Shown here in pieces: positions 1 through 64,000 of a stretch of DNA of 64,000 nucleotides. Source of the DNA: Streptomonospora nanhaiensis (GTDB lineage: Bacteria > Actinomycetota > Actinomycetes > Streptosporangiales > Streptosporangiaceae); contig NZ_JACCFO010000001.1 of NCBI RefSeq assembly GCF_013410565.1, positions 2,480,001 to 2,544,000 of the forward strand. The letters run 5' to 3'. The translations under genes and the position numbers were made by a program. The notes beneath the pieces were generated by a model. The model searched no databases. It had not been told where the DNA came from and was given only the letters and a program-made list of their open reading frames with translations. The stretch's first letter is position 1. Each line of letters begins with the position of its first letter.

Positions 1-1078
1 CCGGGCGGCTGCGGGCCTGGTCGGGCGCCATGCCGTTGATGGTGTCGAGCCGGACCAGGGCGTTGAACTTCTCGCGCCGCTCCCCCTCGCGCGGCTGGCG
101 CACGGCACCGGTGATCGCGTCGCCCTTGCGCAGGCCGTTCTTGCGGACCTGGGCCAGCGAGACGTAGACGTCGTTGGCGCCGGGCAGGTAGCCGGTGGTG
201 CGCACGAACGCGTAGTTGTCGAGGATGTCCAGGATGCCGGCGACCGGCAGCAGGACGTCGTCGTCGCTGATGACCGGCTCGGTCTCCTGGCGCTCCCCGC
301 GCCCGGAGCGGCGGTCGCGGCGGTCGCGGCGGCGGCCGCGCCGGCGGCCGGTGCCGAAGTCGTCGTCGCCCCCGCCGCCACCGCGGCCGGTCTGCTGCCC
401 GCCCTGGCCGCCGCCCTGCTGGGCGGTGTCCTGGGTCGGGGCCTCGGCGGCGGAGTCCTCGCGGCTGCCCCGGTTGCGGCGGTTGCGCTGCCGTTCACGG
501 CCCCCGCTCTGGCCGGACTGGCCCTGGGAGTCGGAACCGGACTTCTGGGAGTTGGATGTCTTGGTCACGCTGCTCGCGGGGGTAGAGGTGTCGCCGTCCG
601 ACGGCCGGTTCTGGTCAGTTGCGTCGTCGCCGCGCTTGCGCGTGGTGCGGCGGGTGCGGGCCGGCTTGTCGGTCCGCTCCGCCTGGTCGGCGCCGCCCTC
701 GCGGGCGGCGGCCTGCTCGGCCGGGGCCGCCTGCGCTGCGGGCTCGCCCGCCTCGGCGGGGGCCTGCTCGGCGCGCTCGGCGGGCTTGCGCCCGGCGGCC
801 GCCTGCGGCGCCGCGACCGGGCCGCCCTGCTTGGCCTCGATGGCGGTGATGATGTCGTTCTTGCGCATCCGCCCCGTGCCCGTGATACCGAGACTCGACG
901 CCAGCCGCTGAAGCTCGGTGAGCTTCAGCGCCGACAGGCCCGTGCCTTGGCTGCGCGACCGAGACGGCGTGCTCTTTCTGGATGAGGTCGCGGCGTCGCC
1001 GGCGTCCACATCGGACGCGGTCGAGTTCTGCTGCGTGCTGACCGCCGCGTCCGTGTGGAGTTCGGTGGTGTCGCTCAC
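1..1078 (-). CDS. rho: Transcription termination factor Rho, N-terminal part (cut by window edge)
   Basis: Rho is the hexameric RNA helicase that ends transcription at C-rich unstructured RNA. Only about 359 N-terminal residues are in the window. Seen: a helical N-terminal Rho domain (around residues 52-80, LTELQRLASSLGITG), then about 200 residues of low-complexity sequence rich in Gln, Gly, Arg, Asn and Asp, then the start of the RNA-binding cold-shock domain (ILDILDNYAFVRTTGYLPG). The long polar insertion is usual for actinobacterial Rho and is thought to add RNA contacts. The start is GTG at 1078, with AAGGA 6 nt upstream. Position after thrC-thrB is the normal actinobacterial order. The ATPase core lies beyond the left edge. 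Confidence 0.93.
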   Translation of the reverse strand, partial: MSDTTELHTDAAVSTQQNSTASDVDAGDAATSSRKSTPSRSRSQGTGLSALKLTELQRLASSLGITGTGRMRKNDIITAIEAKQGGPVAAPQAAAGRKPAERAEQAPAEAGEPAAQAAPAEQAAAREGGADQAERTDKPARTRRTTRKRGDDATDQNRPSDGDTSTPASSVTKTSNSQKSGSDSQGQSGQSGGRERQRNRRNRGSREDSAAEAPTQDTAQQGGGQGGQQTGRGGGGGDDDFGTGRRRGRRRDRRDRRSGRGERQETEPVISDDDVLLPVAGILDILDNYAFVRTTGYLPGANDVYVSLAQVRKNGLRKGDAITGAVRQPREGERREKFNALVRLDTINGMAPDQARSRP

Positions 1079-1508
1079 TAAGGGTCCTTCCCAAGGAGCG
1101 GGCTCAGGCCGTCATGTGTCGGTAACGGCCGGCCCGGTGGTGCGAACCGGCGGGGGGCCGGGTCGGGCGTGCCCCACGCGGATGTCGGGAACCGTTGATT
1201 CCCCTACCCGATCGCGGCGGGCTCCGGGTACAGCCAGGCGTTGGGGCGATGAGTCCGCGGCCGCCGCCCGTGTTCCACGCTGCCGCCGTCCGCCGGCGAG
1301 GCGACGGTGCTGGCGGGGTGATCGGAGCAACGGGCGCTCCGCGAACTCAACACAGTGGTAACCGTGCGCAGCGATCGCATGGCCAAAACCACGTACATCT
1401 CGGACGCGGAAAACACTGTGGCGGATGAGCACACGCCCCGCAACGGGGCAACTGGTGCTTCACCCAGCCTAACATCACCGGAGCCCACAGCTATTCCTTG
1501 ACACGGGT
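1079..1508 (-). other. thrB-rho intergenic leader
   Basis: This is 430 bases without a credible gene. The strand of rho contains a GC hairpin at 1435-1449 (six-base stem GCCCCG/CGGGGC, loop CAA) about 60 nt after the thrB stop, which could be a weak terminator or leader structure. The rest would be the 5' leader of rho. Long rho leaders are known from autoregulated rho genes, but I see no diagnostic promoter here. Confidence 0.4.
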
Positions 1509-2486
1509 CTATGTTTCGATCCTCGCTCCTGACGGATCGATGGCTAGGGGGCGTATGTGCCAATGCTTACCCGTTCGCTCTCGAATTGAATCAACCAGGT
1601 CCTCGTGGATTTGCAGGGCAGCCCCGGTTTCCGGGGCGCCCGCCGGGGCCGGCGCGGCGGCCCCGGTGTCGGCGAGGACCAGGACGGTGGGGCCCGCGCC
1701 CGACACCACCGCGGCGAGCCCGTGGACCTTGCGCAGCTCACGAGCGATCCGCAGGCTCTCGGGCATCGCCGGTTCACGGTAGCGCTCGTGGAGGCGGTCC
1801 TCGGTCGCCTCCAGCAGGAGTTCCGGGTGGCCGGAAACGGCCGCGACGAGCAGGGCGGCGCGCCCGGCCGAGAACGCGGCGTCGGCGTGCGGCACGGCCG
1901 CGGGCAGCAGGCCGCGCGCCCGCTCGGTGGACAGCCGCTCAGCGGGCACGCAGGCCACCGGCGCCACGCGCGGGGACACCGGCACGCCGACGGCCCGCCA
2001 GCGGTCCTCTCCGCGCCAGGCGACCGTGCAGCCGCCGTAGACGCAGGGGGCGACGTTGTCGGGGTGGCCCTCAAGGTCGGCGGCCAGCTCGAACACGCGG
2101 TCGCGGTCGAGGCCGCCGGCGGCGTCGGTCCAGCCGAGCAGGGCCGCCGCCGCGCCGACCCCGGCCACGATCGCCGAGGCCGAGGACCCCAGGCCGCGCC
2201 CGTGGGGGATGGCGTTGCGGCAGCGCAGCCGCAGCCCCGGCAGGGGGCGGCCGGCCGCCTCGAAGGCCGCGCGCATCGCGCGCACGACCAGGTGGGTGCC
2301 GTCCAGGGGGACCTCGCCGGCCCCCTCCCCCTCGACCTCGACGCCGAGCCCTCCGCCGGGGTCGACCTCGACGTCGACCTCGTCGTGGAGGGCCAGCGCC
2401 AGCCCCAGGGAGTCGAACCCGGGGCCGAGGTTGGCGCTGGTGGCGGGGGTGCGCACGCGCACCCGCGCCGGGTGGGTGTGGGACAT
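1509..2486 (-). CDS. thrB: Homoserine kinase
   Basis: Cytosolic GHMP-family kinase that phosphorylates L-homoserine with ATP to O-phospho-L-homoserine, the substrate of ThrC. The 325-residue length is normal. Seen: N-terminal PATSANLGPGFDSLGLAL, the GHMP ATP-binding motif PHGRGLGSSASAI (about residues 91-103) and the C-terminal VSGAGPTVLVLAD glycine-rich segment. The start is ATG 2486, 21 bases downstream of the thrC stop, so thrC and thrB are co-transcribed. Together with thrC and hom it makes threonine from aspartate semialdehyde. Confidence 0.95.
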   Translation of the reverse strand: MSHTHPARVRVRTPATSANLGPGFDSLGLALALHDEVDVEVDPGGGLGVEVEGEGAGEVPLDGTHLVVRAMRAAFEAAGRPLPGLRLRCRNAIPHGRGLGSSASAIVAGVGAAAALLGWTDAAGGLDRDRVFELAADLEGHPDNVAPCVYGGCTVAWRGEDRWRAVGVPVSPRVAPVACVPAERLSTERARGLLPAAVPHADAAFSAGRAALLVAAVSGHPELLLEATEDRLHERYREPAMPESLRIARELRKVHGLAAVVSGAGPTVLVLADTGAAAPAPAGAPETGAALQIHEDLVDSIRERTGKHWHIRPLAIDPSGARIET

Positions 2487-2507
2487 GGGCGTGCTTTCCG
2501 TGGGGCG

Positions 2508-3572
2508 CTAGGCCAGGCCGAGGGCGGAGGCCGCCGCGTGGGCGTCGACCGGGACGGTGGTGGCGGTGGAGGCGCCCGCCAGCGCCCAGTCGGGGTCCTT
2601 GAGGCCGTTTCCGGTCACGGTGCACACCACGCGGCTGCCCCGCTCGATGTGGCCGGCCTCGACCGACTGGAGCAGGCCCGCGACGCTGGCGGCCGAGGCG
2701 AGTTCGACGAACACGCCCTCCTCGGCGGCGAGCATGCGGTAGGCCGCCAGGATCCTGCGGTCGGTGACGGAGTCGATGCGCCCGCCCGACTCGTCGCGCG
2801 CCTGCTCGGCGTAGGTCCACGAGGCGGGGTTGCCGATGCGGATGGCGGTGGCGATGGTGCGCGGCTGGTCCACCGGGGCGCCGTTGACGATCGGCGCCGA
2901 GCCGCTGGCCTGGAACCCGAACATGCGGGGCAGCCGGGAGCCGGGGCCGGAGTCGGCGTACTCCTTGTAGCCCATCCAGTAGGCGGTGATGTTGCCGGCG
3001 TTGCCCACCGGCAGGCAGTGGATGTCGGGGGCGTCGCCCAGGGCGTCCACCACCTCGAAGGCCGCGGTCTTCTGGCCCTGGAGGCGGTAGGGGTTGACCG
3101 AGTTGACCAGCGCCACCGGGTAGTCGACCGACAGCTTGCGGGCGAGTTCGAGGCAGTCGTCGAAGTTGCCGTCGATCTGCAGCAGCTTGGCGCCGTGCAC
3201 GAGCGCCTGGGCGAGCTTGCCCATGGCGATCTTGCCGCGCGGCACCAGCACCGCGCAGGTCATGCCGGCGCGCACCGCGTAGGCGGCGGCGCTGGCGCTG
3301 GTGTTGCCGGTGGAGGCGCAGATGACCGCCTTGGCGCCGTCCTCGGCCGCCTTGGTGATGGCCATGGTCATGCCGCGGTCCTTGAAGGAGCCGGTGGGGT
3401 TGAGGCCCTCGACCTTGAGGAACACCTCGCAGCCGGTCAGCTCCGACACCCGCGGGGCGGGTACCAGCGGGGTGCCGCCCTCCAGCAGGGTGACGACGGA
3501 GGTGTTCGCTGTGACGGGGAGGCGGTCGCGGTACTCCTCCACGACGCCGCGCCACGCCCGTGCCATGCTCAC
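2508..3572 (-). CDS. thrC: Threonine synthase
   Basis: PLP enzyme converting O-phosphohomoserine to threonine and phosphate. The protein has 354 residues, the usual length for the short actinobacterial type. Seen: the PLP lysine motif [10 protein letters not shown] (Lys64), the phosphate-binding [15 protein letters not shown] segment and the glycine motif [13 protein letters not shown] chose GTG 3572 because AAAGGG lies 7 nt upstream; ATG 3566 is an in-frame alternative. The gene is followed by thrB, and about 250 bases separate it from hom, so it may have its own promoter. Confidence 0.95.
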
Positions 3573-3826
3573 GACAGGGCCCTTTCGGCAGACGGAAATG
3601 CGTTGGGATGTGCGGACTCCGCGGCCGGCGGCGCCGGTGGGGCGGCCGGGGGTGCGGATCAGCCGGTGCGGCGAGGCGTGGTCGGCCGCCCGGGGTGGGA
3701 CGGCGGACACGGGGCGGGGCCGCGGCCTCGTCCTCACCACGAGTCTAGAGGGCGCGGCCCGCGCCTCGTGCACCGCGGTGGTGCCGTCTCAGCAGATGGG
3801 ACGGCGTGTGCGGGGCGCGCCAGGGC

Positions 3827-5122
3827 TCACGCGTCGGCGAACGCCTCGACGCGCATCACACTGGCCACCGCGCGCACCATGTCCAGGCGGCGCAGCCGCT
3901 CGACGGTCTGGGCGAGGGCGGCGTCGGGCGCCTGGTGGCTGACGAGCACCAGCTGGGCGTCGTCGCCGAAGCCCTCCTGGCGGACGTTCTTGATGGAGAC
4001 GCCGTTCTCGGCGAAGACCTCGGCCACCCGGGCGAGCACGCCGGGGCGGTCGGCCACGTCCAGCGAGATGTGGTAGCGGGTGACGGTCTGGCCCATGGGG
4101 TGCACGGGCAGGCCGGTGTCGTGGCCGCCCTCGCCCACCGAGGTTCCGGCCAGGCGGTTGCGCGCCACGGCGACCAGGTCGCCCAGCACGGCGCTGGCGG
4201 TGGGCGCGCCGCCGGCGCCGGGGCCGTAGAACATCAGCCGGCCGGCGGACTCCGCCTCGACGAACACGGCGTTGTAGGCCTCGGTGACCGAGGCCAGCGG
4301 GTGCTCGCGCGGCAGCATGACCGGGTGGACGCGCACGCCCACCGACAGGCCGTCCTCGGCGCGCTGGCAGATGGCCAGGAGTTTGACCACGCAGCCCATG
4401 GCCTTGGCGCTGGCGATGTCGCCGGCGGTGACCTCGGTGATGCCCTCGCGGTGGACGTCGGCGGCGGTGACGTTCTGGGTGTGGAAGGCCAGGCGGGCCA
4501 GGATGGCGGCCTTGGCGGCGGCGTCGAAGCCCTCGACGTCGGCGGTGGGGTCGGCCTCGGCGTAGCCCAGGGCCTGGGCCTCCTCCAGGGACTCGGCGAA
4601 CCCGGCGCCCTGGGCGTCCATGCGGTCCAGGATGAAGTTGGTGGTGCCGTTGACGATGCCCAGCACCCGGTTGACGCGGTCGCCGGCCAGGGAGTCGCGC
4701 AGCGGGCGCAGCAGCGGGATGGCCCCGGCGACCGACGCCTCGTAGTAGATGTCGACCCCGGCGGCGCGCGCGGCGGCCAGAAGGGTGGCGCCGTCCTCGG
4801 CCAGCAGCGCCTTGTTGGCGGTGACCACCGACTTGCCCGCCTTGATCGCGTCGAGGATCAGGGAGCGGGCGGGCTCGATGCCGCCGATCACCTCGACCAC
4901 GACGTCGATGTCGGGGCGGGTCACCAGGCCGGTGGCGTCGGTGGTGAACAGCGCGGGGTCCACACCCGTGCCGCGGTCGCGGCCCAGGCGGCGCACCGCG
5001 ATACCGCCGATCTCCAGGGGGGTGCCCACACGCGCGGCGAGGTCGGCCGACTGCCGGTTGAGCAGCCGCACCACTTCCGCGCCCACAACGCCGCATCCCA
5101 GCAGCGCCACCTTCATCGCCAT
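3827..5122 (-). CDS. hom: Homoserine dehydrogenase
   Basis: NAD(P)H-dependent enzyme reducing L-aspartate-4-semialdehyde to homoserine, the branch point to threonine and methionine. It has 431 residues. Seen: N-terminal Rossmann motif LLGCGVVGAEVV, VTANKALLAEDG with the substrate lysine, the IVNGTTNFILDRM and LGYAEADPTADVEGFDAAAK catalytic segments, and a C-terminal ACT domain beginning near YHISLDVADRPGVLARVAEV, which usually confers threonine feedback inhibition. Start ATG 5122 (MAMKV); ATG 5116 is also possible. It lies 107 bases downstream of lysA in the same direction. Confidence 0.95.
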   Translation of the reverse strand: MAMKVALLGCGVVGAEVVRLLNRQSADLAARVGTPLEIGGIAVRRLGRDRGTGVDPALFTTDATGLVTRPDIDVVVEVIGGIEPARSLILDAIKAGKSVVTANKALLAEDGATLLAAARAAGVDIYYEASVAGAIPLLRPLRDSLAGDRVNRVLGIVNGTTNFILDRMDAQGAGFAESLEEAQALGYAEADPTADVEGFDAAAKAAILARLAFHTQNVTAADVHREGITEVTAGDIASAKAMGCVVKLLAICQRAEDGLSVGVRVHPVMLPREHPLASVTEAYNAVFVEAESAGRLMFYGPGAGGAPTASAVLGDLVAVARNRLAGTSVGEGGHDTGLPVHPMGQTVTRYHISLDVADRPGVLARVAEVFAENGVSIKNVRQEGFGDDAQLVLVSHQAPDAALAQTVERLRRLDMVRAVASVMRVEAFADA

Positions 5123-5229
5123 AGGGGGGTGACTCCCGCTTCTCGTCTCACTGGTGTCGTCGCCTTGCCGTCGTGTCCGCGGCGTGCCGGACGGCGCCGC
5201 CGGGCGGCGCGGCCGTGTGCCGCCCCCGG

Positions 5230-6624
5230 TCAGCCTACGTCCAAGCGGAGCAGGTCCTCCTCGGTCTCGCGCCGGACGAGCGTGCGGACGTCGCCGTCGG
5301 CGACGGACACCAGGGCCGGGCGCGGGAGGTGGTTGTAGTTGCTGGCCATGGAGAAGCAGTAGGCGCCGGTGGCGGCGACGGCGACGAGGTCGCCGGGGCG
5401 GATGTCGGCGGGCAGGTAGAGGTCGTGGACGATGATGTCGCCGCTCTCGCAGTGCTTGCCGACCAGGCGGGAGAGCAGGGGTGCGCCGGCGCCGGTGCGC
5501 GAGGCCAGGGCGCAGGTGTACTCGGCGCCGTAGAGGGCGGTGCGGATGTTGTCGCTCATGCCGCCGTCGACGCTGACGTAGGTGCGGATGCCCTCGACGT
5601 CCTTGACGGTGCCGACCTCGTAGAGGGTGACCCCGGCGGGGCCGGTGAGCGCGCGGCCGGGCTCCACGGCGATGCGCGGCATGGGCAGGCCGTGGGACTC
5701 GCACTCGTGGCGGACGATGCCCAGCAGGCTCTTGGCGATGGCCTCGGGCTCCAGGGGGGTGTCGTCGGGGACGTAGGCGATGCCCAGGCCGCCGCCGAGG
5801 TCGAGTTCGGGCAGGTCGGCGCCTGTCTCGGCGATGACCCGCACCATGAACTCGGTCACGCGGCGGGCGGCGACGTCGAACCCGGCGGTGTCGAAGATCT
5901 GCGAGCCGATGTGGGAGTGCAGGCCGACCAGCTCGATGTGGGGGGCGGCCAGGACGCGGCGGACGGCCTCGTCGGCGGCGCCGGTGCTCAGCGCGAAACC
6001 GAACTTCTGGTCGTCGTGGGCGGTGGCGACGAACTCGTGGGTGTGGGCCTCCACGCCGGTGGTGACGCGGACCAGGACCTTGGGGACGCGGCCGAGCCCG
6101 GCGGCGATCCGCTCCAGGCGCTCGATCTCGTCGAAGGAGTCGACGATGATGCGGCCCACGCCGACCTCGACGGCGCGGGTCAGCTCGGCCTCGGACTTGT
6201 TGTTGCCGTGCATGCCGATCCGCTCGGGCGGGAATCCCGCGGCGAGGGCGACGGCGAGTTCGCCGCCGCTGCACACGTCGAGCTTGAGGCCCTCTTCGTG
6301 CACCCAGCGGGCGACGGCCTTGGTGAGCAGGGCCTTTCCGGCGTAGTAGACGTCGGCCTCGGCGTCGCTGAAGGCGGTGCGGTAGGCGCGGGCGCGGGCG
6401 CGGAAGTCCTGCTCGTCCATGACGAACAGGGGGGTGCCGTGGCGCCGGGCGAGGTCGCGGGCGCCGACGCCGCCGATCACCAGCTCGCCGTCGGCGCCGC
6501 GCCGCGCGGTGCGCGGCCAGACGTGCGTGGCAAGTTCGCCCAGGTCGCGCGGCGGGCGCGGCGGGTTGTCCTCGGGCAGCACGTCCGCGTGGCGCGGACC
6601 GGCGGGGTGGGCGTAACGGCTCAT
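5230..6624 (-). CDS. lysA: Diaminopimelate decarboxylase
   Basis: PLP-dependent decarboxylase turning meso-diaminopimelate into L-lysine, the last step of lysine synthesis. It has 464 residues, with a fold III alanine-racemase-type barrel. Seen: PLP lysine in [42 protein letters not shown], and C-terminal [17 protein letters not shown] and CESGD, whose Cys, Glu and Asp belong to the active site shared across the dimer. The start is ATG 6624. It sits between the ArgRS-like gene upstream and hom downstream, a conserved actinobacterial arrangement. Confidence 0.95.
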
Positions 6625-6720
6625 GGTGGTGCGCTCTCGGTGTCGTGGTCGGCGGTCGCGCCGGGCGGCGAGCCGTGGGCGGGCCGTGGGGCGCGGGCCG
6701 CCGTGGGCGTCGCGGCGGCG

Positions 6721-6790
6721 GTGCCGGCGTGTCGGCGTGTCGGCTGTGTCTGCTGTGTCGTGGACGTGGTGTGACGTGGTGTGTTGTGCG
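6721..6790 (-). promoter_or_regulatory. C-rich, G-poor leader before lysA (rut-like)
   Basis: In the 320-base gap between the ArgRS-like gene and lysA, the coding strand of 6721-6790 holds about 33 C and 13 G in 70 bases and consists of CACA/CGACAC-type repeats, unlike the balanced surroundings. Such C-over-G bubbles are typical of Rho entry sites. This is composition evidence only. Confidence 0.35.
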
Positions 6791-6946
6791 GGCGGCGCGG
6801 GGCGCGATCCGCCGGCGTGGCGCGCACGCCGCGAACGCGCGGGAACGCGCCGGGAGCGGTGTGCGCGGTCCGGGCGGCCGGTGCGGACGCGGGGCGGCCC
6901 GGCGGCCCAGTGGTCCCGGAGGGGCCCGCGCACGCGCGCGTCGTGT

Positions 6947-8434
6947 TCACAGCCTTGTGGGCGCGGACACGCCGAGAAGCGACAGCCCCGAGCCGAGGAC
7001 GCCCGCCACCGCGGCGCACAACGCGAGCGCGTCGTCACCGCCGGAGCCGCGCGCGGTCTCCCCCCGAAGGACGCCGCTCGATTCCCACCAGTCATGGTAG
7101 GCAATCGCGAGGCCTTCGAGGTATCGCACGAGCATATGGGGTTCGCTACGCCGCTCGGCCGCCCGCACCACCACCGGGCCGTCGAACAGCGCGCCGATGA
7201 GGGCCGCGCGGGGCGCCGGCGGCGCGGTGCCGGAAGGCGGGCGGCCCGGTCGGGCGGGTGGGGCGGCCGCGGCCCCGCCGTCGGCCGCGCCGGGGGCGGG
7301 GCCGGCGCCGCCCGGTGCGGGCGAAGGGGTGTCGCCCGGTGCGGGCGGGTGGGCGGCGCCGGCCCAGCGCAGTGTGCTCAGCGCGTGGGCGCGGGCGTAG
7401 CGGACGGCGAAGGCGGGGTTGTCGAAGGTGGAGCGCGCCCACGCCCCCGGCCGCTCGGCGGTCGGCAGGGCGGGCAGGTCGGGGCCGGTCAGCTCACCGG
7501 GCCGGGGCCGCTCCCCCGCGCTCCGGCAGAACGCCACGCGCGCGCTCGCCTCGCCGATGACGCCCAGCAGGCGGCCGGCGGCGGTGGTGAAGCCGTCGGG
7601 CCCCCGGTCGAGGCAGGGGTCGCGCCAGGACACCTCGGCACCGCCCGGCCCGCCGCCGGGCATCCGGCCGCGCCCTTCGGCGAGGGCGGGCAGCAGGCGG
7701 TCGGCGGCGGCGATCCTGCGCCGCGCGGCGGCGCGGGCGCGCAGCCGGGCCTCGGCCACGGTGGGGGCGTCGGCCAGCGGCGCCCAGGTGCCGGGGGCAC
7801 CGGCGTCCGGGGGGCCCGCGGGGCCCGGGCGCTCCGGGTCGGGCGGGTGGTCGGGCCCGACCAAGCCGTCCAGGTCGTCCAGGTGGCCGGAGTCGGCGGA
7901 CGGCACACTCGCAAAGGGCCGGGCGAGGTAGCCCCCGAGGTAGGTCCCGGGATCGGCGGCCACGCGCGCGACCAGCGCCGACCACGCGGGGGCGGCGGGC
8001 GTCACGGCGACGAACCCGGGGCCCTCGGCGGCGGCGTCGGCCACCAGGGGGTGGCGGCGCAGGTGGGCGGCGGCGGCCTCGGCGAGGCCGCGCGCGGGCC
8101 GGCGCGCCCGCGCGGCGACGCGCAGCGGCAGCGCGGAGGTGCAGCGCCCCGCCGCCGCGAAGGGGGCCTCACGACCGGCCCGCCCGCCCGGCTCCGCCGA
8201 AGGCCCGCCGCGCCCGGAGGCGGCGGCGGGACCGGCGGGGTCAGCGGGGTCGGGGCCGGCCTGGTCGCCAGGGGCGGCGGGACCGGCGGCGCGGCGCACG
8301 TCGGCGGCGGGAAGGTCTTCGGCGCGGCAGCCGGCGGCACGGGCGAGGGCGTCCCGGATGAGCGCGTCGACGCGCCAGGGCGTGGCGGCGTCGAGGCCGG
8401 AGGGGGTGGGCGGCGGCGCGGCGGGGTGGGCCAC
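6947..8434 (-). CDS. ArgRS-like protein with DALR anticodon-binding domain, no catalytic core
   Basis: The 495-residue protein keeps the two ends of an arginyl-tRNA synthetase but not its middle. Around residues 100-165 there is an ArgRS Add1-like segment ([20 protein letters not shown], then [10 protein letters not shown]). Near residues 330-495 there is a DALR anticodon-binding domain ([40 protein letters not shown] and the ending [13 protein letters not shown]). No HIGH or KMS-type signature is visible; the centre is Ala/Pro/Gly-rich linker. It therefore cannot be a normal synthetase. Proteins of this kind are common immediately upstream of lysA in actinomycetes, and the function is unknown; RNA binding or control of lysine genes are possibilities. 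Confidence 0.8.
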
Positions 8435-8584
8435 GTCAGTCCCCCGCGAGCGCCGGGGCCCCGCGCGCGGGCACGGCCAAGCGCCGGCCGGCGGCGCGGG
8501 CGGGCGATGCGAAGGCCGCGCCGGCGGTGGGAACCCGTGCGCACCGCGCCCCGCTCCCCCGCGTGCGGGGAGCGCCCGGCCGGA

Positions 8585-8983
8585 TCACCCGGCGGACCCG
8601 GCACGGTCGCGGCCCGCGAGGTCGCGCACCAGCCGGATCAGCTCGGTGGGGTCGAACGGCTTGGTGAGGTAGGCGTCCACGCCGATCTCCTGGCCGCGCC
8701 GGATGTCGTCCTCCTGCGCCCGCGCCGTGATGAGCAGCACCCGCATGCCGCGCGTGGCGGCGCCCTCGCGGAGCCGGGCGGCGGTCACCCAGCCGTCGAG
8801 CCGGGGCATCATGACGTCGAGCGTGATCACGTCCGGCCGGATCTCGCCCACACGGGCCAGGCAGTCCTCGCCGTCCACCGCCTGGTGCACCTCGAAGCCC
8901 TCAAGCTGCAGGTTGACGGCGATCAACTGCCGGATCACCTCGTTGTCGTCAACCACCAGTACCCGTGCCAACGCTTCACCCAC
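8585..8983 (-). CDS. Stand-alone response-regulator receiver protein
   Basis: About 132 residues forming a single CheY-like receiver domain with no output domain. Seen: acidic pair in VLVVDDNEVIR, phosphoacceptor Asp in DVITLDVMMPRLDGW, conserved Thr in VLLITAR and Lys in YLTKPFDP. The start is taken as GTG 8983, because residues further upstream are outside the domain. No kinase is adjacent. This gene commonly neighbours the ArgRS-like/lysA block in actinomycetes; partner and role are unknown. Confidence 0.9.
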   Translation of the reverse strand: MGEALARVLVVDDNEVIRQLIAVNLQLEGFEVHQAVDGEDCLARVGEIRPDVITLDVMMPRLDGWVTAARLREGAATRGMRVLLITARAQEDDIRRGQEIGVDAYLTKPFDPTELIRLVRDLAGRDRAGSAG

Positions 8984-9091
8984 GGCCGCGAGACTAGCGC
9001 CCCGGGCCCGGCCCCCGCTGGCGATCGCCCAACCCCGCCGCAAATTGCGCGATCCACCCCGCGCACCCTGCTAGGGTTGATCCAGCAAAGC

Positions 9092-9163
9092 GCCCCCTTA
9101 GCTCAGGGGATAGAGCAACGGCCTCCGGAGCCGTGTGCGCAGGTTCGAATCCTGCAGGGGGCA
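9092..9163 (+). tRNA. tRNA-Arg (anticodon CCG)
   Basis: A complete cloverleaf: acceptor GCCCCCT (9092-9098) pairs with AGGGGGC (9156-9162), discriminator A at 9163, anticodon stem ACGGC/GCCGT with loop CTCCGGA giving anticodon CCG, and T-arm around GGTTCGAATCC. The 3' part from 9123 onward is the element's copy of the attachment site, so integration kept the gene intact. CCG reads CGG codons, which are frequent in this GC-rich genome. Confidence 0.97.
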
Positions 9164-9165
9164 CC
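9123..9165 (+). repeat. attL (43-bp direct repeat)
   Basis: Covers the anticodon loop to just past the end of tRNA-Arg. Identical over 43 bases to 30097-30139; flanks differ at both ends (C versus A on the left, C versus G on the right). Confidence 0.93.
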
Positions 9166-9194
9166 CCAGAGTGATCAGCGGAATCACCCTACTG

Positions 9195-9228
9195 ACCAGC
9201 GGATACGCATCAGCGCCCGCTGGTTTTT
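9195..9228 (+). terminator. Element-borne terminator after tRNA-Arg
   Basis: Eight-base stem ACCAGCGG (9195-9202) with CCGCTGGT (9217-9224), followed by a T run. It ends tRNA transcription in the integrated state. The chromosomal counterpart lies beyond attR at 30159-30198. Confidence 0.75.
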
Positions 9229-9302
9229 CATGTCATCTTGCGTCACGAGCCGCCGTTGTTCGCGGCCTTCTGTGGACACACGGTGGACAAGACATACAAC
9301 GC

Positions 9303-9343
9303 AAAAAGGGCAGGGGCTCCGAGATCACTTGGAGCCCCCGCCC
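9303..9343 (-). terminator. Terminator of the integrase operon
   Basis: On the minus strand a 13-base GC-rich stem (9331-9343 with 9308-9320, one mismatch) and a 10-base loop are followed by five T. It lies 28 bases past the integrase stop and is a classic intrinsic terminator. Confidence 0.8.
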
Positions 9344-9370
9344 TCACTTCAGCGATGAAGATGACATGCG

Positions 9371-10759
9371 TCACACATGGTCGCCCATCCGGTCGATCCA
9401 CACATCGTCCATTTCCGTCCACACCTGGGCGTAGATGCGTTGCAGCACCTCCACGCTGTGCCCGGCCCATCTGGCCACCTGGGTGGCCGGCACACCGCTG
9501 TTCAACCGGTAGGTGACCCCCGCGTGCCGAAGGTCGTAGGGCCGTCGCAGAAGCGGTCCTTCGCGCTCCTCGGGGGTCAGCGCCAGCTCGCGGGTGCGCT
9601 GCCATACCCGCCAGTAGGTCGACGGCTGGATGGGGTTGTCCTGTTCACTTCGGAAGAGCCTGCCGTCCGGCCCGCAGCCGAACCGCTCGACGTGCTCCCG
9701 CAGCATGGCCACCAGCGCCGGCGGGATGGGAACCGTCCGTGAGGCGCGCTTGCCGCGGCCTTTCAGGCCGCGCTCCTCGTGCACTCCCCCGTCGTCGGTC
9801 CACTGCTTGCCCGGCGCCGGGTTGCTTGTGGAAAACGTGAGCTTGCCCCACCCCTGGTCGGGCAGGAGGCATCCTGACCGCCGCAGGCCGACGACCTCCT
9901 CGGGCCGCATCATCGCGTAGTACATGCAGCCGAACCAGGCGGCGAACCGAGGTCCCTGGCGCCGCCCGACGTAGCTCACCATCGTCAGCATGTGCCGGGC
10001 CTTGGCGGGGTTACCGATGGCGCGCGGGTCGACCTCCTCCTCCGTCTTGGGTGGGCGCCAGTCCGACGGGATGTCCTTCCCCGCGAGCGGGTTCTCTGCG
10101 AGGCGCTGGCGCATCACCGCGTACTGCAGGGCGGCGTTAAAGCCCCGCCGCCGCCGGCTGAAGTAGTCGGCGGCGGCGGGCTTCCCGTCCAGCTTCCGAC
10201 CGCACGCGCGCACGGCCGCACCCAGGTGCTGGGCTTCGGCCAGCGCGCTGACGGGAAGCGACGCCTTCTCCAGCCAGGTCAGTGCCTCCCGGAAGCGCCG
10301 CGGGGCGTCCTCAAGCCGGCGCTTGGGGTCGAACGCCCACGCCCGCAGTGCGGCCCGCAGCACGTCCGGATCTGGCCGCCCCGGCACGTCGCGGACGAGC
10401 ACGGGCGTCACCGCCATGAAGCTCTCCACCATGCCGGTGCGGGTCTTCCCGGCCATGTCCGCCCAGCGGGCGTGGGCGTACTCGACAGCGTGGGCGAACC
10501 AGGTCACGTCACGGAGTTCCCGCAGCTTCGACTGCGGCAATCCGGACTCGACCTCGAACTTCTCACCGCGGCCGGCCGCCGCTCGAAGCTCCGCCAGCCA
10601 GCCTTCGGCGAGGTCTTCGGTTGCGAACGACTTGGGGTGCACCTTGGCGCCCACCCGCCAACGGGCCTGGTAGGGCTTGGGGTAGTTGTCCTCCCTCCTC
10701 TTGGCGCCGGGCTTGCGGCGCACCCGGACTTTGTAGAACTGCACGTCGAAGGTCATCAT
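9371..10759 (-). CDS. int: Site-specific tyrosine recombinase (AICE integrase)
   Basis: A 462-residue tyrosine integrase that recombines the attachment sites in tRNA-Arg to insert and excise the element. Seen: N-terminal arm-binding region, a core-binding SAM-like domain near residues 90-200, and a C-terminal catalytic domain with first Arg in RPEEVVGLRRSG, the box YDLRHAGVTYRL, and WAGHSVEVLQRIYA containing the GH pair and the nucleophilic Tyr. I chose ATG 10759 because it overlaps the xis stop in an ATGA; an ATG 21 bases upstream is possible. Its stop is about 200 bases from the tRNA, the usual position. Confidence 0.95.
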   Translation of the reverse strand: MMTFDVQFYKVRVRRKPGAKRREDNYPKPYQARWRVGAKVHPKSFATEDLAEGWLAELRAAAGRGEKFEVESGLPQSKLRELRDVTWFAHAVEYAHARWADMAGKTRTGMVESFMAVTPVLVRDVPGRPDPDVLRAALRAWAFDPKRRLEDAPRRFREALTWLEKASLPVSALAEAQHLGAAVRACGRKLDGKPAAADYFSRRRRGFNAALQYAVMRQRLAENPLAGKDIPSDWRPPKTEEEVDPRAIGNPAKARHMLTMVSYVGRRQGPRFAAWFGCMYYAMMRPEEVVGLRRSGCLLPDQGWGKLTFSTSNPAPGKQWTDDGGVHEERGLKGRGKRASRTVPIPPALVAMLREHVERFGCGPDGRLFRSEQDNPIQPSTYWRVWQRTRELALTPEEREGPLLRRPYDLRHAGVTYRLNSGVPATQVARWAGHSVEVLQRIYAQVWTEMDDVWIDRMGDHV

Positions 10760-10965
10760 CCGGCGTTGTTCTCCAGCCATTCGTCAAGCCAGCGGCGACG
10801 CACGCGGATCTCGCCGCGCTTGCCGCCCATGCGCTTCATGCGGGGCGCCTCGTTGAGCCGCACCATCCGGTCCCATGTGCTGCGCGAGATCCGCAGCTCA
10901 CGGCAGACCTCGGAGACCTTGAGCAGTTCGTTGGGGTCGGAGACGGAAGCAGCCTGGGGGCTCAT
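10756..10965 (-). CDS. xis: Excisionase-type winged helix protein
   Basis: A 69-residue DNA-binding protein with a MerR/excisionase-like helix-turn-helix (LLKVSEVCRELRISRSTWDR) and a basic wing (KRGEIRVRRRWLDEWL). It overlaps int by an ATGA and is overlapped itself by the next gene upstream, so the three are translated together. In AICEs this protein directs the integrase towards excision. Confidence 0.88.
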   Translation of the reverse strand: MSPQAASVSDPNELLKVSEVCRELRISRSTWDRMVRLNEAPRMKRMGGKRGEIRVRRRWLDEWLENNAG

Positions 10966-11150
10966 CGGGGGTCGACCTCCAGGTAGACGCGGACGATTCC
11001 GGGGTCGTGCCGGTTGGGGTAGGCGGGCGAGGGCGTGCTGGCGGTGAACTCCTGGGCGATGCGGTCGGCGACGGCGGCGACGTCGTCGGGGTGGCCGCTG
11101 AGCCGGACCTTGACGATGCGCAGGCGCGGTGGTTTGGGGCGTTGGGCCAT
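10962..11150 (-). CDS. Small element protein of 62 residues, unknown function
   Basis: Short protein with a basic start (MAQRPKPPRLRIVKVRLSG) and an alpha/beta-looking remainder containing ADRIAQEFTA and a C-terminal beta-like strand IVRVYLEVDPR. I do not recognise a family. It couples to xis through an ATGA overlap. The start ATG 11150 is set by GGAG in the repeated hairpin leader just upstream, which also precedes two other element genes. Confidence 0.7.
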   Translation of the reverse strand: MAQRPKPPRLRIVKVRLSGHPDDVAAVADRIAQEFTASTPSPAYPNRHDPGIVRVYLEVDPR

Positions 11151-11215
11151 GATGGTGGTGCTCCTCTCTGGAGTGGTGGCCCCGGCGCGGTGCTTGGCGG
11201 CTGAGCGCCGGGGCC
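11151..11215 (-). promoter_or_regulatory. Repeated hairpin leader, copy 1
   Basis: On the minus strand an 11-bp stem (11205-11215 with 11178-11188) is followed by a Shine-Dalgarno GGAG and the conserved string GCACCACC before the start codon. Copies 2 and 3 are at 21480-21542 and 22064-22126, and traB has a related start region. Confidence 0.65.
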
Positions 11216-11227
11216 GCGTTGTGTTCC

Positions 11228-13030
11228 TCAGGCGGTCGACGGCTGGAGTTCGGCGCATGGGCTGCACCGGGCGTCGGCTGGACCGCCGGTCGTGGGGGTG
11301 TAGGTGTCGCCGCACCACTCGCACACCGCCTCCGACGGGTGCGGGGCGGCGTCCTTAGAGAGTTGGGCGGCAGTAGTGTCCGCAGCCCCCGCAGCGTCCT
11401 CTACCGGCGCTGACCAGCGGTTTTCTGCGGACACTGGTGCGGACGCTGCGGACACTGTGTCCGCTGGTGCTGGTGTGGTCTCACGGGCCGAAAAAAGGGG
11501 TCCGCCCTGGTCACCGCCCGGGTGGGGTTCGGTGTCCGGGTGCGGACGCTGAAAGTCGGTGCTCTCGCCGGCGATCTCCACGGTTTCGAGGACGAGGCGG
11601 TACAGGCGGTCCCGGCGGCGGTCACGCGAGCGGCCGGCGTCTTCGACGCGGATCCCGATGGCCCGCAGCACCGGCGCGTCGCGCTTGAGCTGCCCGGCGG
11701 CGCGGGTTGCGTCGGCGGGCCAGGACTTGGGCGGGTGTTCGGGCGTGACGGCCAGCAGCAGTTTGCCGATGGGGCCTTCCCATTCGCCGCGCTTCTCCAC
11801 GAGGTCGGCCACGGCCGCGGTGAAGGGCTTGGCGTCCAGCAGGTCGCTGGTCGACACCTCGGTGGCGGCGAGGTAGGTGCCCAGGGTGGACCAGCCGGTG
11901 GCGGCGTCCAGGGCGCCCAGGACGCGGGCGAAGTCGGCCATGCGCGGCATCTCCGCGAGATGGGTCTCGGGCAGGCGGGCCAGCACCTGGCAGAGCAGGT
12001 CCAGCAGTGCGGCGAGGATGGCCGGGGCGGCCTGGCGGTAGGCGGCGGCCAGGCCGGCGTCGGTGCGGCGCTGGTCGCGCTTGATCGGCAGGAACTCGAC
12101 CGGAAGCGTGCGTTCGGCCAGGTCGCTGGCGAGGGCGCCGGTGTCGATGCTGGTCATGGCCAGCAGCCGCCGGAACGACAGGACGGTGACGTCGTCGTCG
12201 CTGTAAAGCGCCCGATCGAGGTAGCCCTCGCCTGTCACCGCCTTGCACAGGGTGTCCGACAGCCACGGCGCGATCGTGCTGACGTTGTCCAGGCACACCG
12301 CCCAGGAGGCGCTGGCGGTGACCGACCATGACTTCTGGTCCTTGGGCAGGGACCGCAGCGGCGCCGGACTGGGATCGATGAGGTTGACCAGCATGGACAG
12401 CGCGGTGGACTTGCCGGTGCCCTGCTCGCCGCGGGCGGCGAGGATGGGGTGGGGCATGTCGGGGATGAGCCCGGCCACCAACCACCCAACGATCAGCCGG
12501 AAGTCGGGCTCGGCCACGTTGAGCAGCCGCCGCAGGGCGGCCAGGCCGGCCTCAGTGTCCCCGGCCTCGCCGGGTTCGGCCAGGGGCGAGGTGAGCGCCG
12601 TGCGGCGGAAGAGCACCGGGCTTTGCGAGGTCGTGCGCCACCCGGTGGGAGTGGCGGTGATGACGCGGCCGTCGGCGGTGCCCAGGTCGATGACCACGGC
12701 CTGGTGGCCCCCGGAAGTGGTGTGGGGGGCCAGGCGCAGGTGAACCGGGCGCGGATCGAGCTCCAGGGCGCGCCCTTCCAGCACGGCGACGGCGTCGGTC
12801 AGCGCCGACTGCGACGGGACGGCCTGGTACTCGGTGGCGTAGTGGTGGGCGAGCTGCACGCGCAGGCCGCGCTGACCTCGGAGGGGCATGGCGATGGCCG
12901 GACCCGACCGGCGGACCGCATAAGCGCGCCCGTCGGCGCCGGCGACGACGTCGACCATGCGGTCGGCCAGCTCGATCAGCTTGGTTGCCTGGGAGGGCTT
13001 CTTGTCGTCGGCGGGTCCGGCCTGGCTCAT
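11228..13030 (-). CDS. Replicative helicase-like ATPase of the AICE
   Basis: A 600-residue P-loop protein that probably unwinds the element's origin together with the prim-pol encoded next to it. Seen: Walker A GEQGTGKST at residues 201-209, a Walker B-like WAVCLDNVS further on, and an extended C-terminal region. The last 30 residues hold two CxxC pairs (CEWCGD and CSPC), a likely zinc ribbon. Its 3' coding part (11376-11464) is unusually rich in GTGTCCGC octamers, the same motif that clusters near attR. It abuts the prim-pol gene. The pairing of ATPase plus prim-pol replaces the RepSA-type initiator of pSAM2. Confidence 0.8.
   Translation of the reverse strand: MSQAGPADDKKPSQATKLIELADRMVDVVAGADGRAYAVRRSGPAIAMPLRGQRGLRVQLAHHYATEYQAVPSQSALTDAVAVLEGRALELDPRPVHLRLAPHTTSGGHQAVVIDLGTADGRVITATPTGWRTTSQSPVLFRRTALTSPLAEPGEAGDTEAGLAALRRLLNVAEPDFRLIVGWLVAGLIPDMPHPILAARGEQGTGKSTALSMLVNLIDPSPAPLRSLPKDQKSWSVTASASWAVCLDNVSTIAPWLSDTLCKAVTGEGYLDRALYSDDDVTVLSFRRLLAMTSIDTGALASDLAERTLPVEFLPIKRDQRRTDAGLAAAYRQAAPAILAALLDLLCQVLARLPETHLAEMPRMADFARVLGALDAATGWSTLGTYLAATEVSTSDLLDAKPFTAAVADLVEKRGEWEGPIGKLLLAVTPEHPPKSWPADATRAAGQLKRDAPVLRAIGIRVEDAGRSRDRRRDRLYRLVLETVEIAGESTDFQRPHPDTEPHPGGDQGGPLFSARETTPAPADTVSAASAPVSAENRWSAPVEDAAGAADTTAAQLSKDAAPHPSEAVCEWCGDTYTPTTGGPADARCSPCAELQPSTA
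11376..11464. repeat. GTGTCCGC octamer cluster inside the helicase gene
   Basis: Five GNGTCCGC octamers in either orientation (11376, 11427, 11439, 11448, 11457) plus another near 11542. The 19-mer GCGGACGCTGCGGACACTG at 11439-11457 recurs exactly at 29908-29926. Confidence 0.6.
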
Positions 13031-13996
13031 TTAGGCGGCCTCCTTCGGTGCGGTCGCGGGTGTGCGGGTGCGGCGCGGGACGGTCAGGCCCCGGGTGAGG
13101 CCGGAGTGGATGGTCGCGGCGATCTCACGGGAGCTGTTGGGCGGGCCGCTGGTGTTGGCTTCGGCGGCGCTCTGGAGTGCGTCGGCCACCGCGGCGGCGT
13201 CCAGCAGGCCCTGGGCGGCGAGCTGGCCCAGCGAGACCGCCGCGATGTACAGGGTCTGGTTGCGCTGGCCCTCGGGCGCGGTGGCGACCTTGTCGAGTTC
13301 GCCGCGCAGCGCGGCGGTGGCGTAGGCGGTACGGCGTTGGTCGGGGCCGGCGGCCACAGCGGCCAGCACCGCATCGCCCCCCGACTGGCTAGCGTCAGCG
13401 GCGGTGGTCGGCGGGACGCGGGGGGTGAGGCGGTGGGCCAGCCACCCGGGCAGCCGCGCGGGCGGGGCAGTGCACACGACCTCGTAGGAGCCGTCTTGGC
13501 CGTCGTCGGAGGTGACGCGGCTGCCGGGGCCGACGACGTAGCCGCCGCGGGCGCGGGTGTCGATCAGCCAACCCAGCGTCCCGCTGGTGTTGCCGAGGAC
13601 AGCCCCGGGCGGGGCGGCGTAGTAGAGGTGGGTGCCGCCGCGGCGGGTGCGCACGGTGAAGGTGTCCAGCAGCAGCCGACGCACGCCCGCTTGCTCGGCG
13701 AGGGCGGCTAGAACGTCGGCGCCGTCGGTGATGCCGGGCCGGTCCCATTCCGACGGCGGGCGCTGGCCGGGTTTGGGCTGGTCGAGGTCGATGACGACGA
13801 GCCCGGCCCGCCCGGTCGCGATCCCGGGGTTGGCGTCGGGCCACTGGTCCCACCAGGCGCGGATGCGGTCGGGGCCGGTGGTGGCGGCCCGCTCCCAGGC
13901 GCGGATCGCGGGCTGTTTGGTGCCCGGCCGCAGCGGGAACACGGGCCAGCCCCGGCGCGCGGCGGCCAGGGCGTAGTCGAGGCGGGTGAAGGTCAC
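13031..13996 (-). CDS. Bifunctional DNA primase/polymerase (prim-pol)
   Basis: A 321-residue prim-pol of the archaeo-eukaryotic primase superfamily that makes primers and extends them during element replication. Seen: N-terminal YALAAARRGWPVFPLRPGTK, typical of the family, the metal-binding acidic strand GLVVIDLDQP, the nucleotide-binding RRGGTHLYY and the conserved RARGGYVVGPGS. The C-terminal 100 residues look helical and basic. It overlaps the downstream end of the TGT-like gene by 4 bases and directly precedes the helicase gene. Confidence 0.92.
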   Translation of the reverse strand: MTFTRLDYALAAARRGWPVFPLRPGTKQPAIRAWERAATTGPDRIRAWWDQWPDANPGIATGRAGLVVIDLDQPKPGQRPPSEWDRPGITDGADVLAALAEQAGVRRLLLDTFTVRTRRGGTHLYYAAPPGAVLGNTSGTLGWLIDTRARGGYVVGPGSRVTSDDGQDGSYEVVCTAPPARLPGWLAHRLTPRVPPTTAADASQSGGDAVLAAVAAGPDQRRTAYATAALRGELDKVATAPEGQRNQTLYIAAVSLGQLAAQGLLDAAAVADALQSAAEANTSGPPNSSREIAATIHSGLTRGLTVPRRTRTPATAPKEAA

Positions 13997-14811
13997 GCGG
14001 CGCTCCTCTCAGGCAGATCGAAGATGGCGGGCTGATGCCAGGCCGGCAGACCGGCGAGCATCTCGGCCCGCCAGCGCAAGGCGTAGGTGGGGCAGTTCGC
14101 GCAGTTGATGTGGGCGATGTCGTGGCCGGGCAGCGGGGGCCGCCGGCGCGCCGCATAGGACCAGGCCAGGGAGTCGGCCGAGGCGAGGAGGTGGTGCATG
14201 TGGGCCAGGCCGCGGGTCTTGAAACCGAACCCGTGAAGGCGCAGGCCCTGTCGAGCAAGGTCACCGATGAGGGCGTGCATGGGCGCGGTGGCCTGGCGGC
14301 GGCACACCGATCCCAGGCCGACGACGGGTTCGCGGGTGAGGTCGATCCCGGCCCGGGTGTAGGCGTCTACGTGGCGGCGGTAGTCGTCGGGGTGCCAGCC
14401 CTGCAACACCGGCACCCACGGCAGATCCGGGGCCAGAGTTCGCAACTCCAGCAGGTTGTCGATGGTGAGGCGCTGATGCTCGGCCACGGTGCGCCCGGTC
14501 TTGGCGAGCACGGACGGTTCGCACATCCAGTCCTGCGGCGCGGCCCACTGGATCTGGCCGATCTCCGCGGCGTAGCGTGCCACGGCCTGGGCGTAGTGCT
14601 CGGGCGGCGTCTCCCACCTCCCGTACATGGACAGCTCCGTGAAGCCTCCGCTGTCCAGTGCCCAGTCGGTGATGGCGCGGGGCAGGCGGCGGCGGTCGCG
14701 CAGGCGGCGGTGGCTGATGAACAGCGGCACGCCGCGGAACCGTTCGTCACGCAGCCAGGTTTCGCGGTGGGTGCCCAGGTAGAACCGGGCACCCACGGGG
14801 TTGGTGCTCAC
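13993..14811 (-). CDS. TGT/DpdA-like protein, possible DNA 7-deazaguanine transglycosylase
   Basis: A 272-residue protein resembling the tRNA-guanine transglycosylase barrel. Seen: WALDSGGFTEL with the candidate catalytic Asp, APQDWMCEP, FVPVLQGW-like VPVLQGWHP, GLGSVCRRQAT, GFGFKTRGL, and a C-terminal cluster of Cys and His (HINCANCPTYALRWR) like the zinc site of the family. Phage DpdA enzymes put deazaguanine bases into DNA to evade restriction; a role in protecting the element during transfer is my inference. The start is GTG 14811, overlapping the whiB stop. No preQ0 synthesis genes are in the element, so a precursor would come from elsewhere. Confidence 0.7.
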   Translation of the reverse strand: MSTNPVGARFYLGTHRETWLRDERFRGVPLFISHRRLRDRRRLPRAITDWALDSGGFTELSMYGRWETPPEHYAQAVARYAAEIGQIQWAAPQDWMCEPSVLAKTGRTVAEHQRLTIDNLLELRTLAPDLPWVPVLQGWHPDDYRRHVDAYTRAGIDLTREPVVGLGSVCRRQATAPMHALIGDLARQGLRLHGFGFKTRGLAHMHHLLASADSLAWSYAARRRPPLPGHDIAHINCANCPTYALRWRAEMLAGLPAWHQPAIFDLPERSAA

Positions 14812-15104
14812 GCGGCCTGCCCGCGCCGGGCGGCGCGGCGTCGGCTCCGGATGCGCTCGCGTTCGTGGGCGGTGGTGCCGCCCCACACCCCGCGCGGGGC
14901 GTCGGGCCCGCTCAGCGCCAGGGCCGCCTCCAGGCACTCGGAGCGCACGGGGCAGCGGGCGCAGACGCGCTTGGCCCAGGCGATGACGGGGCCGCGCTCA
15001 GGCTCGGGGAACCACAGGTCCTGTTCGGTGGGGATCTGCGCGCACAGCGCGCTGCCCATCCAGGACGGGGCCGCGCTCGGGGTCAGGTCCAGCGACGAGG
15101 TCAT
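14808..15104 (-). CDS. WhiB-family iron-sulfur transcription factor
   Basis: A 98-residue Wbl protein. Seen: four cysteines (ALCAQ, then VCARCPVRSEC) that would hold a 4Fe-4S cluster, the turn RGVWGGTT and an arginine-rich C-terminal tail for DNA contact. Wbl proteins act with the principal sigma factor. Here it lies inside the element's replication operon between the beta-clamp paralogue and the TGT-like gene, so it may tie element gene expression to host development or redox state. The start is ATG 15104, with GAGAGGAG upstream. Confidence 0.92.
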   Translation of the reverse strand: MTSSLDLTPSAAPSWMGSALCAQIPTEQDLWFPEPERGPVIAWAKRVCARCPVRSECLEAALALSGPDAPRGVWGGTTAHERERIRSRRRAARRGQAA

Positions 15105-16246
15105 GCGGCGCTCCTCTCGGTTTGGCGGCCCGCGTCGGCGGTGCGGACGGGCACGACGATGTGGCGGTAGGCGGGGTCGTCCTCGTCGGCGGTGAGCAGC
15201 ACCAGGCCGCTCCCGCCGGGCGGGACCAGCAGGCGCACGGTGCCGCCGGGGATGTGGGACAGGGCGTCGGCGAGGTAGGCGGGGTTGAACGCCACCCGCG
15301 TTTCGCTCTGCGCGACGGCGGAGACGGTGTCGCCGCTTTGGGTGTCGTCGACGCCGCATTCGACGTCGATGCGGTCGGCGGTGATGGTCAGGGCCACGGG
15401 GGTGTGGCGGTAGGCGATGGTGGCCGCCCGGCGCACGGCCTCCAGCAGCCGCTGGGTGGGGGCGATGACCGCCTCCCCTTCGGCTGCGGTGGTGAAGAAG
15501 CGGTTGAGGTCGGGGTAGTCCTTGGTGTCGAGCAGGGTGGCGGTGAGGCTGCGGCCGGCGCCCGCCAGCGTCACCGCTGAGGGCGTGCCGTGGTCTTCGG
15601 CGAGGCCGATACGCACGGGGGCGCCGGTCATCGCTCGGGCGGCCGTGGCCAGCACACGGCCGGGCACCAGTACCCGCGCGGCGGCGCCGGGGCGTGTGGG
15701 CGTCCAGTCCAGGGCCTGCTCGGCCAGCCGGTAGCGGTCGGTCGCCTGCAGGCGGACCCGTGTGCCCTCCGCTGTGAGGAGGACGCCCGTGAACATCGGG
15801 AGGGTGAGGTCGGTGGAGCAGGCCACGTGGGTGCCCGCGACGGCCTCGGCCAGGGCGTCGCCGTCGATCTCGCCCAGCGGCTCGGGCACAGCGGGGGTGT
15901 GGGGGTAGTCCTCCAGCGGCAGGGTCAGCAGCCGGAACCGCGCCGAGCCGCAGGACAGGCCCAGGGCGGGGCCCTCGGCCTCCAGCAGGGCGGGGCCGTC
16001 GGGGAGGTGGCCGGCGGCGGCGGCCAGCACCCGGCCGGGCGCCAGCACCGCCCCCTCCTCCTCGATGTCGGCGGGGACCTCGGCGCGGGCGCAGGTGTCG
16101 TAGTCGAACACGGTCACGCGCAGGAGCCCGTCGGTGGCGTCGAGGCGGACGCCGGCCAGGACGGGCACCGCCGGGCGGGCCGGAAGGAACTTCACGGCCC
16201 AGGCCAGTTCGGCGGCCAGGGCACGGGAGTCGACGGTGAGCTTCAC
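15101..16246 (-). CDS. DNA polymerase III beta sliding clamp paralogue
   Basis: A 381-residue DnaN-type protein, the usual length of a three-domain clamp. Seen: N-terminal KLTVDSRALAAELAWAVKFL, the LEDYPHTP loop, the central TDRYRLAEQAL motif and the C-terminal peptide-binding edge near PGGTVRLLVPP. The chromosomal dnaN should lie at oriC, so this is an extra, element-encoded copy, in an operon with prim-pol and helicase. It may let the element recruit or redirect host polymerase. Genes overlap at both ends by ATGA-type junctions. Confidence 0.88.
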   Translation of the reverse strand: MKLTVDSRALAAELAWAVKFLPARPAVPVLAGVRLDATDGLLRVTVFDYDTCARAEVPADIEEEGAVLAPGRVLAAAAGHLPDGPALLEAEGPALGLSCGSARFRLLTLPLEDYPHTPAVPEPLGEIDGDALAEAVAGTHVACSTDLTLPMFTGVLLTAEGTRVRLQATDRYRLAEQALDWTPTRPGAAARVLVPGRVLATAARAMTGAPVRIGLAEDHGTPSAVTLAGAGRSLTATLLDTKDYPDLNRFFTTAAEGEAVIAPTQRLLEAVRRAATIAYRHTPVALTITADRIDVECGVDDTQSGDTVSAVAQSETRVAFNPAYLADALSHIPGGTVRLLVPPGGSGLVLLTADEDDPAYRHIVVPVRTADAGRQTERSAA

Positions 16247-16380
16247 AGGTCCTCCATTCCGGGGATGACGAGCTGGACCCAGCCGTCGGGCAGGTCGGCG
16301 TCGTCGGCGCGGGCGGCCTTCTCGAAGTCGGTGTCGTCGACGCTGATGACGGCGGTCTCGGTGGTGTCGGTGGTGGGCAC
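16243..16380 (-). CDS. Acidic 45-residue protein before the clamp gene, unknown
   Basis: Starts at GTG 16380 with GGAGGACACC immediately upstream, and its stop overlaps the clamp start. The sequence is strongly acidic (VISVDDTDFEKAARADDADL) and ends in VQLVIPGMEDL. That tail could be a clamp- or partner-binding peptide, which is speculation. No family recognised. Confidence 0.6.
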   Translation of the reverse strand: MPTTDTTETAVISVDDTDFEKAARADDADLPDGWVQLVIPGMEDL

Positions 16381-16454
16381 GGTGTCCTCCAAAGGGGTCG
16401 GGGACCGGTTTGCTGCCGCCACCGCCCCGTGGGGCGGCAGCGGCAGCCGCCGGG

Positions 16455-17249
16455 TCAGGGCCTGGGGGAGTCGAGTGCGGCCAGCGGGCGCAGACCGTGG
16501 GCCGCGCGGTCGCCGATGCGCACCCCGGTATGGGACCAGTCGATGACCGAGGCGGCCGGGCGCACGAAGGGCTCCACGACCGCGTGGCGGCACCGGGACC
16601 CGTTGGGGCAGCGGTAGAGGTAGTGCTGGCGGTACTTGCCCAGCCGGCGCGCCCCCGGCTTCTTCCAGGACTGCACCGCCGACACGGTCTGTTCGCACAC
16701 CGGGCACCAGGCCGCGGGCCGCGGCTGGACGTCGGGCAGCGGGACGCCCTCGCGGGTGGCCACGAAGTAGATCCGGTCGCGCCACTGCGGGGCCGCCGGG
16801 TTGCCCTGTCCGCCGGCGTGGGCCGAGGACACCGACACGAACTGCACGCGGTAGCCCAGCGCCTTCATGCCCGCCAGCCAGACGTCCAGCAGCTCCCACT
16901 CCGCGGCCTCATAGACGTTCTCCACGAGCACGAACCGGTAGCGGTGGACCTCGGCGGCGCGCAGCACGTCCCAGAAGTTGGCTCGGGTGCGCTCGAAGGC
17001 GGCCTGGGGCACGTGCCCGAAGTCCTCGATGTCGGCCTGGCCGGGCACCGCGCGGCGGCGCTTGCGGGGGCGGCCCCCGGCCGGGGACAGCTCGGTGCAG
17101 ATCGGGGAGGCCCACAGCCCGTCAGTGCGCGGCAGGCGCCGCATGTCGTAGGCGTCGATGTCGGCGCACAGGTGCTCGGCGTCGCGGTGGTTGGCGGCGT
17201 CGCAGTTGTGGGAGCGGCTGCCCTTGCGGGTGGCGGATGCGATCCTCAT
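16455..17249 (-). CDS. DNA (cytosine-5) methyltransferase, motif I missing
   Basis: 264 residues with several C5-methylase motifs: the catalytic PC-type loop as SPICTELSPAGGR, motif IV ENVYEAAEW, and motif VIII QWRDRIYFVA; a Cys-rich insert (CPVCEQ and CPNGSRC) looks like a zinc ribbon. The SAM-binding motif I (FxGxGG) that should precede SHNCDAANHRDAEHLCADI is absent, and the gene begins with an unrelated stretch MRIASATRKGSR. An N-terminal deletion is likely, so the enzyme is probably inactive or needs a partner. A complete version would methylate element DNA against host restriction. Confidence 0.75.
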   Translation of the reverse strand: MRIASATRKGSRSHNCDAANHRDAEHLCADIDAYDMRRLPRTDGLWASPICTELSPAGGRPRKRRRAVPGQADIEDFGHVPQAAFERTRANFWDVLRAAEVHRYRFVLVENVYEAAEWELLDVWLAGMKALGYRVQFVSVSSAHAGGQGNPAAPQWRDRIYFVATREGVPLPDVQPRPAAWCPVCEQTVSAVQSWKKPGARRLGKYRQHYLYRCPNGSRCRHAVVEPFVRPAASVIDWSHTGVRIGDRAAHGLRPLAALDSPRP

Positions 17250-17252
17250 GCC

Positions 17253-17441
17253 TCAGCCCCACATCAGGAAGTTGCGCAGGTGGCGGTCGCGGGCCTCCTC
17301 CTCGGTGATGGCGCCCTGCTCGACCGCGGCGTCGATCAGGTCAGCCTCCTCGTCGCGGCACTCGGTGCACCCGCACTCCTCGACCGTCAAGGAGCCCTCA
17401 ACGAACTCCGCCACGCATTCCTGGTCGTCGGCGTTGGCCAT
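17253..17441 (-). CDS. Acidic 62-residue protein with CxC/CxxC cysteines, unknown
   Basis: Rich in Glu and Asp, with a cysteine patch VEECGCTECRDEE that could bind metal, followed by EQGAITEEEARDRHLRNF, which resembles a short helical domain seen in many actinophage and element proteins. It lies just upstream of the methylase gene with a 3-base gap, so the two are probably co-translated. No assigned function. Confidence 0.65.
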   Translation of the reverse strand: MANADDQECVAEFVEGSLTVEECGCTECRDEEADLIDAAVEQGAITEEEARDRHLRNFLMWG

Positions 17442-17481
17442 GATCGTCCTCCGTCAGCTTCGGTGGTGGTTCGGACCGGGC

Positions 17482-17527
17482 GGTCCCCCCGCCGCCCGCG
17501 CACGGCGGGGCGGGCGGCAGAGGCGCC
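17482..17527 (-). repeat. Intergenic hairpin family, copy A
   Basis: Nine-base stem GCCGCCCGC/GCGGGCGGC (plus-strand view) between conserved flanks GGTCCCCCC and AGAGGC. It lies 40 bases upstream of the 62-residue gene. First of seven related copies. Confidence 0.7.
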
Positions 17528-17586
17528 GACCGTGGGCGAACAGGGGTGTTTCTGGCCGCTCATGGGCACGGAAACAGCGGGCGAAA

Positions 17587-17646
17587 CCCGATATCGCCCC
17601 AGGTCAGGCCGGGGTCTTGGCGGTATCGGGGGCGAAACCGGTTTCG
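17587..17646. repeat. Nested inverted repeats after traB
   Basis: Contains the perfect palindrome CGAAACCGGTTTCG (17633-17646) and the arms CCCGATA (17587-17593) and TATCGGG (17624-17630), starting about 30 bases beyond the traB stop. Could be a terminator or a TraB/transfer site. Confidence 0.4.
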
Positions 17647-17674
17647 GGGGCCCTGAAGCCGCCCAGAGTCGGGT

Positions 17675-19903
17675 TCAGCCCGCCTGGTCGTCCTCGTCGG
17701 CGACGGCGGCGCGGCCGACCGCGGCTTGGAGGTCGGCGCGCTTGACGCCCTTGCGGGAGCCGCCGGCGCCGCGCTTGGTGATCTGCCCGGTGTGCACGCC
17801 GAAGGGCTTGAGCGCGGCGCTGAGCATGGTGGCCGCCCGGGTCTCATAGGCCCGGACCTGGTCGGGATCCATGTCCTGTACCGGGGTGTCGGTCTGGATC
17901 CAGGGGCCGTAGGTTTCGGGCCGGTAGGCCGCCAGCGCCTCGACCAGCCGCACCGAGTGCATGGTGTCCTCGCCGGTGGGCCACACCGCCACCAGGTGGT
18001 CGATCACGGTGGTGGTGTCCTCGGGCTCGATGGCCTGGCCGGCGGCCTCACCGGTCAGGGTGCCCGCAGCGGTGCGCAGCGCCAGGGCGCGCTTGCCGAT
18101 CTCGATGGCCTCGGCCTGCTCGATGAAGGCGGCCCGCACGATCTGGGTGTCGTGGGAGCTCTTGGCCAGCCACCCGGTGCCGGCCTCCTTCTTGGGGTCG
18201 AACATCGTGGCGCGCACGCCGTTCTTGTACATCGAGGTGCCCAGCACCATGTCGTTGGCCTGCTGGCCGGTCACCGCCAGGCAGAACCGGGTGGACACGT
18301 TGTCGCTGATGACCTTGGGCAGGGACTTGGCGTCGGGCCGCTGGGTGGTGATGACCAGGATGATGCCGTAGGCGCGGGCCTTGCGGATCAGGCGCCCGGC
18401 GATGTCGGCGGCCTCCTTGCCGAACTCCTCGTGCTCGAACAGGGTGTGGGCCTCGTCGAACACCGCCAGCAGCGGGTGCAGCCCCAGGTCCTTGCGCTTG
18501 GCCAGGTGCGGGTAGACCTTGCGGCCCTTGGGCACCTGGTCGGGCGGCAGGGCGGCGATGACCTCCTTGCGGCGCTTGAGCTCCTTCTCCAGCTTGCGCA
18601 GGGCGTCCAGCCCGGAGGCGCAGTGCTCGTCGTCGTCGCCGGAGACGTAGCGGTGGCACACGGGCTGGACGGGGTCCAGGTCACCGGAGCCCTTCATCTC
18701 ATAGACCCACATCTCGCAGTGGGGGTCCAGCGCCCCGGCCAGGGCCACGACCATCACGCCGCTGGTCTTGCCGGAGCCGGGCACCCCGCCCATCAGCAGG
18801 TTGGTGTACATCAGGTTCAGCCCGACGACCTGGCCGCGGGGGTTGAACCCGAAGGGGATGTCCTCGAACAGGTTGGTCTGGCCCGAGGTCATCAGCGGCC
18901 ACAGCCGCCGCGGGGAGCGGGCCGGGTCCTTCTTGGCCACCCACAGCACCAGCCGCCCCGGGTGGGCCTCGGGGTCGGATTCGGGCCACACCGTGGTCAG
19001 CGGGCGCCGCATCGCCGCGGCGAGCTTGGCGCGCTCCTCCAGAACCCGTTCGGCCAGGTGGCCGGGCGGAAGGTCGATCTCGGCACGCCAGCCGGGGCCG
19101 TCGGTCTGGATGGGGTTGACGAAGTCGACCCGCCCCTTGACACCCAGCGCCTCGATGGCCTGGACGACCTCGTCCGAGGTCAGCTCCCGCTGGAACTGCG
19201 GGGAGGTCCAGCGGTCGATGATGGGCTTGTCGGTGCTGGTGGACCCGGCCAGGCCCAGCGCGGCCAGCAGCGCCACCAGGCCCGCGCCCACCGCCCAGGA
19301 GGGCAGCAGCACCACGGCCGCCACCACGGCCAGCGCGGCGGGGGCGCCCACGGCCAGGGAGATGTTGCGGCGGGCGCGGGTGCGCTTGGTCTGGGTGGCC
19401 ACCAACTGCATCCAGGCGGCCGGGTCGCCGGAGCCGGCGGCGTGGGCCAGCACGGGCTTGGCTTCGACGTCGTTGAGCCAGCACAGCCAGCGGCGCAGCA
19501 GCCGGCCGATGCCCCGCGGGGACCGTCCGACCAGCCGCAGCAGGTAGATCGGGGAGCGGGTGGCCTGGTAGGCGCCCATGCGGGCGTAGTACTCCACGAT
19601 GAAGCGGGCGTTGTCGGTGAACTCCTGCCGGTTGCGCAGGTAGGAGGGGATGACGGCGGGCGCCTCAGCCAGGCGCGCCTGGTGGGTCTCCATCCACCCG
19701 GGCCGGTGCGGCGCGAGCGCGTCGACCCGCCGGGGCGCCTCCACCACTTCCCCCTCGACCGGTTCGCCGGGCTGGTCGGGGACCTCGGTGACGGTGGTGC
19801 GCCCGGCCGGCTGCTGGCCGGGGCGGGGGAAGGTGATGACCTCGCCGAGCGGACCACCGGGTGTGCGGCCGGTCTCCGGGGCGCGGTGGAACTCGGTGCT
19901 CAT
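17675..19903 (-). CDS. traB: FtsK/SpoIIIE-like conjugative DNA translocase
   Basis: A 742-residue motor expected to pump double-stranded element DNA through the hyphal septum or tip, the hallmark of AICE transfer. Seen: two hydrophobic segments around residues 190-230 (ALAVVAAVVLLPSW, AGLVALLAALGLAG), Walker A GGVPGSGKTSG near residue 374, Walker B region LLAVFDEAHTL, VITTQRPDAKSLP of the FtsK sensor segment, and a short C-terminal winged-helix-like region (ADLQAAVGRAAV). The start is ATG 19903, preceded by GGAGGTAGCACCACC, related to the repeated leader. It needs no other transfer protein in related plasmids, which fits the lack of secretion genes here. Confidence 0.92.
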   Translation of the reverse strand: MSTEFHRAPETGRTPGGPLGEVITFPRPGQQPAGRTTVTEVPDQPGEPVEGEVVEAPRRVDALAPHRPGWMETHQARLAEAPAVIPSYLRNRQEFTDNARFIVEYYARMGAYQATRSPIYLLRLVGRSPRGIGRLLRRWLCWLNDVEAKPVLAHAAGSGDPAAWMQLVATQTKRTRARRNISLAVGAPAALAVVAAVVLLPSWAVGAGLVALLAALGLAGSTSTDKPIIDRWTSPQFQRELTSDEVVQAIEALGVKGRVDFVNPIQTDGPGWRAEIDLPPGHLAERVLEERAKLAAAMRRPLTTVWPESDPEAHPGRLVLWVAKKDPARSPRRLWPLMTSGQTNLFEDIPFGFNPRGQVVGLNLMYTNLLMGGVPGSGKTSGVMVVALAGALDPHCEMWVYEMKGSGDLDPVQPVCHRYVSGDDDEHCASGLDALRKLEKELKRRKEVIAALPPDQVPKGRKVYPHLAKRKDLGLHPLLAVFDEAHTLFEHEEFGKEAADIAGRLIRKARAYGIILVITTQRPDAKSLPKVISDNVSTRFCLAVTGQQANDMVLGTSMYKNGVRATMFDPKKEAGTGWLAKSSHDTQIVRAAFIEQAEAIEIGKRALALRTAAGTLTGEAAGQAIEPEDTTTVIDHLVAVWPTGEDTMHSVRLVEALAAYRPETYGPWIQTDTPVQDMDPDQVRAYETRAATMLSAALKPFGVHTGQITKRGAGGSRKGVKRADLQAAVGRAAVADEDDQAG

Positions 19904-19999
19904 GGTGGTGCTACCTCCGGGTAGGTGAGCGGGCGGCGTCGAGGACACGGCAGAGATGGGCGCCGCCCGCGGGTGGGTGGTGGAGTGGTGGGGCCGCGC

Positions 20000-21172
20000 T
20001 CAGGCGGCGTCGTCGCGGGCAGCGGGCACGGCCGCCAGCGCGAGGGTCTCGGTGCGCTCCTCGCGCAGCGCCAGGACTCTTTTGGCCCTCTCGAACCCGA
20101 CCCCCAGGCACTTCTGGACGGCGGACACCGAGGGCTCGCGGTCCAGACGCGCGTCGGCGATCGCGGCGTCCAGCAGGTCGGCCAGGTCTTCGTCTGAGAG
20201 CTGCCTCGGCCGGGGCGGCGGCGTGCTCTTGAGAGCGGGCGGGAGCGTGGTGCCCCGGTCGGCGCGCGGCTTCTGAGGGCGCTTGGCAGCGGGTTCGGGA
20301 GCCTCTTCCGAAGAGGGCTGTCGGCCCTGCTCAGACGTCGAACGCCGGGGGCTCTCAGAAGTGCTCTTGGCAGAGGCGGTGATGGTCTTGCGGTGGGGCC
20401 GTGCCACCAGCGGCAGCAGCCGCGCCCCCTGGGGGGCGCGCACCCACTCAAGAGCGGGCGGCACCACCTCACGAGCACTCTGGGAAGCGGCCCCGGACGG
20501 ACTCTCAGAAGCACTCTCGGGAGTGCTGCTCAGAGAGGGCGCGGGAGTGCCATCAGGCAGCGTCCACGGATCGGCGGCGGCCACCCCGTCCTGCACGACA
20601 CTGATCAGGTAGGCGGTCCCGGCCGCGCCGAGCGGCCCCAGAGCGTGCCCGGCCAGGGACGCCAGTGCCGCACTATCCAGAGTGCTCGGCCAGTGGCCGG
20701 CCATGTTCAGCACGATGCTGGTGGACAGGGCGGCCCATTCGATGCGGGTGGCGCGGGAGTCCAGGTCCCCGCCCGCGCTCTGGAGCCGGGCGCGGATCAG
20801 GATCACCCCTACGACCAGCCCCAGCAGGCCGGGTTCGACCAGCCAGGCAGCCAGCGCGGCCGGGGAGTCGGGGTCCAGGCCGAGCATGGCGACCATCCCG
20901 GCCTGCACTCCGGCGGCCGACCAGCCCCCGAACGCTATGAGGACGGGCACCAGCACAGCCAGCGCCACGGTTCGCGTGCTAGCCACGCGCTGGGCGCGGG
21001 CCTCCCCGGACCCGGCCACGGTGTGGCGGGTGCGGGCCAGGGCTCCGGCGAGCTCCGCGCGTCGGCGGATCCGCTTGATCCGCACATCGGCGCGGACGCG
21101 GGCGCGGTCCTCGCGGCGCTCCAGGCGTTCACGCAGCCGCACCAGCTCCTCGGAAGCGGTGGGGGTGGTCAC
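20000..21172 (-). CDS. Spd-type membrane protein with long C-terminal tail (DUF2637-like)
   Basis: 390 residues: a charged coiled N-terminus (RLRERLERREDRARVRADVR), then about four transmembrane segments between residues 60 and 190 (TVALAVLVPVLIAFGG, GLLGLVVGVILI and others), then a Ser/Pro/Arg-rich linker and a C-terminal helical segment QLSDEDLADLLDAAIADARL ending in a helix-turn-helix-like part (SVSAVQKCLGVGFERAKRVL). Spd proteins support spread of AICE and plasmid DNA between hyphal compartments. The start is GTG 21172, overlapping the next gene. Confidence 0.75.
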   Translation of the reverse strand: MTTPTASEELVRLRERLERREDRARVRADVRIKRIRRRAELAGALARTRHTVAGSGEARAQRVASTRTVALAVLVPVLIAFGGWSAAGVQAGMVAMLGLDPDSPAALAAWLVEPGLLGLVVGVILIRARLQSAGGDLDSRATRIEWAALSTSIVLNMAGHWPSTLDSAALASLAGHALGPLGAAGTAYLISVVQDGVAAADPWTLPDGTPAPSLSSTPESASESPSGAASQSAREVVPPALEWVRAPQGARLLPLVARPHRKTITASAKSTSESPRRSTSEQGRQPSSEEAPEPAAKRPQKPRADRGTTLPPALKSTPPPRPRQLSDEDLADLLDAAIADARLDREPSVSAVQKCLGVGFERAKRVLALREERTETLALAAVPAARDDAA

Positions 21173-21354
21173 GGCCCACCTCCGGGCGGGGCGGTGACGG
21201 CGCGCACGATGCCGGTCGCCGCGGCGTCCAGCGCCAGTGAGGCCCCGGCCAGCGGCAGCGCGACCAGCCGCAGCACCAGCACGGTGATCGCGGCCAGCAG
21301 CAGCAGGGCCACCGCCGCGAACCCGGCGTCGCGGATCATTTCCAGGGTGGTCAC
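21169..21354 (-). CDS. Small membrane protein of 61 residues (Spd-like)
   Basis: Starts at GTG 21354 with GAGGAGG upstream. It has one long hydrophobic helix (AAVALLLLAAITVLVLRLVA) and a second amphipathic part ending in TGIVRAVTAPPGGGP. Overlaps both neighbours by four bases. The neighbours and topology suggest a spread accessory protein; sequence alone does not prove it. Confidence 0.7.
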   Translation of the reverse strand: MTTLEMIRDAGFAAVALLLLAAITVLVLRLVALPLAGASLALDAAATGIVRAVTAPPGGGP

Positions 21355-21479
21355 GGCGCCTCCTCGGGGGCGAGGTCGTCGCGGTCCTGGGGGGCGCACC
21401 AGACGCGCGCCAGCAGGGCCACGGCGCTCCGCTGGCGTTCACGGGCCGACGCCTGGCGCTCGTGGGTGGATGCGGTCAT
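21351..21479 (-). CDS. Arg/Ala-rich 42-residue protein, unknown
   Basis: Begins at ATG 21479 directly after repeated leader copy 2. Basic and helical (HERQASARERQRSAVALLAR), with the ending APQDRDDLAPEEAP. Stop overlaps the next start. No family recognised. Confidence 0.6.
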   Translation of the reverse strand: MTASTHERQASARERQRSAVALLARVWCAPQDRDDLAPEEAP

Positions 21480-21542
21480 GATGGTGGTGCTCCTCTCTGG
21501 GAGTAGCGGCCCCGGCGGTCCTGGAAGGCAGGCCGGGGCCGC
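21480..21542 (-). promoter_or_regulatory. Repeated hairpin leader, copy 2
   Basis: An 11-bp stem (21506-21516 with 21532-21542) followed by GGAGCACCACC and the ATG of the 42-residue gene. Same design as copy 1 with a different loop. Confidence 0.65.
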
Positions 21543-21613
21543 GTTCTTCGCTCGGGTGAACCGTGGTTTCCCCGCCCCGCCCGACGACATCGGGCGGGAC
21601 AGGCGCGCCAGGG

Positions 21614-22063
21614 TCAGCGGCCGCACGCGGCCCGCGCGTCGCGGATGATCTGGTCGATCTCGGGCACCGTCAGCCCGTACCGGGTCCGCAGCAGGAAGTC
21701 GAGATCAGCCAGCGACAGGTAGGTCGGCCCGAGGTAGAACCACACCGGCGGACCCTCCTCGGCCACGACCGGCGGCACCTCGAACGCAGAGGGCGGCATG
21801 AGCGGGATCGCCGCGGCGATCTGCGCCCAGTCGCCGGCCTCGGCGCCGTCCGCGCTGGGCGAACTGCCGGCCAACTCGAACGCGCGGTCCAGCGACGCGG
21901 CGGCGGCCCGGGAGCGGCGGGCAAGCAATTCCTCGCGTGTGGCGGGGGTGCTTTCGGGGTGCTCCTCCACCGGCTTCGGAGACGCCGGTGCCATGGGCGG
22001 CGCGGTGCGGCGCGGCACCCGACGCGGCTTCAAGACCATCGGGGGTTTATCGGACAAGCTCAC
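21614..22063 (-). CDS. 149-residue element protein, unknown
   Basis: Starts at GTG 22063, set by the leader copy 3. The N-terminal 50 residues are Pro/Arg-rich and probably disordered, followed by a helix REELLARRSRAAAASLDRAF and a C-terminal part (VWFYLGPTYLSLADLDFLLR, then VPEIDQIIRDARAACGR) that looks like a small folded domain. No family recognised. Its place between NUDIX and Spd genes suggests an element-spread or maintenance function. Confidence 0.65.
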   Translation of the reverse strand: MSLSDKPPMVLKPRRVPRRTAPPMAPASPKPVEEHPESTPATREELLARRSRAAAASLDRAFELAGSSPSADGAEAGDWAQIAAAIPLMPPSAFEVPPVVAEEGPPVWFYLGPTYLSLADLDFLLRTRYGLTVPEIDQIIRDARAACGR

Positions 22064-22126
22064 GACGGTGGTGCTCCTATCTGCGAGTAGCGGCCTGGCG
22101 GCACTTGGTAGGCGAGCCGGGGCTGC
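22064..22126 (-). promoter_or_regulatory. Repeated hairpin leader, copy 3 (degenerate)
   Basis: Shares GGAGCACCACC and the hairpin position with copies 1 and 2, but the stem (22116-22126 with 22090-22099) has mismatches and the start codon is GTG. Confidence 0.55.
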
Positions 22127-22136
22127 GGCTTCCGGG

Positions 22137-22736
22137 TCATGAACAGGCGGCGAGCTGGGCGGCGGGCACCAGGCCCTCGTCCTCGCCCAGCCAGTACTCC
22201 TGGGGCGGGGTGGTGTAGAGGCGTCGGGCCAAAGCGCGGCCGGTCTGGGTGACCTCCAGCCGCCCAGCGGCGTGCAGGAGTTCGAGCCAGACCGGCTCCA
22301 GGCCGGGGGACTCTTCGAACTCCTGGTCGCTGATCTCGCCGCGGGCGTAGGCGAGCGTGCGGGAGGCCAGCTCGCAGACCTGAGCGGGCGTGTACCACGC
22401 GGCTCCCCGGGTCTCCACGGGGTCGGGCGCCAGGGCACCGCTGACGCCTGCGACGGCCAACACCCAGTGGTGGCCGGGAATCGACGCCGGCGGGGACGCG
22501 CACACGTTCGGCAGCCATCCGCGCCAGACCTCCCGGCGGGAGATCGCGTCCAGCCCGGTCTCTTCGCGGACCTCGGCGACCAGCGCGGCCATGGGGTCGG
22601 TGTGCTCATCGGCGATGTGGCCGGCCACCGGGGCGACCCCCACCGGGAACCAGCCGCGGGTGATCATCAGCAGGTTGTCGGCCTTGTCGGTGACGATGAC
22701 GCCGACACTGGTACCGCAGCAACGGGACCTGAGCAT
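22137..22736 (-). CDS. NUDIX hydrolase
   Basis: 199 residues. The Nudix box spans about residues 39-61 (GHIADEHTDP, then EVREETGLD), giving the Mg-binding Glu residues, in a fold that starts with SVGVIVTDKADNLLMITRG. The C-terminal 70 residues resemble a winged helix (GRLEVTQTGRALARRLYTTP). NUDIX proteins recur in pSAM2-like elements, where they affect transfer signalling; the substrate here is unknown. The start is ATG 22736, with AAGGAGAA upstream. Confidence 0.88.
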   Translation of the reverse strand: MLRSRCCGTSVGVIVTDKADNLLMITRGWFPVGVAPVAGHIADEHTDPMAALVAEVREETGLDAISRREVWRGWLPNVCASPPASIPGHHWVLAVAGVSGALAPDPVETRGAAWYTPAQVCELASRTLAYARGEISDQEFEESPGLEPVWLELLHAAGRLEVTQTGRALARRLYTTPPQEYWLGEDEGLVPAAQLAACS

Positions 22737-22773
22737 GAGTTCTCCTTGGCGGTGTAGAGGCGCGGACCGGGCT

Positions 22774-22819
22774 GGTCCCCCCACCGACCGCCCCGCGCGG
22801 GGCGGTCGGCAGAGGCACC
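22774..22819 (-). repeat. Intergenic hairpin family, copy B
   Basis: A perfect 26-base palindrome (22784-22809) between GGTCCCCCC and AGAGGCACC. Lies between the Thr-rich gene and the NUDIX gene. Confidence 0.75.
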
Positions 22820-22828
22820 GGCCGGTCG

Positions 22829-23020
22829 TCACCACCAGCCGTTGACGACGACCGTCGAGTCCGACACCGACCCGGCCTGGATGCCCACCACCCCGCTCCC
22901 GGAGACGGTGGACGTGCTGGTGCTGACCACGTTGCCGTCGGCGTCGTAGGTGGTGGTCGTGGTGGTGACGGAGCCGTCGGGGTGGGTCGTCTTGGTGGTC
23001 TGCGTCTTGTTCTTCGCCAT
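22829..23020 (-). CDS. Thr/Ser/Val-rich 63-residue protein, unknown
   Basis: Almost entirely made of short beta-prone repeats: DGSVTTTTTTYDADGNV, then VSTSTSTVSGSGVVG and a tail with VSDSTVVVNGWW. The composition resembles a small secreted or surface beta-repeat, but there is no signal peptide (start MAKNKTQTTK). Start ATG 23020 follows GAGGAGAAACCCC. Codon use fits the neighbours, so it is probably a real gene. Confidence 0.65.
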   Translation of the reverse strand: MAKNKTQTTKTTHPDGSVTTTTTTYDADGNVVSTSTSTVSGSGVVGIQAGSVSDSTVVVNGWW

Positions 23021-23064
23021 GGGGTTTCTCCTCATTGGTCCTGGTGGCCGTCCGCTCATCGGTC

Positions 23065-23109
23065 GGTCCCCCCGCCGCCCGCGCACAGCGGGGCGGGCGG
23101 CAGAGGCAC
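23065..23109 (-). repeat. Intergenic hairpin family, copy C
   Basis: Nine-base stem GCCGCCCGC/GCGGGCGGC with a 10-base loop between the shared flanks. Confidence 0.7.
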
Positions 23110-23122
23110 AGGCCAGGCCGGG

Positions 23123-23293
23123 CTACTTGTTCCTGCGTGCCTCGCGCGCCTTGTTGTTGAGGCGGATGGCCTCTGTGTGGTTGGCGTCGGCCAGGAAGCG
23201 GTCTCCGGCCTGGCGCGCGGTGTACGCCTGCTCAGCGTGGTGGGCGGCCTTCTCGCGCAACTCCTGCTCGGTGGTGGGGTCGTTCTTGGCCAT
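23123..23293 (-). CDS. Helical 56-residue protein, unknown
   Basis: Charged, helix-rich sequence (EQELREKAAHHAEQAYTARQ, LADANHTEAIRLNNKAREAR) starting at ATG 23293 with GAGAGGAG upstream. It begins with the same MAKN as its neighbour downstream. No family recognised; small helical proteins like this are common between hairpins in this operon. Confidence 0.65.
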   Translation of the reverse strand: MAKNDPTTEQELREKAAHHAEQAYTARQAGDRFLADANHTEAIRLNNKAREARRNK

Positions 23294-23330
23294 GTCGGCT
23301 CCTCTCCGTGCGGCCGTCCGTGTCTCGGCC

Positions 23331-23373
23331 GGTCCCCCCGCCGCCCACCCGCTGGGGTGGGCGGCAGAGGCAC
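23331..23373 (-). repeat. Intergenic hairpin family, copy D
   Basis: Eleven-base stem GCCGCCCACCC/GGGTGGGCGGC, loop GCTG, between GGTCCCCCC and AGAGGCAC. Confidence 0.75.
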
Positions 23374-23381
23374 AGGCCGGG

Positions 23382-23909
23382 TCAAGCGGCGGTGCGGGCC
23401 TCAGCGCGGCGGGCGACCCGGGAGACCACATCGGCCACGACCAGCAGCGCCAGGCAGGCGGCGGTGATCGCGCCCGCCAGCGGCAGCGGCGCCGCGGCGA
23501 TCAGAGCCGAGGGCACCAGCCAGGCCACGTGCCACGCCTGGTCCAGGTGAGCCGCCCCGCCGTTGTCGTAGAAGCCGCGCTTGGCGGTCAGCGGCTCGGT
23601 GGCCACCACCAGGCCCCGCAGGGTGAACCGGCGGTCCGCCCAGTAGTGGGAGAGCGCGTTGAGGGCCAGCCCCAAGCCCACAGCGGCCGGGGACACCTCC
23701 ACTCCGGTGAGGGCGATCACCAGCACCAGCAGCAGCCCCTGGGCGGCGGTGAGCGTGGAGACGTGGCCGGCGCAGGCGGTGCGCCCGGCCCGGCCGCACC
23801 CGCCCTTGGCCTGGGCCTGGCGGTCGGACTGGAGCCAGTAGTCGCCCAGGTGGTGCCCGGCGAACAGCGCCAGGGCTGCGGCGGTGAAGACGGTGATGTC
23901 GACGTGCAT
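23382..23909 (-). CDS. Membrane protein of 175 residues (DUF3307-like)
   Basis: Begins MHVDITVFTAAALALFAGHH, then LGDYWLQSDRQAQAKG, which resembles the DUF3307 signature of a polar helix with a His/Asp pair. About four hydrophobic segments follow (QGLLLVLVIALTGV, AAVGLGLALNALSHY, and two near the end). Several His and Asp residues in the second half (SHYWADRR, HLDQAWH) could bind metal. Function unknown. Probably part of the membrane set that supports transfer or host interaction. Confidence 0.7.
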   Translation of the reverse strand: MHVDITVFTAAALALFAGHHLGDYWLQSDRQAQAKGGCGRAGRTACAGHVSTLTAAQGLLLVLVIALTGVEVSPAAVGLGLALNALSHYWADRRFTLRGLVVATEPLTAKRGFYDNGGAAHLDQAWHVAWLVPSALIAAAPLPLAGAITAACLALLVVADVVSRVARRAEARTAA

Positions 23910-23933
23910 CAGCGTGCCTTTCTGATTCGGGGG

Positions 23934-24101
23934 TCAGCGGGTGAAGTGGATGCCGCCGGTGATGGTGTCGGCCTGGACCGTCACCGGCCCCTCGTAGGTC
24001 TCGTGGGTGCCGTCGGGGCGGACGACCACGGTGATGCCGTTGACCGACTCCAGGCGGTGGATCGGGCCGATCACGACGGTGGGCTGGTCGCTGTGGGACA
24101 C
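23934..24101 (-). CDS. Beta-rich 55-residue protein, unknown
   Basis: Starts at GTG 24101 with AAGGAG eight bases upstream. Short strands such as VVIGPIHRLESVNGITVVV and YEGPVTVQADTITGGIHF suggest a small beta barrel. No family recognised. Confidence 0.62.
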   Translation of the reverse strand: MSHSDQPTVVIGPIHRLESVNGITVVVRPDGTHETYEGPVTVQADTITGGIHFTR

Positions 24102-24129
24102 GGGTGGCTCCTTGATCTGAAAGCGGGTG

Positions 24130-24173
24130 GTCCCCCCGCCGCCCACCCCAGCGGGTGGGCGGCAGAGGCACCG
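24130..24173 (-). repeat. Intergenic hairpin family, copy E
   Basis: Same eleven-base stem as copy D but with the loop CAGC. Flanks GGTCCCCCC and AGAGGCACC. Confidence 0.75.
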
Positions 24174-24179
24174 GCCGAA

Positions 24180-24455
24180 TCAGGCGAGGGTGCACTCCCG
24201 CACGTCGTCTACGTGCACCATCAGGTCCCGGCCGTCGCCGTACTGGCGCTCGATCCAGAGATGGCCGGGCAGGGCGGTGGCCACGTGGAGGATGCCCCGG
24301 TACGCAGTGCCGCTGTCGTCGCGGCGGATCCAGACATCGCACCCCTCCAGGTGCCCGTAGGTCTGCCGGGCGCGCGCCAACGCGGACGCGCACACGCACC
24401 GGATGGGGGCCTCGCCCTGCGCGACAGGGTTGTTGGTGTTGTGCTGGTCGGACAT
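24180..24455 (-). CDS. 91-residue protein, unknown
   Basis: Mixed alpha/beta sequence with CVCASALARARQTYGHLEG, then beta-like YRGILHVATALPGHLWIERQ and ending HVDDVRECTLA. Starts at ATG 24455 with GAGGAGCAGC upstream. No family recognised. Confidence 0.65.
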   Translation of the reverse strand: MSDQHNTNNPVAQGEAPIRCVCASALARARQTYGHLEGCDVWIRRDDSGTAYRGILHVATALPGHLWIERQYGDGRDLMVHVDDVRECTLA

Positions 24456-24489
24456 GCTGCTCCTCGTGCTCTCGGGTGCGGACCTGACC

Positions 24490-24533
24490 GGTCCCCCCGC
24501 CGCCCACCCACTGGGGTGGACGACAGAGGCACC
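24490..24533 (-). repeat. Intergenic hairpin family, copy F
   Basis: One arm is GCCGCCCACCC and the other GGGTGGACGAC. The two changes give G-U pairs only in the minus-strand transcript and A-C mismatches in the opposite one, indicating that the minus-strand RNA is the functional form. Confidence 0.75.
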
Positions 24534-24539
24534 GGCCGC

Positions 24540-24689
24540 TCAGCGGCCAGCGCACTTCCCGCAGACCGGCACCGGCAGGTCCGGGCCGCAGGGATAGGTG
24601 ATGAGCAGCGCCTCAGCGCCGCAGTAGGAGCAGGTCTCCTTTGCGTACACGCAGTGGCTCAGGCGCCCGGGCGGGGACAGGGCTAGCAT
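24540..24689 (-). CDS. Zinc-ribbon microprotein of 49 residues
   Basis: Short gene from ATG 24689 to TGA 24540. The protein carries CVYAKETCSYCGAE, then PVPVCGKCAGR, so two CxxC knuckles plus two further Cys, typical of a small zinc ribbon. It starts MLALSPPGRLSH. It ends seven bases before hairpin copy F. Such microproteins are often partners of DNA- or RNA-binding complexes; specific function unknown. Confidence 0.6.
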   Translation of the reverse strand: MLALSPPGRLSHCVYAKETCSYCGAEALLITYPCGPDLPVPVCGKCAGR

Positions 24690-24755
24690 GGGCGACTCCG
24701 GATCGAGTGCGGTTCGGTGTGGGCCTCACCCGGCTGTCCAGGCGATGGGTGGGGC

Positions 24756-24830
24756 CTACTTTGTGGGCGGGGCGCCGTTCTGCTCGCGGACCTCGCGCTC
24801 GTACATCTCGCGCTCCTCCTCCCGGGTCAT
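24756..24830 (-). CDS. Possible 24-residue charged peptide
   Basis: From ATG 24830 to TAG 24756. Sequence MTREEEREMYEREVREQ plus a short Pro-containing tail. The helical charged pattern looks like protein rather than noise, but the ribosome site is weak. An overlapping GTG-started frame with a better Shine-Dalgarno (GGAGGAGAGG) exists, so the true product here is uncertain. Confidence 0.35.
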   Translation of the reverse strand: MTREEEREMYEREVREQNGAPPTK

Positions 24831-24886
24831 GCCGGCATCGGCGGTCAGCCGCACACAGCCTCACCTCCTCTCCTCCATCGCGGGCC

Positions 24887-24926
24887 GGTCTCCCCGCCGC
24901 CCCCGGCTCGGGGCGGCAGAGGCACC
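24887..24926 (-). repeat. Intergenic hairpin family, copy G
   Basis: Eight-base stem GCCGCCCC/GGGGCGGC with flanks GGTCTCCCC and AGAGGCACC. The most divergent copy. Confidence 0.65.
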
Positions 24927-24934
24927 AGCCCGCT

Positions 24935-25159
24935 TCACGCGACAAGGTCCTCCGGGTCGGTCTCGAACCACTCGTCGCCGCCGCCGGCCGCGTACTCGTC
25001 GGCCAGGTCGGCGGTGATGTCGGCGAACGCGGCCTGGCGGGCGCGGTAGTCGGCGTAGCTCTCGTTGATGCGGCGGGGGCCGGCCATCTCGGCCAGCAGC
25101 GCCGGAGCGATCAGGCTGGTGAGGACCACCGGTTCGGCGGGATCGGCGGGGACGGGCAT
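24935..25159 (-). CDS. 74-residue acidic protein, unknown
   Basis: Starts at ATG 25159. N-terminal part hydrophobic (VVLTSLIAPALLAEMAG), then INESYADYRARQAAFADITA and an acidic end GGDEWFETDPEDLVA. Sequence gives no family. Context: within the small-gene operon, between two hairpins. Confidence 0.62.
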   Translation of the reverse strand: MPVPADPAEPVVLTSLIAPALLAEMAGPRRINESYADYRARQAAFADITADLADEYAAGGGDEWFETDPEDLVA

Positions 25160-25194
25160 GTCTCTCTCCTGGTGGGTGGATCCGGCAAGCAGCA

Positions 25195-25222
25195 GGGCCG
25201 CCCGCGAACGCGCGGGCGGCCC
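25195..25222 (-). repeat. Intergenic hairpin with other flanks
   Basis: Twelve-base perfect stem GGGCCGCCCGCG/CGCGGGCGGCCC, loop AACG, between the first two small genes of the leftward operon. Lacks the GGTCCCCCC flank of copies A-G. Confidence 0.65.
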
Positions 25223-25243
25223 GCTCGGGTTGGTGTGCGGCGG

Positions 25244-25393
25244 TCAGCAGATCTCGTCGGCGGGCACCTGGACGGTGTCGCCGGTCTCGTCGGCGACGGT
25301 GACGCGGTCGCCCTCGACGCGGGTGACGACGACCTCGCCCATGTCGACGTGGATCACGCGCTGGTCCGGGCGAAGAGCGGTGGCACTGTTCAT
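25244..25393 (-). CDS. 49-residue beta-rich protein, first gene of the leftward operon
   Basis: ATG 25393 with AAGGAG six bases upstream. After NSATALRPDQRVIHVDMG the sequence alternates short strands (EVVVTRVEGDRVTVADETGD), like a small SH3-like barrel, and ends DEIC. The first gene after the promoter at 25.7 kb, hence probably strongly expressed when the element is derepressed. Function unknown. Confidence 0.62.
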   Translation of the reverse strand: MNSATALRPDQRVIHVDMGEVVVTRVEGDRVTVADETGDTVQVPADEIC

Positions 25394-25681
25394 CGGAGCT
25401 CCTTGGTGATGCGGTTCGTGCGGGCCGTGCGGCCCCGACGCCGCCCCCGCATCGGGGGCGGATCGGCGTCACACGGACGCGGTGGCGCGGCCCATACACG
25501 TCGGGAGCGGTCCGCCGGCTGACGTGAGCATCGGCAAGGACGGTCCCGAGGTGGACCACGACTTCCCTGGTAGCCGTCCCGTGGGAGCTGGGGATAGGGC
25601 CAGGGCTAGGCACGCTGTGAAGTTGTCAAAGGGCTCCGGCCGGAAGTGAGTACCGGCTTCGGCGGGCACCCGCAGTGCCTG

Positions 25682-25729
25682 TAGCGCTATTAAAAGCGCT
25701 ACTAGTAGCGCTGTCAATAGCGCTTCGAG
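25682..25729 (-). promoter_or_regulatory. Leftward promoter overlapped by four AGCGCT boxes
   Basis: Minus strand TTGACA (25712-25717) and TTTAAT (25689-25694) are 17 bases apart, close to the sigma-70 consensus and striking in this GC-rich DNA. Four AGCGCT boxes begin at 25683, 25695, 25707 and 25719, exactly 12 bases apart, covering the -10, spacer and -35. This is the layout of a repressed promoter. It faces the small-gene/Spd/TraB operon. Confidence 0.75.
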
Positions 25730-25777
25730 CTTCACTAAGGTTGGTGAGGTCAACCCACAGGTCGGATGGAGCGTGCT

Positions 25778-26116
25778 GTGAGGGATTGGGCGGCAGTGGC
25801 GGACGCTGTGAACCGGCGGCTTCGCGAACTGGGACTGACGCAGAAGGAGCTAGCCAGGCGGTCGCGGGTGTCCGTTGCGACCCTGCGCAAGATTCAAAAG
25901 GGAGTCGCCCAGGAGCGCTCGGATGCGATCCTCAGCGCCGTATCCCGTGCGCTTGGCCTACCTGACGACCATCTCCGCGCCGTAGCGGACGGCGAGGTCG
26001 GGCTGTCATCATCGGCTGCGGGCGGCCCCACGGGAGATCTGCGCAGCGAGGTTGCCGACCTCCGACGGCGCGTGGAAGCTCTGGAGCGCTCCATTGGGTC
26101 GGTGCGCGACTCATAG
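25778..26116 (+). CDS. XRE-family helix-turn-helix regulator
   Basis: About 112 residues. Seen: Cro/C1-type HTH in the first 70 residues (LGLTQKELARRSRVSVATLR), then a linker and a C-terminal coiled coil (DLRRRVEALERSIGS) for dimerisation. It lies about 50 bases from the AGCGCT boxes and is divergent from the operon they control, which makes it the best candidate for the repressor. GTG 25778 is preferred because GGAG is six bases upstream; ATG 25766 is in frame. Confidence 0.82.
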   Translation: MRDWAAVADAVNRRLRELGLTQKELARRSRVSVATLRKIQKGVAQERSDAILSAVSRALGLPDDHLRAVADGEVGLSSSAAGGPTGDLRSEVADLRRRVEALERSIGSVRDS

Positions 26117-26272
26117 CGTCTCCACGAACACACCTACCGCGTCTGCCGCCGTCGACAGCAGACCAAAGGTGCCGCTCACGATTCTCGCGGCAGCCTCGGG
26201 CGACTGCACCACAAACAGGACAAATACGATCATGGCCGCCGCCGGCCAGATCTTCTTGGGCTGGGGGATCAT
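26111..26272 (-). CDS. 53-residue single-pass membrane protein
   Basis: ATG 26272 to TGA 26111, converging on the XRE gene with a 6-base overlap. The protein starts MIPQPKKIWPAAAMIVFVLF, a transmembrane helix after a basic start, followed by SPEAAARIVSGTFGLLSTAA, a second amphipathic helix. Similar short membrane proteins are frequent in actinobacterial mobile DNA. Function unknown. Confidence 0.6.
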   Translation of the reverse strand: MIPQPKKIWPAAAMIVFVLFVVQSPEAAARIVSGTFGLLSTAADAVGVFVETL

Positions 26273-26420
26273 TTTGTACCTCCGCGTCAGGTCTGACTGA
26301 TCAGCACAGTCGGCGTTGTCCGCCGACGCACAACCGAGTCTTGTCCGCGAATCGCCTAGTCAACAGGGCACAGACGGGGGCACACTTGAACACTCAGGAT
26401 CCAGTGCTTGACGTGAAACG

Positions 26421-27806
26421 GTGGTCAAGGTGGGGGGAAACGGGCACCTCGCTGCGCTAATGCGCCAGGCCGGATTCCTCAAGGACGACGGATCAGTCGG
26501 GGCGAAGGTGTTCGCCCGAGCGGTGAGCAGGCACGGCAACCGCTCGTACACGCACACTTATGTCAAGCGCTGGCTTGACGGCGTGGTGCCACGAGACCCG
26601 GCAACTCGCCAGGCCATTGCTACTGCCCTTGAAGAGCGCCTGGGCCGCACTGTGGGGCAGGACGAATTAGGGTTCGGCGGGACCGAGAAGCTGGATCCCC
26701 ATCTCGGTCTCCGCTATCCGGACTCGCCAGCGGACAGCGTCGCAGCCGTCACTCAACTCTGGCAGGCCGACCATGACCGGGCGTACGTGCTGCGCGCCGC
26801 GCCGGTGCACGTGGGGGCGTGGAATGAAGCGGCGCTTTCGTGGCTTGTCGCGACTCGGAGTGGGGTAGCCAACGGCACGGGAAGTCGGCGAGTCGGCGAA
26901 TCCGATATCACGGGCATCCGCAGCACCGTCGACATGTTCGACCAACTCGACGGTCGGCATGGCGGGGGGCATGCGCGCCGCTCCCTTATCGAGTTCCTGC
27001 GGTCGGACCTCGCCGTCCTACTGCGCGGATCCTATTCCGATGAGGTTGGGAAAAAGCTTTTCCGTGTTGCCTCTGAAGCCGTACTCCTCGGCGCCTGGAT
27101 GACCTATGACGCTGGTGTGCATGGGCTTGCCCAACGGTATTTCATCCAGGCTCTAAAGCTTGCTGAAGCGACGGGGGAGAACCTTCGGGCCGCCAGCATT
27201 CTGGATGCCATGAGCCACCAGGCCACCTTTCTGGGTAATTTCCGTGAGGCGGCGAACCTCGCCAGGACCGCGAGGATGGGGACCGAGGCAGCTGGCTCAC
27301 CCAGTGCTCAGGCGCACTTTTACGCCATGGAGGCGCGCGCGCTGGCACGCCTTGGTGAGCGCGCCGACTGCGACCGGGCTATGGCGGCGGCCGTGCGCGA
27401 ATTCGAGCGGCGCGACCCGGACAATGATCCGGCGGACTGGTTCGGTTACTTCGATGACGCGGAGCTCGCGGCAGAACTCGGTCACTGCAACCGGGACCTC
27501 GGTCGGCCGGTGGATGCCAGCGCCTATGCTGAGCAGTCACTCGGCGGCAACGGGTATCTCCGCAGTGATTTTTTCGCCACGATGGTCCTCGCCGATTCTT
27601 ACCTGGATCAGGGCGAGGCGGAGGAAGCCTGCCGCGTCGCGCTGACCGGCCTGGAGATCGGCGAGAACCTCAAATCCGCCCGCTGCCGGGTCTACGTCGA
27701 CGAATTCCGCCAACGCCTCAAGCGTGTCGGCGACAGCCCTGTCGTGCGGGACTTCGCCGAGCAAGCCCGTACAGCACGGCTCTGGAAAGCCGAGAACACC
27801 GGCTAG
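26421..27806 (+). CDS. Large TPR-type regulator (461 residues)
   Basis: N-terminal HTH-like region (residues about 10-80; SRHGNRSYTHTYVKRWLDG) followed by a mostly helical region with TPR-like repeats (AEATGENLRAASILDAMSHQ, RYFIQALKLAEATG, and VALTGLEIGENLKSARC). This is the build of the NsdA-like/AICE regulator family of actinomycetes, which senses developmental or quorum cues. Start taken as GTG 26421, but the ribosome site is poor and an internal GTG nine bases on is possible. Codon use here is less GC3-biased than in neighbours, consistent with transfer. The stop overlaps the convergent kinase-like gene. Confidence 0.75.
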   Translation: MVKVGGNGHLAALMRQAGFLKDDGSVGAKVFARAVSRHGNRSYTHTYVKRWLDGVVPRDPATRQAIATALEERLGRTVGQDELGFGGTEKLDPHLGLRYPDSPADSVAAVTQLWQADHDRAYVLRAAPVHVGAWNEAALSWLVATRSGVANGTGSRRVGESDITGIRSTVDMFDQLDGRHGGGHARRSLIEFLRSDLAVLLRGSYSDEVGKKLFRVASEAVLLGAWMTYDAGVHGLAQRYFIQALKLAEATGENLRAASILDAMSHQATFLGNFREAANLARTARMGTEAAGSPSAQAHFYAMEARALARLGERADCDRAMAAAVREFERRDPDNDPADWFGYFDDAELAAELGHCNRDLGRPVDASAYAEQSLGGNGYLRSDFFATMVLADSYLDQGEAEEACRVALTGLEIGENLKSARCRVYVDEFRQRLKRVGDSPVVRDFAEQARTARLWKAENTG

Positions 27807-28702
27807 AACGGCTCCCAGTCCCGGCGGTCGCCGCCGTCCCGCATCGACGACACGCGTTTGGTGACCTCGGCCGCGGCTTCTTGGTCCCATTGGGCCTTGC
27901 CGCACAGCCAGAGCGTCATCGCAATTTCGCGGTAGTCGGCGAGCACGGGGTAGCCAGGCCAGTCCATTATGTCGAACCCGTAGGCGTCGACGAACTGTCG
28001 GTATTCGCCTGCTGTGTGCCACCCGAACCGCTCGTAGAAGAGCGCGGTTTGTACGAGATCCCACTCTCGAGGGCCGGTGCAGAAGCCGTCAAGGTCAATG
28101 AGAACTGGCTCGCCAGCCCGGTCAAGGATCACATTGCCAATGTTCGCGTCACCGTGGATTACGCCGGGCGTGAGCACGAAGTCGAGGGCTGCGTAGCGCA
28201 GCTGGACGTCGGCGAGCCGCTCGCGCAAATAGCCGGCGTCGGCGGCCGGAAGCCCTTCCAAGTAGGCGAGGCGGTCGCCGATGTCGTCGTCGAAGGGACA
28301 CTTCTCGGGGAGCGCGAGGTCTTTGGGCGATGTTAGGCGGTGAAGCCACCGCAGCAGACGGCCGACTTGTTCGAGTGAGGCATAGTCGGTGCGCTCAGAG
28401 GCGGACTCCCAAAAGGTCACCGCACGTCCGCGCACCACGATCGGTTGCTCAAGATCCAGTGCGCGGGTGGCCGGGTAGCCCTCGCCCACCAACCACCGGG
28501 CGACGTTTACCTGACGGCGCACATCTTCGAGAGCACCGTCGCGGGAGATCCGTACGATGACCGGTTGCTCACGAAGTCGATAGACCGCATTTGAGCCGAT
28601 GCGGACCAGTTCGGCTCCATCCGAAGCAAGGCCGCCGTGTCGGCATGCAGCTTTGAGCACGAGCCACGCTTCATGCTCCGTGAGGGCATCGTTGCTGTTC
28701 AT
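27803..28702 (-). CDS. Aminoglycoside-phosphotransferase-family kinase
   Basis: About 299 residues with an APH-type kinase fold. Seen: N-terminal VRIGSNAVYRLREQPVIVRI glycine-rich/lysine-type segment, the Brenner motif VIHGDANIGNVI, and the metal Asp in VLIDLDGFCTGP. Enzymes of this family phosphorylate small molecules such as antibiotics, choline or amino sugars; the substrate cannot be read from sequence. Such genes are regular cargo next to the NsdA-like regulator in AICEs. Start ATG 28702 or GTG 28711. Confidence 0.82.
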   Translation of the reverse strand: MNSNDALTEHEAWLVLKAACRHGGLASDGAELVRIGSNAVYRLREQPVIVRISRDGALEDVRRQVNVARWLVGEGYPATRALDLEQPIVVRGRAVTFWESASERTDYASLEQVGRLLRWLHRLTSPKDLALPEKCPFDDDIGDRLAYLEGLPAADAGYLRERLADVQLRYAALDFVLTPGVIHGDANIGNVILDRAGEPVLIDLDGFCTGPREWDLVQTALFYERFGWHTAGEYRQFVDAYGFDIMDWPGYPVLADYREIAMTLWLCGKAQWDQEAAAEVTKRVSSMRDGGDRRDWEPF

Positions 28703-28797
28703 CACTGCCACACGTCGAGGGTACCTGACAAAGACGTCTGAACAGGATGCTAGCCATTGGGGGGCACACCGCTTCTCCCTTGAGCGGATTATGATAT

Positions 28798-29316
28798 TTA
28801 GAGACCTTCGCCTTTATGGTCCTGATGTTCAAGCGTTTCAGTCAGATACGCATGCACTGCGCGTTCCGGTATCCGGTAAGAACGACCCACTCGAATTGCG
28901 GGGATTATTCCTGCGTGCACCATTCGATAAATGGTCATTTTTGAGACCCGCATAATGGTGGCGACTTCACCGACCGTCAGGAATCGAACATCATCCAGAG
29001 GCGCCATTGCAGATGATGAGCGAAATGCTTTTTTCCCAGCAGACAGAAACGTCTCTATTACGGGAAGAACGCGCTTGGCTAGGAGATTCTCGGTCTTGCG
29101 CGTCCCCGGGCCAGCCGATGCGATCGCATCCAAAACTTCTTCAGTATGCAACCCGTGCCGCAGTGTCAAGAACTCCACTCCGACAACTCGCCCGTCGGCG
29201 TCCTGGTCCACGACGAAGGAACCATGGTCGACACTGCGTGCCACGGGCGCCTCGACCAGGGTGAGGTAGGCGGCGTCCGCTTCGGGATCGATCGAGACGC
29301 TGGGTACCTCGGCCAT
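28798..29316 (-). CDS. Antitoxin-like DUF2283 protein fused to an excisionase-type HTH
   Basis: 172 residues with two parts. The first 60 form a DUF2283-like domain (SIDPEADAAYLTLVEAPVAR, then VVGVEFLTLRHG). The last 60 form a MerR/BldC-type winged helix (FLTVGEVATIMRVSKMTIYR, then GRSYRIPERAVHAYL). DUF2283 proteins often sit after DUF4258 genes as presumed antitoxins; here the DNA-binding part would let the antitoxin repress its own operon. The toxin-like gene ends six bases upstream. Confidence 0.8.
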   Translation of the reverse strand: MAEVPSVSIDPEADAAYLTLVEAPVARSVDHGSFVVDQDADGRVVGVEFLTLRHGLHTEEVLDAIASAGPGTRKTENLLAKRVLPVIETFLSAGKKAFRSSSAMAPLDDVRFLTVGEVATIMRVSKMTIYRMVHAGIIPAIRVGRSYRIPERAVHAYLTETLEHQDHKGEGL

Positions 29317-29321
29317 GCCTC

Positions 29322-29555
29322 TCACGATACTTCCACTGCGGTCTTCACGACAGGATGCTCGGTCCTCCAGGAGTCTTCTGTGACCGCGACGTAGATCCAC
29401 CGCCCTTCGGTCGTCCAGCCGTACAACTTGTAGGAGTGGTTCGTGGGGTCATGCTCTTCCCTCGCTGGACGAGCGATGATGGCGCTGACGTCGTCTTCCG
29501 CTATCTGCCTCGCCTGCAAGCGCTCCCGTAGGTGCCGTGTGAAGCGTGGAGGCAC
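29322..29555 (-). CDS. DUF4258-family toxin-like protein
   Basis: 77 residues. Seen: FTRHLRERLQARQIAEDDV, a helix with the family's basic residues, and beta strands SYKLYGWTTEGRWIYVAV ending in TEHPVVKTAVEV. DUF4258 proteins have a RelE/BrnT-like look and are presumed RNases or partners in toxin-antitoxin pairs. It precedes the DUF2283-HTH gene by six bases and is probably transcribed with it. Start GTG 29555. Confidence 0.75.
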   Translation of the reverse strand: MPPRFTRHLRERLQARQIAEDDVSAIIARPAREEHDPTNHSYKLYGWTTEGRWIYVAVTEDSWRTEHPVVKTAVEVS

Positions 29556-30096
29556 CTACCATCCGCCTTTCCTGGTCACGACGTCTCCCCTCGCTCCTAG
29601 CTTGCGCGCCTGTCGCTTAGGCCGACGTAGCGGAACGGACGAGAGCCCACAGTGATGCGTTGCCATTGTGAGCACTGTGTGCCAACGGCGGAACGGATTG
29701 GCCAAATCTGGGCAAGGGAGGGCGGAACGGGTGCCGTATGTGCTAGGAGGGCCTAGGCAGTGAGGTGGTAGCGAGGGGATCCCTGTTCGTCTCAGGGCCA
29801 GCGCGCTGGCGGTTGATCTTGCGGACCCTGCGGACGCTAGGGCAGAACAGTGTCCGCACTCAGTGTCCGCAGCGTCCGCGCAGGTCAATCCCGGTTTCAA
29901 GGGCAGTGCGGACGCTGCGGACACTGATACCTTCTTAATCTCCAAACGAGACCCCCCGATGGCTAGCGACACAGCCTTAGCCCCAGCGACGGGAGCTCTC
30001 GAATGAGCCCTCTATGGGAGCCCTGTGGTCGGGTGGTGGCCAGCATGGCACTGACGGCGGGCGTTTGTGCTGGTCATGGCGTTTGCCGTTCACGCA
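29556..30096. other. Gene-free segment next to attR with iterated octamers
   Basis: About 540 bases without a plausible gene. It holds the octamer cluster at 29821-29930. The rest, including 29931-30096, shows nothing I can name. This is the natural place for an origin or transfer locus in an AICE. Confidence 0.55.
29821..29930. repeat. Octamer array, candidate origin or clt
   Basis: Seven GNGTCCGC-type octamers in both orientations within 110 bases. A 19-base inverted repeat pairs 29861-29879 with 29908-29926 across a 28-base spacer. The right arm is identical to 11439-11457. Confidence 0.65.
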
Positions 30097-30139
30097 CTCC
30101 GGAGCCGTGTGCGCAGGTTCGAATCCTGCAGGGGGCACC
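30097..30139 (+). repeat. attR (43-bp direct repeat)
   Basis: Exact copy of 9123-9165, representing the 3' end of tRNA-Arg without its 5' half. Marks the right end of the element. Confidence 0.93.
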
Positions 30140-30158
30140 GCACAGCAGCATCCCGCAG

Positions 30159-30198
30159 ACCGGGTGACCAGGCGTTCCGCCGGGTCCCCGGTTTTTTT
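30159..30198 (+). terminator. Original chromosomal terminator of tRNA-Arg
   Basis: Stem ACCGGG (30159-30164) with CCCGGT (30187-30192), extended by GACC/GGTC and GGC/GCC, then seven T (30192-30198). Lies 20 bases after attR, so before integration it would have followed the tRNA. Confidence 0.78.
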
Positions 30199-30760
30199 GT
30201 GCGCCCGCTGCCGGCGGCCGCCGAGGGTGTCGCCGCCGCGCCGACGGGGGGCGTGGTGTCCGGGCCGCCTTCGCGGTCCGTCCGCTCGGCCGGGGCCGGC
30301 CGCGCCGGCCGGCGGACACCGCGCCGCGCCGTTTCGCCCTCTCGCAGCAATTCACCTGCGGCGACGCCGATCATTTCCGCGTGGAATCGGAAAGGGAGGC
30401 AAACCGGTTTGGGGTGCGGCGGTCCGGCCGTGCCCGGCCGGTTCCGGCCGGACCTCCGGCGGCTTCAAGATCGTTTATGCGCACGGTTGGCCTATCGTGG
30501 CCAAACCCGGACCCGGGCGAACCGGGGGCACCGGTCCCCGCGTCTGAGGTGCGCTGCCGAAAAGACCAGCCCACCAGCGGTTTCATTTGCCCTCCAGGAG
30601 CGGACTCACAGCCGGAAATGATCATTGGAGAAGGGCGTCTCTCCGTCATGACCTGCGAAAACCGACCCTTTAAAAAAATTGATCAAGCTAGTAGCCTCTG
30701 CGGTGCGCTCGCGGCCCGGCTCCTCCAAGGCGCCCGGTCGTGCTGGAGAAAGAGGAAGGC
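30199..30760 (+). other. Intergenic region upstream of the coupling-protein gene
   Basis: About 560 bases without a convincing gene. It contains the perfect inverted repeat TTGGCC-TATCGT-GGCCAA at 30487-30504, a possible operator, and an A/T-rich stretch around 30670-30690. No promoter is clear. Confidence 0.4.
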
Positions 30761-32500
30761 ATGACTAACGCAGATCCGGGGCGCCCACGCGACGACGAGT
30801 CCTGGGAACTCTTCTTCATGGGTCTGTTCGTCTTCCTGGTGATCTTGGCGGTGTGGGGTTCCGGGGCGATCGGCGAGGTCGCGCGCGGTGAGGAGTTTCC
30901 GCCCAACCCGCTTTTCTACCTCGTCGACCTCGTTCTCGGCGAACGGGATTGGCCGGGGGCGGTTTCGACGGTTTCCCTGGTCCTGATAACCGCCGGCCTG
31001 GCCGCGGGCGGATTCGCCGGTATCCGGGTGTTCGCGCGCCGCACCCGGAAGCACAAGGTCGACCGCATGGCCCGGCACCTGTCCACTCCCGAGGACCTCG
31101 CGGCGCTGAGCCCCAAGGGCGTGGCGGCCTCGGCCGCCCGGCTCCGCAAGATGGGCATCAGTTCCGATCCCTCCGACCACGGCATTTACCTCGGCAATAC
31201 CGTGCCGCACGGAATTCCGCTGCGCAGCAGCTGGGAGGACACCTTCCTGATGATCGCGGGGCCGCGGCGGTTCAAGTCCTCCGCCTACGTCATCCCCGCG
31301 ATCATCGACGCCCCCGGGCCGGTCGTGGCCACGAGCAACAAGCGCGACGTGCACGACGCCACCCGCGGGGTCCGCGCGAAGGTCGGCCGCTGCTGGGTGT
31401 TCGACCCCCAGGGGGTCGCCGACCAGGAGCCGGAGTTCTGGTTCAACCCGCTGCGCGCGATCAAGGGGACCCGGGAGGCGGCCACGCTGGTCACCCACTT
31501 CGTGACCAGCACCCGCCCGGTCAACACCCAGCTGCACCACTTCGACCTCGAAGGCGACAACCTGCTGGCCTACCTGTTCCTGACCGCCGCGCGGTCGGGC
31601 TCCACGCTGCGCGACGTGTACCGCTGGCTGGCCCAGCGCAGCACCGAGCCCCTGGAACTGCTGCTGGAGAAGTCCTCCGAGGACGACCTGGTGTCGATGA
31701 AGCTGGAGACGCTCATCCAGTTCCCCGAGCAGTGGCGCGAGGGCATCTACGGCTCGGCCATGAAGCTGCTGCGGTGCCTGGAGGACCCCCGCGTGCTGCG
31801 CTGGGTGACCCCGCCGCGCTCGGGCGACCTCCCCGAGTTCGACCCCGAGGCGTTCATCAGCAGCCGCGACACGCTGTACATGCTCAGCATGGAGGGCGAG
31901 GGCAGCGCGTCGCCGCTGGTCGCCGCGCTGACCCACGACACGCTGGAGGCCGCCGTCCACAAGTCGGTGAACCTGCCCGGCGGCCGCCTGGACCCCCCGC
32001 TGCTGGCGGAGCTGGACGAGGCCGCGAACGTGTGCCGCATCCAGGAGCTGCCCAACCTCTACAGCCACTTCGGGTCGCGGGGCGCGGTCGTGCGCACGCA
32101 CCTGCAGAGCTGGTCCCAGGGCGTGGAGGTGTGGGGCGAACCCGGAATGCGCAAGCTCTGGGACTCCTCGAACATCCGCGTCTACGGCGGCGGCGTGGCC
32201 GACGCCGGTTTCCTCGGAGAACTGTCGGAGGTGATCGGGAATTACGACCGGGTTTTCTATTCGTCCAGCATCAGCAAGGACGGTCTGATCGATTCGGGCC
32301 GCCGCCAGCGGTCGACCCAGATCCAAAAGGAGAAGACCCTGGACGTGGCCACGCTGAGCGCCCTTCCACGGGGCCGCGCGGTCGTGGTACCGTCTGGCGC
32401 CCCTGCCACCGTTGTCGAACCGGTGCAGTGGTTCAAGGGTCCGCACGCAGAGGATATCAAGGCGAGTCTTCGCCGTTATGACCCCGCCGGGGGCGAATGA
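30761..32500 (+). CDS. VirD4/TraG-like coupling protein with degenerate Walker A
   Basis: 579 residues. Two transmembrane helices (about residues 10-35, MGLFVFLVILAVWGSGAI, and 66-90, TVSLVLITAGLAAGGFAGI), then an ATPase domain. The P-loop position reads IAGPRRFKSSAY (about 166-176) instead of GxxxxGKT/S, so ATP hydrolysis is doubtful. The C-terminal LDEAANVCRIQELPNLYSHF and LQSWSQ segments are typical of T4SS coupling proteins. No mating-pair genes are nearby. The start is ATG 30761, with GAGGAAGG upstream. Lying directly outside attR, it may be a remnant of an older element or belong to the following cluster. Confidence 0.8.
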   Translation: MTNADPGRPRDDESWELFFMGLFVFLVILAVWGSGAIGEVARGEEFPPNPLFYLVDLVLGERDWPGAVSTVSLVLITAGLAAGGFAGIRVFARRTRKHKVDRMARHLSTPEDLAALSPKGVAASAARLRKMGISSDPSDHGIYLGNTVPHGIPLRSSWEDTFLMIAGPRRFKSSAYVIPAIIDAPGPVVATSNKRDVHDATRGVRAKVGRCWVFDPQGVADQEPEFWFNPLRAIKGTREAATLVTHFVTSTRPVNTQLHHFDLEGDNLLAYLFLTAARSGSTLRDVYRWLAQRSTEPLELLLEKSSEDDLVSMKLETLIQFPEQWREGIYGSAMKLLRCLEDPRVLRWVTPPRSGDLPEFDPEAFISSRDTLYMLSMEGEGSASPLVAALTHDTLEAAVHKSVNLPGGRLDPPLLAELDEAANVCRIQELPNLYSHFGSRGAVVRTHLQSWSQGVEVWGEPGMRKLWDSSNIRVYGGGVADAGFLGELSEVIGNYDRVFYSSSISKDGLIDSGRRQRSTQIQKEKTLDVATLSALPRGRAVVVPSGAPATVVEPVQWFKGPHAEDIKASLRRYDPAGGE

Positions 32501-32576
32501 GCACGCGCCTTTCGCACCGCCCCGCGAGTCAGCCTGAGAACGTCGTTTGCCCCATCCGCTGCCCTTAAGGAGAAAC

Positions 32577-33461
32577 TTGAGCGAGGGAACGGCAATTCGG
32601 CCTGTCAAGGTCCTCGAATCCGACGACGGCACCCTGAAGTACCTCTGGCAGCTCTCCGACGGCCAGACCGTGGAGAGCGTCTATCTTCCGTTGATGAACC
32701 GCGGGGCCGCCGGCCCGTCGATGTGCATTTCCAGCCAGGTGGGCTGCGCGGTGCGCTGCACCTTCTGCGCGACCGGAAAGAACGGCCTGCTGCGCAACCT
32801 CACCACCGAGGAGATCACCGGCCAGGTCCACCAGACCCTCGCCGGACTCGACGCCCTTCCCCGCTCGTTCGACGTGTCGTTTATGGGTATGGGCGAGCCG
32901 CTGCACAACCTGCCCCGGGTGCGGGAGGCGTGCGAGGCGCTGCTCGGCGCCTACGGGGATCAGTGCGACGTCCACTTCAGCCTGTCGAGCATCGGAATCG
33001 CGCGGAAGATCTACCAGCTCGCGGAGTTCGGCATCCCGGTCCAGCTGCAGATCTCGCTGCACGGCACCACCGACGAGGTCCGGGAGCGGCTCATCCCGAC
33101 CAAGTCGCACACGGCCATCGACGAACTCTTTGTCGCGCTGCGCCACTACGCCGACGTCAAGAACACCGTCGTCAACATCAACTACCTGCTGTTCGACGGT
33201 GTGAACGACTCCCCCGAGGCCGCCGGGCAGCTGGCCGCCATGATCTCCGGCGACCCCCGCTTCCGGGTCAAGCTCTCCCACTACAACCCGGTGGAGGGCA
33301 CCGGTCTGCGGCCGGTCGACGACGCCACGATCCAGGCGTTCGCCGAGCTGTGCCGGGGCCACGGGCTGCCCACCTACGTCTGGGAGAGCATCGGGACCGA
33401 CGTCGGGGGCGGCTGCGGGCAGCTGCGCTCCTCCGAAGAGGCCGCCGGAAGAACCAACTAG
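32577..33461 (+). CDS. RlmN/Cfr-type radical SAM 23S rRNA methyltransferase paralogue
   Basis: 294 residues. Seen: radical SAM cluster CAVRCTFC (Cys57, 61 and 64), the upstream Cys50 in MCISSQVG, and the mechanistic C-terminal Cys280 in GGGCGQL, so the full RlmN chemistry (methyl transfer to C2 or C8 of an adenine) is supported. It is shorter than housekeeping RlmN by about 60-80 N-terminal residues. The start is TTG 32577, with AAGGAG six bases upstream. First gene of a tight plus-strand cluster; a resistance role by 23S rRNA modification is plausible but unproven. Confidence 0.88.
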   Translation: MSEGTAIRPVKVLESDDGTLKYLWQLSDGQTVESVYLPLMNRGAAGPSMCISSQVGCAVRCTFCATGKNGLLRNLTTEEITGQVHQTLAGLDALPRSFDVSFMGMGEPLHNLPRVREACEALLGAYGDQCDVHFSLSSIGIARKIYQLAEFGIPVQLQISLHGTTDEVRERLIPTKSHTAIDELFVALRHYADVKNTVVNINYLLFDGVNDSPEAAGQLAAMISGDPRFRVKLSHYNPVEGTGLRPVDDATIQAFAELCRGHGLPTYVWESIGTDVGGGCGQLRSSEEAAGRTN

Positions 33462-33474
33462 CGGGAGCCGACCG

Positions 33475-34584
33475 GTGAACACGTCGTCCGCGGGCGGCGC
33501 GCTGCGCGTCGTCCACCTTCCCGCCCGAACCCCCTACGTCCGCAAGCTGCGCGCGGCGGGCTTTCGCACCGTCAACGGCACCGACGCCGCCGGCGCGGTG
33601 GTCCCCGTCGACGTCAGCGCCGCCTGGCTGCTCGACCACCGCCCCTTCACCTGGTTCGACGTCCTGCACCTGCACCACATCGAGTTCGAGGACCCCGCCG
33701 ACCTGGAGCGGCTGCTGGACGCGTGCGGCGCGGCCCGGACCAGGGTGGTGTGCACCGCGCACGACCTGCGGGCGATGTTCGGCGACGACAGCGGCCTCCA
33801 CAAGCGGCTGCGGGTGGTCGACGCCGCGGGCGCGGCGTGGATCTGCCTGACCCGGGGCTCCCGGACGGAGCTGGGCGGCATCCTGGGGCGCGAGGTCGAG
33901 GCGGCGGTGATCCCCCACGGGTACGTCGTGGACCCCGACTCGCTCGGGGCGGGCCCGCCGCCCCGGGCGAACCCGGCGCCGCGGTTCCTGCTGTACGGCT
34001 CCATGCGCGCCAACCGCGACCAGCTCGCCGCGCTGCTCAACTGGAGCCTGTCCACCACCGACCCCGACAGCCGGCTGGAGCTGCTGGTGCGCGGGTTGAG
34101 TCCCGTGGAGCTGCGCGCCTCCGACGGCGTCGTCCTCCGCCTGCTCGACGCCGCCCGCGCCGACCGCCGCGTCATCACGACGATGCGGCCCTACCCCACC
34201 GACCGGGAGGTGGTGGAGGCCGCCCTGGCGGCGGACGCGCTGCTGCTGCCCTACCTGTGGGCGACCCACTCCGGGCAGCTGGAGCTGGCCTTCGACCTGG
34301 GCATGCTGGCCGTCGCCTCCTCGGTGGGGCACCTGCCCGAGCAGGCGGAACGGCACCGGGGCCTGGTCGCCGAACCCGAGTGGTTCGACTGGACGAACGG
34401 CAACCCCTACACGTTCGGCGAGCGCTTCGTCGCCGCCCTGGACCGAGCACACCAGCGCGTCGCCGCGGGCTCCGCGGCCGCGCGGTCCGATGAACCACGC
34501 CCCCTGAACCGGGACTTCATCGACTACCGACGCACCGAGCACCAGCAGATCCTCGCTGCCCACCAGCGCGTCTACAGTGATTAG
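33475..34584 (+). CDS. Glycosyltransferase, GT4-like
   Basis: 369 residues. Seen: N-terminal Rossmann start LRVVHLPARTPYVRKLRAAG, HLHHIEFEDPADLERLLDAC, then CTAHDLRAMFGDDSG, and a second half with RFLLYGSMRANRDQL and the sugar-nucleotide side LLLPYLWATHSGQLELAFD. The classical EX7E motif is poorly kept (SGQLELAFDLGM). It would attach a sugar to a product of the cluster. GTG 33475 has GGGAG upstream. Seven cluster genes follow in the same direction. Confidence 0.78.
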   Translation: MNTSSAGGALRVVHLPARTPYVRKLRAAGFRTVNGTDAAGAVVPVDVSAAWLLDHRPFTWFDVLHLHHIEFEDPADLERLLDACGAARTRVVCTAHDLRAMFGDDSGLHKRLRVVDAAGAAWICLTRGSRTELGGILGREVEAAVIPHGYVVDPDSLGAGPPPRANPAPRFLLYGSMRANRDQLAALLNWSLSTTDPDSRLELLVRGLSPVELRASDGVVLRLLDAARADRRVITTMRPYPTDREVVEAALAADALLLPYLWATHSGQLELAFDLGMLAVASSVGHLPEQAERHRGLVAEPEWFDWTNGNPYTFGERFVAALDRAHQRVAAGSAAARSDEPRPLNRDFIDYRRTEHQQILAAHQRVYSD

Positions 34585-34606
34585 TTCCAAAGGGGGATCG
34601 TCGCCG

Positions 34607-35755
34607 TTGAGTCCCGACACACAGAAACTCGCGTCGCCAGTTCCGGGCCGCAGCAGGGGTGCGGAGGGGCGCGGCGCACCGGCCGCCCGGCCGCACGACC
34701 TCCCCGCACCCATCCGCTCGGTGCTGCGCCGGATATCCGTGGGCGATGACGTGCGCCCAGCCGAACTCGGGGCGGCCTGCGACGCCATCCGCGACCTGCC
34801 GGCTCCCACCCGGGACGTGGTCTTCGGCTCGATCCTGACCGCCGTGACCGTGCGCGGCCCGGTCGCCGACGAGGTGGAGGCGCTGCTGCGCAGCGCGCTG
34901 GCGATGGACGCGCGGGCACCCCAGGAGCACGTCGGCGGCGAGGGGCCCCACCCGGTGCTGCTGCTGGCCGGCAGCGGCAAGAAGGGGTTCCGCACGCCCA
35001 ACATCTCCACCCCCGCGGCGCTGGTCGCCGCGGCCGTGGGCGCCCGCGTGATCAAGGTGGGCTCGGCGGCGACCTCCTCGGCGCTGGGCTCGCGCGACCT
35101 CGTCCGCGCGCTCGGGCTGCGCGAGGCGCGGACGGCGGACGAGGTGCGCGCCGACATGGCCGCCCGCCGGTTCGCCTTCGTCGCGGTGGAGCCGGAGATC
35201 CCCGCCCTGGACAGCGTCTACGGCGGCCGGTTCCACGCGCCCAACCCCTTCTCCTTCGGGCTCGCGCCGCTGGCCAGCCCGGTGCGCGGCGACGTCACCG
35301 TGTTCGGCCTGGCCCACCCGCGCGTGGACGTCGCCGCCGAGGTGCTGCGGCGCTTCGGCATGGGCGAGGTGGAGGTGGTGAGCACGCGGCTGCCCAGCGG
35401 CCACTACCTGGACGAGATCGGCCTGGCGGGCGACCTGCACGCCTGCGCGGTGCGCGGCGGCGCCGCCGGCCCGGTGGAGGTCCGCGCGCTGGGGACGGAG
35501 GTCGCCGTCGGCGCGGTCGAGGCGGCCCCCGCCGCGCCGTGCGGTCCGGCCGAGGCCGCCGACCGCACCGCCGAACTGCTGGCCGGCGGCGGCCTGGAGG
35601 GCCACCGGGCCCTGGTCGCGGTCAACAGCGCCTTCCTGCTGGTGCGCGCCGGCCTGGCGGACACGCTGGTGGAGGGGCGGGAGCTGGCCGAGGACGCGCT
35701 GCGCAGCGGCAGCGTCCTCAAGAGCGAGGCGTTCGCCGCCACGGGAGGGGTGTGA
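34607..35755 (+). CDS. TrpD/nucleoside-phosphorylase-II-type phosphoribosyltransferase
   Basis: About 382 residues, related to anthranilate phosphoribosyltransferase. Seen: LLLAGSGKKGFRTPNISTPA at the PRPP-binding GTGGD/NxST position (here GSGKKG) and ARVIKVGSAATSSALGSRDL at the KHGN..SS..GS.D position, both with unusual residues, so the acceptor is probably not anthranilate. In butirosin biosynthesis a TrpD-like enzyme (BtrL) ribosylates an aminoglycoside with PRPP. A comparable transfer to a cluster product is my inference. TTG 34607 is favoured by AGGGGG upstream; GTG 34577 is possible. Confidence 0.72.
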   Translation: MSPDTQKLASPVPGRSRGAEGRGAPAARPHDLPAPIRSVLRRISVGDDVRPAELGAACDAIRDLPAPTRDVVFGSILTAVTVRGPVADEVEALLRSALAMDARAPQEHVGGEGPHPVLLLAGSGKKGFRTPNISTPAALVAAAVGARVIKVGSAATSSALGSRDLVRALGLREARTADEVRADMAARRFAFVAVEPEIPALDSVYGGRFHAPNPFSFGLAPLASPVRGDVTVFGLAHPRVDVAAEVLRRFGMGEVEVVSTRLPSGHYLDEIGLAGDLHACAVRGGAAGPVEVRALGTEVAVGAVEAAPAAPCGPAEAADRTAELLAGGGLEGHRALVAVNSAFLLVRAGLADTLVEGRELAEDALRSGSVLKSEAFAATGGV

Positions 35756-36477
35756 CCGCCGTGGCATCCGACACGCTCGACCCCGGTCTGCACTGCCTGC
35801 GCGCCGGCTACACCCAGCGGGTGCCGCCGGAGTACTTCGTGGACGCCGACGACGACGGCGTCACCTGGCAGCCCGACGTCTACCCCCTGGTGCTCGACCT
35901 GGCGCGCGAGCACGGCCGCACGGCCGTCATCGACCTCGGGTGCGGGCGGGCGGGCAAGCTCGCGGCCCTGGGCGAGCAGGACCCCGGGCTGGAGCTGGTG
36001 GGGGTGGACTACGGCCCCAACATCGCGTGGTGCCGGGAGAACCTGCCGCGGGGCCGGTGGGTGGAGGCCGACCTGGAGACCGCCGCGGCGCTGCCGATCA
36101 GCCCCGGAACGGCCGCCCGCTCGGTGGTGGTGTGCTCCGACGTGCTGGAGCACCTGGTCGACCCCCGCCCGGCGATGCGGCTGATCTGCCGGCTGCTGGA
36201 CCAGGGCGCCGCGTGCGCGGTGGTCTCGACGCCCGCGCGCGACCTGCGGGCGGGCACCGCGCACCCGGGCCCGCCGCGCAACCCCTCCCACGTGCGGGAG
36301 TGGGCCCAGGACGAGTTCCGCGCGTTCCTCGGCGGGTTCCCGGTGGCGGTGGAGCGGGCCGGGCTGACCCGCAGCGACGACCGCGACGGCGGGCTGACCA
36401 CCCAGCTCGTCGTCCTGGGCCCGGCCGCGCCGGGCGCGGCGGCCGGAGCCCGCGGCACGGAAGCGCGCGCCCGGTGA
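35752..36477 (+). CDS. SAM-dependent methyltransferase (class I)
   Basis: 241 residues. Seen: motif I VIDLGCGRAGKLAALG, acidic LVGVDYGPN, and VVCSDVLEHLVDPRPAMRLI of motifs II/III. It probably methylates a sugar or other hydroxyl of the cluster product. The GTG start overlaps the stop of the phosphoribosyltransferase gene, and GGGAGGGG serves as ribosome site. Substrate unknown. Confidence 0.85.
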   Translation: MTAVASDTLDPGLHCLRAGYTQRVPPEYFVDADDDGVTWQPDVYPLVLDLAREHGRTAVIDLGCGRAGKLAALGEQDPGLELVGVDYGPNIAWCRENLPRGRWVEADLETAAALPISPGTAARSVVVCSDVLEHLVDPRPAMRLICRLLDQGAACAVVSTPARDLRAGTAHPGPPRNPSHVREWAQDEFRAFLGGFPVAVERAGLTRSDDRDGGLTTQLVVLGPAAPGAAAGARGTEARAR

Positions 36478-36550
36478 GGGCCGCCCGCCGCACGCCGGAC
36501 CGGGCGTGCCGCCCGCCGCGCGCGCCCCGCGTCCCCCGGGGGTACCGGCC

Positions 36551-37354
36551 GTGGCCCCGGTGACGCCGCCGCCCTCGGTCTCGGTCGTCCTGCTCAACCA
36601 CGACTACGGGCGCTACGTGGGCGAGGCGCTGGCCAGCGCCGTGGGGCAGGAGCCGGGCGGCTACCGCCTGGACGAGGTCGTGGTGGTGGACGACGGCTCC
36701 ACCGACGGCAGCCGCGAGGTCTACGCGCGCTTCCCCGGGGTGCGCGTGGTCGAGAAGGCCCACGAGGGCTTCGCGGCCACGCTCACCCGGGCGGTACGCG
36801 AGGCGTCGGGGCGGTGGTTCGTGCCGCTGGACGCCGACGACGCCTTCACCCCGGACAAGCTGCGCACCCTGGCGCCGCACATGGCAGACCCCGACCTGCT
36901 GTTCATCCAGCACGCCGAGCACGTGGTTGACGCCCGGGGCGAGCCGTTCGGGCCGGGGCTGCACCCCGGCGGCGCGACCAGCACGCTGGCCGTGCGCGCC
37001 GACGCCGCGCGCGACCTGCTCCCCGTGACCAACGAGCTGTTCTTCCACGTGCTGGCCGACGTGGGCCGCGGCCGGGTGCTGCCGGCCCCGCTGACCCGCT
37101 ACCGGGTGCACGAGCAGAGCATGACCGACCGCCGGACCCCCGGGGTCTTCACCGACTACATGGCCGGCGTGTGCGCCGAGGTGGCCGCCCGCCTGGACGA
37201 GCTCAGCGCGCGCCCGCCGGCGTGGGCGGGCGCCGACCGGCTCGCCGGGCTGGCGGCCGACTACCGGCGCCGCGCCGCCGAGCACCGCGAGGAGGCCCGC
37301 CGCCGGCGCGAGCGGGCCGCGGCAGCCGCCGGCCGGGAAGGAAGATCGCCATGA
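36551..37354 (+). CDS. Family 2 glycosyltransferase
   Basis: 267 residues. Seen: GT-A start SVSVVLLNHDYGRYVGEALA, nucleotide motif VVVDDGSTDGSREV, DAD metal motif VPLDADDAFTP, and a catalytic region IQHAEHVVDA. The C-terminal 60 residues form an Arg/Glu-rich coiled stretch (RRRAAEHREEARRRRERAA). The stop overlaps the start of the next gene (ATGA). GTG 36551 or GTG 36506 could be the start. Confidence 0.85.
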   Translation: MAPVTPPPSVSVVLLNHDYGRYVGEALASAVGQEPGGYRLDEVVVVDDGSTDGSREVYARFPGVRVVEKAHEGFAATLTRAVREASGRWFVPLDADDAFTPDKLRTLAPHMADPDLLFIQHAEHVVDARGEPFGPGLHPGGATSTLAVRADAARDLLPVTNELFFHVLADVGRGRVLPAPLTRYRVHEQSMTDRRTPGVFTDYMAGVCAEVAARLDELSARPPAWAGADRLAGLAADYRRRAAEHREEARRRRERAAAAAGREGRSP

Positions 37355-38382
37355 CCGAAGCCGTGCTGTTCTCCGAGTCCTACTACCGGAGGGTTCTCGA
37401 CCAGTTCGGCTACGCGCCGTTCGACCTGTGGCAGTTCGACTTCGCGATGGCCGGGCTGGACGCCGACACCCTCAACGCCCGCTACCTGTGCCACCACCAC
37501 GGCGAGCGGTTCGTGGACGCGCCCGCGGCGCGGCGGGTGGTCACCACCGGGTTCGGGATGTCGGGCGTGCCGCACCTGGCGACCGTGTCCCACATCCTGA
37601 AGATGGTGGAGCTGCAGCGCGGCGGCGAGCGCTGCCAGATCGTGCTCGGCGACCTCGACGCCTACAACGGCAAGGCCAAGCCCTACGGCGAGGTGCGCGA
37701 CCTGGCCGAGCGGTTCCGGGAGTACAGCCTGCGGCTGGGGTTCGACGACACCGCCGGGACCGTGCGCCGGCAGGAGGGCTACCTGCCCGCGCTGGAGGTG
37801 ATGTACCTGCTGGGACGCTACGTCGCCCAGGACGACTTCGACGCCGCCGAGGAGGACAACCACGCCTACTTCGCGGCCCGCGGGCTGGTCGACGCCACCA
37901 TGACCTTCCGCCGCTCCCTCGCCCTGTCGCTGATGACCGCCGACTTCCTGGCGCTGGGCCAGGACAACGACGCGGTGCTGGTGCTGCTGGGCGTGGACGA
38001 GCACCGCTACGTGCGCTTCGCCCAGCAGACGCGGGAGCGGCTGGACGCGCACGTGCCGCTGCGGTCGGACTTCACCCTCAGCGCGGTCTACACCCGGATG
38101 GTGCGGGGGTTCGGCGGGCACCCCAAGTTCAGCAAGAGCATCCCCGGCTCGGCCATCGACGTCACCACCCCGCCGGGTGAGGTGCGCCGCCTGCTGATGG
38201 CCGAGCCGCCGGTGCCGGAGGAGTCGGCCACCTACCAGCTCATGTGCCAGATCCCCCGCTACGACGCCGCCACCCTGCTGGACCTGCACGTCCGCTGCCG
38301 GGAGAACGGCGAGGCGTGGCGGCGGGCGGTGGCGGAGTTCGCCGAGTACATGGTCGAGCTGATCGGCCGGTGGCCGCGGTGA
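37351..38382 (+). CDS. Tryptophanyl-tRNA-synthetase-like protein
   Basis: 343 residues of a class Ic synthetase fold. Seen: GFGMSGVPHLATVSHILKM where the HIGH region should be (reading PHLAT), LGDLDAYNGKA, and GHPKFSKSIPGSAI at the KMSKS position (about residues 257-268). The signature residues are altered from canonical KMSKS, so charging of tRNA-Trp is uncertain; a resistance copy or an amino-acid-activating biosynthetic enzyme are alternatives. The start is ATG 37351 with GGAAGG upstream. Followed by a TyrRS gene. Confidence 0.75.
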   Translation: MTEAVLFSESYYRRVLDQFGYAPFDLWQFDFAMAGLDADTLNARYLCHHHGERFVDAPAARRVVTTGFGMSGVPHLATVSHILKMVELQRGGERCQIVLGDLDAYNGKAKPYGEVRDLAERFREYSLRLGFDDTAGTVRRQEGYLPALEVMYLLGRYVAQDDFDAAEEDNHAYFAARGLVDATMTFRRSLALSLMTADFLALGQDNDAVLVLLGVDEHRYVRFAQQTRERLDAHVPLRSDFTLSAVYTRMVRGFGGHPKFSKSIPGSAIDVTTPPGEVRRLLMAEPPVPEESATYQLMCQIPRYDAATLLDLHVRCRENGEAWRRAVAEFAEYMVELIGRWPR

Positions 38383-38449
38383 CGCGAGCGTCCGCCGACC
38401 GCGCGGCCACTACGATGGAGTGGTCCGACCTCGAAATCCGGAGAGCTTG

Positions 38450-39847
38450 ATGACCCGACTGAGCCAGTCCGTTGACCAGGCCGCGGCCTTGTTGGCGGAC
38501 GCTGACCTCGCCGCCGACGCCGTTGTGCGCGATCTGCTGGCCGAGACCACCCGGCGCCGCAGCCTGGACCTGTCGGACCTGTCTCCCGACGAGCAGGCGG
38601 CGCTGATCGCCGCCCGCGTGCAGCAGCTCCAGCCCTCCGCCGACGCGCTGGTCGAGCGCATCGTCGAGGCCGGCAAGGAGGACCGCCCCTTCGTCGCCAA
38701 GTTCGGCATCGACCCCACCGGGGCCGAGGTCCACCTGGGCCACGCCGTGCCGATGCTGCTGCTCAGCCGCTTCCAGCGGATGGGCCACAAGGTGGTGTTC
38801 ATCGTCGGCGACGTCACCGCCAAGATCGGCGACCCCTCCGGGCGCACCGAGGAGCGCCCGCCGCTGACCGACGACGACATCGCCCGCAACCTCGCCACCT
38901 ACCGCGAGCAGGTCAGCCCGTTCTTCGACTTCGAGCACGCCGACTTCCGCCACAACGGCGACTGGCTGCGGCAGGTCTCGCTGCCGCGCATCATCGAGAT
39001 CACCGCGCAGATCCCGGTGTCGATGCCGCTGCAGCGCGAGGACTTCCGCACCCGCCTGGAGAGCGGCCAGGGCCTGTCGATGGCCGAGCTGCTGTACTCG
39101 GTGGTGATGGCGCTGGACTCGGTCGAGACCGCGTGCGACATCGAGGTCGGCGGCATCGACCAGTTCCTCAACATGCAGATGGGCCGCAAGGTCATGAGCA
39201 TCTGCGGCCAGACCCCCGAACTCGTGGTCGCCACCTCGCTGATCGAGGGCACCGACGGCTCCGGCGCCAAGATGAGCAAGTCGAAGGGCAACTACGTGGC
39301 GCTGACCGCGCCGCCCGGCGAGATCTTCGGCAAGCTCATGTCGGTGCCCGACCGCCTGGTGGAGCCCTACTTCCGCGCGCTGTCGGAGTGGGTCGACCCC
39401 GAGCTCGACATCGTGCGCCGGCGGGTCGAGCAGGGCTCGCTGCACCCGATGGACCTGAAGAAGATCCTGGCCGGCGAGGTCACCGCGGCCATCCACGGCG
39501 TCGACGCCGCCATGCGGGCGCGCGAGGAGTTCGTCGCCCGCTTCTCCACCCGCTCCTTCGCCGACATCGAGGACCTGCCCGAGGTCACCGACCTCAGCAG
39601 GCCGGTGGTCGAGGTCGTCAAGGGCCTGGGCTTCGCGCAGAGCAACGGCGACGTCCGCCGGGTGGCCCAGCAGAACGGCCTGCGCCTGGTGGTGGAGGGC
39701 CCCGACGGCCAGCGCCAGACCACCCTGGACGCCGACGACGCCCGCCAGCCCCTGGCCGCCGTGGTCAAGGAGAAGCTGGGCGACCCCGCCGACGGCCTCT
39801 ACCTCAAGGTGGGGCGCAAGCTGGCGCGGGTCGTCCTGCCCGCGTGA
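38450..39847 (+). CDS. tyrS: Tyrosyl-tRNA synthetase, TyrZ-type second copy
   Basis: 465 residues. Seen: FGIDPTGAEVHLGHAVPMLL with the HIGH motif HLGH (about residues 95-98), IVGDVTAKIGDPSGRT, the tyrosine-binding YSVVMALDSVE region, KMSKS in SGAKMSKSKGNY (about 274-278), and a C-terminal S4-like domain (LYLKVGRKLARVVLP). Catalytic residues look complete. This subtype differs from the usual actinobacterial TyrRS, so it is likely an extra, possibly resistant, copy. The next gene overlaps its stop by GTGA. Confidence 0.88.
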   Translation: MTRLSQSVDQAAALLADADLAADAVVRDLLAETTRRRSLDLSDLSPDEQAALIAARVQQLQPSADALVERIVEAGKEDRPFVAKFGIDPTGAEVHLGHAVPMLLLSRFQRMGHKVVFIVGDVTAKIGDPSGRTEERPPLTDDDIARNLATYREQVSPFFDFEHADFRHNGDWLRQVSLPRIIEITAQIPVSMPLQREDFRTRLESGQGLSMAELLYSVVMALDSVETACDIEVGGIDQFLNMQMGRKVMSICGQTPELVVATSLIEGTDGSGAKMSKSKGNYVALTAPPGEIFGKLMSVPDRLVEPYFRALSEWVDPELDIVRRRVEQGSLHPMDLKKILAGEVTAAIHGVDAAMRAREEFVARFSTRSFADIEDLPEVTDLSRPVVEVVKGLGFAQSNGDVRRVAQQNGLRLVVEGPDGQRQTTLDADDARQPLAAVVKEKLGDPADGLYLKVGRKLARVVLPA

Positions 39848-40536
39848 CGGCGGCAGGCGCGGTCGTCTTCGACCTGTTCGGCACCCTCGTGGCCGCGCCC
39901 ACCGCCCGGGAGCGCGCCCGCGCGGCGGCCCGGCTGGCCGGGGCGGCCGGATGCGCCCCCGCACGCGTCGAGCACTACCTCACCGGCACCTGGCGGCCGC
40001 GCCACGACGGCACCCTGCCCGGGCTGGACGCCCTCGCCGCGCACCTGGCCGCCGCCGTCGGGGCGCCGGAATCGGCGGTCGCGCCGGTGGCGGCGGAGCT
40101 GCGCGCCCTGGGCGAGGAGCGGATCCGCCCGGACCCGCCGGTCAGGGCCGCGCTGGAGGCGCTGCGCGGCCGGGGGGTGGCGGTCGGGGTGCTCAGCGAC
40201 GCCGCCGCCGAGGTCGCCGCGGCGTGGCCGCGCGGCCCGCTCAGTGCGCTGGCCGACGCCGCGGTGTTCAGCTGCGAGGCCGGCGCCGTCAAGCCCGACC
40301 CGCTGCTCTACCGCCGGATCGGCGCCGCCCTGGGCGTCCCGGCGCACCGCACCCTGTACGTGGGCGACGGCGGCGGCGACGAACTGCGCGGCGCGCTGGC
40401 GGCGGGGATGACCCCGGTGGCCGTGCGCCGCCGGGGCGGTGCCGCCCTGGTGTTCGGCGAGACCCCGTGGCCGGGCCCGGTGCTGCCCGGAGTCGAGGAC
40501 GTACCCGCCCGCCTCGCGGAGCTGATGCCGGCATGA
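39844..40536 (+). CDS. HAD-family hydrolase
   Basis: 230 residues. Seen: motif I VVFDLFGTLV (nucleophile Asp10), motif II VGVLSDAAAEV, motif III lysine in CEAGAVKPDPLLY, motif IV VGDGGGDELRGALAAG. The usual second Asp of DxD phosphatases is Phe here (DLFGT), so it may be a dehalogenase-like or non-classical member, and phosphatase activity is not assured. GTG 39844 overlaps the TyrRS stop. If it dephosphorylates, a phosphoribosylated product is the obvious substrate. Confidence 0.8.
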   Translation: MTAAGAVVFDLFGTLVAAPTARERARAAARLAGAAGCAPARVEHYLTGTWRPRHDGTLPGLDALAAHLAAAVGAPESAVAPVAAELRALGEERIRPDPPVRAALEALRGRGVAVGVLSDAAAEVAAAWPRGPLSALADAAVFSCEAGAVKPDPLLYRRIGAALGVPAHRTLYVGDGGGDELRGALAAGMTPVAVRRRGGAALVFGETPWPGPVLPGVEDVPARLAELMPA

Positions 40537-40579
40537 GAAGTCCGAGAGGACCGGAGGAACCGGGAGGTCCGGGAGGGCC

Positions 40580-41566
40580 ATGAGGGCGTGGGAGGTCCGC
40601 GCGGGCGCGCTCGGCCTGCACGACGACGAGGCCGCGCGGCCGGGTGCGGGCGAGGTGGCGCTCCGGGTCACCCACACCGGTGTCTGCGGGAGCGACACCG
40701 CCAAGCTGCTGCGGCCTGCGGACTTCGCGCTGCCGGAGCCCTGGCGGCCCGGCCACGAGGTCGTGGGCACCACGCCCGCGGGCGAGGCCGCCGCCGTCGA
40801 TCCGCTCGTGCCGTGCGCGCGGCCCGACCGGTGCGACCGGTGCGCCGCCGGCGACACCCACCTGTGCCCGGACCTGCGCCGCCTGGGCTGGGACCTGCCG
40901 GGCGGGTTCGCCGAGCGGGTGGCCGTGCCCGCGTCCGCCCTGCACCCGCTCCCCCGCGGCGTGGACCCGCTGCACGCCGTGCTCGCCGACCCGGCGGCGG
41001 TGGCGGTCCACGGCCTGCGCTGCTCCCCGGTGGGCCCGCCCGGGCGCCTGGCCGTGGTCGGCGCCGGACCGGTGGGCCTGCTCACCGCCCTGTACGCGCA
41101 CCGGCTGGGATGGCGGACCACGGTCGTCCACCGCGACGGGCGCGCGCCCGGCCCCGCCCTGGCGGCGGTGCTGCCGGCGGCCCTCCGCCCGCGCTCGGCC
41201 GCGCGGGAGGGCGCGTTCGACGCCGTCGTGGACGCGGCCAGCGGCGGCGACGCCGCCCCGCTGGAGACCGCGATCGCCCTGGTCCGCGACGGCGGCACGG
41301 TGGTCGTCCAGAACGCCTACGCCCCCGGGGTGGCCCTGCCCACGCCGCTCCGCGACCTCTTCCGCCGCTCGATCCGCCTGGTCGGCTCCTTCTCCCACTG
41401 CCGCCGCGGCCCCGGCGACTTCCCCCTGGCCCTGTCCCTCCTCGCCGATGCCCCCGAGGCAGCCCGCCACCTGGTAACCCCGGCCGGCCCCCTCGACGCC
41501 CTCCCCACCGCACTCACCCGCTCCGGCCCCCGCACCACCCGCCAGGCACTGGTCCTGCCGGAGTAG
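40580..41566 (+). CDS. Zinc-dependent MDR alcohol dehydrogenase
   Basis: 328 residues of the threonine-dehydrogenase/sorbitol-dehydrogenase-like MDR class. Seen: catalytic zinc ligands in TGVCGSDTAKLL and PGHEVVG, structural-zinc cysteines in CARPDRCDRCAAGDTHLC, and the Rossmann motif VVGAGPVGLLTALY. Oxidises a secondary alcohol, presumably on a sugar or cyclitol of the cluster. The start is ATG 40580, preceded by a short G-rich imperfect repeat with several GGAGG sites. Last gene of the plus-strand cluster; it converges on the minus-strand operon. Confidence 0.85.
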   Translation: MRAWEVRAGALGLHDDEAARPGAGEVALRVTHTGVCGSDTAKLLRPADFALPEPWRPGHEVVGTTPAGEAAAVDPLVPCARPDRCDRCAAGDTHLCPDLRRLGWDLPGGFAERVAVPASALHPLPRGVDPLHAVLADPAAVAVHGLRCSPVGPPGRLAVVGAGPVGLLTALYAHRLGWRTTVVHRDGRAPGPALAAVLPAALRPRSAAREGAFDAVVDAASGGDAAPLETAIALVRDGGTVVVQNAYAPGVALPTPLRDLFRRSIRLVGSFSHCRRGPGDFPLALSLLADAPEAARHLVTPAGPLDALPTALTRSGPRTTRQALVLPE

Positions 41567-41610
41567 GCCTCCGCTGGGGCCGAGCGCGCGGCAGAGGGCG
41601 GGCGGGGTCT

Positions 41611-43019
41611 CTAGCGGGTGGGTCTGGGGTTCTTGCTCAGGTTGACGCGCTGCGGGGTGCGGTCGTTGTGAGGGCGGGGGCTCCGGGCGGTGGGGGGCAG
41701 GTGGAGGGGGCGGGCGTCGAGGGGGCGGCCGCCGCGGTGGGCGCGGGCGGCGGCCTCGCCCAACGAGACGAACGTGAGGCGTTCGTCGGCGGCCAGGGTC
41801 AGCCCGGTCCCGGTGGTCCGGCCGCCCACCAGGCTCGGCAGGTGGTGGACCAGGGTCCAGCCCACCTGCTCCACGATGCTCATGCCGTCCGGTGAGGTCG
41901 TCTGGCCCCGGCCGGAGAGTCCGGCCTCGTCGGCGAACCGCTGGAGCCGGGACCAGACCGGGCGCACCGCGTCGGCGACGAGCGCCGGGAACCGCTCGGA
42001 GGCGCGGGCGGGGCAGGGGCCGGAGCGGCCGCCGGTGTACCGCCAGGAGTCGCTGTCCGCCTCGGGAGCCGGGCCCTTGGGGAACAGCAGCAGGTCCACG
42101 ACAGGCAATCCCTTGTCCCAGGACTCGATTCGCGAGAAGAACCCGGAGCGGAAGTCCTGCCCCTGGTCCGTCCGCCAGCGCCGCACGTACTCGGCGAGCC
42201 CTTCCTCGCCGCGCGTCTGGAGCATGTAGTGGTACACGCCGCTGCCGCGCGAGGGAACACCGTTCAGCACGCCGACCACCGACAGCCCGCCCAGCCCGCG
42301 CATGGTGGCGGCGCCGCGGATCACGCGGACGTTGTTGAGGACCGCCAGGGCGAGGTCGCCCGCGCCCGCCACCTTGCGGGCGCCCGGAGTCTCCCGGACC
42401 TCCGGCGCCGTCATGCGCCCCCAGGGGCCCGCCAGCTGCTCCATCGCGAAGAGGGTGTTGTAGGACTGCTGGCGCACCATCGAGACGAGGGTGTCCCGCA
42501 CCAGCCGCTCGCCGCCGGGGGCGCGGTAGCGCCCCATCTCCACCATCACGGGGTGGTAGAGGTGCCGGGGATCGGCGATCGAGACGCCCCGTCCCTCCCA
42601 GTTGAAGAGGACCTCGGTGAGCGCCGCGTCGAAGACGCCGTTGACGGTCCGCAGGAACCGCTCCTGGTCCGGCCGGAGGGGGTAAACGGGGATTCCCTCG
42701 CCCTGCGGGACGTGCAGATGCATCCGCTTGGCGAAGATGTCGGTGCAGTCGGCCGTCCGGATGGGCTCCGTCCGGGGCAGCCGCCCCTGGCCGGTGCCGT
42801 CCATGCGGCCCACCGTGTGCACCATCGCCCGCAGGTAGACCAGCTCCACCAGGATCGTCGACAGCGTCGAGAAGACCGCCCCGCGCCGGCGCTCGTCGCC
42901 GTCGAGCGCCGCCACCGCCCGCCGCGCGGGCTCCGCCGCCAGCAGCTCCCCGATCCGCCCCGGCTCGTGCCGGGCCCCTCGACAGCCTTGATCAGCGACA
43001 CCACGCCTTTCGGCGGCAT
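41611..43019 (-). CDS. Unrecognised protein, frameshifted near its start
   Basis: About 469 residues if one missing base is restored. The start ATG 43019 gives MPPKGVVSLIKAVEG; after a GGGG run (plus-strand C run 42975-42978) the reading must change frame to continue ARHEPGRIGELLAAEPARRA, which then runs to 41611. Adding one G joins both parts. The rest contains FNWEGRGVSIADPRHLYHPV, GLGGLSVVGVLNGVPSRGSG and DLLLFPKGP. I recognise no family. Downstream partner of the GT4 gene, so perhaps a glycosylation-associated protein. The break may be a sequencing error. Confidence 0.6.
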
Positions 43020-43117
43020 CGTCCCCCCCCGTCCCCATTGACGTCAGGGGAATCCTAGAAGCCGCGCCTTCCCCGCCCGGGACGGGGGTCGAGGTCACAG
43101 CCCCGGGCGGGCGCGGG

Positions 43118-44587
43118 TCAGTACCCCGCGCCGCGCCCGCCGCGCCTCTTCGGCCCCGGGGTGGGGCCCTGCGCCCGAGGGCGCAGGGCCCCACCCCGGG
43201 ATGCCCCGCGCCGCAGTGGCACGTCCAGACGCGCCTGCGCCCGCGCGTGTTCGGCCTCGACGCGCTCGGTGGCGATGAGGAGCCTGCCGTCGGCGCCCTG
43301 GCGGGTGTGGCGGGGCAGGCCCGGGTCCCGGTCCACGGGCAGGAGGCCCGCGTGGACCAGGGCCGATGCGGAGTGGGTCCAGACGAACCGCTGCCCCACC
43401 AGCCGCAGCCGCTCGGCACCCGCCCACCGTTCGGCGCGTTCGCGGACCGCCGCCAAGATCGCCTCGGCCCAGGCCGCCACGCGCGCGTTGGCGTCCAGGC
43501 CGTCGTCCATGACGACCGCGTTGCGGCCGAGTTCCCGCGGGACGTCGGGGTGGTGGAGCAGCAGATGGGCGATCCCGCTGTCCTGGTTGACCAGCCCGGC
43601 GACGCCGCGCTCCAGCGGCTCCACGGCGACCAGGCCGTACCCCTCGTGCAGCGAGGGCATGACGCACAGGTCGGCCTGCCGCATCTCGGCGTCCAGTTCG
43701 GCCACGTCGGAGGTGAACGGCAGGAGCGTGACCGCCCCCGCCTCACCCATGATCCGGTCCACCCGGCGCTGCTCGATCCGCAGGTTCTCCTCCTGGGAGA
43801 GCGTGTCGGTGCCGCGCACGCCCCGGCAGCGGACGACGACGTTCACCCCCTGCGCGCGCAGCCGGCGGACGGCCTCGAAGAGCTGGTCCATGCCCTTGAT
43901 GGGGTCGTCCAGGCGCCCGATGGTGTAGATGGTGAACGGGCGGTCCCCGGACGGGGGTGCGGTGCCCGGCAGCGTCTGGAACCCCGGGATGAGTTCGTGC
44001 GAGCGCAGGTGCCGGGGCCCGGGCACCACGGTCCGCGCCATCCGCAGGCCCTCGTCGGTGAGCGGCCGGCCCACGCCCCACACGACGTCCCTGTCGTCCA
44101 TCCGGTTCATGATCCACCGGTGGCGATCGGCCTCCTGCCGGCCGAGCGCCTCCTCGCCGATGAGCCGCCGGTACTTCTCGGCGGCGGTGTGCACGCCGTG
44201 CGCGTAGCGCGCCTGGGGGTACCACTCCTCCCGGACGCGGATCGCCGCCTCGCCCAGGAACTCGTTGTGGCTGACGATCAGGTCGAAGGCGCCGGGGTCG
44301 CGCGGCAGGCCGACGTCGTCCGGCGTCAGGTGCAGTGCCAGCCGGGGGAAGTCCGCCATGGCGATCCGCTCCGGATCGACGGTGACGACGCGCACGCCGG
44401 GGTGCTCGTGCGGCGGGGCCGACATCAGTAGGGTGACGTCGAAGTCGCGGGCCAGGGCGTTGGTCAGGTGCTCGTTGAACACCGACACCCCGCCGCCGAT
44501 GGGGTGGCGGCCGCTGACGTAGGCGACCATCAGCACCCGGGGCGTCCGCTCCCACGACGGTGGCGGCAGGGCCTCGTCAGCGGCCAT
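43118..44587 (-). CDS. GT4-family glycosyltransferase
   Basis: 489 residues, GT-B fold. Seen: N-terminal VLMVAYVSGRHPIGGGVSVF, VSHNEFLGEAAI, TIYTIGRLDDPIKGMDQLFE at the start of the nucleotide-sugar domain, and SLHEGYGLVAVEPLERG, an EX7E-type motif. Donor and acceptor are unknown. The last 30 residues (GGALRPRAQGPTPGPKRRGG) are encoded by a perfect 22-bp inverted repeat (43155-43200), so the C-terminus may be artificial. The start overlaps the end of the 45.7-kb gene. Confidence 0.82.
   Translation of the reverse strand: MAADEALPPPSWERTPRVLMVAYVSGRHPIGGGVSVFNEHLTNALARDFDVTLLMSAPPHEHPGVRVVTVDPERIAMADFPRLALHLTPDDVGLPRDPGAFDLIVSHNEFLGEAAIRVREEWYPQARYAHGVHTAAEKYRRLIGEEALGRQEADRHRWIMNRMDDRDVVWGVGRPLTDEGLRMARTVVPGPRHLRSHELIPGFQTLPGTAPPSGDRPFTIYTIGRLDDPIKGMDQLFEAVRRLRAQGVNVVVRCRGVRGTDTLSQEENLRIEQRRVDRIMGEAGAVTLLPFTSDVAELDAEMRQADLCVMPSLHEGYGLVAVEPLERGVAGLVNQDSGIAHLLLHHPDVPRELGRNAVVMDDGLDANARVAAWAEAILAAVRERAERWAGAERLRLVGQRFVWTHSASALVHAGLLPVDRDPGLPRHTRQGADGRLLIATERVEAEHARAQARLDVPLRRGASRGGALRPRAQGPTPGPKRRGGRGAGY
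43155..43200. repeat. Perfect 22-bp inverted repeat, 2-base loop
   Basis: Positions 43155-43176 and 43179-43200 are exact reverse complements with only GA between. Lies inside the 3' end of the GT4 reading frame. It would make a very strong hairpin in either strand. Confidence 0.8.
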
Positions 44588-45683
44588 CGGACGCCCCCTT
44601 GAGGCGGCTGGTCAGCAGGGTGACCACGGTGTGGGACGCGGCGTGCAGGCGGTGCGGTGGGGCCATGGCGGGGTGGAGGCGGGCGGCCAGTTCGTCCAGG
44701 AGGTCGGCGCGGACCAGGGCGCCGGCGTGGGAGAGCACGGTCCAGTCGCGGTCCGGCACCTCCTCCGGTGGCGGGAGGTAGTCCTCGGGGGCCGCGGGCG
44801 CGGGCGTGTCCGCGAGGTCGGCGGTGATCTCGGCGGCGCGCTGGGCGAAGCCCAGCGGGCCGCCTCCGGTGTCCGTCCACCGGTAGCCGTAGGCCATGTG
44901 CCGCGCGGGGTCGATGCCCTCGTGGCGCTCGCGCCACTCGGGGACCGGCTCCTCGGCGGCGGCGCGCAGGACGTCGCGGGCGGCGGCGGGCACCTCCGGT
45001 GCCAGCGAGAGGTCCATCCCGCCGGTCACCGATTCGGCGGCGCGGCGGGCGGCCCCGCGCAGCCGCTCGTAGGCGGCGGGCAGGTCGGGCCGCTCGGCGA
45101 GGGGCCGCGACGGCGCGGGCGCCGGCATGGCCTCAGCCGGGTGCGGGGTGGCCGGGGTGCCGGTGACCGGGCGGCGCAGCGCGTCCGCCAGCTCGTGCAG
45201 GCGGGCGGACAGCGGTGCCGCCTCGGGGCTGAGGCCGGCGACCGGCCGTCCGGGGGCCAGCCGGTGGGCCAGCTCGTCCAGCAGGTCGCGGACCGTGGAG
45301 TACCAGCGGTCGGCGAGGACCACGGCGCGGTCGGGGGCGACGGCGGTACCCGAGGGCGCGGTGTCGCGGACGACCAGCGTTCCCGGGTCGGCGTCCAGGC
45401 GCTCCTCCCACGCGCCCACCGCCGCAGCGAAGCCCAGCGGGCGCCCGCCGTCCGCCGCCCACCGGGACAGCAGGTGGCGCGCCGGGTCGGGTGCCGGGCC
45501 GGGCGGTCCGACGTCGGATCCGGGGTCCTCGGCCAGCACCCGCTCCAGGTCGCGCCACGCCCGCGCGCGCTCGGCCGGCCATCCCGAGCCCTGCCACGCG
45601 GGCTCCCCCTGGGCCCACAGCATGCGCGCGGCGAGCGAGTACAGCCGCTCGAACCGTTCGCCCAGTCCCTCTCCCACGGCCAT
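44577..45683 (-). CDS. Protein with two tandem copies of one domain, unknown
   Basis: 368 residues. The first half has PDPARHLLSRWAADGGRPLG followed by DRWYSTVRDLLDELAHRLAP; the second half has IDPARHMAYGYRWTDTGGGP followed by GALVRADLLDELAARLHPAM. The two halves are clearly related, pointing to internal duplication. No known family. It overlaps the GT4 start, so the three minus-strand genes form one operon. The start is ATG 45683. Confidence 0.7.
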   Translation of the reverse strand: MAVGEGLGERFERLYSLAARMLWAQGEPAWQGSGWPAERARAWRDLERVLAEDPGSDVGPPGPAPDPARHLLSRWAADGGRPLGFAAAVGAWEERLDADPGTLVVRDTAPSGTAVAPDRAVVLADRWYSTVRDLLDELAHRLAPGRPVAGLSPEAAPLSARLHELADALRRPVTGTPATPHPAEAMPAPAPSRPLAERPDLPAAYERLRGAARRAAESVTGGMDLSLAPEVPAAARDVLRAAAEEPVPEWRERHEGIDPARHMAYGYRWTDTGGGPLGFAQRAAEITADLADTPAPAAPEDYLPPPEEVPDRDWTVLSHAGALVRADLLDELAARLHPAMAPPHRLHAASHTVVTLLTSRLKGASDGR

Positions 45684-45832
45684 GCCGATCCCCCCAACAC
45701 TGCCTCCGGTACAGACCGGAAACAGTCAACCACCGGCTCGCGGGCGCCCCCGCGCGCCGGGGGGGCGGATGACCGGAGGCGGACACGGGCCGGAGGCGGC
45801 CGCCGCAGCGCCGGCGGGGCGCGCGGGCCCTC

Positions 45833-46459
45833 TCAGCCGGCCGGGCGCGGGCGGAGGCCGTCGAGGCAGGTGGCGACGATGGGCTCGGCCAGGTCGGCGA
45901 AGGGGACCTCCGGATCGACGAGCCACTGGACCAGGGCGCCCTCGATCGCGGCGACCACGACGGTGGCCTCGGGCCCGCCCAGGCCGGGGCGCAGGTCGCC
46001 CTCCCGGCCGGCCTCGGCGAGCAGGCCGGCGATGAGCGACCGGTAGCCCCGGTAGACCTCGGCCAGGTCCAGCGGCGCGGCGGCGGGCTCCGCCGGGGTG
46101 CCGGGCCGGGCGCGGCCGGTGCTCCACAGGTCCACCATGATCCGGGCGAGGTCGGGTTCGGCCGCGAGCATGGCGACGGCCCCGCGGATCATGCCGGCCA
46201 GCCGCTCGACCGCGGGCGCGCCCGGCCGGGCCGCCGCGGCCGCGAGCCGCTCGGACCGCGCGGCGACGCGCTCGAAGGCCGCGCGCAGCAGCGCGTCGCG
46301 GCTGTCGAAGTAGAGGTAGACACTGCCCTTGGCGATCGCGGCCTCGGCGGCGACGTCCTCGATCCGCGTGGCGGCGAACCCGCGGCGCGCGAACACGCGC
46401 ACGGCGGCGTCCAGGATGTCCTCGCGGCGCGCGGCGCGGTCGACCCTCTTCGGCGCCAT
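45833..46459 (-). CDS. TetR-family transcriptional regulator
   Basis: 208 residues. Seen: N-terminal HTH (EDILDAAVRVFARRGFAATR, then EAAIAKGSVYLYFDSRDALL) and a helical ligand domain. The start is ATG 46459, with GGAAGGGGG upstream. Divergent from gvpK; the DNA between them is the natural operator. The regulated target is unknown. Confidence 0.92.
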   Translation of the reverse strand: MAPKRVDRAARREDILDAAVRVFARRGFAATRIEDVAAEAAIAKGSVYLYFDSRDALLRAAFERVAARSERLAAAAARPGAPAVERLAGMIRGAVAMLAAEPDLARIMVDLWSTGRARPGTPAEPAAAPLDLAEVYRGYRSLIAGLLAEAGREGDLRPGLGGPEATVVVAAIEGALVQWLVDPEVPFADLAEPIVATCLDGLRPRPAG

Positions 46460-46544
46460 CGCGGTGCCCCCTTCCGTGGCCGGTGGTGTCGGTGCCGCCC
46501 CATCATCGCGCCCGCGCGGCACCTCACCGGCCCGGCGCACCGCC

Positions 46545-46865
46545 GTGCGGGCGTCGCCGAGGCGGGGCCAGGCCGACAGCCTGCGCCACCGCATCGCCAC
46601 CGAGCCCGACACCGTGGAGCGGGACCTGATCAAACTGGTCCTCACCGTGGTGGAGCTGGTCCGCCAACTGATGGAGCGCCAGGCACTGCGCCGGGTCGAT
46701 GTCGGCGACCTCACCGAGGAGCAGGAGGAGCGCATCGGCATGACGCTGATGCTGCTGGAGGAGCGCATGACCGAACTGCGGGAGCGCTACGGCCTGAGCG
46801 CGGCCGACCTCAACCTCGACCTGGGCCCGCTGGGCTCGCTTCTGCCCACGTCAGGCGACGGCTAG
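46545..46865 (+). CDS. gvpK: Orphan gas-vesicle protein GvpK
   Basis: 106 residues ending in the GvpK signature VERDLIKLVLTVVELVRQLM, EEQEERIGMTLMLLEERMTE and LSAADLNLDLGPLGSLLP. GvpK is a helical accessory protein of gas-vesicle formation. No other gvp gene is in the window, so this is a solitary copy, either a relic or a protein with a new role. Start GTG 46545 is uncertain because the ribosome site is weak. Divergent TetR gene adjacent. Confidence 0.82.
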   Translation: MRASPRRGQADSLRHRIATEPDTVERDLIKLVLTVVELVRQLMERQALRRVDVGDLTEEQEERIGMTLMLLEERMTELRERYGLSAADLNLDLGPLGSLLPTSGDG

Positions 46866-46907
46866 ACCGGGCAGGAGCGGTGGAGCCGCGCCCGCCCGCC
46901 TAGGATG

Positions 46908-46922
46908 TGGAAATGGTTTTCA
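46908..46922 (+). promoter_or_regulatory. Zur/Fur-like operator over a TAGGAT -10
   Basis: TGGAAATGGTTTTCA is close to the actinobacterial Zur consensus (TGAAAATGATTTTCA). A -10-like TAGGAT lies at 46901-46906, so a bound repressor would cover the start point. It is 70 bases upstream of the methyltransferase start and strikingly AT-rich. Confidence 0.5.
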
Positions 46923-46991
46923 TTTCTTTCCATTCCTCCGCCCTCTCCGCCCTCTCCGCCCCCGCCGCCTCCCGTTTCGGGGAGGTCCGCT

Positions 46992-47732
46992 GTGGCTGAC
47001 TACGCCGACCCCTATGCCGTGTCCGGGCAGTTCATCGACATCATGATCGCCGGGTGGTGGTCCCACTTCGGCGGCGCCGTCGCCGAGGCCGTCCGCGCGA
47101 TGCCCGCCGGCGACGCCCCGCTGCTGGACGCGGGCGCCGGGGGCGGCTGGGGTACGCGGCTGCTGGCCCGCACCCTGCCCTCCGCCCGGATCCTGGCGGT
47201 CGAGCCCTCGCCCGTGCTGCGCGCGGTGCTGCTCTCGCGGATCGCCGCCGACGACGACCTCCGCACGCGGGTGACCGTCGACGGCGACGACCTCCTCTCG
47301 GCGCGGCTGCCCGACCGCCTCGGCGGCGTGGTGGCGGCCAACCTCATCGGACACTTCGCGCCCGAGGAGCGCGACCGCCTGTGGCGGGACCTGGCCGGGC
47401 GCCTGGTTCCGGGCGGGTTCGCCCTGGTCAACCTGGCCCCGCCGGTGGAGCCCGCCCGCGTCGAGCGCGCCCCGATGAGCCGCGTCGAGGTGGGCTCCCG
47501 CACCTACCTCGGCTGGGCCGAGGCCGAGCCGGCGGGCGGGGACCGGATCACCTGGCACATGACCTACGAGGTCCACGAGGGCGACCGCCTGGTAAGCCGC
47601 GACGAGGTCCACTACGACTGGTGGACGCTGACCGCGCGGCGCCTGGCGGCCGAGACCGCCGCCCACGGCCTGACCACACAGCCGCACGGCCCCACCGAGG
47701 CCGGCCTGTTCACGGTCGCCACCAGCCCCTGA
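46992..47732 (+). CDS. Class I SAM-dependent methyltransferase
   Basis: 246 residues. Seen: motif I PLLDAGAGGGWGTRLLARTL, acidic ILAVEPSPV, and GGVVAANLIGHFAPEERDRL. GTG 46992 is chosen because GGAGGT lies five bases upstream; upstream in-frame codons are Pro-rich and unlikely to be translated. A metal-response operator may control it. Substrate unknown; in metal-regulated loci such enzymes can belong to metallophore pathways, but nothing here proves that. Confidence 0.82.
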   Translation: MADYADPYAVSGQFIDIMIAGWWSHFGGAVAEAVRAMPAGDAPLLDAGAGGGWGTRLLARTLPSARILAVEPSPVLRAVLLSRIAADDDLRTRVTVDGDDLLSARLPDRLGGVVAANLIGHFAPEERDRLWRDLAGRLVPGGFALVNLAPPVEPARVERAPMSRVEVGSRTYLGWAEAEPAGGDRITWHMTYEVHEGDRLVSRDEVHYDWWTLTARRLAAETAAHGLTTQPHGPTEAGLFTVATSP

Positions 47733-47808
47733 ACACGGCTCCGGGCGCACCCCCCTCGTGCCGGCCGTGACCTCCGGTCCGCCGGGACTCCGGGACCGCG
47801 CCGGCGGG

Positions 47809-47838
47809 GGGCGGCGGGCCCGCGCGGGCCCGCCGCCC
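47809..47838. terminator. Bidirectional terminator palindrome
   Basis: A perfect 30-base GC palindrome directly between the convergent methyltransferase and the decayed ABC gene. No T run on either side, so it may only pause or weakly terminate. Confidence 0.55.
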
Positions 47839-48238
47839 TCACACCTCCCGGAGTCCGCGCGCCGCCGGGTCGATCGCGAGGACGCGGTCGGCGCGGGCGG
47901 CCACGCCCCGGTCGTGGGTGGCGATGAGGACGGCCAGGCCGTGCTCGGCGCGGAGGCGGTCGAGCAGGTCCAGGACGGTGCGCGCGGTGGCCGCGTCAAG
48001 GGCGGACGTGGGCTCGTCGGCCAGCAGGACGGCGGGCTCGGCGGCCAGGGCGCGGGCGATCGCGACACGCTGGCGCTGACCGCCCGACAGCGCGCCGGGG
48101 CGGCGGTCCGCGAAGCGGGCGGGCAGGCCCACCCGCTCCAGCAGACCGGGCACCCGGGCGGCCGCGCCGCGCGCGGACTTGCCAGGAGCACGCGGGCCGG
48201 GCGGGCGAGGGCGGCGCCGACCCGGTGGGCCGGGTCAC
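47839..48238 (-). pseudogene. Decayed peptide/nickel-type ABC transporter ATPase
   Basis: The C-terminal half survives: signature [20 protein letters not shown], Walker [21 protein letters not shown], and H-loop [13 protein letters not shown]. Upstream, a fragment typical of DppF/NikE proteins ([18 protein letters not shown]) is in another frame, and Walker A is missing. One frameshift and an N-terminal deletion therefore explain it. The loss is next to a putative metal-controlled methyltransferase. Confidence 0.75.
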
Positions 48239-48600
48239 CCGCTCCCCGCCCCCTTCCCCCTCTCCTCCGCGATCCGTGCCACCCCGCCCACCGACACGCC
48301 CGACGGCATCCCCTCACGGTGACCGCGCTCAGGCCGGGAACCCCGGGCGGGCACGGTCTTGACGCATGGGGCCGGTGTGACGCGTGCGCTATTACCTACT
48401 TTTTTGGTTGACAAAGTCGACTGACGCATTCACCCTGGTTGTCGTGCCTGCGGGGCGGACCGGATGGCCCGCCGCCCAGCCCACCCGACCGCAACCCCCA
48501 CCCCACCCCACCCCGCCCCAACCACCCCACCCACTCACAACATCAATACCCATCAAACAAGTAGGAAAAATTGGTTGAAGGCACCAGGAGGGTGGCCGCA
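48239..48600 (+). promoter_or_regulatory. Upstream region of the sulfonate operon
   Basis: Gene-free. Contains a TTGACA (48408-48413) in an AT-rich island, a repeated TTGGTTGA (in the segments near 48405 and 48571), and at 48495-48519 five C runs of four or more split by single bases, so the minus strand could form a G-quadruplex. No full promoter can be assigned with confidence. Confidence 0.45.
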
Positions 48601-49923
48601 GTGTCCGACACGTTCTTCGCACCCGATTCCGCGCGTCCCGCCGCCACCGCCGGCGACACCCCCGGCGCCACCACCGCCGACCCCGCGCCGCACCCCCACG
48701 CCGGTCCGCCCCACCCCCGCAGCGGCCCGTCCCGCGTCGTCGCCGACGACGCCGGGGCCGTCGCCGCCGCCCGCGAACTGGTCGGGTACCTCGCCGAAGG
48801 CGCCGACGAGCGCGACCGGGAGCGCCGGCTGCCGGCCGAGGAGGTCCGCGCGATCGGGCGCAGCGGCCTGCTGGGTGCCACGGTCCCGCGCCCGGACGGG
48901 GGCGCCGACATCGGCGCCGTCGCCGTCGCCGAGGTCATGCGGCTCCTCGGCACCGCCGACCTCAGCCTGGCGCAGATCCTCCAGCCGCACTTCGCCTTCC
49001 TCAAGGCCCTGCGCCTGCGCGCCCGCCCCGGCGCCGCGCGGCGGCTGCACGGCGCCGTCCTCGCGGGCTCCCTGCTGTCCAACGCCCAGGCCGAGCGCTC
49101 CGGCCGGACCGCCCACACCCACGCCACCCGCCTGGAGCGGCTGGCCGGCGGCGGCTACCGGATCAACGGCACGAAGTACTACGCCACCGGCTCGCTGCTC
49201 GCCGACTGGCTCGCGGTCGTGGCCCCCGCCGAGGTGCCCGGCGAACCCGAGCCGCTGCCGCACATCGCCTATGTCGAGCGCGGCGCCCGCGGGGTCGAGG
49301 TCGCCGACGACTGGGACGGCATGGGCCAGCGCACCACCGCCAGCGGCACGGTGCGCTTCACCGACGTCGACGTCGCCGAGGACCTGGTGATCCCCCACTA
49401 CCTCACGTTCACCCGGCCCACCACCTACGGCGCCTACGCCCAACTCCTGCACACCGCCATCGACGTCGGCGCCGCCCGCGGCGCGCTCGGCCGCGCCGGG
49501 GAGTTCGTGCGCACCTCCAGCCGCCCCTGGTTCGAGGCCGGTGTCGAGGCCGCCCGCGAGGACCCGCTGCTCGTCCAGCGCTTCGGCGAACTGGAGGTCC
49601 AGGTCCGCGCAGCCGAGGCCCTGCTGGCCACCGCCGCCGCCCGTGTGCAGGAGGCCGACGCCCTGCCCACCGCCGACGCCACCGCCGAGGCGTCCATCGC
49701 CGTGGCCGCCGCCAAGGTCGCCGGCGGGCAGGCGGCCGTGGACACCGCCTCGGCGCTGTTCGAGCTGTGCGGCACCCGCGCCGCTGCCGACTCCCTCAAC
49801 CTGCACCGCCACTGGCGCGACGCCCGCACCCACACGGTGCACGACCCGGCCCGCTGGAAGGTGCACCACATCGGCCAGTACAGCCTCAACGGCCGGCGCC
49901 CGCCGCGCCACGGGCAGCTCTGA
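48601..49923 (+). CDS. SfnB-like FMNH2-dependent monooxygenase (acyl-CoA dehydrogenase fold)
   Basis: 440 residues. Seen: acyl-CoA-dehydrogenase fold with GADIGAVAVAEVMRLLGTAD, the flavin region GGYRINGTKYYATGSLLADW and DWDGMGQRTTASGTVRFTDV, and C-terminal VAGGQAAVDTASALFELCGT. In the SfnB/DszC group such enzymes help oxidise organosulfur compounds with reduced flavin. Context with SsuD, flavin reductases and SsuABC supports sulfur acquisition. GTG 48601 follows AGGAGGG. Substrate unknown. Confidence 0.85.
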   Translation: MSDTFFAPDSARPAATAGDTPGATTADPAPHPHAGPPHPRSGPSRVVADDAGAVAAARELVGYLAEGADERDRERRLPAEEVRAIGRSGLLGATVPRPDGGADIGAVAVAEVMRLLGTADLSLAQILQPHFAFLKALRLRARPGAARRLHGAVLAGSLLSNAQAERSGRTAHTHATRLERLAGGGYRINGTKYYATGSLLADWLAVVAPAEVPGEPEPLPHIAYVERGARGVEVADDWDGMGQRTTASGTVRFTDVDVAEDLVIPHYLTFTRPTTYGAYAQLLHTAIDVGAARGALGRAGEFVRTSSRPWFEAGVEAAREDPLLVQRFGELEVQVRAAEALLATAAARVQEADALPTADATAEASIAVAAAKVAGGQAAVDTASALFELCGTRAAADSLNLHRHWRDARTHTVHDPARWKVHHIGQYSLNGRRPPRHGQL

Positions 49924-50005
49924 CCGCCGCCCGGCCGCTCCCGGCCCTCCCCTCTCCCCCCACCCCTCCCCTCGCGTGACGAGCAGAAAGGACCGGCCCA
50001 CCGCC

Positions 50006-51184
50006 ATGGCCATCACTTTTCACTGGTTCCTGCCCACCCAGGGCGACAGCCGCGGGATCGTCGGCGGCGGCCACGGGGCGGCCGTGCACTCCGCGTGGCG
50101 CACCCGCGAGCCCGGCACCGGCTACCTCGCCCAGGTCGCCCGCGCCGCCGAGCAGCTGGGGTTCGCCGGGGTGCTGACCCCCACCGGCGCCTGGTGCGAG
50201 GACGCCTGGCTGACCACGGCGATGCTGGTCAACTCCACCCAGCGGCTGAAGTTCCTGGTGGCCTTCCGCCCCGGCCTGCTCTCGCCCACCCTGGCCGCGC
50301 AGATGGCCTCCACCTACCAGCGCCTGAGCGGGGGGCGGCTGCTGCTCAACGTCGTCACCGGCGGGGAGAGCGCCGAGCAGCGCACCCACGGCGACTTCCT
50401 GGACAAGGACGCCCGCTACGCCCGCACCGACGAGTTCCTCGACATCGTCACCCGGCTGTGGCGCGGCGAGACCGTCGACTTCACCGGCGAGCACCTGCGC
50501 GTGGAGCAGGCGGTGCTGCACCGCCGCCCCGACCCGCGGCCCCCGCTCTACTTCGGCGGGTCCTCGCCCGCCGCGCTGGAGGTCGCCGCGCGCCGGGTCG
50601 ACACCTACCTCACCTGGGGCGAGCCGCCCGCGGCCGTCGCCGCCAAGATCGAGCGGGTCTCCGCCCTGGCCGCCGACATCGGCCGCAGCCTGCGGTTCGG
50701 CATCCGCCTGCACGTGATCACCCGCGACACCGCCAAGGAGGCGTGGGCCGAGGCCGACCGGCTGCTCAGCCGCCTGGACCCCGAGACCGTGCGGGCGGTG
50801 CAGACGGGCCTGCGGCGCAGCGAGTCCGAGGGCCAGCGCCGCATGCTCGCCCTGCACAACGGGCGCCGCGACAAGCTGGAGATCTACCCCAACCTGTGGG
50901 CCGGGGTGGGGCTGGCCCGCGGCGGCGCCGGGACCGCGCTGGTGGGCAGCCACACCGAGGTCGCCGACCGCATCGCCGAGTACCACCGGCTGGGCATCGG
51001 CGAGTTCATCCTCTCGGGCTACCCGCACCTGGAGGAGGCGTACTGGTTCGGCGAGGGCGTGCTGCCGCTGCTGCGCGAACGCGGCCTGTGGCGGCCGCCG
51101 GCCGGGCACGCGGCCGACCCCGCGCCCGGCGGCGTCCCGTTCGCCGCCTCCGCCACCGCCCCGCTCACCGCCCGCTCGTCGTGA
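50006..51184 (+). CDS. ssuD: FMNH2-dependent alkanesulfonate monooxygenase
   Basis: 392 residues of the bacterial luciferase-like family. Seen: ITFHWFLPTQGDSRGIVGG, GFAGVLTPTGAWCEDAW, LLLNVVTGGESAEQRTHGDF, RRPDPRPPLYFGGSSPAA, and EFILSGYPHLEEAYWFGEGV, all typical of SsuD. Releases sulfite from alkanesulfonates using FMNH2 and O2. Start ATG 50006 with GAAAGGA upstream; the stop overlaps a downstream GTG. Confidence 0.93.
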   Translation: MAITFHWFLPTQGDSRGIVGGGHGAAVHSAWRTREPGTGYLAQVARAAEQLGFAGVLTPTGAWCEDAWLTTAMLVNSTQRLKFLVAFRPGLLSPTLAAQMASTYQRLSGGRLLLNVVTGGESAEQRTHGDFLDKDARYARTDEFLDIVTRLWRGETVDFTGEHLRVEQAVLHRRPDPRPPLYFGGSSPAALEVAARRVDTYLTWGEPPAAVAAKIERVSALAADIGRSLRFGIRLHVITRDTAKEAWAEADRLLSRLDPETVRAVQTGLRRSESEGQRRMLALHNGRRDKLEIYPNLWAGVGLARGGAGTALVGSHTEVADRIAEYHRLGIGEFILSGYPHLEEAYWFGEGVLPLLRERGLWRPPAGHAADPAPGGVPFAASATAPLTARSS

Positions 51185-51204
51185 CCACCGCCGGAGGCCG
51201 CACC

Positions 51205-51813
51205 GTGTCCCTCGACGCGTCCCCCCTCGCCGCCTTTCCCGCCGCGTCCGCCGCGCGGCCCGTCACCGCCCTGATCGGCAACCCGCGCCCGGACTCGCGC
51301 ACCCGCACCGCCGCCGTGCGCGCGGCCCGGCGCGCCGCCGGGGCCGCCGGCCTGCCCGACGACGTGGGGGTGGTGGAGCTGGCCCACCTGCGCCGCGGGC
51401 TGCTCGACGACACCCCGCCGCCGGCCGTGTCCGAGGCGCTGGAGCACGTCCGCTCGGCGCGGCTGCTGGTGGTGGCCAGCCCCACCTACAAGGCCACCTA
51501 CACCGGCCTGCTCAAGGCGTTCCTGGACCTGCTGCCCGGCGGCGGCCTCGCCGGGGTCACCGCCGTCCCGCTGCTGGTCATGGCCTCCCCCGCGCACGCG
51601 CTGGCGGTCGAGGTGCACCTGCGCCCGCTGCTGCTGGAACTGGGCGCGCACGCGGCGGTGCCCGGACTGGCCGTGCCCCAGGACGCCGTGCCCCAGGCCA
51701 ACGGCCCCGAGGCCGAGGACTTCGAGCCGCTGGACGACCTCCTCACGGCCTGGACCGCCCGCGCCGCCCCCGCCCTGCGCGCCGCCGGGGCCCTCGGCGC
51801 GCGGACCGCCTAG
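51205..51813 (+). CDS. ssuE: NADPH-dependent FMN reductase (SsuE/MsuE-like)
   Basis: 202 residues, flavodoxin-like. Seen: LIGNPRPDSRTRTAAVRAAR phosphate loop and VVASPTYKATYTGLLKAFLD. It supplies FMNH2 to the two monooxygenases upstream. I prefer GTG 51205 because GGAGG lies eight bases upstream; GTG 51181 overlapping the SsuD stop would also work. Confidence 0.88.
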   Translation: MSLDASPLAAFPAASAARPVTALIGNPRPDSRTRTAAVRAARRAAGAAGLPDDVGVVELAHLRRGLLDDTPPPAVSEALEHVRSARLLVVASPTYKATYTGLLKAFLDLLPGGGLAGVTAVPLLVMASPAHALAVEVHLRPLLLELGAHAAVPGLAVPQDAVPQANGPEAEDFEPLDDLLTAWTARAAPALRAAGALGARTA

Positions 51814-51944
51814 GGCGGCCCCGTGGCCGCCCGCCTCCGGTCCGCCGCCGCGCGCGCCTGCCGCGCGGGCGCCCGCCACGCGTGTGGGCGCCACGCGCGT
51901 GTCCGCTGTGTCCGCACCTGGATGAGAGGGAGAGGGAGCACCCC

Positions 51945-52469
51945 ATGCGCACCGTCCGCGCCACGTCCTCGACCGCCACGGCCGGCATCGACGCCGACCG
52001 CTTCCGCGCGCTGCTGGGCCACCACCCGGCGGGGGTCGTCATCGTCACCGCGACGGTGTCGGGCACCCCGGTCGGCCTGACCGCCACCTCCTTCACCAGC
52101 GTCAGCCTGGCCCCGCCCCTGGTGGCGTTCTACGTCGCCGACACCTCGGCCACCTGGGTGCGGATGCGCAACGCGTCGGTGTTCGGCGTGCACCTGCTCA
52201 GCCGGGACCAGGCCGACCTGGCGGCCCGCTTCGCGACCAAGGGCATCAACCGCTTCGCCCCGCCGACGTCGTGGCGGCCGGGCGCCGAGAACGTCCCGGT
52301 CCTGGACGACACCGCGATCCACCTGGTGTGCCGCCGCCACGACACCCGCCTCATCGGCGACCACTGGCTCGTCGTCGGCGAGGTGGCCCACGGCTACGAA
52401 CTCAGCGACCCCCGGCCGCCGCTCCTCTACCACCGGGGCGCCTACGGCGGCTTCCTCCCCGGGGCCTGA
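51945..52469 (+). CDS. Flavin reductase, HpaC-like
   Basis: 174 residues. Seen: ALLGHHPAGVVIVTATVSG, PVGLTATSFTSVSLAPPLVA, VFGVHLLSRDQADLAARFA and GDHWLVVGEVAHGYEL, the split-barrel flavin reductase signature. It is a second reduced-flavin source in the operon, unrelated to the SsuE-type one. The start is ATG 51945, preceded by GAGAGGGAGAGGGAG. Confidence 0.9.
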   Translation: MRTVRATSSTATAGIDADRFRALLGHHPAGVVIVTATVSGTPVGLTATSFTSVSLAPPLVAFYVADTSATWVRMRNASVFGVHLLSRDQADLAARFATKGINRFAPPTSWRPGAENVPVLDDTAIHLVCRRHDTRLIGDHWLVVGEVAHGYELSDPRPPLLYHRGAYGGFLPGA

Positions 52470-52504
52470 CAGGACCGCCCACCTTCATTCGAGGAGTCCC
52501 ACCC

Positions 52505-53392
52505 ATGAGCCATCCCACGACCACCTCCCCGACCACGGCCGATCCGCCGGCCGCGCCGGAGGCGGCCCCCGGCGCGGCCGGCGCACCGGGAGCACCGGCT
52601 GCGCCCGGCGGCCCCGCCGCGCCCGCGCCGCGCGCCCGGCGCCGCGCCTGGCAGCGCTGGCTGAGCCCGCTGGCGCTGCTGGTGCTCTGGCAGGCCGGCA
52701 CCTCCCTGGGCCTGATCCCCGAGCGCCTGCTGCCGGCGCCCTCCGTCATCGCCGGCACGGCCGTGGACCTGATCGCCGACGGCACCCTGCTCCCCGCCAT
52801 CGGGGTGTCGCTGCAGCGCGTGGTGATCGGGTTCGCGATCGGCGCGGCCGCCGCGGCGCTGCTCGCGCTGCCCTCCGGGCTGAGCCGCTGGGGCGAGAAC
52901 CTGCTCGACCCGCCGATGCAGATGCTGCGCACGGTGCCGATCTTCGGCCTGATCCCGCTCTTCATCCTGTGGTTCGGGATCGGCGAGCCGCCCAAGGTCA
53001 CCCTCATCGCGATCGCGGTGGCGGTGCCGCTCTACATCAACACCTTCGCCGGGATCCGCGGCGTGGACGCCAAGTTCGTGGAGGTCGCCACCGTGCTGGG
53101 GCTGCCGCGCGCCGCCGTCGTGCGGCACGTGGTGCTGCCCGGCGCGCTGCCGCACGTGCTGGTGGGCCTGCGGCTGAGCCTGGGCGCGGCCTGGCTGGCC
53201 CTCATCGTGGCCGAGCAGATCAACGCCGACGCCGGGCTGGGCTTCATGGTCAACAGCGCCCGCGAGTTCCTGCGGACCGACGTGGTGGTGCTCGGGCTGA
53301 TCGTCTACAGCCTGCTCGGCCTGGCCACCGACGCGCTGGTGCGGCTGCTGGAGAGGAGGGCCCTGGTATGGCGGCGCGGCCTGGAGCTGTAG
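52505..53392 (+). CDS. ssuC: ABC permease for sulfonates
   Basis: 295 residues. A Pro/Ala-rich N-terminus of about 50 residues is followed by six transmembrane helices (LALLVLWQAGTSLGLIPERL at the first) and the EAA loop EVATVLGLPRAAVVRHVVLP. Inner-membrane channel of the SsuABC importer. The order is C-B-A rather than the more common A-D-C-B. Confidence 0.9.
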   Translation: MSHPTTTSPTTADPPAAPEAAPGAAGAPGAPAAPGGPAAPAPRARRRAWQRWLSPLALLVLWQAGTSLGLIPERLLPAPSVIAGTAVDLIADGTLLPAIGVSLQRVVIGFAIGAAAAALLALPSGLSRWGENLLDPPMQMLRTVPIFGLIPLFILWFGIGEPPKVTLIAIAVAVPLYINTFAGIRGVDAKFVEVATVLGLPRAAVVRHVVLPGALPHVLVGLRLSLGAAWLALIVAEQINADAGLGFMVNSAREFLRTDVVVLGLIVYSLLGLATDALVRLLERRALVWRRGLEL

Positions 53393-54117
53393 GCGCGGCG
53401 GGGGCGCGCGGGCCGGCCGCCGCCCGGGTGCGCGGGCTCACCAAGGAGTTCACCGGCCGGCGGGTGCTCGACGGCCTCGACCTCGACCTGGCCGACGGGC
53501 AGTTCACGGCGCTGCTGGGGCGCAGCGGGTCGGGCAAGTCGACCCTGCTGCGCGTGCTGGCGGGCCTGGACCGCGACTTCGGCGGGGAGTCCGCCACGGC
53601 CGACACGGTCATGGTGGCCTTCCAGGAGCCGCGCCTGCTGCCGTGGAAGCGGGTGTGGGCCAACACCGTGCTGGGCCTGGACACCCCCTCGCCGCGCGCC
53701 GACGCGCTGGCGGCCCTGGGCGAGGTCGGGCTGGCCGGCCACGCCGACGCCTGGCCGCTCACCCTGTCGGGCGGCGAGGCCCAGCGCGCCTCGCTGGCGC
53801 GGGCCCTGGTGCGCCGGCCGCGCCTGCTGCTGCTGGACGAGCCCTTCGGCGCGCTGGACGCGCTGACCCGCACCACCATGCACGACCTGGTGCTGCGGCT
53901 GTGGGACCGGCACCGGCCCGCGATCCTGCTGGTCACCCACGACGTGGACGAGGCGCTGCTGCTGGCCGACCGCGTCCTCGTGCTCACCGACGGGCGCATC
54001 GCGCGCGACGTGCCCGTCGGCCTCGACCGACCGCGCCACCGCGAGGACCCCCGGGTCGCGCGGCTGCGCACCGGACTCCTCGCCGAACTCGGCGTGACCC
54101 CGATGGGAGCACCGTGA
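53368..54117 (+). CDS. ssuB: ABC ATPase for sulfonates
   Basis: 249 residues. Seen: Walker A LLGRSGSGKSTLLRVLAGLD, signature LSGGEAQRASLARALVRRPR, Walker B LLLLDEPFGALDAL and H-loop THDVDEAL. The gene starts inside the permease gene (ATG 53368, GAGGAGGG upstream), a 25-base overlap for coupled translation. Confidence 0.92.
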   Translation: MAARPGAVGAAGARGPAAARVRGLTKEFTGRRVLDGLDLDLADGQFTALLGRSGSGKSTLLRVLAGLDRDFGGESATADTVMVAFQEPRLLPWKRVWANTVLGLDTPSPRADALAALGEVGLAGHADAWPLTLSGGEAQRASLARALVRRPRLLLLDEPFGALDALTRTTMHDLVLRLWDRHRPAILLVTHDVDEALLLADRVLVLTDGRIARDVPVGLDRPRHREDPRVARLRTGLLAELGVTPMGAP

Positions 54118-55139
54118 ACCGCACCTTCGCCGCCCTGGCCCTGACCGCCGCCCTCGCCGCGACGGCCGGCTGCGGCGGCGGCGCGCAGAGCGGCGCCGAC
54201 GACATCAGCGAGGTCACGCTGCGGGTGGGCGACCAGATCGCCGGCGCCGAACCGCTGCTGGAGGCCGCCGGGGAACTGGAGGACGTCCCCTACCGAATCG
54301 AGTGGTCGACGTTCACCTCGGGCCCGCCGCTGCTGGAGGCGGTGCACGCGGGCGCCGTCGACATCGGGCAGGTGGGCAACACCCCGCCGGTGTTCGCCGC
54401 TGCGGCGGGGTCGGACATCCGGATCGTGGCCGCCTTCGACGCCGCGCCCACCGCCTCCTCGATCATCGTGCCCGCCGGGTCGCCGATCAGGGAGCCGGCC
54501 GACCTGGCGGGGGCCTCGATCGCGGTGGCCAAGGGCAGCTCGGCGCACGGCCACCTGCTCGGGGTGCTCACCGACGAGGGCCTGTCGTTCGACGACGTCG
54601 ACGTCAACTACGTGCAGCCCTCCGACGCCCTGGCGTCGTTCTCGGAGGGCGGGGTGGACGCCTGGGCGGTGTGGGACCCCTACGTGTCGCAGGCCGAGGA
54701 CCGCACCGGCGCGCGGATCCTGGTCGACGCCGAGGGCTATGTCAACACCTACACCTTCCAGGTGGCCAACACGGCGGCGCTGGAGGACCCCGCGCTGGCC
54801 GCCGCGCTGGAGGACTACGTGCGGCGCATCCACCGCGCCGTGCTGTGGAGCCGGGAGAACCCCCGGGAGTACGCCGAGGTGTGGTCGGAGCACAGCGGCC
54901 TGCCGGTGGAGGTCACCGAGCAGGCGGCGCGCCGCCGCGATCCCGTGCCCCGGCTGATCGACGACGAACTGGTGGCGGCCGAGCAGGCGCTGGCCGACTC
55001 CTTCGCCGACGCCGGGGAGATCCCGGAGTCCCCGCGGATCGCGGACTTCGTGGACGACCGGTTCAACGGCATCGTCCCCGAGGCGCCGGGTGCCGGCCCG
55101 GGCGCCGGCGAGGAGCCCGCCGCCGCGGGCGGTCGGTGA
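54114..55139 (+). CDS. ssuA: Sulfonate-binding lipoprotein
   Basis: 341 residues. Signal peptide with a lipobox (ALTAALAATAGCGGG), then a periplasmic-binding fold with VHAGAVDIGQVGNTPPVFAA, PADLAGASIAVAKGSSAHG and DAWAVWDPYVSQAE, typical of the taurine/alkanesulfonate-binding family. GTG 54114 overlaps the ssuB stop. Last gene of the operon; followed by a strong hairpin. Confidence 0.9.
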   Translation: MNRTFAALALTAALAATAGCGGGAQSGADDISEVTLRVGDQIAGAEPLLEAAGELEDVPYRIEWSTFTSGPPLLEAVHAGAVDIGQVGNTPPVFAAAAGSDIRIVAAFDAAPTASSIIVPAGSPIREPADLAGASIAVAKGSSAHGHLLGVLTDEGLSFDDVDVNYVQPSDALASFSEGGVDAWAVWDPYVSQAEDRTGARILVDAEGYVNTYTFQVANTAALEDPALAAALEDYVRRIHRAVLWSRENPREYAEVWSEHSGLPVEVTEQAARRRDPVPRLIDDELVAAEQALADSFADAGEIPESPRIADFVDDRFNGIVPEAPGAGPGAGEEPAAAGGR

Positions 55140-55143
55140 CCCG

Positions 55144-55178
55144 GCGCCCCGGCGCCTCCCCCGGGGGCGCCGGGGCGC
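55144..55178 (+). terminator. Hairpin ending the ssu operon
   Basis: Perfect 13-bp stem (55144-55156 with 55166-55178), 9-base loop, five bases after the ssuA stop. No T run. Confidence 0.6.
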
Positions 55179-55185
55179 GGCGGGA

Positions 55186-55320
55186 TCAGACCGCCGCCCA
55201 GCCGTTGTCCACCGGCAGCACGGCGCCGCTGATGTTGCGGGCGGCGTCGGAGGCGAGGAACACGATCGCGGCGGCCAGTTCGTCGGGGTCGGCCACGCGG
55301 CCGACCGGCCGTAGGCGGCC
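55186..55320 (-). pseudogene. C-terminal remnant of a short-chain dehydrogenase
   Basis: The minus strand encodes VADPDELAAAIVFLASDAAR, then ISGAVLPVDNGWAAV and a stop, the usual end of an SDR oxidoreductase. Nothing of the catalytic core is left upstream, where kdpD ends. A truncated relic. Confidence 0.7.
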
Positions 55321-55347
55321 GACCGGCCCCGCCACCGCCCGCGCGGC

Positions 55348-57887
55348 TCAGCCGACCGGTTCCGCGGGCTCCGCCAGGTCGGCGGCCGGGAGCGAGACCA
55401 GCATCGTCAGGCCGCCCCCGGGGGTGGGCTCGGGGGTGAGGGTGCCGCCCATCGCCTCCACCAGGCCGCGGGACAGGGCCAGGCCCAGGCCGACGCCGGT
55501 GGTGTTGTCGGTGTCGCCCAGGCGCTGGAACGGGACGAACACGCGGTCCCACTCCTCCTCGGGGATCCCCGGGCCGTGGTCGACGACCCGCAGTTCCACC
55601 CGGGAGTCGGCCTCGGTGGCGGTGACCTCGGGCGGGGCGTCGGCGGGGCTGTAGCGCAGCGCGTTGCCGAGCACGTTGGCCAGCGCCCGCTGGAGCAGGC
55701 CCAGGTCGGCGTGCACCGCCGGAAGCTCCTCGGGCAGACGCAGCCGCACGGGCGCCTCGGGGGCGGCCTCCTCCAGGGCGGGCATGAGCGCGTCGGCGAC
55801 GTCGAAGTCGCTCAGCGAGACCCCCAGCACGCCCGCGCGCAGCCGGCTCATGTCCAGCAGGTTGGCCACCAGCCGGGTGAGCTGGTCCACGGCCTCGTCG
55901 GCGGTGGCCAGGAGTTCGGCCTGGTCCCGCTCGTCGAAGTGCACCTCCTCGCTGCGCAGGCTGGTGATCACGGCCTTGGCCGAGGCCAGCGGGCCGCGCA
56001 GGTCGTGGCTGACGGCCGCCAGCAGCGCGGTGCGCAGCCGGTCGGCCTCCGCCAGCGGGCGGGCCGCCGCGGCCTCCTGCGCCAGCCGCTCGTGGCGCAG
56101 GGCCACCGCCGCCTGGGCGGCGAACGCCTCGACCACCCGGCGGTCCTCGGCCGCCAGCCGCCCGCCCCGCAGCACCAGCCGCAGCGTGTCGTCGATGGCC
56201 ACCTCCACGCCGCCCTCGCCGGGATCGGCGCTCGGCGGCTCCCCGGCCGAGGCGGCGACCGTCCACGCCCCGGGGTCCAGTTGCGCGCCGCCGTCCTCGG
56301 CCGAGCGCTCCAGCAGGGCGACCGACTCCGACCCGAACGTCTCGCGCAGGCGCTCCAGCAGCGCGGCCAGGGGCCGGGACCCGCGCAGGACGCTGCCCGC
56401 CACGGTGGCCAGCGTCTGGGCCTGGGCCTGGGCGCGCGCGGCCTCGCGGGTGCGGCGGGCCGCGCGGTCGACCACCGCGCTCACCGCCACCGCCACGACG
56501 AGGAACACCGCCAGCGCCAGCACGTCGCGCGGGCTGGCGATCGCCAGGGTCAGGTAGGGGCGGGTGTGGAAGACGTCCATCAGCAGGAACCCGCCGGCGG
56601 CGGCGGTCAGCGCCGGCGCCATGCCGCCGGTCAGCGCCGCCCCGACCACGGCCGCGAAGACGACGAGGATGGCCGTGGGCAGGGAGTCCTCGCCCGCCGG
56701 CAGGCCGGTGGCCGGCACCAGCAGCGGCAGCGCGCCCAGGGCCGGCGCGTGGCCGAGCAGCCTGCGGCGGCGCGGCAGGGCGGGCACCGGGCCGCCGCGG
56801 CCGCCCCGCCCGACGTGCTCGTGGGTGACCAGGTGGACGTCGATGGAGCCGGCCATGGCGGTGGTGGTCAGGCCCACGCCGGGCGACAGCGCGTGGCCCA
56901 GCCGCCCGCGCCGGCTGGCGCCGAGCACCAGCTGGGTGGCGTTGGCGCCCCGGGCGAACTCGATGAGCGCGGTGGGCACGTCGTCGCCGATCACCTCGTG
57001 GTAGGTGCCGCCCAGGCACTCCACCAGCACCCGCTGGCGGGCCAGCAGCGCCGGGTCGGCGCCCACCAGGCCGTCGGAGCGCGCGACGTGCACCGCGAGC
57101 AGGTCGGCGCCCTTGCTGCGCGCGGCGATGCGGGCGGCGCGGCGGATCAGGGTCTCGCCCTCGGCGCCGCCGGTGAGCGCCACGACGACCCGCTCGCGCG
57201 CCTCCCAGGTGGCGGTGACCTCGTGCTCGCTGCGGTAGCGGTCGAGCTGGTCGTCCACCTTGTCGGCCAGCCACAGCAGGGCGAGTTCGCGCAGCGCGGT
57301 GAGGTTGCCGACGCGGAAGTAGTTCTGCAGCGCGGCGTCGACCTTGTCGGGCGCGTAGACGTTGCCGTGCACCATGCGGCGGCGCAGCGCCTCGGGGTCA
57401 TGTCGACCAGTTCGATCTGGTCGGCCTCGCGCACCCACGCGTCGGGCACGGTCTCGCGCTGGGGGACGCCGGTGATGCGCTCCACCACGTCGTTCAGCGA
57501 CTCCAGGTGCTGGATGTTGAGCGTGGAGAGCACGGTGACGCCGGCGTCCAGCAGCCGGGCGATGTCCTGCCAGCGCTTGGCGTTGGCCGAGCCGGGGACG
57601 TTGGTGTGCGCCAACTCGTCCACCAGCGCGACGCGCGGCCGGCGGGCGAGCACGGCGTCGAGGTCCATCTCGGTGAAGACCGCGCCGCGGTGCTCGACCG
57701 TGCGGCGCGGCACGACCTCCAGGTCGCCGATCATCGCCTCGGTCTCGGTGCGGCCGTGGGTCTCGACGTAGGCGACGACCACGTCGGCGCCGCGGGCCCG
57801 GCGCCGGTGGGCCTCCGCGAGCATGGCGTAGGTCTTGCCCACCCCCGGGGCCGCGCCCAGGTAGACGCGCAGCCGTCCGCGTCGCAT
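55348..57887 (-). CDS. kdpD: KdpD osmosensitive K+ sensor kinase, frameshifted
   Basis: About 846 residues when the frame is repaired. Seen: N-terminal LRVYLGAAPGVGKTYAMLAE (Walker A), DELAHTNVPGSANAKRWQDI (Walker B), a USP-like domain, about four transmembrane helices near residues 400-480, and the kinase with H box VSHDLRGPLASAKAVITSL and ATP-binding GLGLALSRGLVEAMGG. The frame breaks after VDMTP at 57394-57397, where four G (plus strand) are present but five are needed to continue EALRRRMVHGNVYAP. As written the protein stops making sense near residue 165. ATG 57887 has GAGGGCGAGG upstream. Divergent from the pump operon. Confidence 0.88.
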
Positions 57888-57980
57888 CGCCTCGCCCTCC
57901 CTCGTGGCCCGCGGGCGGCCGCACACCGGGGCCGGCCCGCGCACCCGTTGTAGTCGCCCGAGGCCGCGGCGGCAACGGCG

Positions 57981-58077
57981 CTTAGTGGGTTCTTAGCGGC
58001 CGGTGCCGTGTCGCCCGCGTCACCCCGCCCGCCCCCGCGTCAAGGCGGTGCTAAGGAACGCGGCCGACCGGGCTAAG
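57981..58077. promoter_or_regulatory. CTAAG repeats between kdpD and the pump operon
   Basis: CTTAG at 57981 and 57992 (11 bases apart) and CTAAG at 58051 and 58073 (22 bases apart), i.e. whole helical turns, in opposite orientation towards the two divergent genes. Candidate KdpE sites; OmpR-type regulators bind paired direct repeats spaced like this. Confidence 0.5.
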
Positions 58078-58215
58078 AGGGCGTTGGGGCGCGGGCGGCT
58101 CCGGGGCGGGGCGCGCAGTGTGGGTGAGGTGCGCGTTTCGCGGTCTTTCACCCCATTCACCGCGTTAACGCCCCTCATCCGCATCAGCCCCATTTCCACG
58201 AGAGGAGCCCGACCG

Positions 58216-58389
58216 ATGGCCGACATCGTGTTCGTGCTCGTCGCGGTCGCGTTCTTCGCCCTGTGCGTGGGCTACGTCCGCGGCTGCGAACGGATCATCG
58301 GCGCCGACCCCGCCGACTCCGCAGCCCGCAACCTGTCCGCGGACCGGTCCGGCGCGTCCGGCGCGCGTGGCGAGGCGGTCGCGCCGTGA
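58216..58389 (+). CDS. Small membrane protein preceding kdpF
   Basis: 57 residues: one transmembrane helix ([20 protein letters not shown]), then a polar tail ([18 protein letters not shown]). ATG 58216 follows GAGAGGAG. Its stop overlaps kdpF by GTGA. Common at this place in actinobacterial kdp operons, with no assigned role; might stabilise the complex as KdpF does. Confidence 0.75.
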
Positions 58390-58475
58390 GCCTCGACGAC
58401 GCCCTGGCCCTGGCCCTCGCCGTCCCCCTGGCCGCCTACCTGGTGGCCGCACTGCTGCTTCCCGAGAGGTTCTGA
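58386..58475 (+). CDS. kdpF: KdpF small subunit
   Basis: 29 residues with a single hydrophobic helix ([20 protein letters not shown]) and the ending PERF. Size and position fit KdpF, which stabilises the KdpFABC pump. GTG start 58386, stop overlapping the kdpA ATG. Confidence 0.82.
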
Positions 58476-60169
58476 TGTCCGGCCCCGCCTGGCTGCAGTT
58501 CGCCGCGCTCGTCGCGCTGCTGCTGCTCACCGCACCCCTGCTCGGCCGCTACCTGGCCGCCGTCTACGGCGACGGCGGCCGCGCGCCGGGCGACCGGGTG
58601 TTCGCGCCCGTGGAGCGGGCCGTCTACCGGCTGTGCCGGGTGGACCCCGCCCGCGAGCAGCGCTGGAGCGGCTACGCCCTGTCCCTGCTGGCGTTCAGCC
58701 TGGTCTCTTTCCTGCTGCTCTACGCCCTGCTGCGGCTCCAGGGCGTGCTGCCGCTCAACCCGCTGGGCCTGCCCGGCGTGGCGCCCAACGTCGCGTTCAA
58801 CGCCGCCGTCAGCTTCGTCACCAACACCAACTGGCAGTCCTACGGCGGCGAGTACACGATGAGCCACCTCAGCCAGATGGCCGGGCTCACCGTGCAGAAC
58901 TTCGTGTCGGCGGCGGCGGGCACGGCCGTCATGGCGGCGCTGGTCCGCGGCCTGGCCCGGCGGCGCGCCGCCACCGTCGGAAACCTCTGGGTGGACCTCA
59001 CCCGCGGCACGCTGCGCGTGCTGCTGCCGATGTCGTTCGTGCTCGCCGTGGTGCTGGCCGGCCAGGGGGTGGTGCAGAACTTCACCGGGCACACCGCGGC
59101 CGCCACGCTGGAGGGCGCCCGCCAGTTCATCCCCGGCGGCCCCGCCGCCGGGCAGGTCGCCATCAAGCAACTGGGCACCAACGGCGGCGGGTTCTTCGAC
59201 ATGAACTCCGCCCACCCGTTCGAGAACGCCACCCCGCTGAGCAACCTCGTCGAGAACTGGGCGATCCTCATCATCCCGTTCGCGCTGGCCTTCGCCTACG
59301 GCCACCTGGCGGGCGACCGCCGCCAGGGCCGCGCGGTGTTCGCGGTCATGGCCCTGGTGTGGGCGGGCATGTCCGTGGCGGCCATGGCGCTGGAGACGGC
59401 GGGCAACCCCCGCCTGGACGCCCTCGGGGTCGACCAGGCGGCCGGCTACCTCGAAGGCAAGGAGACCCGGTTCGGCGCCGCCGCCTCGGGACTGTGGGCG
59501 GCCTCGACCACCGGCACCTCCAACGGGTCGGTCAACGCGATGCACGACAGCCTCACCCCCATGGGCGGCGGCACCGCGCTGATCCACATGATGCTGGGCG
59601 AGGTCAGCCCCGGCGGCGCCGGCGTGGGCCTCAACGGCCTGCTCGTGATGGCGATCCTGGCCGTGTTCGTCGCCGGGCTGATGGTGGGCCGCACCCCCGA
59701 GTACCTGGGCAAGAAGATCCAGGCCGCCGAGATGAAGCTGGTCGTGCTCTACCTGCTGGCCATGCCCGCGGTGCTGCTGGGGTTCGCCGCCGCGTCCTCC
59801 GTGCTGGACACCGCGCTGGCCTCGCGCTCGGCCGAGGGCCCCCACGGGCTCACCGAGATCCTCTACGCCTACGCCTCGGCCGCCAACAACAACGGCTCGG
59901 CGTTCGCCGGCCTGGACTCCACCACGTACTGGTACACCACCACGCTGGGCCTGGCGATGCTGGTCGGCCGGTTCCTGCTGATCATCCCGGTGCTGGCCAT
60001 CGCGGGGTCCATGGCGCGCAAGCAGCCCGCCCCCGCGACCGCGGGCACCCTGCCCACCCACACGCCGCTGTTCGCCGGCCTGCTCGTCGGCGTCGTCGTG
60101 ATCGTCGCCGGGCTGACCTTCCTGCCGGCGCTCGCGCTGGGCCCCGTCGTCGAGCACCTGTCCCTGTAG
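58475..60169 (+). CDS. kdpA: KdpA potassium channel subunit
   Basis: 564 residues, about ten transmembrane helices. Seen: selectivity-filter segments [40 protein letters not shown] and [20 protein letters not shown], plus [14 protein letters not shown]. Binds and passes K+ into the pump. ATG 58475 overlaps the kdpF stop. Confidence 0.96.
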
Positions 60170-60176
60170 GAGAACC

Positions 60177-62325
60177 GTGTCCACCACCCGACAGGCGGCA
60201 CCGGCACCCGCCGGCCCCGCCGCAGTCCCCGCCCCCCCGCACCGGCCGCCCGGACCGGCGGCGCCCGCTGCTGCCCGAGCCGGCGGTCCTGCGCCAGGCC
60301 CTGCTCGGCAGCGTCACCAGGCTCGACCCGCGCGTGCAGGCCCGCAACCCGGTCCTGTTCGTCGTCCTGGTCGGCAGCGCCCTGTGCACCGTGCTGTTCC
60401 TGCGCGACCTGGGCTCGGCCACGGCCGCCGAGAACGTCTTCAACGGCCTGGTCGCGCTGTTCCTCTGGTTCACCGTGCTCTTCGCCAACTTCGCCGAGGC
60501 GCTGGCCGAGGGCCGGGGCAGGGCGCAGGCCGCGAGCCTGCGCCGGGTCCGCGCCGACACCGCGGCCCGGCGCCGCCTGCCCGACGGCACCACCGAGGAG
60601 GTCCCCGCCACGGCACTGGCCGTGGGCGACGTGTGCGTCGTGGCCGCCGGCGAGGTGATCCCCGGCGACGGCGACGTCGTGGAGGGCGTGGCCAGCGTGG
60701 ACGAGTCGGCGGTCACCGGGGAGTCCGCGCCGGTCATCCGGGAGTCCGGCGGCGACCGCTCGGCGGTGACCGGCGGCACCCGCGTGCTCTCCGACCGGAT
60801 CGCGGTGCGGATCACCGCGCCGCCCGGCGCCACCTTCCTGGACCGGATGATCGCGCTGGTGGAGGGCGCCGAGCGCCGCAAGACGCCCAACGAGGTCGCG
60901 CTGAACATCCTGCTGGCCGGGCTGACGGCGGTGTTCCTGCTGGCCGTGGTCACCCTCCAGCCGTACGCCGTCTACTCCGGCGCCCGCCAGGAGGTGCTGG
61001 TCCTGGTGGCGCTGCTGGTCTGCCTGATCCCCACCACCATCGGCGCGCTGCTGTCGGCCATCGGCATCGCCGGCATGGACCGGCTGGTGCGGCGCAACGT
61101 GCTGACGATGTCGGGCCGCGCCGTCGAGGCGTCCGGCGACGTCGACACCCTGCTGCTGGACAAGACCGGCACCATCACCCTGGGCAACCGGCACGCCGCC
61201 GCCCTGGTCGCCATGCCCGGCGTGGACGAGGGCGACCTGGCCCGCGCCGCCCACCGCTCCAGCCTGGCCGACGAGACGCCCGAGGGCCGCTCCATCGTGG
61301 AGTTCACCCGCGGCGCCGCCGCACCGGCCGGCGCCGGCGCCGAGGAGGACCTGGAGCCGGTCCCCTTCACCGCCCGGACGCGGATGAGCGGGGTGGACGG
61401 CGCGCGGACGCGCATCCGCAAGGGCGCGGTGGACGCCGTGGCGGCGTGGGTGCGCGAGTGCGGCGGCACCGTGCCCGGCGACCTCGCCGACGCGGCCGCG
61501 CGGATCGGCGCCGAAGGCGGCACCCCGCTGGCGGTGGCCGAGGCCGCCGCGCCGGGGGCCGGCGGCGCGCGGGACGGCGCTGCGGCCCGGGTCCTGGGGG
61601 TCGTCCACCTCAAGGACGTGGTCAAGCCGGGCATGCGCGAGCGCTTCGACCGCATGCGCGCGATGGGCATCCGCACGGTCATGGTCACCGGCGACAACCC
61701 GCTCACCGCCCGCGCCATCGCCGAGGAGGCCGGCGTGGACGGCTTCCTCGCCGAGGCCACGCCCGAGGACAAGCTCGCGCTGATCCGCGAGCACCAGCGC
61801 GGCGGCGGGCTGGTGGCCATGACCGGCGACGGCACCAACGACGCGCCCGCCCTGGCGCAGGCCGACGTCGGCGTGGCCATGAACACCGGCACGCAGGCCG
61901 CCAAGGAGGCCGGCAACATGGTCGACCTGGACTCCGACCCCACCAAGCTCATCGAGGTGGTGGAGATCGGCAAGCAGCTGCTGATCACCCGGGGCGCGCT
62001 GACCACCTTCTCCATCGCCAACGACGTCGCCAAGTACTTCGCGGTGATCCCGGCGATGTTCGCCGGGGTGCTGCCGCCGCTGGACGCGCTCAACGTCATG
62101 GACCTGGCCTCGCCGCGCTCGGCGATCCTGGCGGCCGTGGTGTTCAACGCGCTGGTCATCGTCGCGCTGATCCCGCTGGCGCTGCGCGGGGTGCGGTTCC
62201 GGCCCCTCTCGGCGGCGGCGATGCTGCGCCGCAACCTGCTGCTCTACGGCGTGGGCGGGCTGATCGCCCCCTTCGCCGGCATCAAGCTCATCGACATGAT
62301 CGTCACCGCACTGGGGGTCTCCTGA
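60177..62325 (+). CDS. kdpB: KdpB P-type ATPase subunit, probable frameshift near the start
   Basis: About 715 residues. Seen: TGES-type [14 protein letters not shown], phosphorylation motif [14 protein letters not shown], and the hinge [20 protein letters not shown]. The best start, GTG 60177 (AGGAGA upstream), is in another frame from the conserved body; the frames join at a run of seven C (60232-60238) that should be six. Without a repair the first in-frame GTG would remove the conserved LDPRV start, so a one-base insertion or sequencing error is more likely. Couples ATP to K+ import. Confidence 0.9.
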
Positions 62326-62326
62326 C

Positions 62327-62905
62327 ATGCGCCGCGCACTGCGCCAACTGCCCTCGGCCCTGGGCATGCTGCTGGTGTTCACCGTGCTGACCGGGCTGCT
62401 CTACCCGCTGGCGGTCACCGGCGCCGCCCAGGCGCTGGCCGGCGACCGGGCCGACGGCTCCCTGGTGGTGCGCGACGGCCAGGTGGTGGGGTCCCGGCTG
62501 CTCTCGCAGCCGTTCACCGACCCCGGCTACTTCCACCCCCGCCCCTCGGCGGTCGACCACGACGCCGCCCACAGCGGCGCCAGCCAGCTCGGCCCCACCG
62601 ACCCCGGCCTGCTCGCCGACATCGACGCCCGGGCCGTGGCCTACCGTGAGGAGAACGGGCTGGCCCCGGACGCGCGGGTGCCGGTGGACGCCGTCACGGC
62701 CTCCGGCTCCGGGCTGGACCCGCACATCTCGGTCGCCAACGCGCGGCTGCAGGCGCCGCGGGTGGCGCGGGAGCGCGGCCTGGCCGAGTCCGAGGTCCTG
62801 CGCCTGGTCGAGGAGCACACCCAGGGCCGCTGGGCGGGCGTCCTCGGCGAGGACGGGGTCAACGTGCTGGAGCTGAACCTCGCCCTGGACGAGGAGGCCG
62901 CCTGA
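62327..62905 (+). CDS. kdpC: KdpC subunit
   Basis: 192 residues. N-terminal transmembrane helix ([19 protein letters not shown]), then the periplasmic KdpC domain with [20 protein letters not shown] and [20 protein letters not shown]. Needed for assembly and K+ affinity of KdpFABC. ATG 62327 lies one base after the kdpB stop. Confidence 0.95.
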
Positions 62906-62912
62906 GCGCGCC

Positions 62913-62942
62913 GAGCGCCCGCCCCGGCCGGGGCGGGCGCTC
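62913..62942 (+). repeat. Palindrome between kdpC and kdpE
   Basis: A perfect 30-base GC palindrome seven bases after the kdpC stop. No T tract. It may lower kdpE expression relative to the pump genes. Confidence 0.55.
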
Positions 62943-62991
62943 GGGCGGGGCGCGGTGCGGCGCGGGGGCGCCGCGAGGAGGGGACGACACG

Positions 62992-63702
62992 ATGAGCGTG
63001 GCCGGGCGGGTGCTGGTCGTCGACGACGACCCGCGCATCCGCAAGGCGCTGGAGGTCAACCTGCGCGCCCGGGGGTATGCCGCCGACCTCGCGGCGACCG
63101 GCGACCAGGCGCTGCGGATCGCGGCGCGGCGCCACCCCGACGTGGTCGTGCTCGACCTGGGCCTGCCGGGCATGGACGGCCTGGAGGTCGTGCAGGGGCT
63201 GCGCGGGTGGAGCACGGTGCCCATCGTGGTGCTCTCGGGCCGCGACACCGAGGCGGCGAAGGTGCGCGCCCTGGACCTGGGCGCCGACGACTACGTCACC
63301 AAGCCCTTCGCCGTGGACGAACTGTTCGCGCGGCTGCGGGCGGTCATGCGCCGCGCGGTCATGCCCGAGGGCGGCGGGGTGGTGGCCACCCCGGACTTCA
63401 CGATCGACTTCACCGCGAAGGAGGCGACGCGCGGCGGCGAACCCGTGCGGCTGACCCCGCGCCAGTGGAGCATCGTGGAGGTGCTGGTCCGCAACACCGA
63501 CCGGCTGGTGACCCACGAACAGCTGCTGCGCGAGGTGTGGGGGCCGGCCTACGTCAAGGAGACCAACTACCTGCGGGTCTACATGACCCAGATCCGGCGG
63601 CGCCTGGAGCCGGTGCCCTCGCGGCCGCGCTACTTCACCACCGAGCCGGGCATGGGCTTCCGGTTCCGGCTGCCGCCGGAGGCCGCACGGGACGGGGCCT
63701 GA
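62992..63702 (+). CDS. kdpE: KdpE response regulator
   Basis: 236 residues of the OmpR class. Receiver: VLVVDDDPRIRKALEVNLRA, phospho-Asp in VVLDLGLPGMDGLEVV, Lys in VTKPFAVDELF. Winged helix: RLTPRQWSIVEVLVRNTDRL and ETNYLRVYMTQIRRRLEPVP. Partner of KdpD, though kdpD is divergent rather than adjacent. The start is ATG 62992, with GAGGAGGGG upstream. Confidence 0.95.
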   Translation: MSVAGRVLVVDDDPRIRKALEVNLRARGYAADLAATGDQALRIAARRHPDVVVLDLGLPGMDGLEVVQGLRGWSTVPIVVLSGRDTEAAKVRALDLGADDYVTKPFAVDELFARLRAVMRRAVMPEGGGVVATPDFTIDFTAKEATRGGEPVRLTPRQWSIVEVLVRNTDRLVTHEQLLREVWGPAYVKETNYLRVYMTQIRRRLEPVPSRPRYFTTEPGMGFRFRLPPEAARDGA

Positions 63703-63723
63703 GCCGCCGACCGCGCCGCGCCG

Positions 63724-64000
63724 TCAGAAGGGGAAGCCCGCACCGCCCGCCCCCTGCTCGGGCGGGGTGTAGACGACCGACCACGGGCGCTCGGCCGGGC
63801 CGATCGGCGGCGCGGGCGGCTCCGGCGGGGCCAGCAGGCCGATCGCCACCCGCGCGAACTGCGCCGCGGCCGGGTGCGGCGCGTGCCGCGGCCAGGCGGC
63901 GCCGATCCGGCGCACCAGCGGGCGGCCCTTCAGCGGCCGCCAGGCGGCGCGGGGCTCGCGCCGCGCCAGCGCCTCGGGCTCCAGCGCCACGCCGCGGTCG
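63724..64000 (-). CDS. LysR-type regulator, C-terminal end (cut by window edge)
   Basis: Only the last 90 or so residues are present. The part ALEPEALARREPRAAWRPL, then RRIGAAWPRHAPHPAAAQFA, fits the end of a LysR substrate-binding domain. The gene continues past the right edge. Convergent with kdpE. Confidence 0.65.
   Translation of the reverse strand, partial: DRGVALEPEALARREPRAAWRPLKGRPLVRRIGAAWPRHAPHPAAAQFARVAIGLLAPPEPPAPPIGPAERPWSVVYTPPEQGAGGAGFPF

Follow-up and report, generated by a model that had tools for sequence, protein, structure and literature searches.

Organization of the gene cluster

The window analysed here is a stretch of 64,000 nucleotides from Streptomonospora nanhaiensis. 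Between positions 32577 and 41566 it carries nine genes on the + strand, all of them open and co-directional. In gene order the junctions measure 13, -8, -4, 28, -4, 67, -4 and 43 bases (minus denoting overlap), the extremes being an 8-base overlap and a 67-base gap, which agrees with the tight packing noted in a preliminary description of this DNA. A filter based on GC content by codon position passed seven of the nine genes and missed those for the methyltransferase and the HAD protein because it chose over-long upstream starts. A codon-usage script called all nine, a result that is partly circular because the script had been trained on these genes among others. Homologues conserved in other genera, and dN/dS values from 0.12 to 0.48 (21 comparisons, seven genes), support the reality of the genes independently. 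A scan of positions 32400–41700 gave no candidate promoters or terminators. Eight genes form the core, encoding a TrpD-like protein, a methyltransferase, two glycosyltransferases (GT1 and GT2), a TrpRS-like protein (WRSl), a tyrosyl-tRNA synthetase (TyrS), a HAD protein and a Zn-dehydrogenase.

An integrated element occupies positions 9123–30139, and the cluster was rejected as its cargo because it lies outside the att repeat. The orphan TraG gene (30740–32500) was rejected as a part of the cluster, having not been found by tblastn at the ten loci searched; TraG copies in the fetched stretches of three congeners are 33–36% identical to it.

The first gene (32577–33461) encodes a radical SAM protein of 294 residues that belongs to the RlmN/Cfr group and is accessory. 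It contains the CxxxCxxC motif and lacks the first ~70 residues of RlmN, the match to TIGR00048 starting at profile position 72 and scoring 229.7 bits against a cut-off of 290. Among the 13 loci that encode WRSl (L008 and L014 being cut by contig ends), the gene was found at two, those of the window and of Kutzneria (L014; 64% identity), and was therefore rejected as a core component. Of 13 genomes searched whole (G009, G010, G012 and G543 lying outside this set), one of the 12 other than the window's own contains the 64% homologue. The window's genome has a second RlmN-type gene elsewhere, 37% identical to the cluster copy. Given this distribution and the second copy, the earlier suggestion of self-protection through rRNA methylation is not supported as a core function.

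Sugar-handling and tailoring enzymes

GT1 (33475–34584) had no match above cut-off in the Pfam search, and its predicted structure has the GT-B fold of GT4 glycosyltransferases, to which we assign it. The structural matches, which are broad within GT4, include MshA and the bacillithiol enzyme BshA. GT2 (36506–37354; PF00535, E value 1.1e-22) is a family-2 glycosyltransferase of the GT-A type and is core in the main form of the cluster. The product of the gene at 34577–35755 is a homologue of TrpD-like phosphoribosyltransferases (PF00591, E value 6.6e-26). It scores 128.7 bits with TIGR01245, below the cut-off of 199.05 for anthranilate phosphoribosyltransferase, and in the alignment the glycine loop GTGGDG is altered to GSGKKG while the DE pair is retained. 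In butirosin biosynthesis O-ribosylation is carried out by the TrpD-like BtrL, a parallel not relied on here.

The SAM-dependent class I methyltransferase (35752–36477; PF08241, E value 5.3e-9) is likewise core in the main form; its homologues at cluster loci share 61–75% identity, and none was found at locus L062. The HAD-type phosphatase (39844–40536; PF00702, E value 3.8e-15) has a reading frame that overlaps that of TyrS by 4 bases. The last gene (40580–41566; PF08240, E value 8.3e-14) encodes a Zn-dependent medium-chain dehydrogenase whose relatives are polyol and threonine dehydrogenases. The family labels first given to the nine genes broadly hold, except that the RlmN-like and TrpD-type proteins fall below the respective cut-offs and one glycosyltransferase has no Pfam match.

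The TrpRS-like protein WRSl

WRSl (37351–38382; 343 residues) is a divergent, archaeal-type homologue of the class Ic synthetases TrpRS and TyrRS (PF00579, E value 3.9e-13). With profile A6 its best PDB match is the TrpRS of A. pernix (3a04; E value 3.4e-11), and with profile A1 the matches are archaeal TyrRS (7ckg; 3.8e-4) and 3a04 (7.2e-4). At the thresholds used in Pfam, NCBIfam and PDB it matches synthetases of the W/Y type only, and it does not classify with MshC, the ligase derived from CysRS. The ATP-site motifs are present in the variant forms H-x-A/G-T and K-F/M-SK, the first His, Asp216 and K-x-SK being retained, and in the class Ic signature DQ is replaced by DE. Cyclodipeptide synthases have the TyrRS/TrpRS fold without HIGH and KMSKS; the retention of both variant motifs sets WRSl apart from them. 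An AF2 model (pLDDT 41.5) was not used, and a search of 72,556 plasmid records gave no match.

The preliminary description suggested that this protein might be a protected copy of TrpRS. Its scores are far below the TrpRS cut-offs (NF008925, 37.3 against 451 bits; TIGR00233, 23.7 against 176.75) and the signature is altered, for which reasons a resistant TrpRS was rejected. Moreover, the window's genome retains an ordinary TrpRS, 84–88% identical to those of the three congeners compared. WRSl looks like a biosynthetic enzyme and not a second protected target.

TyrS and the loss of the resident TyrRS

TyrS (38450–39847) is a full TyrRS of the 6bqy/1h3e type, as identified by PDB search. It scores 241.2 bits with TIGR00234 (cut-off 113.8), retains HLGH and KMSKS, and is the sole TyrRS found in the window's genome. 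A different TyrRS, 27–30% identical to TyrS, is found in each of the five congeners searched, and in the window's genome this ancestral TyrRS is absent from its syntenic place next to an rRNA operon. TyrS has thus replaced the ancestral essential TyrRS, and is alone because that gene was lost, not because TyrS is an unrelated housekeeping neighbour. A sole TyrRS had been named beforehand as grounds for discarding the preliminary proposal; to the letter this is what was found, though by way of the loss of the ancestral gene, which the congeners carry. Such a replacement is as expected if the product of the cluster inhibits TyrRS.

Among the 12 host genomes, the standard TyrRS is kept in seven, another type is present in one, and none was found in two, the window's and the draft G011 (G006, whose single partial match lies at the edge of a contig, was not counted, and G543 lay outside the count); a further resident TyrRS thus accompanies TyrS in eight of the 12. 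TyrS is 81% identical to the copy at the Saccharopolyspora locus L006, whereas the standard TyrRS shares 56% identity between that genome and a congener of the window, which argues for horizontal transfer of TyrS.

The TyrS subfamily also occurs without WRSl in 17 of 394 genomes of the class, and 16 of these lack GT1 and GT2 beside TyrS, some contigs ending close by. In 11 of 13 such genomes tested (G273, G369, G404 and G298 being excluded) a protein of this subfamily is the only TyrRS found; G313 and G329, in which no standard TyrRS was found, are 88% and 81% complete. Because it is found without WRSl, often as sole TyrRS, the subfamily by itself is no marker of an antibiotic. The TyrS tree was rooted at the midpoint with the outgroup L027 left out, and 10 of its 25 inner branches are drawn open.

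Recurrence and decay of the cluster

The searches gave 13 WRSl loci, spread over 12 genomes that belong to several families of actinobacteria (L064 repeats L013 and was counted once); among these searches, the scan of genome contigs detects close relatives only. The eight core genes recur together as a unit in other genera. The preliminary description had proposed looking for the same gene set elsewhere, and the linkage across genera supports its view of the genes as a cluster. One record, L008, is labelled Melainabacteria, and its proteins look actinobacterial.

TyrS is an intact reading frame beside WRSl at 11 of the 13 loci, including all four at which the other seven core frames are full length (the window, L005, L006 and L012). 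At the two loci without it (L009 and L063) pathway genes are broken too; for L063 this is judged from a single frameshift, in a draft contig 8,046 bases long. TyrS does not follow the state of the pathway both ways, since L013, L100 and L101 retain it despite a broken pathway. The pairwise distances of TyrS and WRSl correlate with r 0.87 (36 pairs from nine loci, L062 being left out and L009, L014 and L063 not used), or 0.97 with L062. No transporter or regulator is present among the core genes, and no further flanking gene family is common to more than three of the ten loci compared, whose flanking genes are partly annotated. As judged from sequence comparison, the cluster moves horizontally between soil actinobacteria. 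It had been described as unassigned, and so it stands: the core is conserved, constant and mobile, and no match to a published pathway was found in the literature searched.

Comparison with known systems

AcmD and AcmF of ascamycin biosynthesis are class II proteins of the AlaRS family. PMC12945691 describes, in the acm cluster of Streptomyces sp. 80H647, a resistant full synthetase (AcmD) together with a truncated, synthetase-like protein (AcmF) by which the scaffold is aminoacylated, an arrangement like that proposed here. Unlike the present case, the product is a nucleoside sulfamate, and AcmF, which draws on Ala-tRNA, has lost most of the residues that bind ATP; WRSl, a protein of the W/Y type, keeps its ATP-site motifs. 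Similarly, the mobile agn cluster for agrocin 84 in Agrobacterium has an immune LeuRS, AgnB2, and a truncated homologue, AgnA, taken as biosynthetic (PMC4392301 and PMC7916415). There the synthetases and the chemistry are different, and AgnB2 is an additional, non-essential LeuRS, in contrast to the present genome, from which the ordinary TyrRS is gone. Passages of PMC7916415 and PMC9437257 describe a second, distantly related immune synthetase in the producers of albomycin, mupirocin, indolmycin and borrelidin, for amino acids other than the one here, and about 30% identity is quoted in the latter for antibiotic-insensitive second synthetases, a figure that the 27–30% between TyrS and standard TyrRS fits. 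TyrS shares with the agrocin and ascamycin synthetases the character of a distant, linked copy (11 of 13 loci), and it behaves as an immunity gene, as had been supposed at the outset.

Mycothiol is not known to be an inhibitor, nor its pathway to include an immunity gene. The pathway resembles the present case in that a GT4 enzyme, MshA, acts along with a synthetase relative, MshC, which ligates cysteine to a sugar amine (PMC9437257). MshC is CysRS-like, and the analogy with WRSl is one of role only.

SB-219383 is a natural inhibitor of bacterial TyrRS from an actinomycete. The literature search found no gene cluster for this compound and no published cluster with an immune TyrRS; SB-219383 was rejected as the product here, a link to this cluster being speculation.

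Proposed function and alternatives

On balance, we lean towards a cluster that makes an aminoacylated glycoside or a nucleoside-like inhibitor of TyrRS, with TyrS as the immune copy and WRSl attaching the amino acid. The TrpD-like protein, GT1 and GT2 would build a glycosylated scaffold, from which the HAD protein would remove phosphate; the Zn-dehydrogenase may oxidise a hydroxyl group and the methyltransferase may cap the scaffold. By analogy with MshC, WRSl would activate an amino acid with ATP and join it to the scaffold; alternatively, Tyr-tRNA might serve as the donor, in the way that AcmF uses Ala-tRNA when ascamycin is made. The product would inhibit the standard actinobacterial TyrRS, to which TyrS would be the insensitive counterpart.

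TyrS might instead be biosynthetic, providing the pathway with Tyr-tRNA or tyrosyl-adenylate, while WRSl would be a tRNA-dependent transferase of TyrRS/TrpRS fold and immunity would be absent or secondary. AcmD offers a precedent, being a source of Ala-tRNA as well as resistant to the product (PMC12945691), and cyclodipeptide synthases illustrate that the TyrRS/TrpRS fold can serve as a transferase. The ATP-site motifs kept in WRSl are, however, absent from cyclodipeptide synthases and largely lost in AcmF. Since any resident TyrRS could supply Tyr-tRNA, a dedicated mobile one would be superfluous, and we hold this explanation to be unlikely. Still less probable is a modification of tRNA or another macromolecule, in which sugar or amino acid would be placed on RNA, protein or wall and the RlmN and synthetase homologues would act on tRNA-Tyr. 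The adjoining RNA-type families (the RlmN group and two synthetase homologues) and the lack of a transporter among the core genes would suit it, but RlmN was found at two of 13 loci, no Rfam family reaches gathering score within the cluster, and the distribution is sporadic and decaying. PADLOC gives one weak methyltransferase match, which also led us to reject anti-phage defence. We give very little credence to TyrS as an ordinary housekeeping gene placed here by chance, a view that two observations would suit: no second TyrRS was found in the genome, and of the 13 genomes tested that lack WRSl, 11 yielded no TyrRS outside this subfamily. Against it stand the company of WRSl at 11 of 13 loci in several families, the other resident TyrRS in eight of 12 host genomes, the 4-base overlap with the HAD frame and the absence of the ancestral gene from its syntenic place.

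If the inhibitor-and-immunity reading is right, the cluster would provide a genetic handle on a family of natural inhibitors of TyrRS, a target with no assigned gene cluster in the literature searched, and would include a relative of tRNA synthetases whose putative role is to link amino acid and sugar. It would also offer a traceable displacement of an essential translation gene by an immunity gene, related genomes showing the intact, the decayed and the residual state. It is conceivable, if rather doubtful, that the cluster is a chemical addiction element, in which an intracellular poison of TyrRS is paired with an antidote TyrRS, so that the host can do without its own TyrRS and loses it, and then depends on the copy brought by the element, which persists after the cluster has gone. 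Were this true and repeated in several lineages, it would be a way for selfish antibiotic-immunity genes to take the place of core translation genes, perhaps including the TyrRS lineage now used by the Streptomyces-like (f18) genomes.

Gene content of the cluster

The preliminary description delimited an unassigned nine-gene cluster at 32577-41566, and it is borne out: all nine genes are present, run in the same direction on the forward strand and are tightly spaced. Pfam and NCBIfam searches assign them as a radical SAM protein of the RlmN/Cfr group that lacks the N-terminal part, a TrpD-like protein (34577-35755), a methyltransferase (MT), a GT2 glycosyltransferase (GT2), a divergent Trp/Tyr-type synthetase homologue (WRSl; 37351-38382), a bona fide tyrosyl-tRNA synthetase (TyrS; 38450-39847), a HAD phosphatase and a Zn-dehydrogenase (ADH). 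The remaining product, GT1 (33475-34584), has no Pfam match above the cut-off. Its predicted structure (pLDDT 81.2) adopts a GT4-type GT-B fold, and the best structural matches include BshA, GlgM, SenB and MshA.

The preliminary description proposed a search for the gene set in other genomes, and it does recur there. A WRSl scan of an 84,980-species collection, sensitive to close relatives only, returned 10 loci, while WRSl-bearing genomes numbered 3 among 394 genomes of the class and 2 among 200 of the family, both counts including the window genome itself. As one genome from these samples duplicates locus L013, the total is 13 loci in 12 genomes. The hosts are Amycolatopsis (two copies in one genome), Saccharopolyspora (2), Actinophytocola, Kutzneria, another Pseudonocardiaceae, Frankia, a Micromonosporaceae, a contig labelled Melainabacteria, the genomes G249 and G543, and the window genome. 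The two copies of Amycolatopsis rhizosphaerae (L005 and L010) have diverged; their WRSl is 78-80% identical to that of the window, and each includes TyrS.

The commonest gene order is TrpD-MT-GT1-GT2-WRSl-TyrS-HAD-ADH, from which the window differs in having GT1 ahead of TrpD. At both Saccharopolyspora loci (L006 5125-6231 and L007 5692-6801) GT1 lies upstream of TrpD and is reversed. GT1 falls into two subtypes, with 41-43% and 51-58% identity to the window protein. The dN/dS values range from 0.12 to 0.48 (21 comparisons). WRSl and TyrS distances are correlated (r 0.97, with 10 of the 13 loci used; r 0.87 without the divergent L062), and without L062 the correlations are 0.83 for ADH-WRSl and 0.77 for ADH-TyrS.

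The divergent synthetase homologue

With profile A6, an alignment of 10 rows, L062 (divergent) and L063 (frameshifted) among them, WRSl matched the archaeal-type TrpRS 3a04 (E value 3.4e-11 over 274 positions) as well as archaeal TyrRS; the narrower profile A1 matched only 7ckg, a TyrRS (E value 3.8e-4), and 3a04 (E value 7.2e-4). The equivalent of the HIGH motif is HLAT (HMGT in L063, HAGT in L062), and that of KMSKS is KFSKS (KMSKS in L062, KMSKR in L063). In the G-x-DQ stretch the Asp is kept and the Gln is replaced with Glu. Judging from the lengths, about 80 residues would follow KFSKS, fewer than in 3a04. Because equivalents of the ATP-site motifs are kept and the tail after KFSKS is short, we favor a putative ATP-using ligase rather than a tRNA-charging enzyme.

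The nearest parallel to the pairing of TyrS with WRSl is the ascamycin cluster, which is described as combining a resistant AlaRS with a synthetase-like aminoacyl transferase (PMC12945691). Literature searches of openly licensed PMC papers turned up no immune TyrRS belonging to a gene cluster. Passages of PMC7916415, PMC4392301, PMC9437257, PMC4861432 and PMC12945691 describe neither this cluster, nor the inference of a TyrRS target, nor the WRSl family, nor the takeover of the essential gene; those of PMC4861432 do report that drug-insensitive synthetases spread horizontally, as for IleRS2.

TyrS as a candidate immunity enzyme

Were TyrS to protect against the product of the cluster, its loss would be tolerable only with a broken pathway or a changed target. 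All eight core ORFs are full length at four loci (the window, L005, L006 and L012); TyrS is present at 4/4 loci with the other seven genes full length. Two of the 13 loci lack it, and pathway genes are broken at both. These counts come from a small sample in which states are linked by common descent, and draft-sequence errors may account for some of the breaks. A single gene is disrupted at L007 (GT2), L010 (TrpD) and L011 (HAD). Contig ends cut L008 and L014, and ADH is also truncated in the latter; at L013, GT2 and HAD are missing and MT is short. At L009 there is no HAD, TyrS is reduced to a 26-residue fragment, and GT1, GT2 and ADH are truncated, while the 8,046-base contig of L063 holds only GT1 and the frameshifted WRSl. 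TyrS outlasts decay of the cluster at L013, L100 and L101, which immunity permits and does not by itself predict.

L062 has the divergent order HAD-ADH-TrpD-radical SAM-WRSl-GT1-TyrS; MT and GT2 were looked for there and not found. Its radical SAM protein (8950-9846; 298 residues) precedes WRSl, and a complete SerRS gene (13823-15112) directly follows TyrS.

TyrS without the cluster

The TyrS profile matched 20 of the 394 class genomes at an E value of 4.2e-189 or better, and 17 of these are without WRSl. When 13 of the 17 were tested with a standard TyrRS query (the type resident in congeners of the window genome), 11 showed no other TyrRS and two had kept the standard one. Eight of the 17 belong to one genus (group f18), which is probably Streptomyces, judging from the gene order; the TyrS neighbors read from the sequences are fabI/fabG-like and moaA-like. 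Since the TyrS type is the sole TyrRS found in all five f18 genomes tested, it looks like a housekeeping enzyme there. Group f19 is informative in having remains of the cluster beside TyrS. In G148, GT1 (86% identity to L062) and GT2 (47% to the window) adjoin TyrS, and neither WRSl nor a standard TyrRS was found; in G116, TyrS is preceded by a fragment of a radical SAM protein (42% across 133 residues) and the standard TyrRS is kept. The seven loci of group f17 show no cluster remnant in the fetched stretches, some of which end close by. One of them, L093, nests in the cluster clade next to L005 (support 96/91), in a part of the tree that is largely poorly split. Such genomes may be where the cluster acquired its TyrS, or the f17 loci may be relics of the cluster.

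Probable insertion of the cluster and replacement of the resident TyrRS

An integrative element (9092-30139) lies within tRNA-Arg(CCG) (9092-9165), with copies of a 43-base att core at 9123-9165 and 30097-30139. It carries an integrase (9371-10759), an FtsK-type transfer protein (17675-19903) and an APH-family gene (27803-28489). The cluster is outside this element, to its right. In the interval from the att repeat to the cluster lies an orphan VirD4/TraG-like gene (30740-32500), beside which no further secretion gene was recognized. In the congener G003, homologues of 6947-8434 and 8585-8956, left of tRNA-Arg, are near a homologue of 41611-42915, separated from it by two unrelated genes. WRSl was absent from the five congeners searched. 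Because WRSl is missing from these congeners and the flanks are close together in G003, the simplest reading is that the cluster was inserted in the window genome. Farther right, a GT4-conflict glycosyltransferase (PF20706) adjoins a gene without a Pfam match (44577-45683); the pair (43118-45683) is kept together in the congener G005 (L069 5242-7807) at 36-38% identity.

Standard TyrRS, 27-30% identical to TyrS, is present in 5/5 congeners. Tested in 11 of the 12 cluster hosts (all except G543), it is kept in seven (G007, G008, G009, G010, G012, G014 and G249). G013 has a third TyrRS type (L027), none of the standard type was found in the draft G011, and G006 was counted neither way. A PF00579 search of the window genome yielded three genes, namely TyrS, WRSl and one TrpRS, the last 84-88% identical to the TrpRS of G001, G003 and G005. 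As a query, congener TyrRS found TyrS at 30% identity and otherwise one match at an E value of 0.08. In the congener G004 an rRNA operon (16S, 23S and 5S confirmed by Rfam) closely follows the standard TyrRS gene. The syntenic interval of the window genome, from the conserved upstream block to the rRNA operon, measures 780 bases versus about 2,195, and the 16S gene comes next; tblastn detected no trace of TyrRS in it, the best E value anywhere in the 3.5-kb stretch being 0.37. In the window genome, TyrS has replaced the resident TyrRS.
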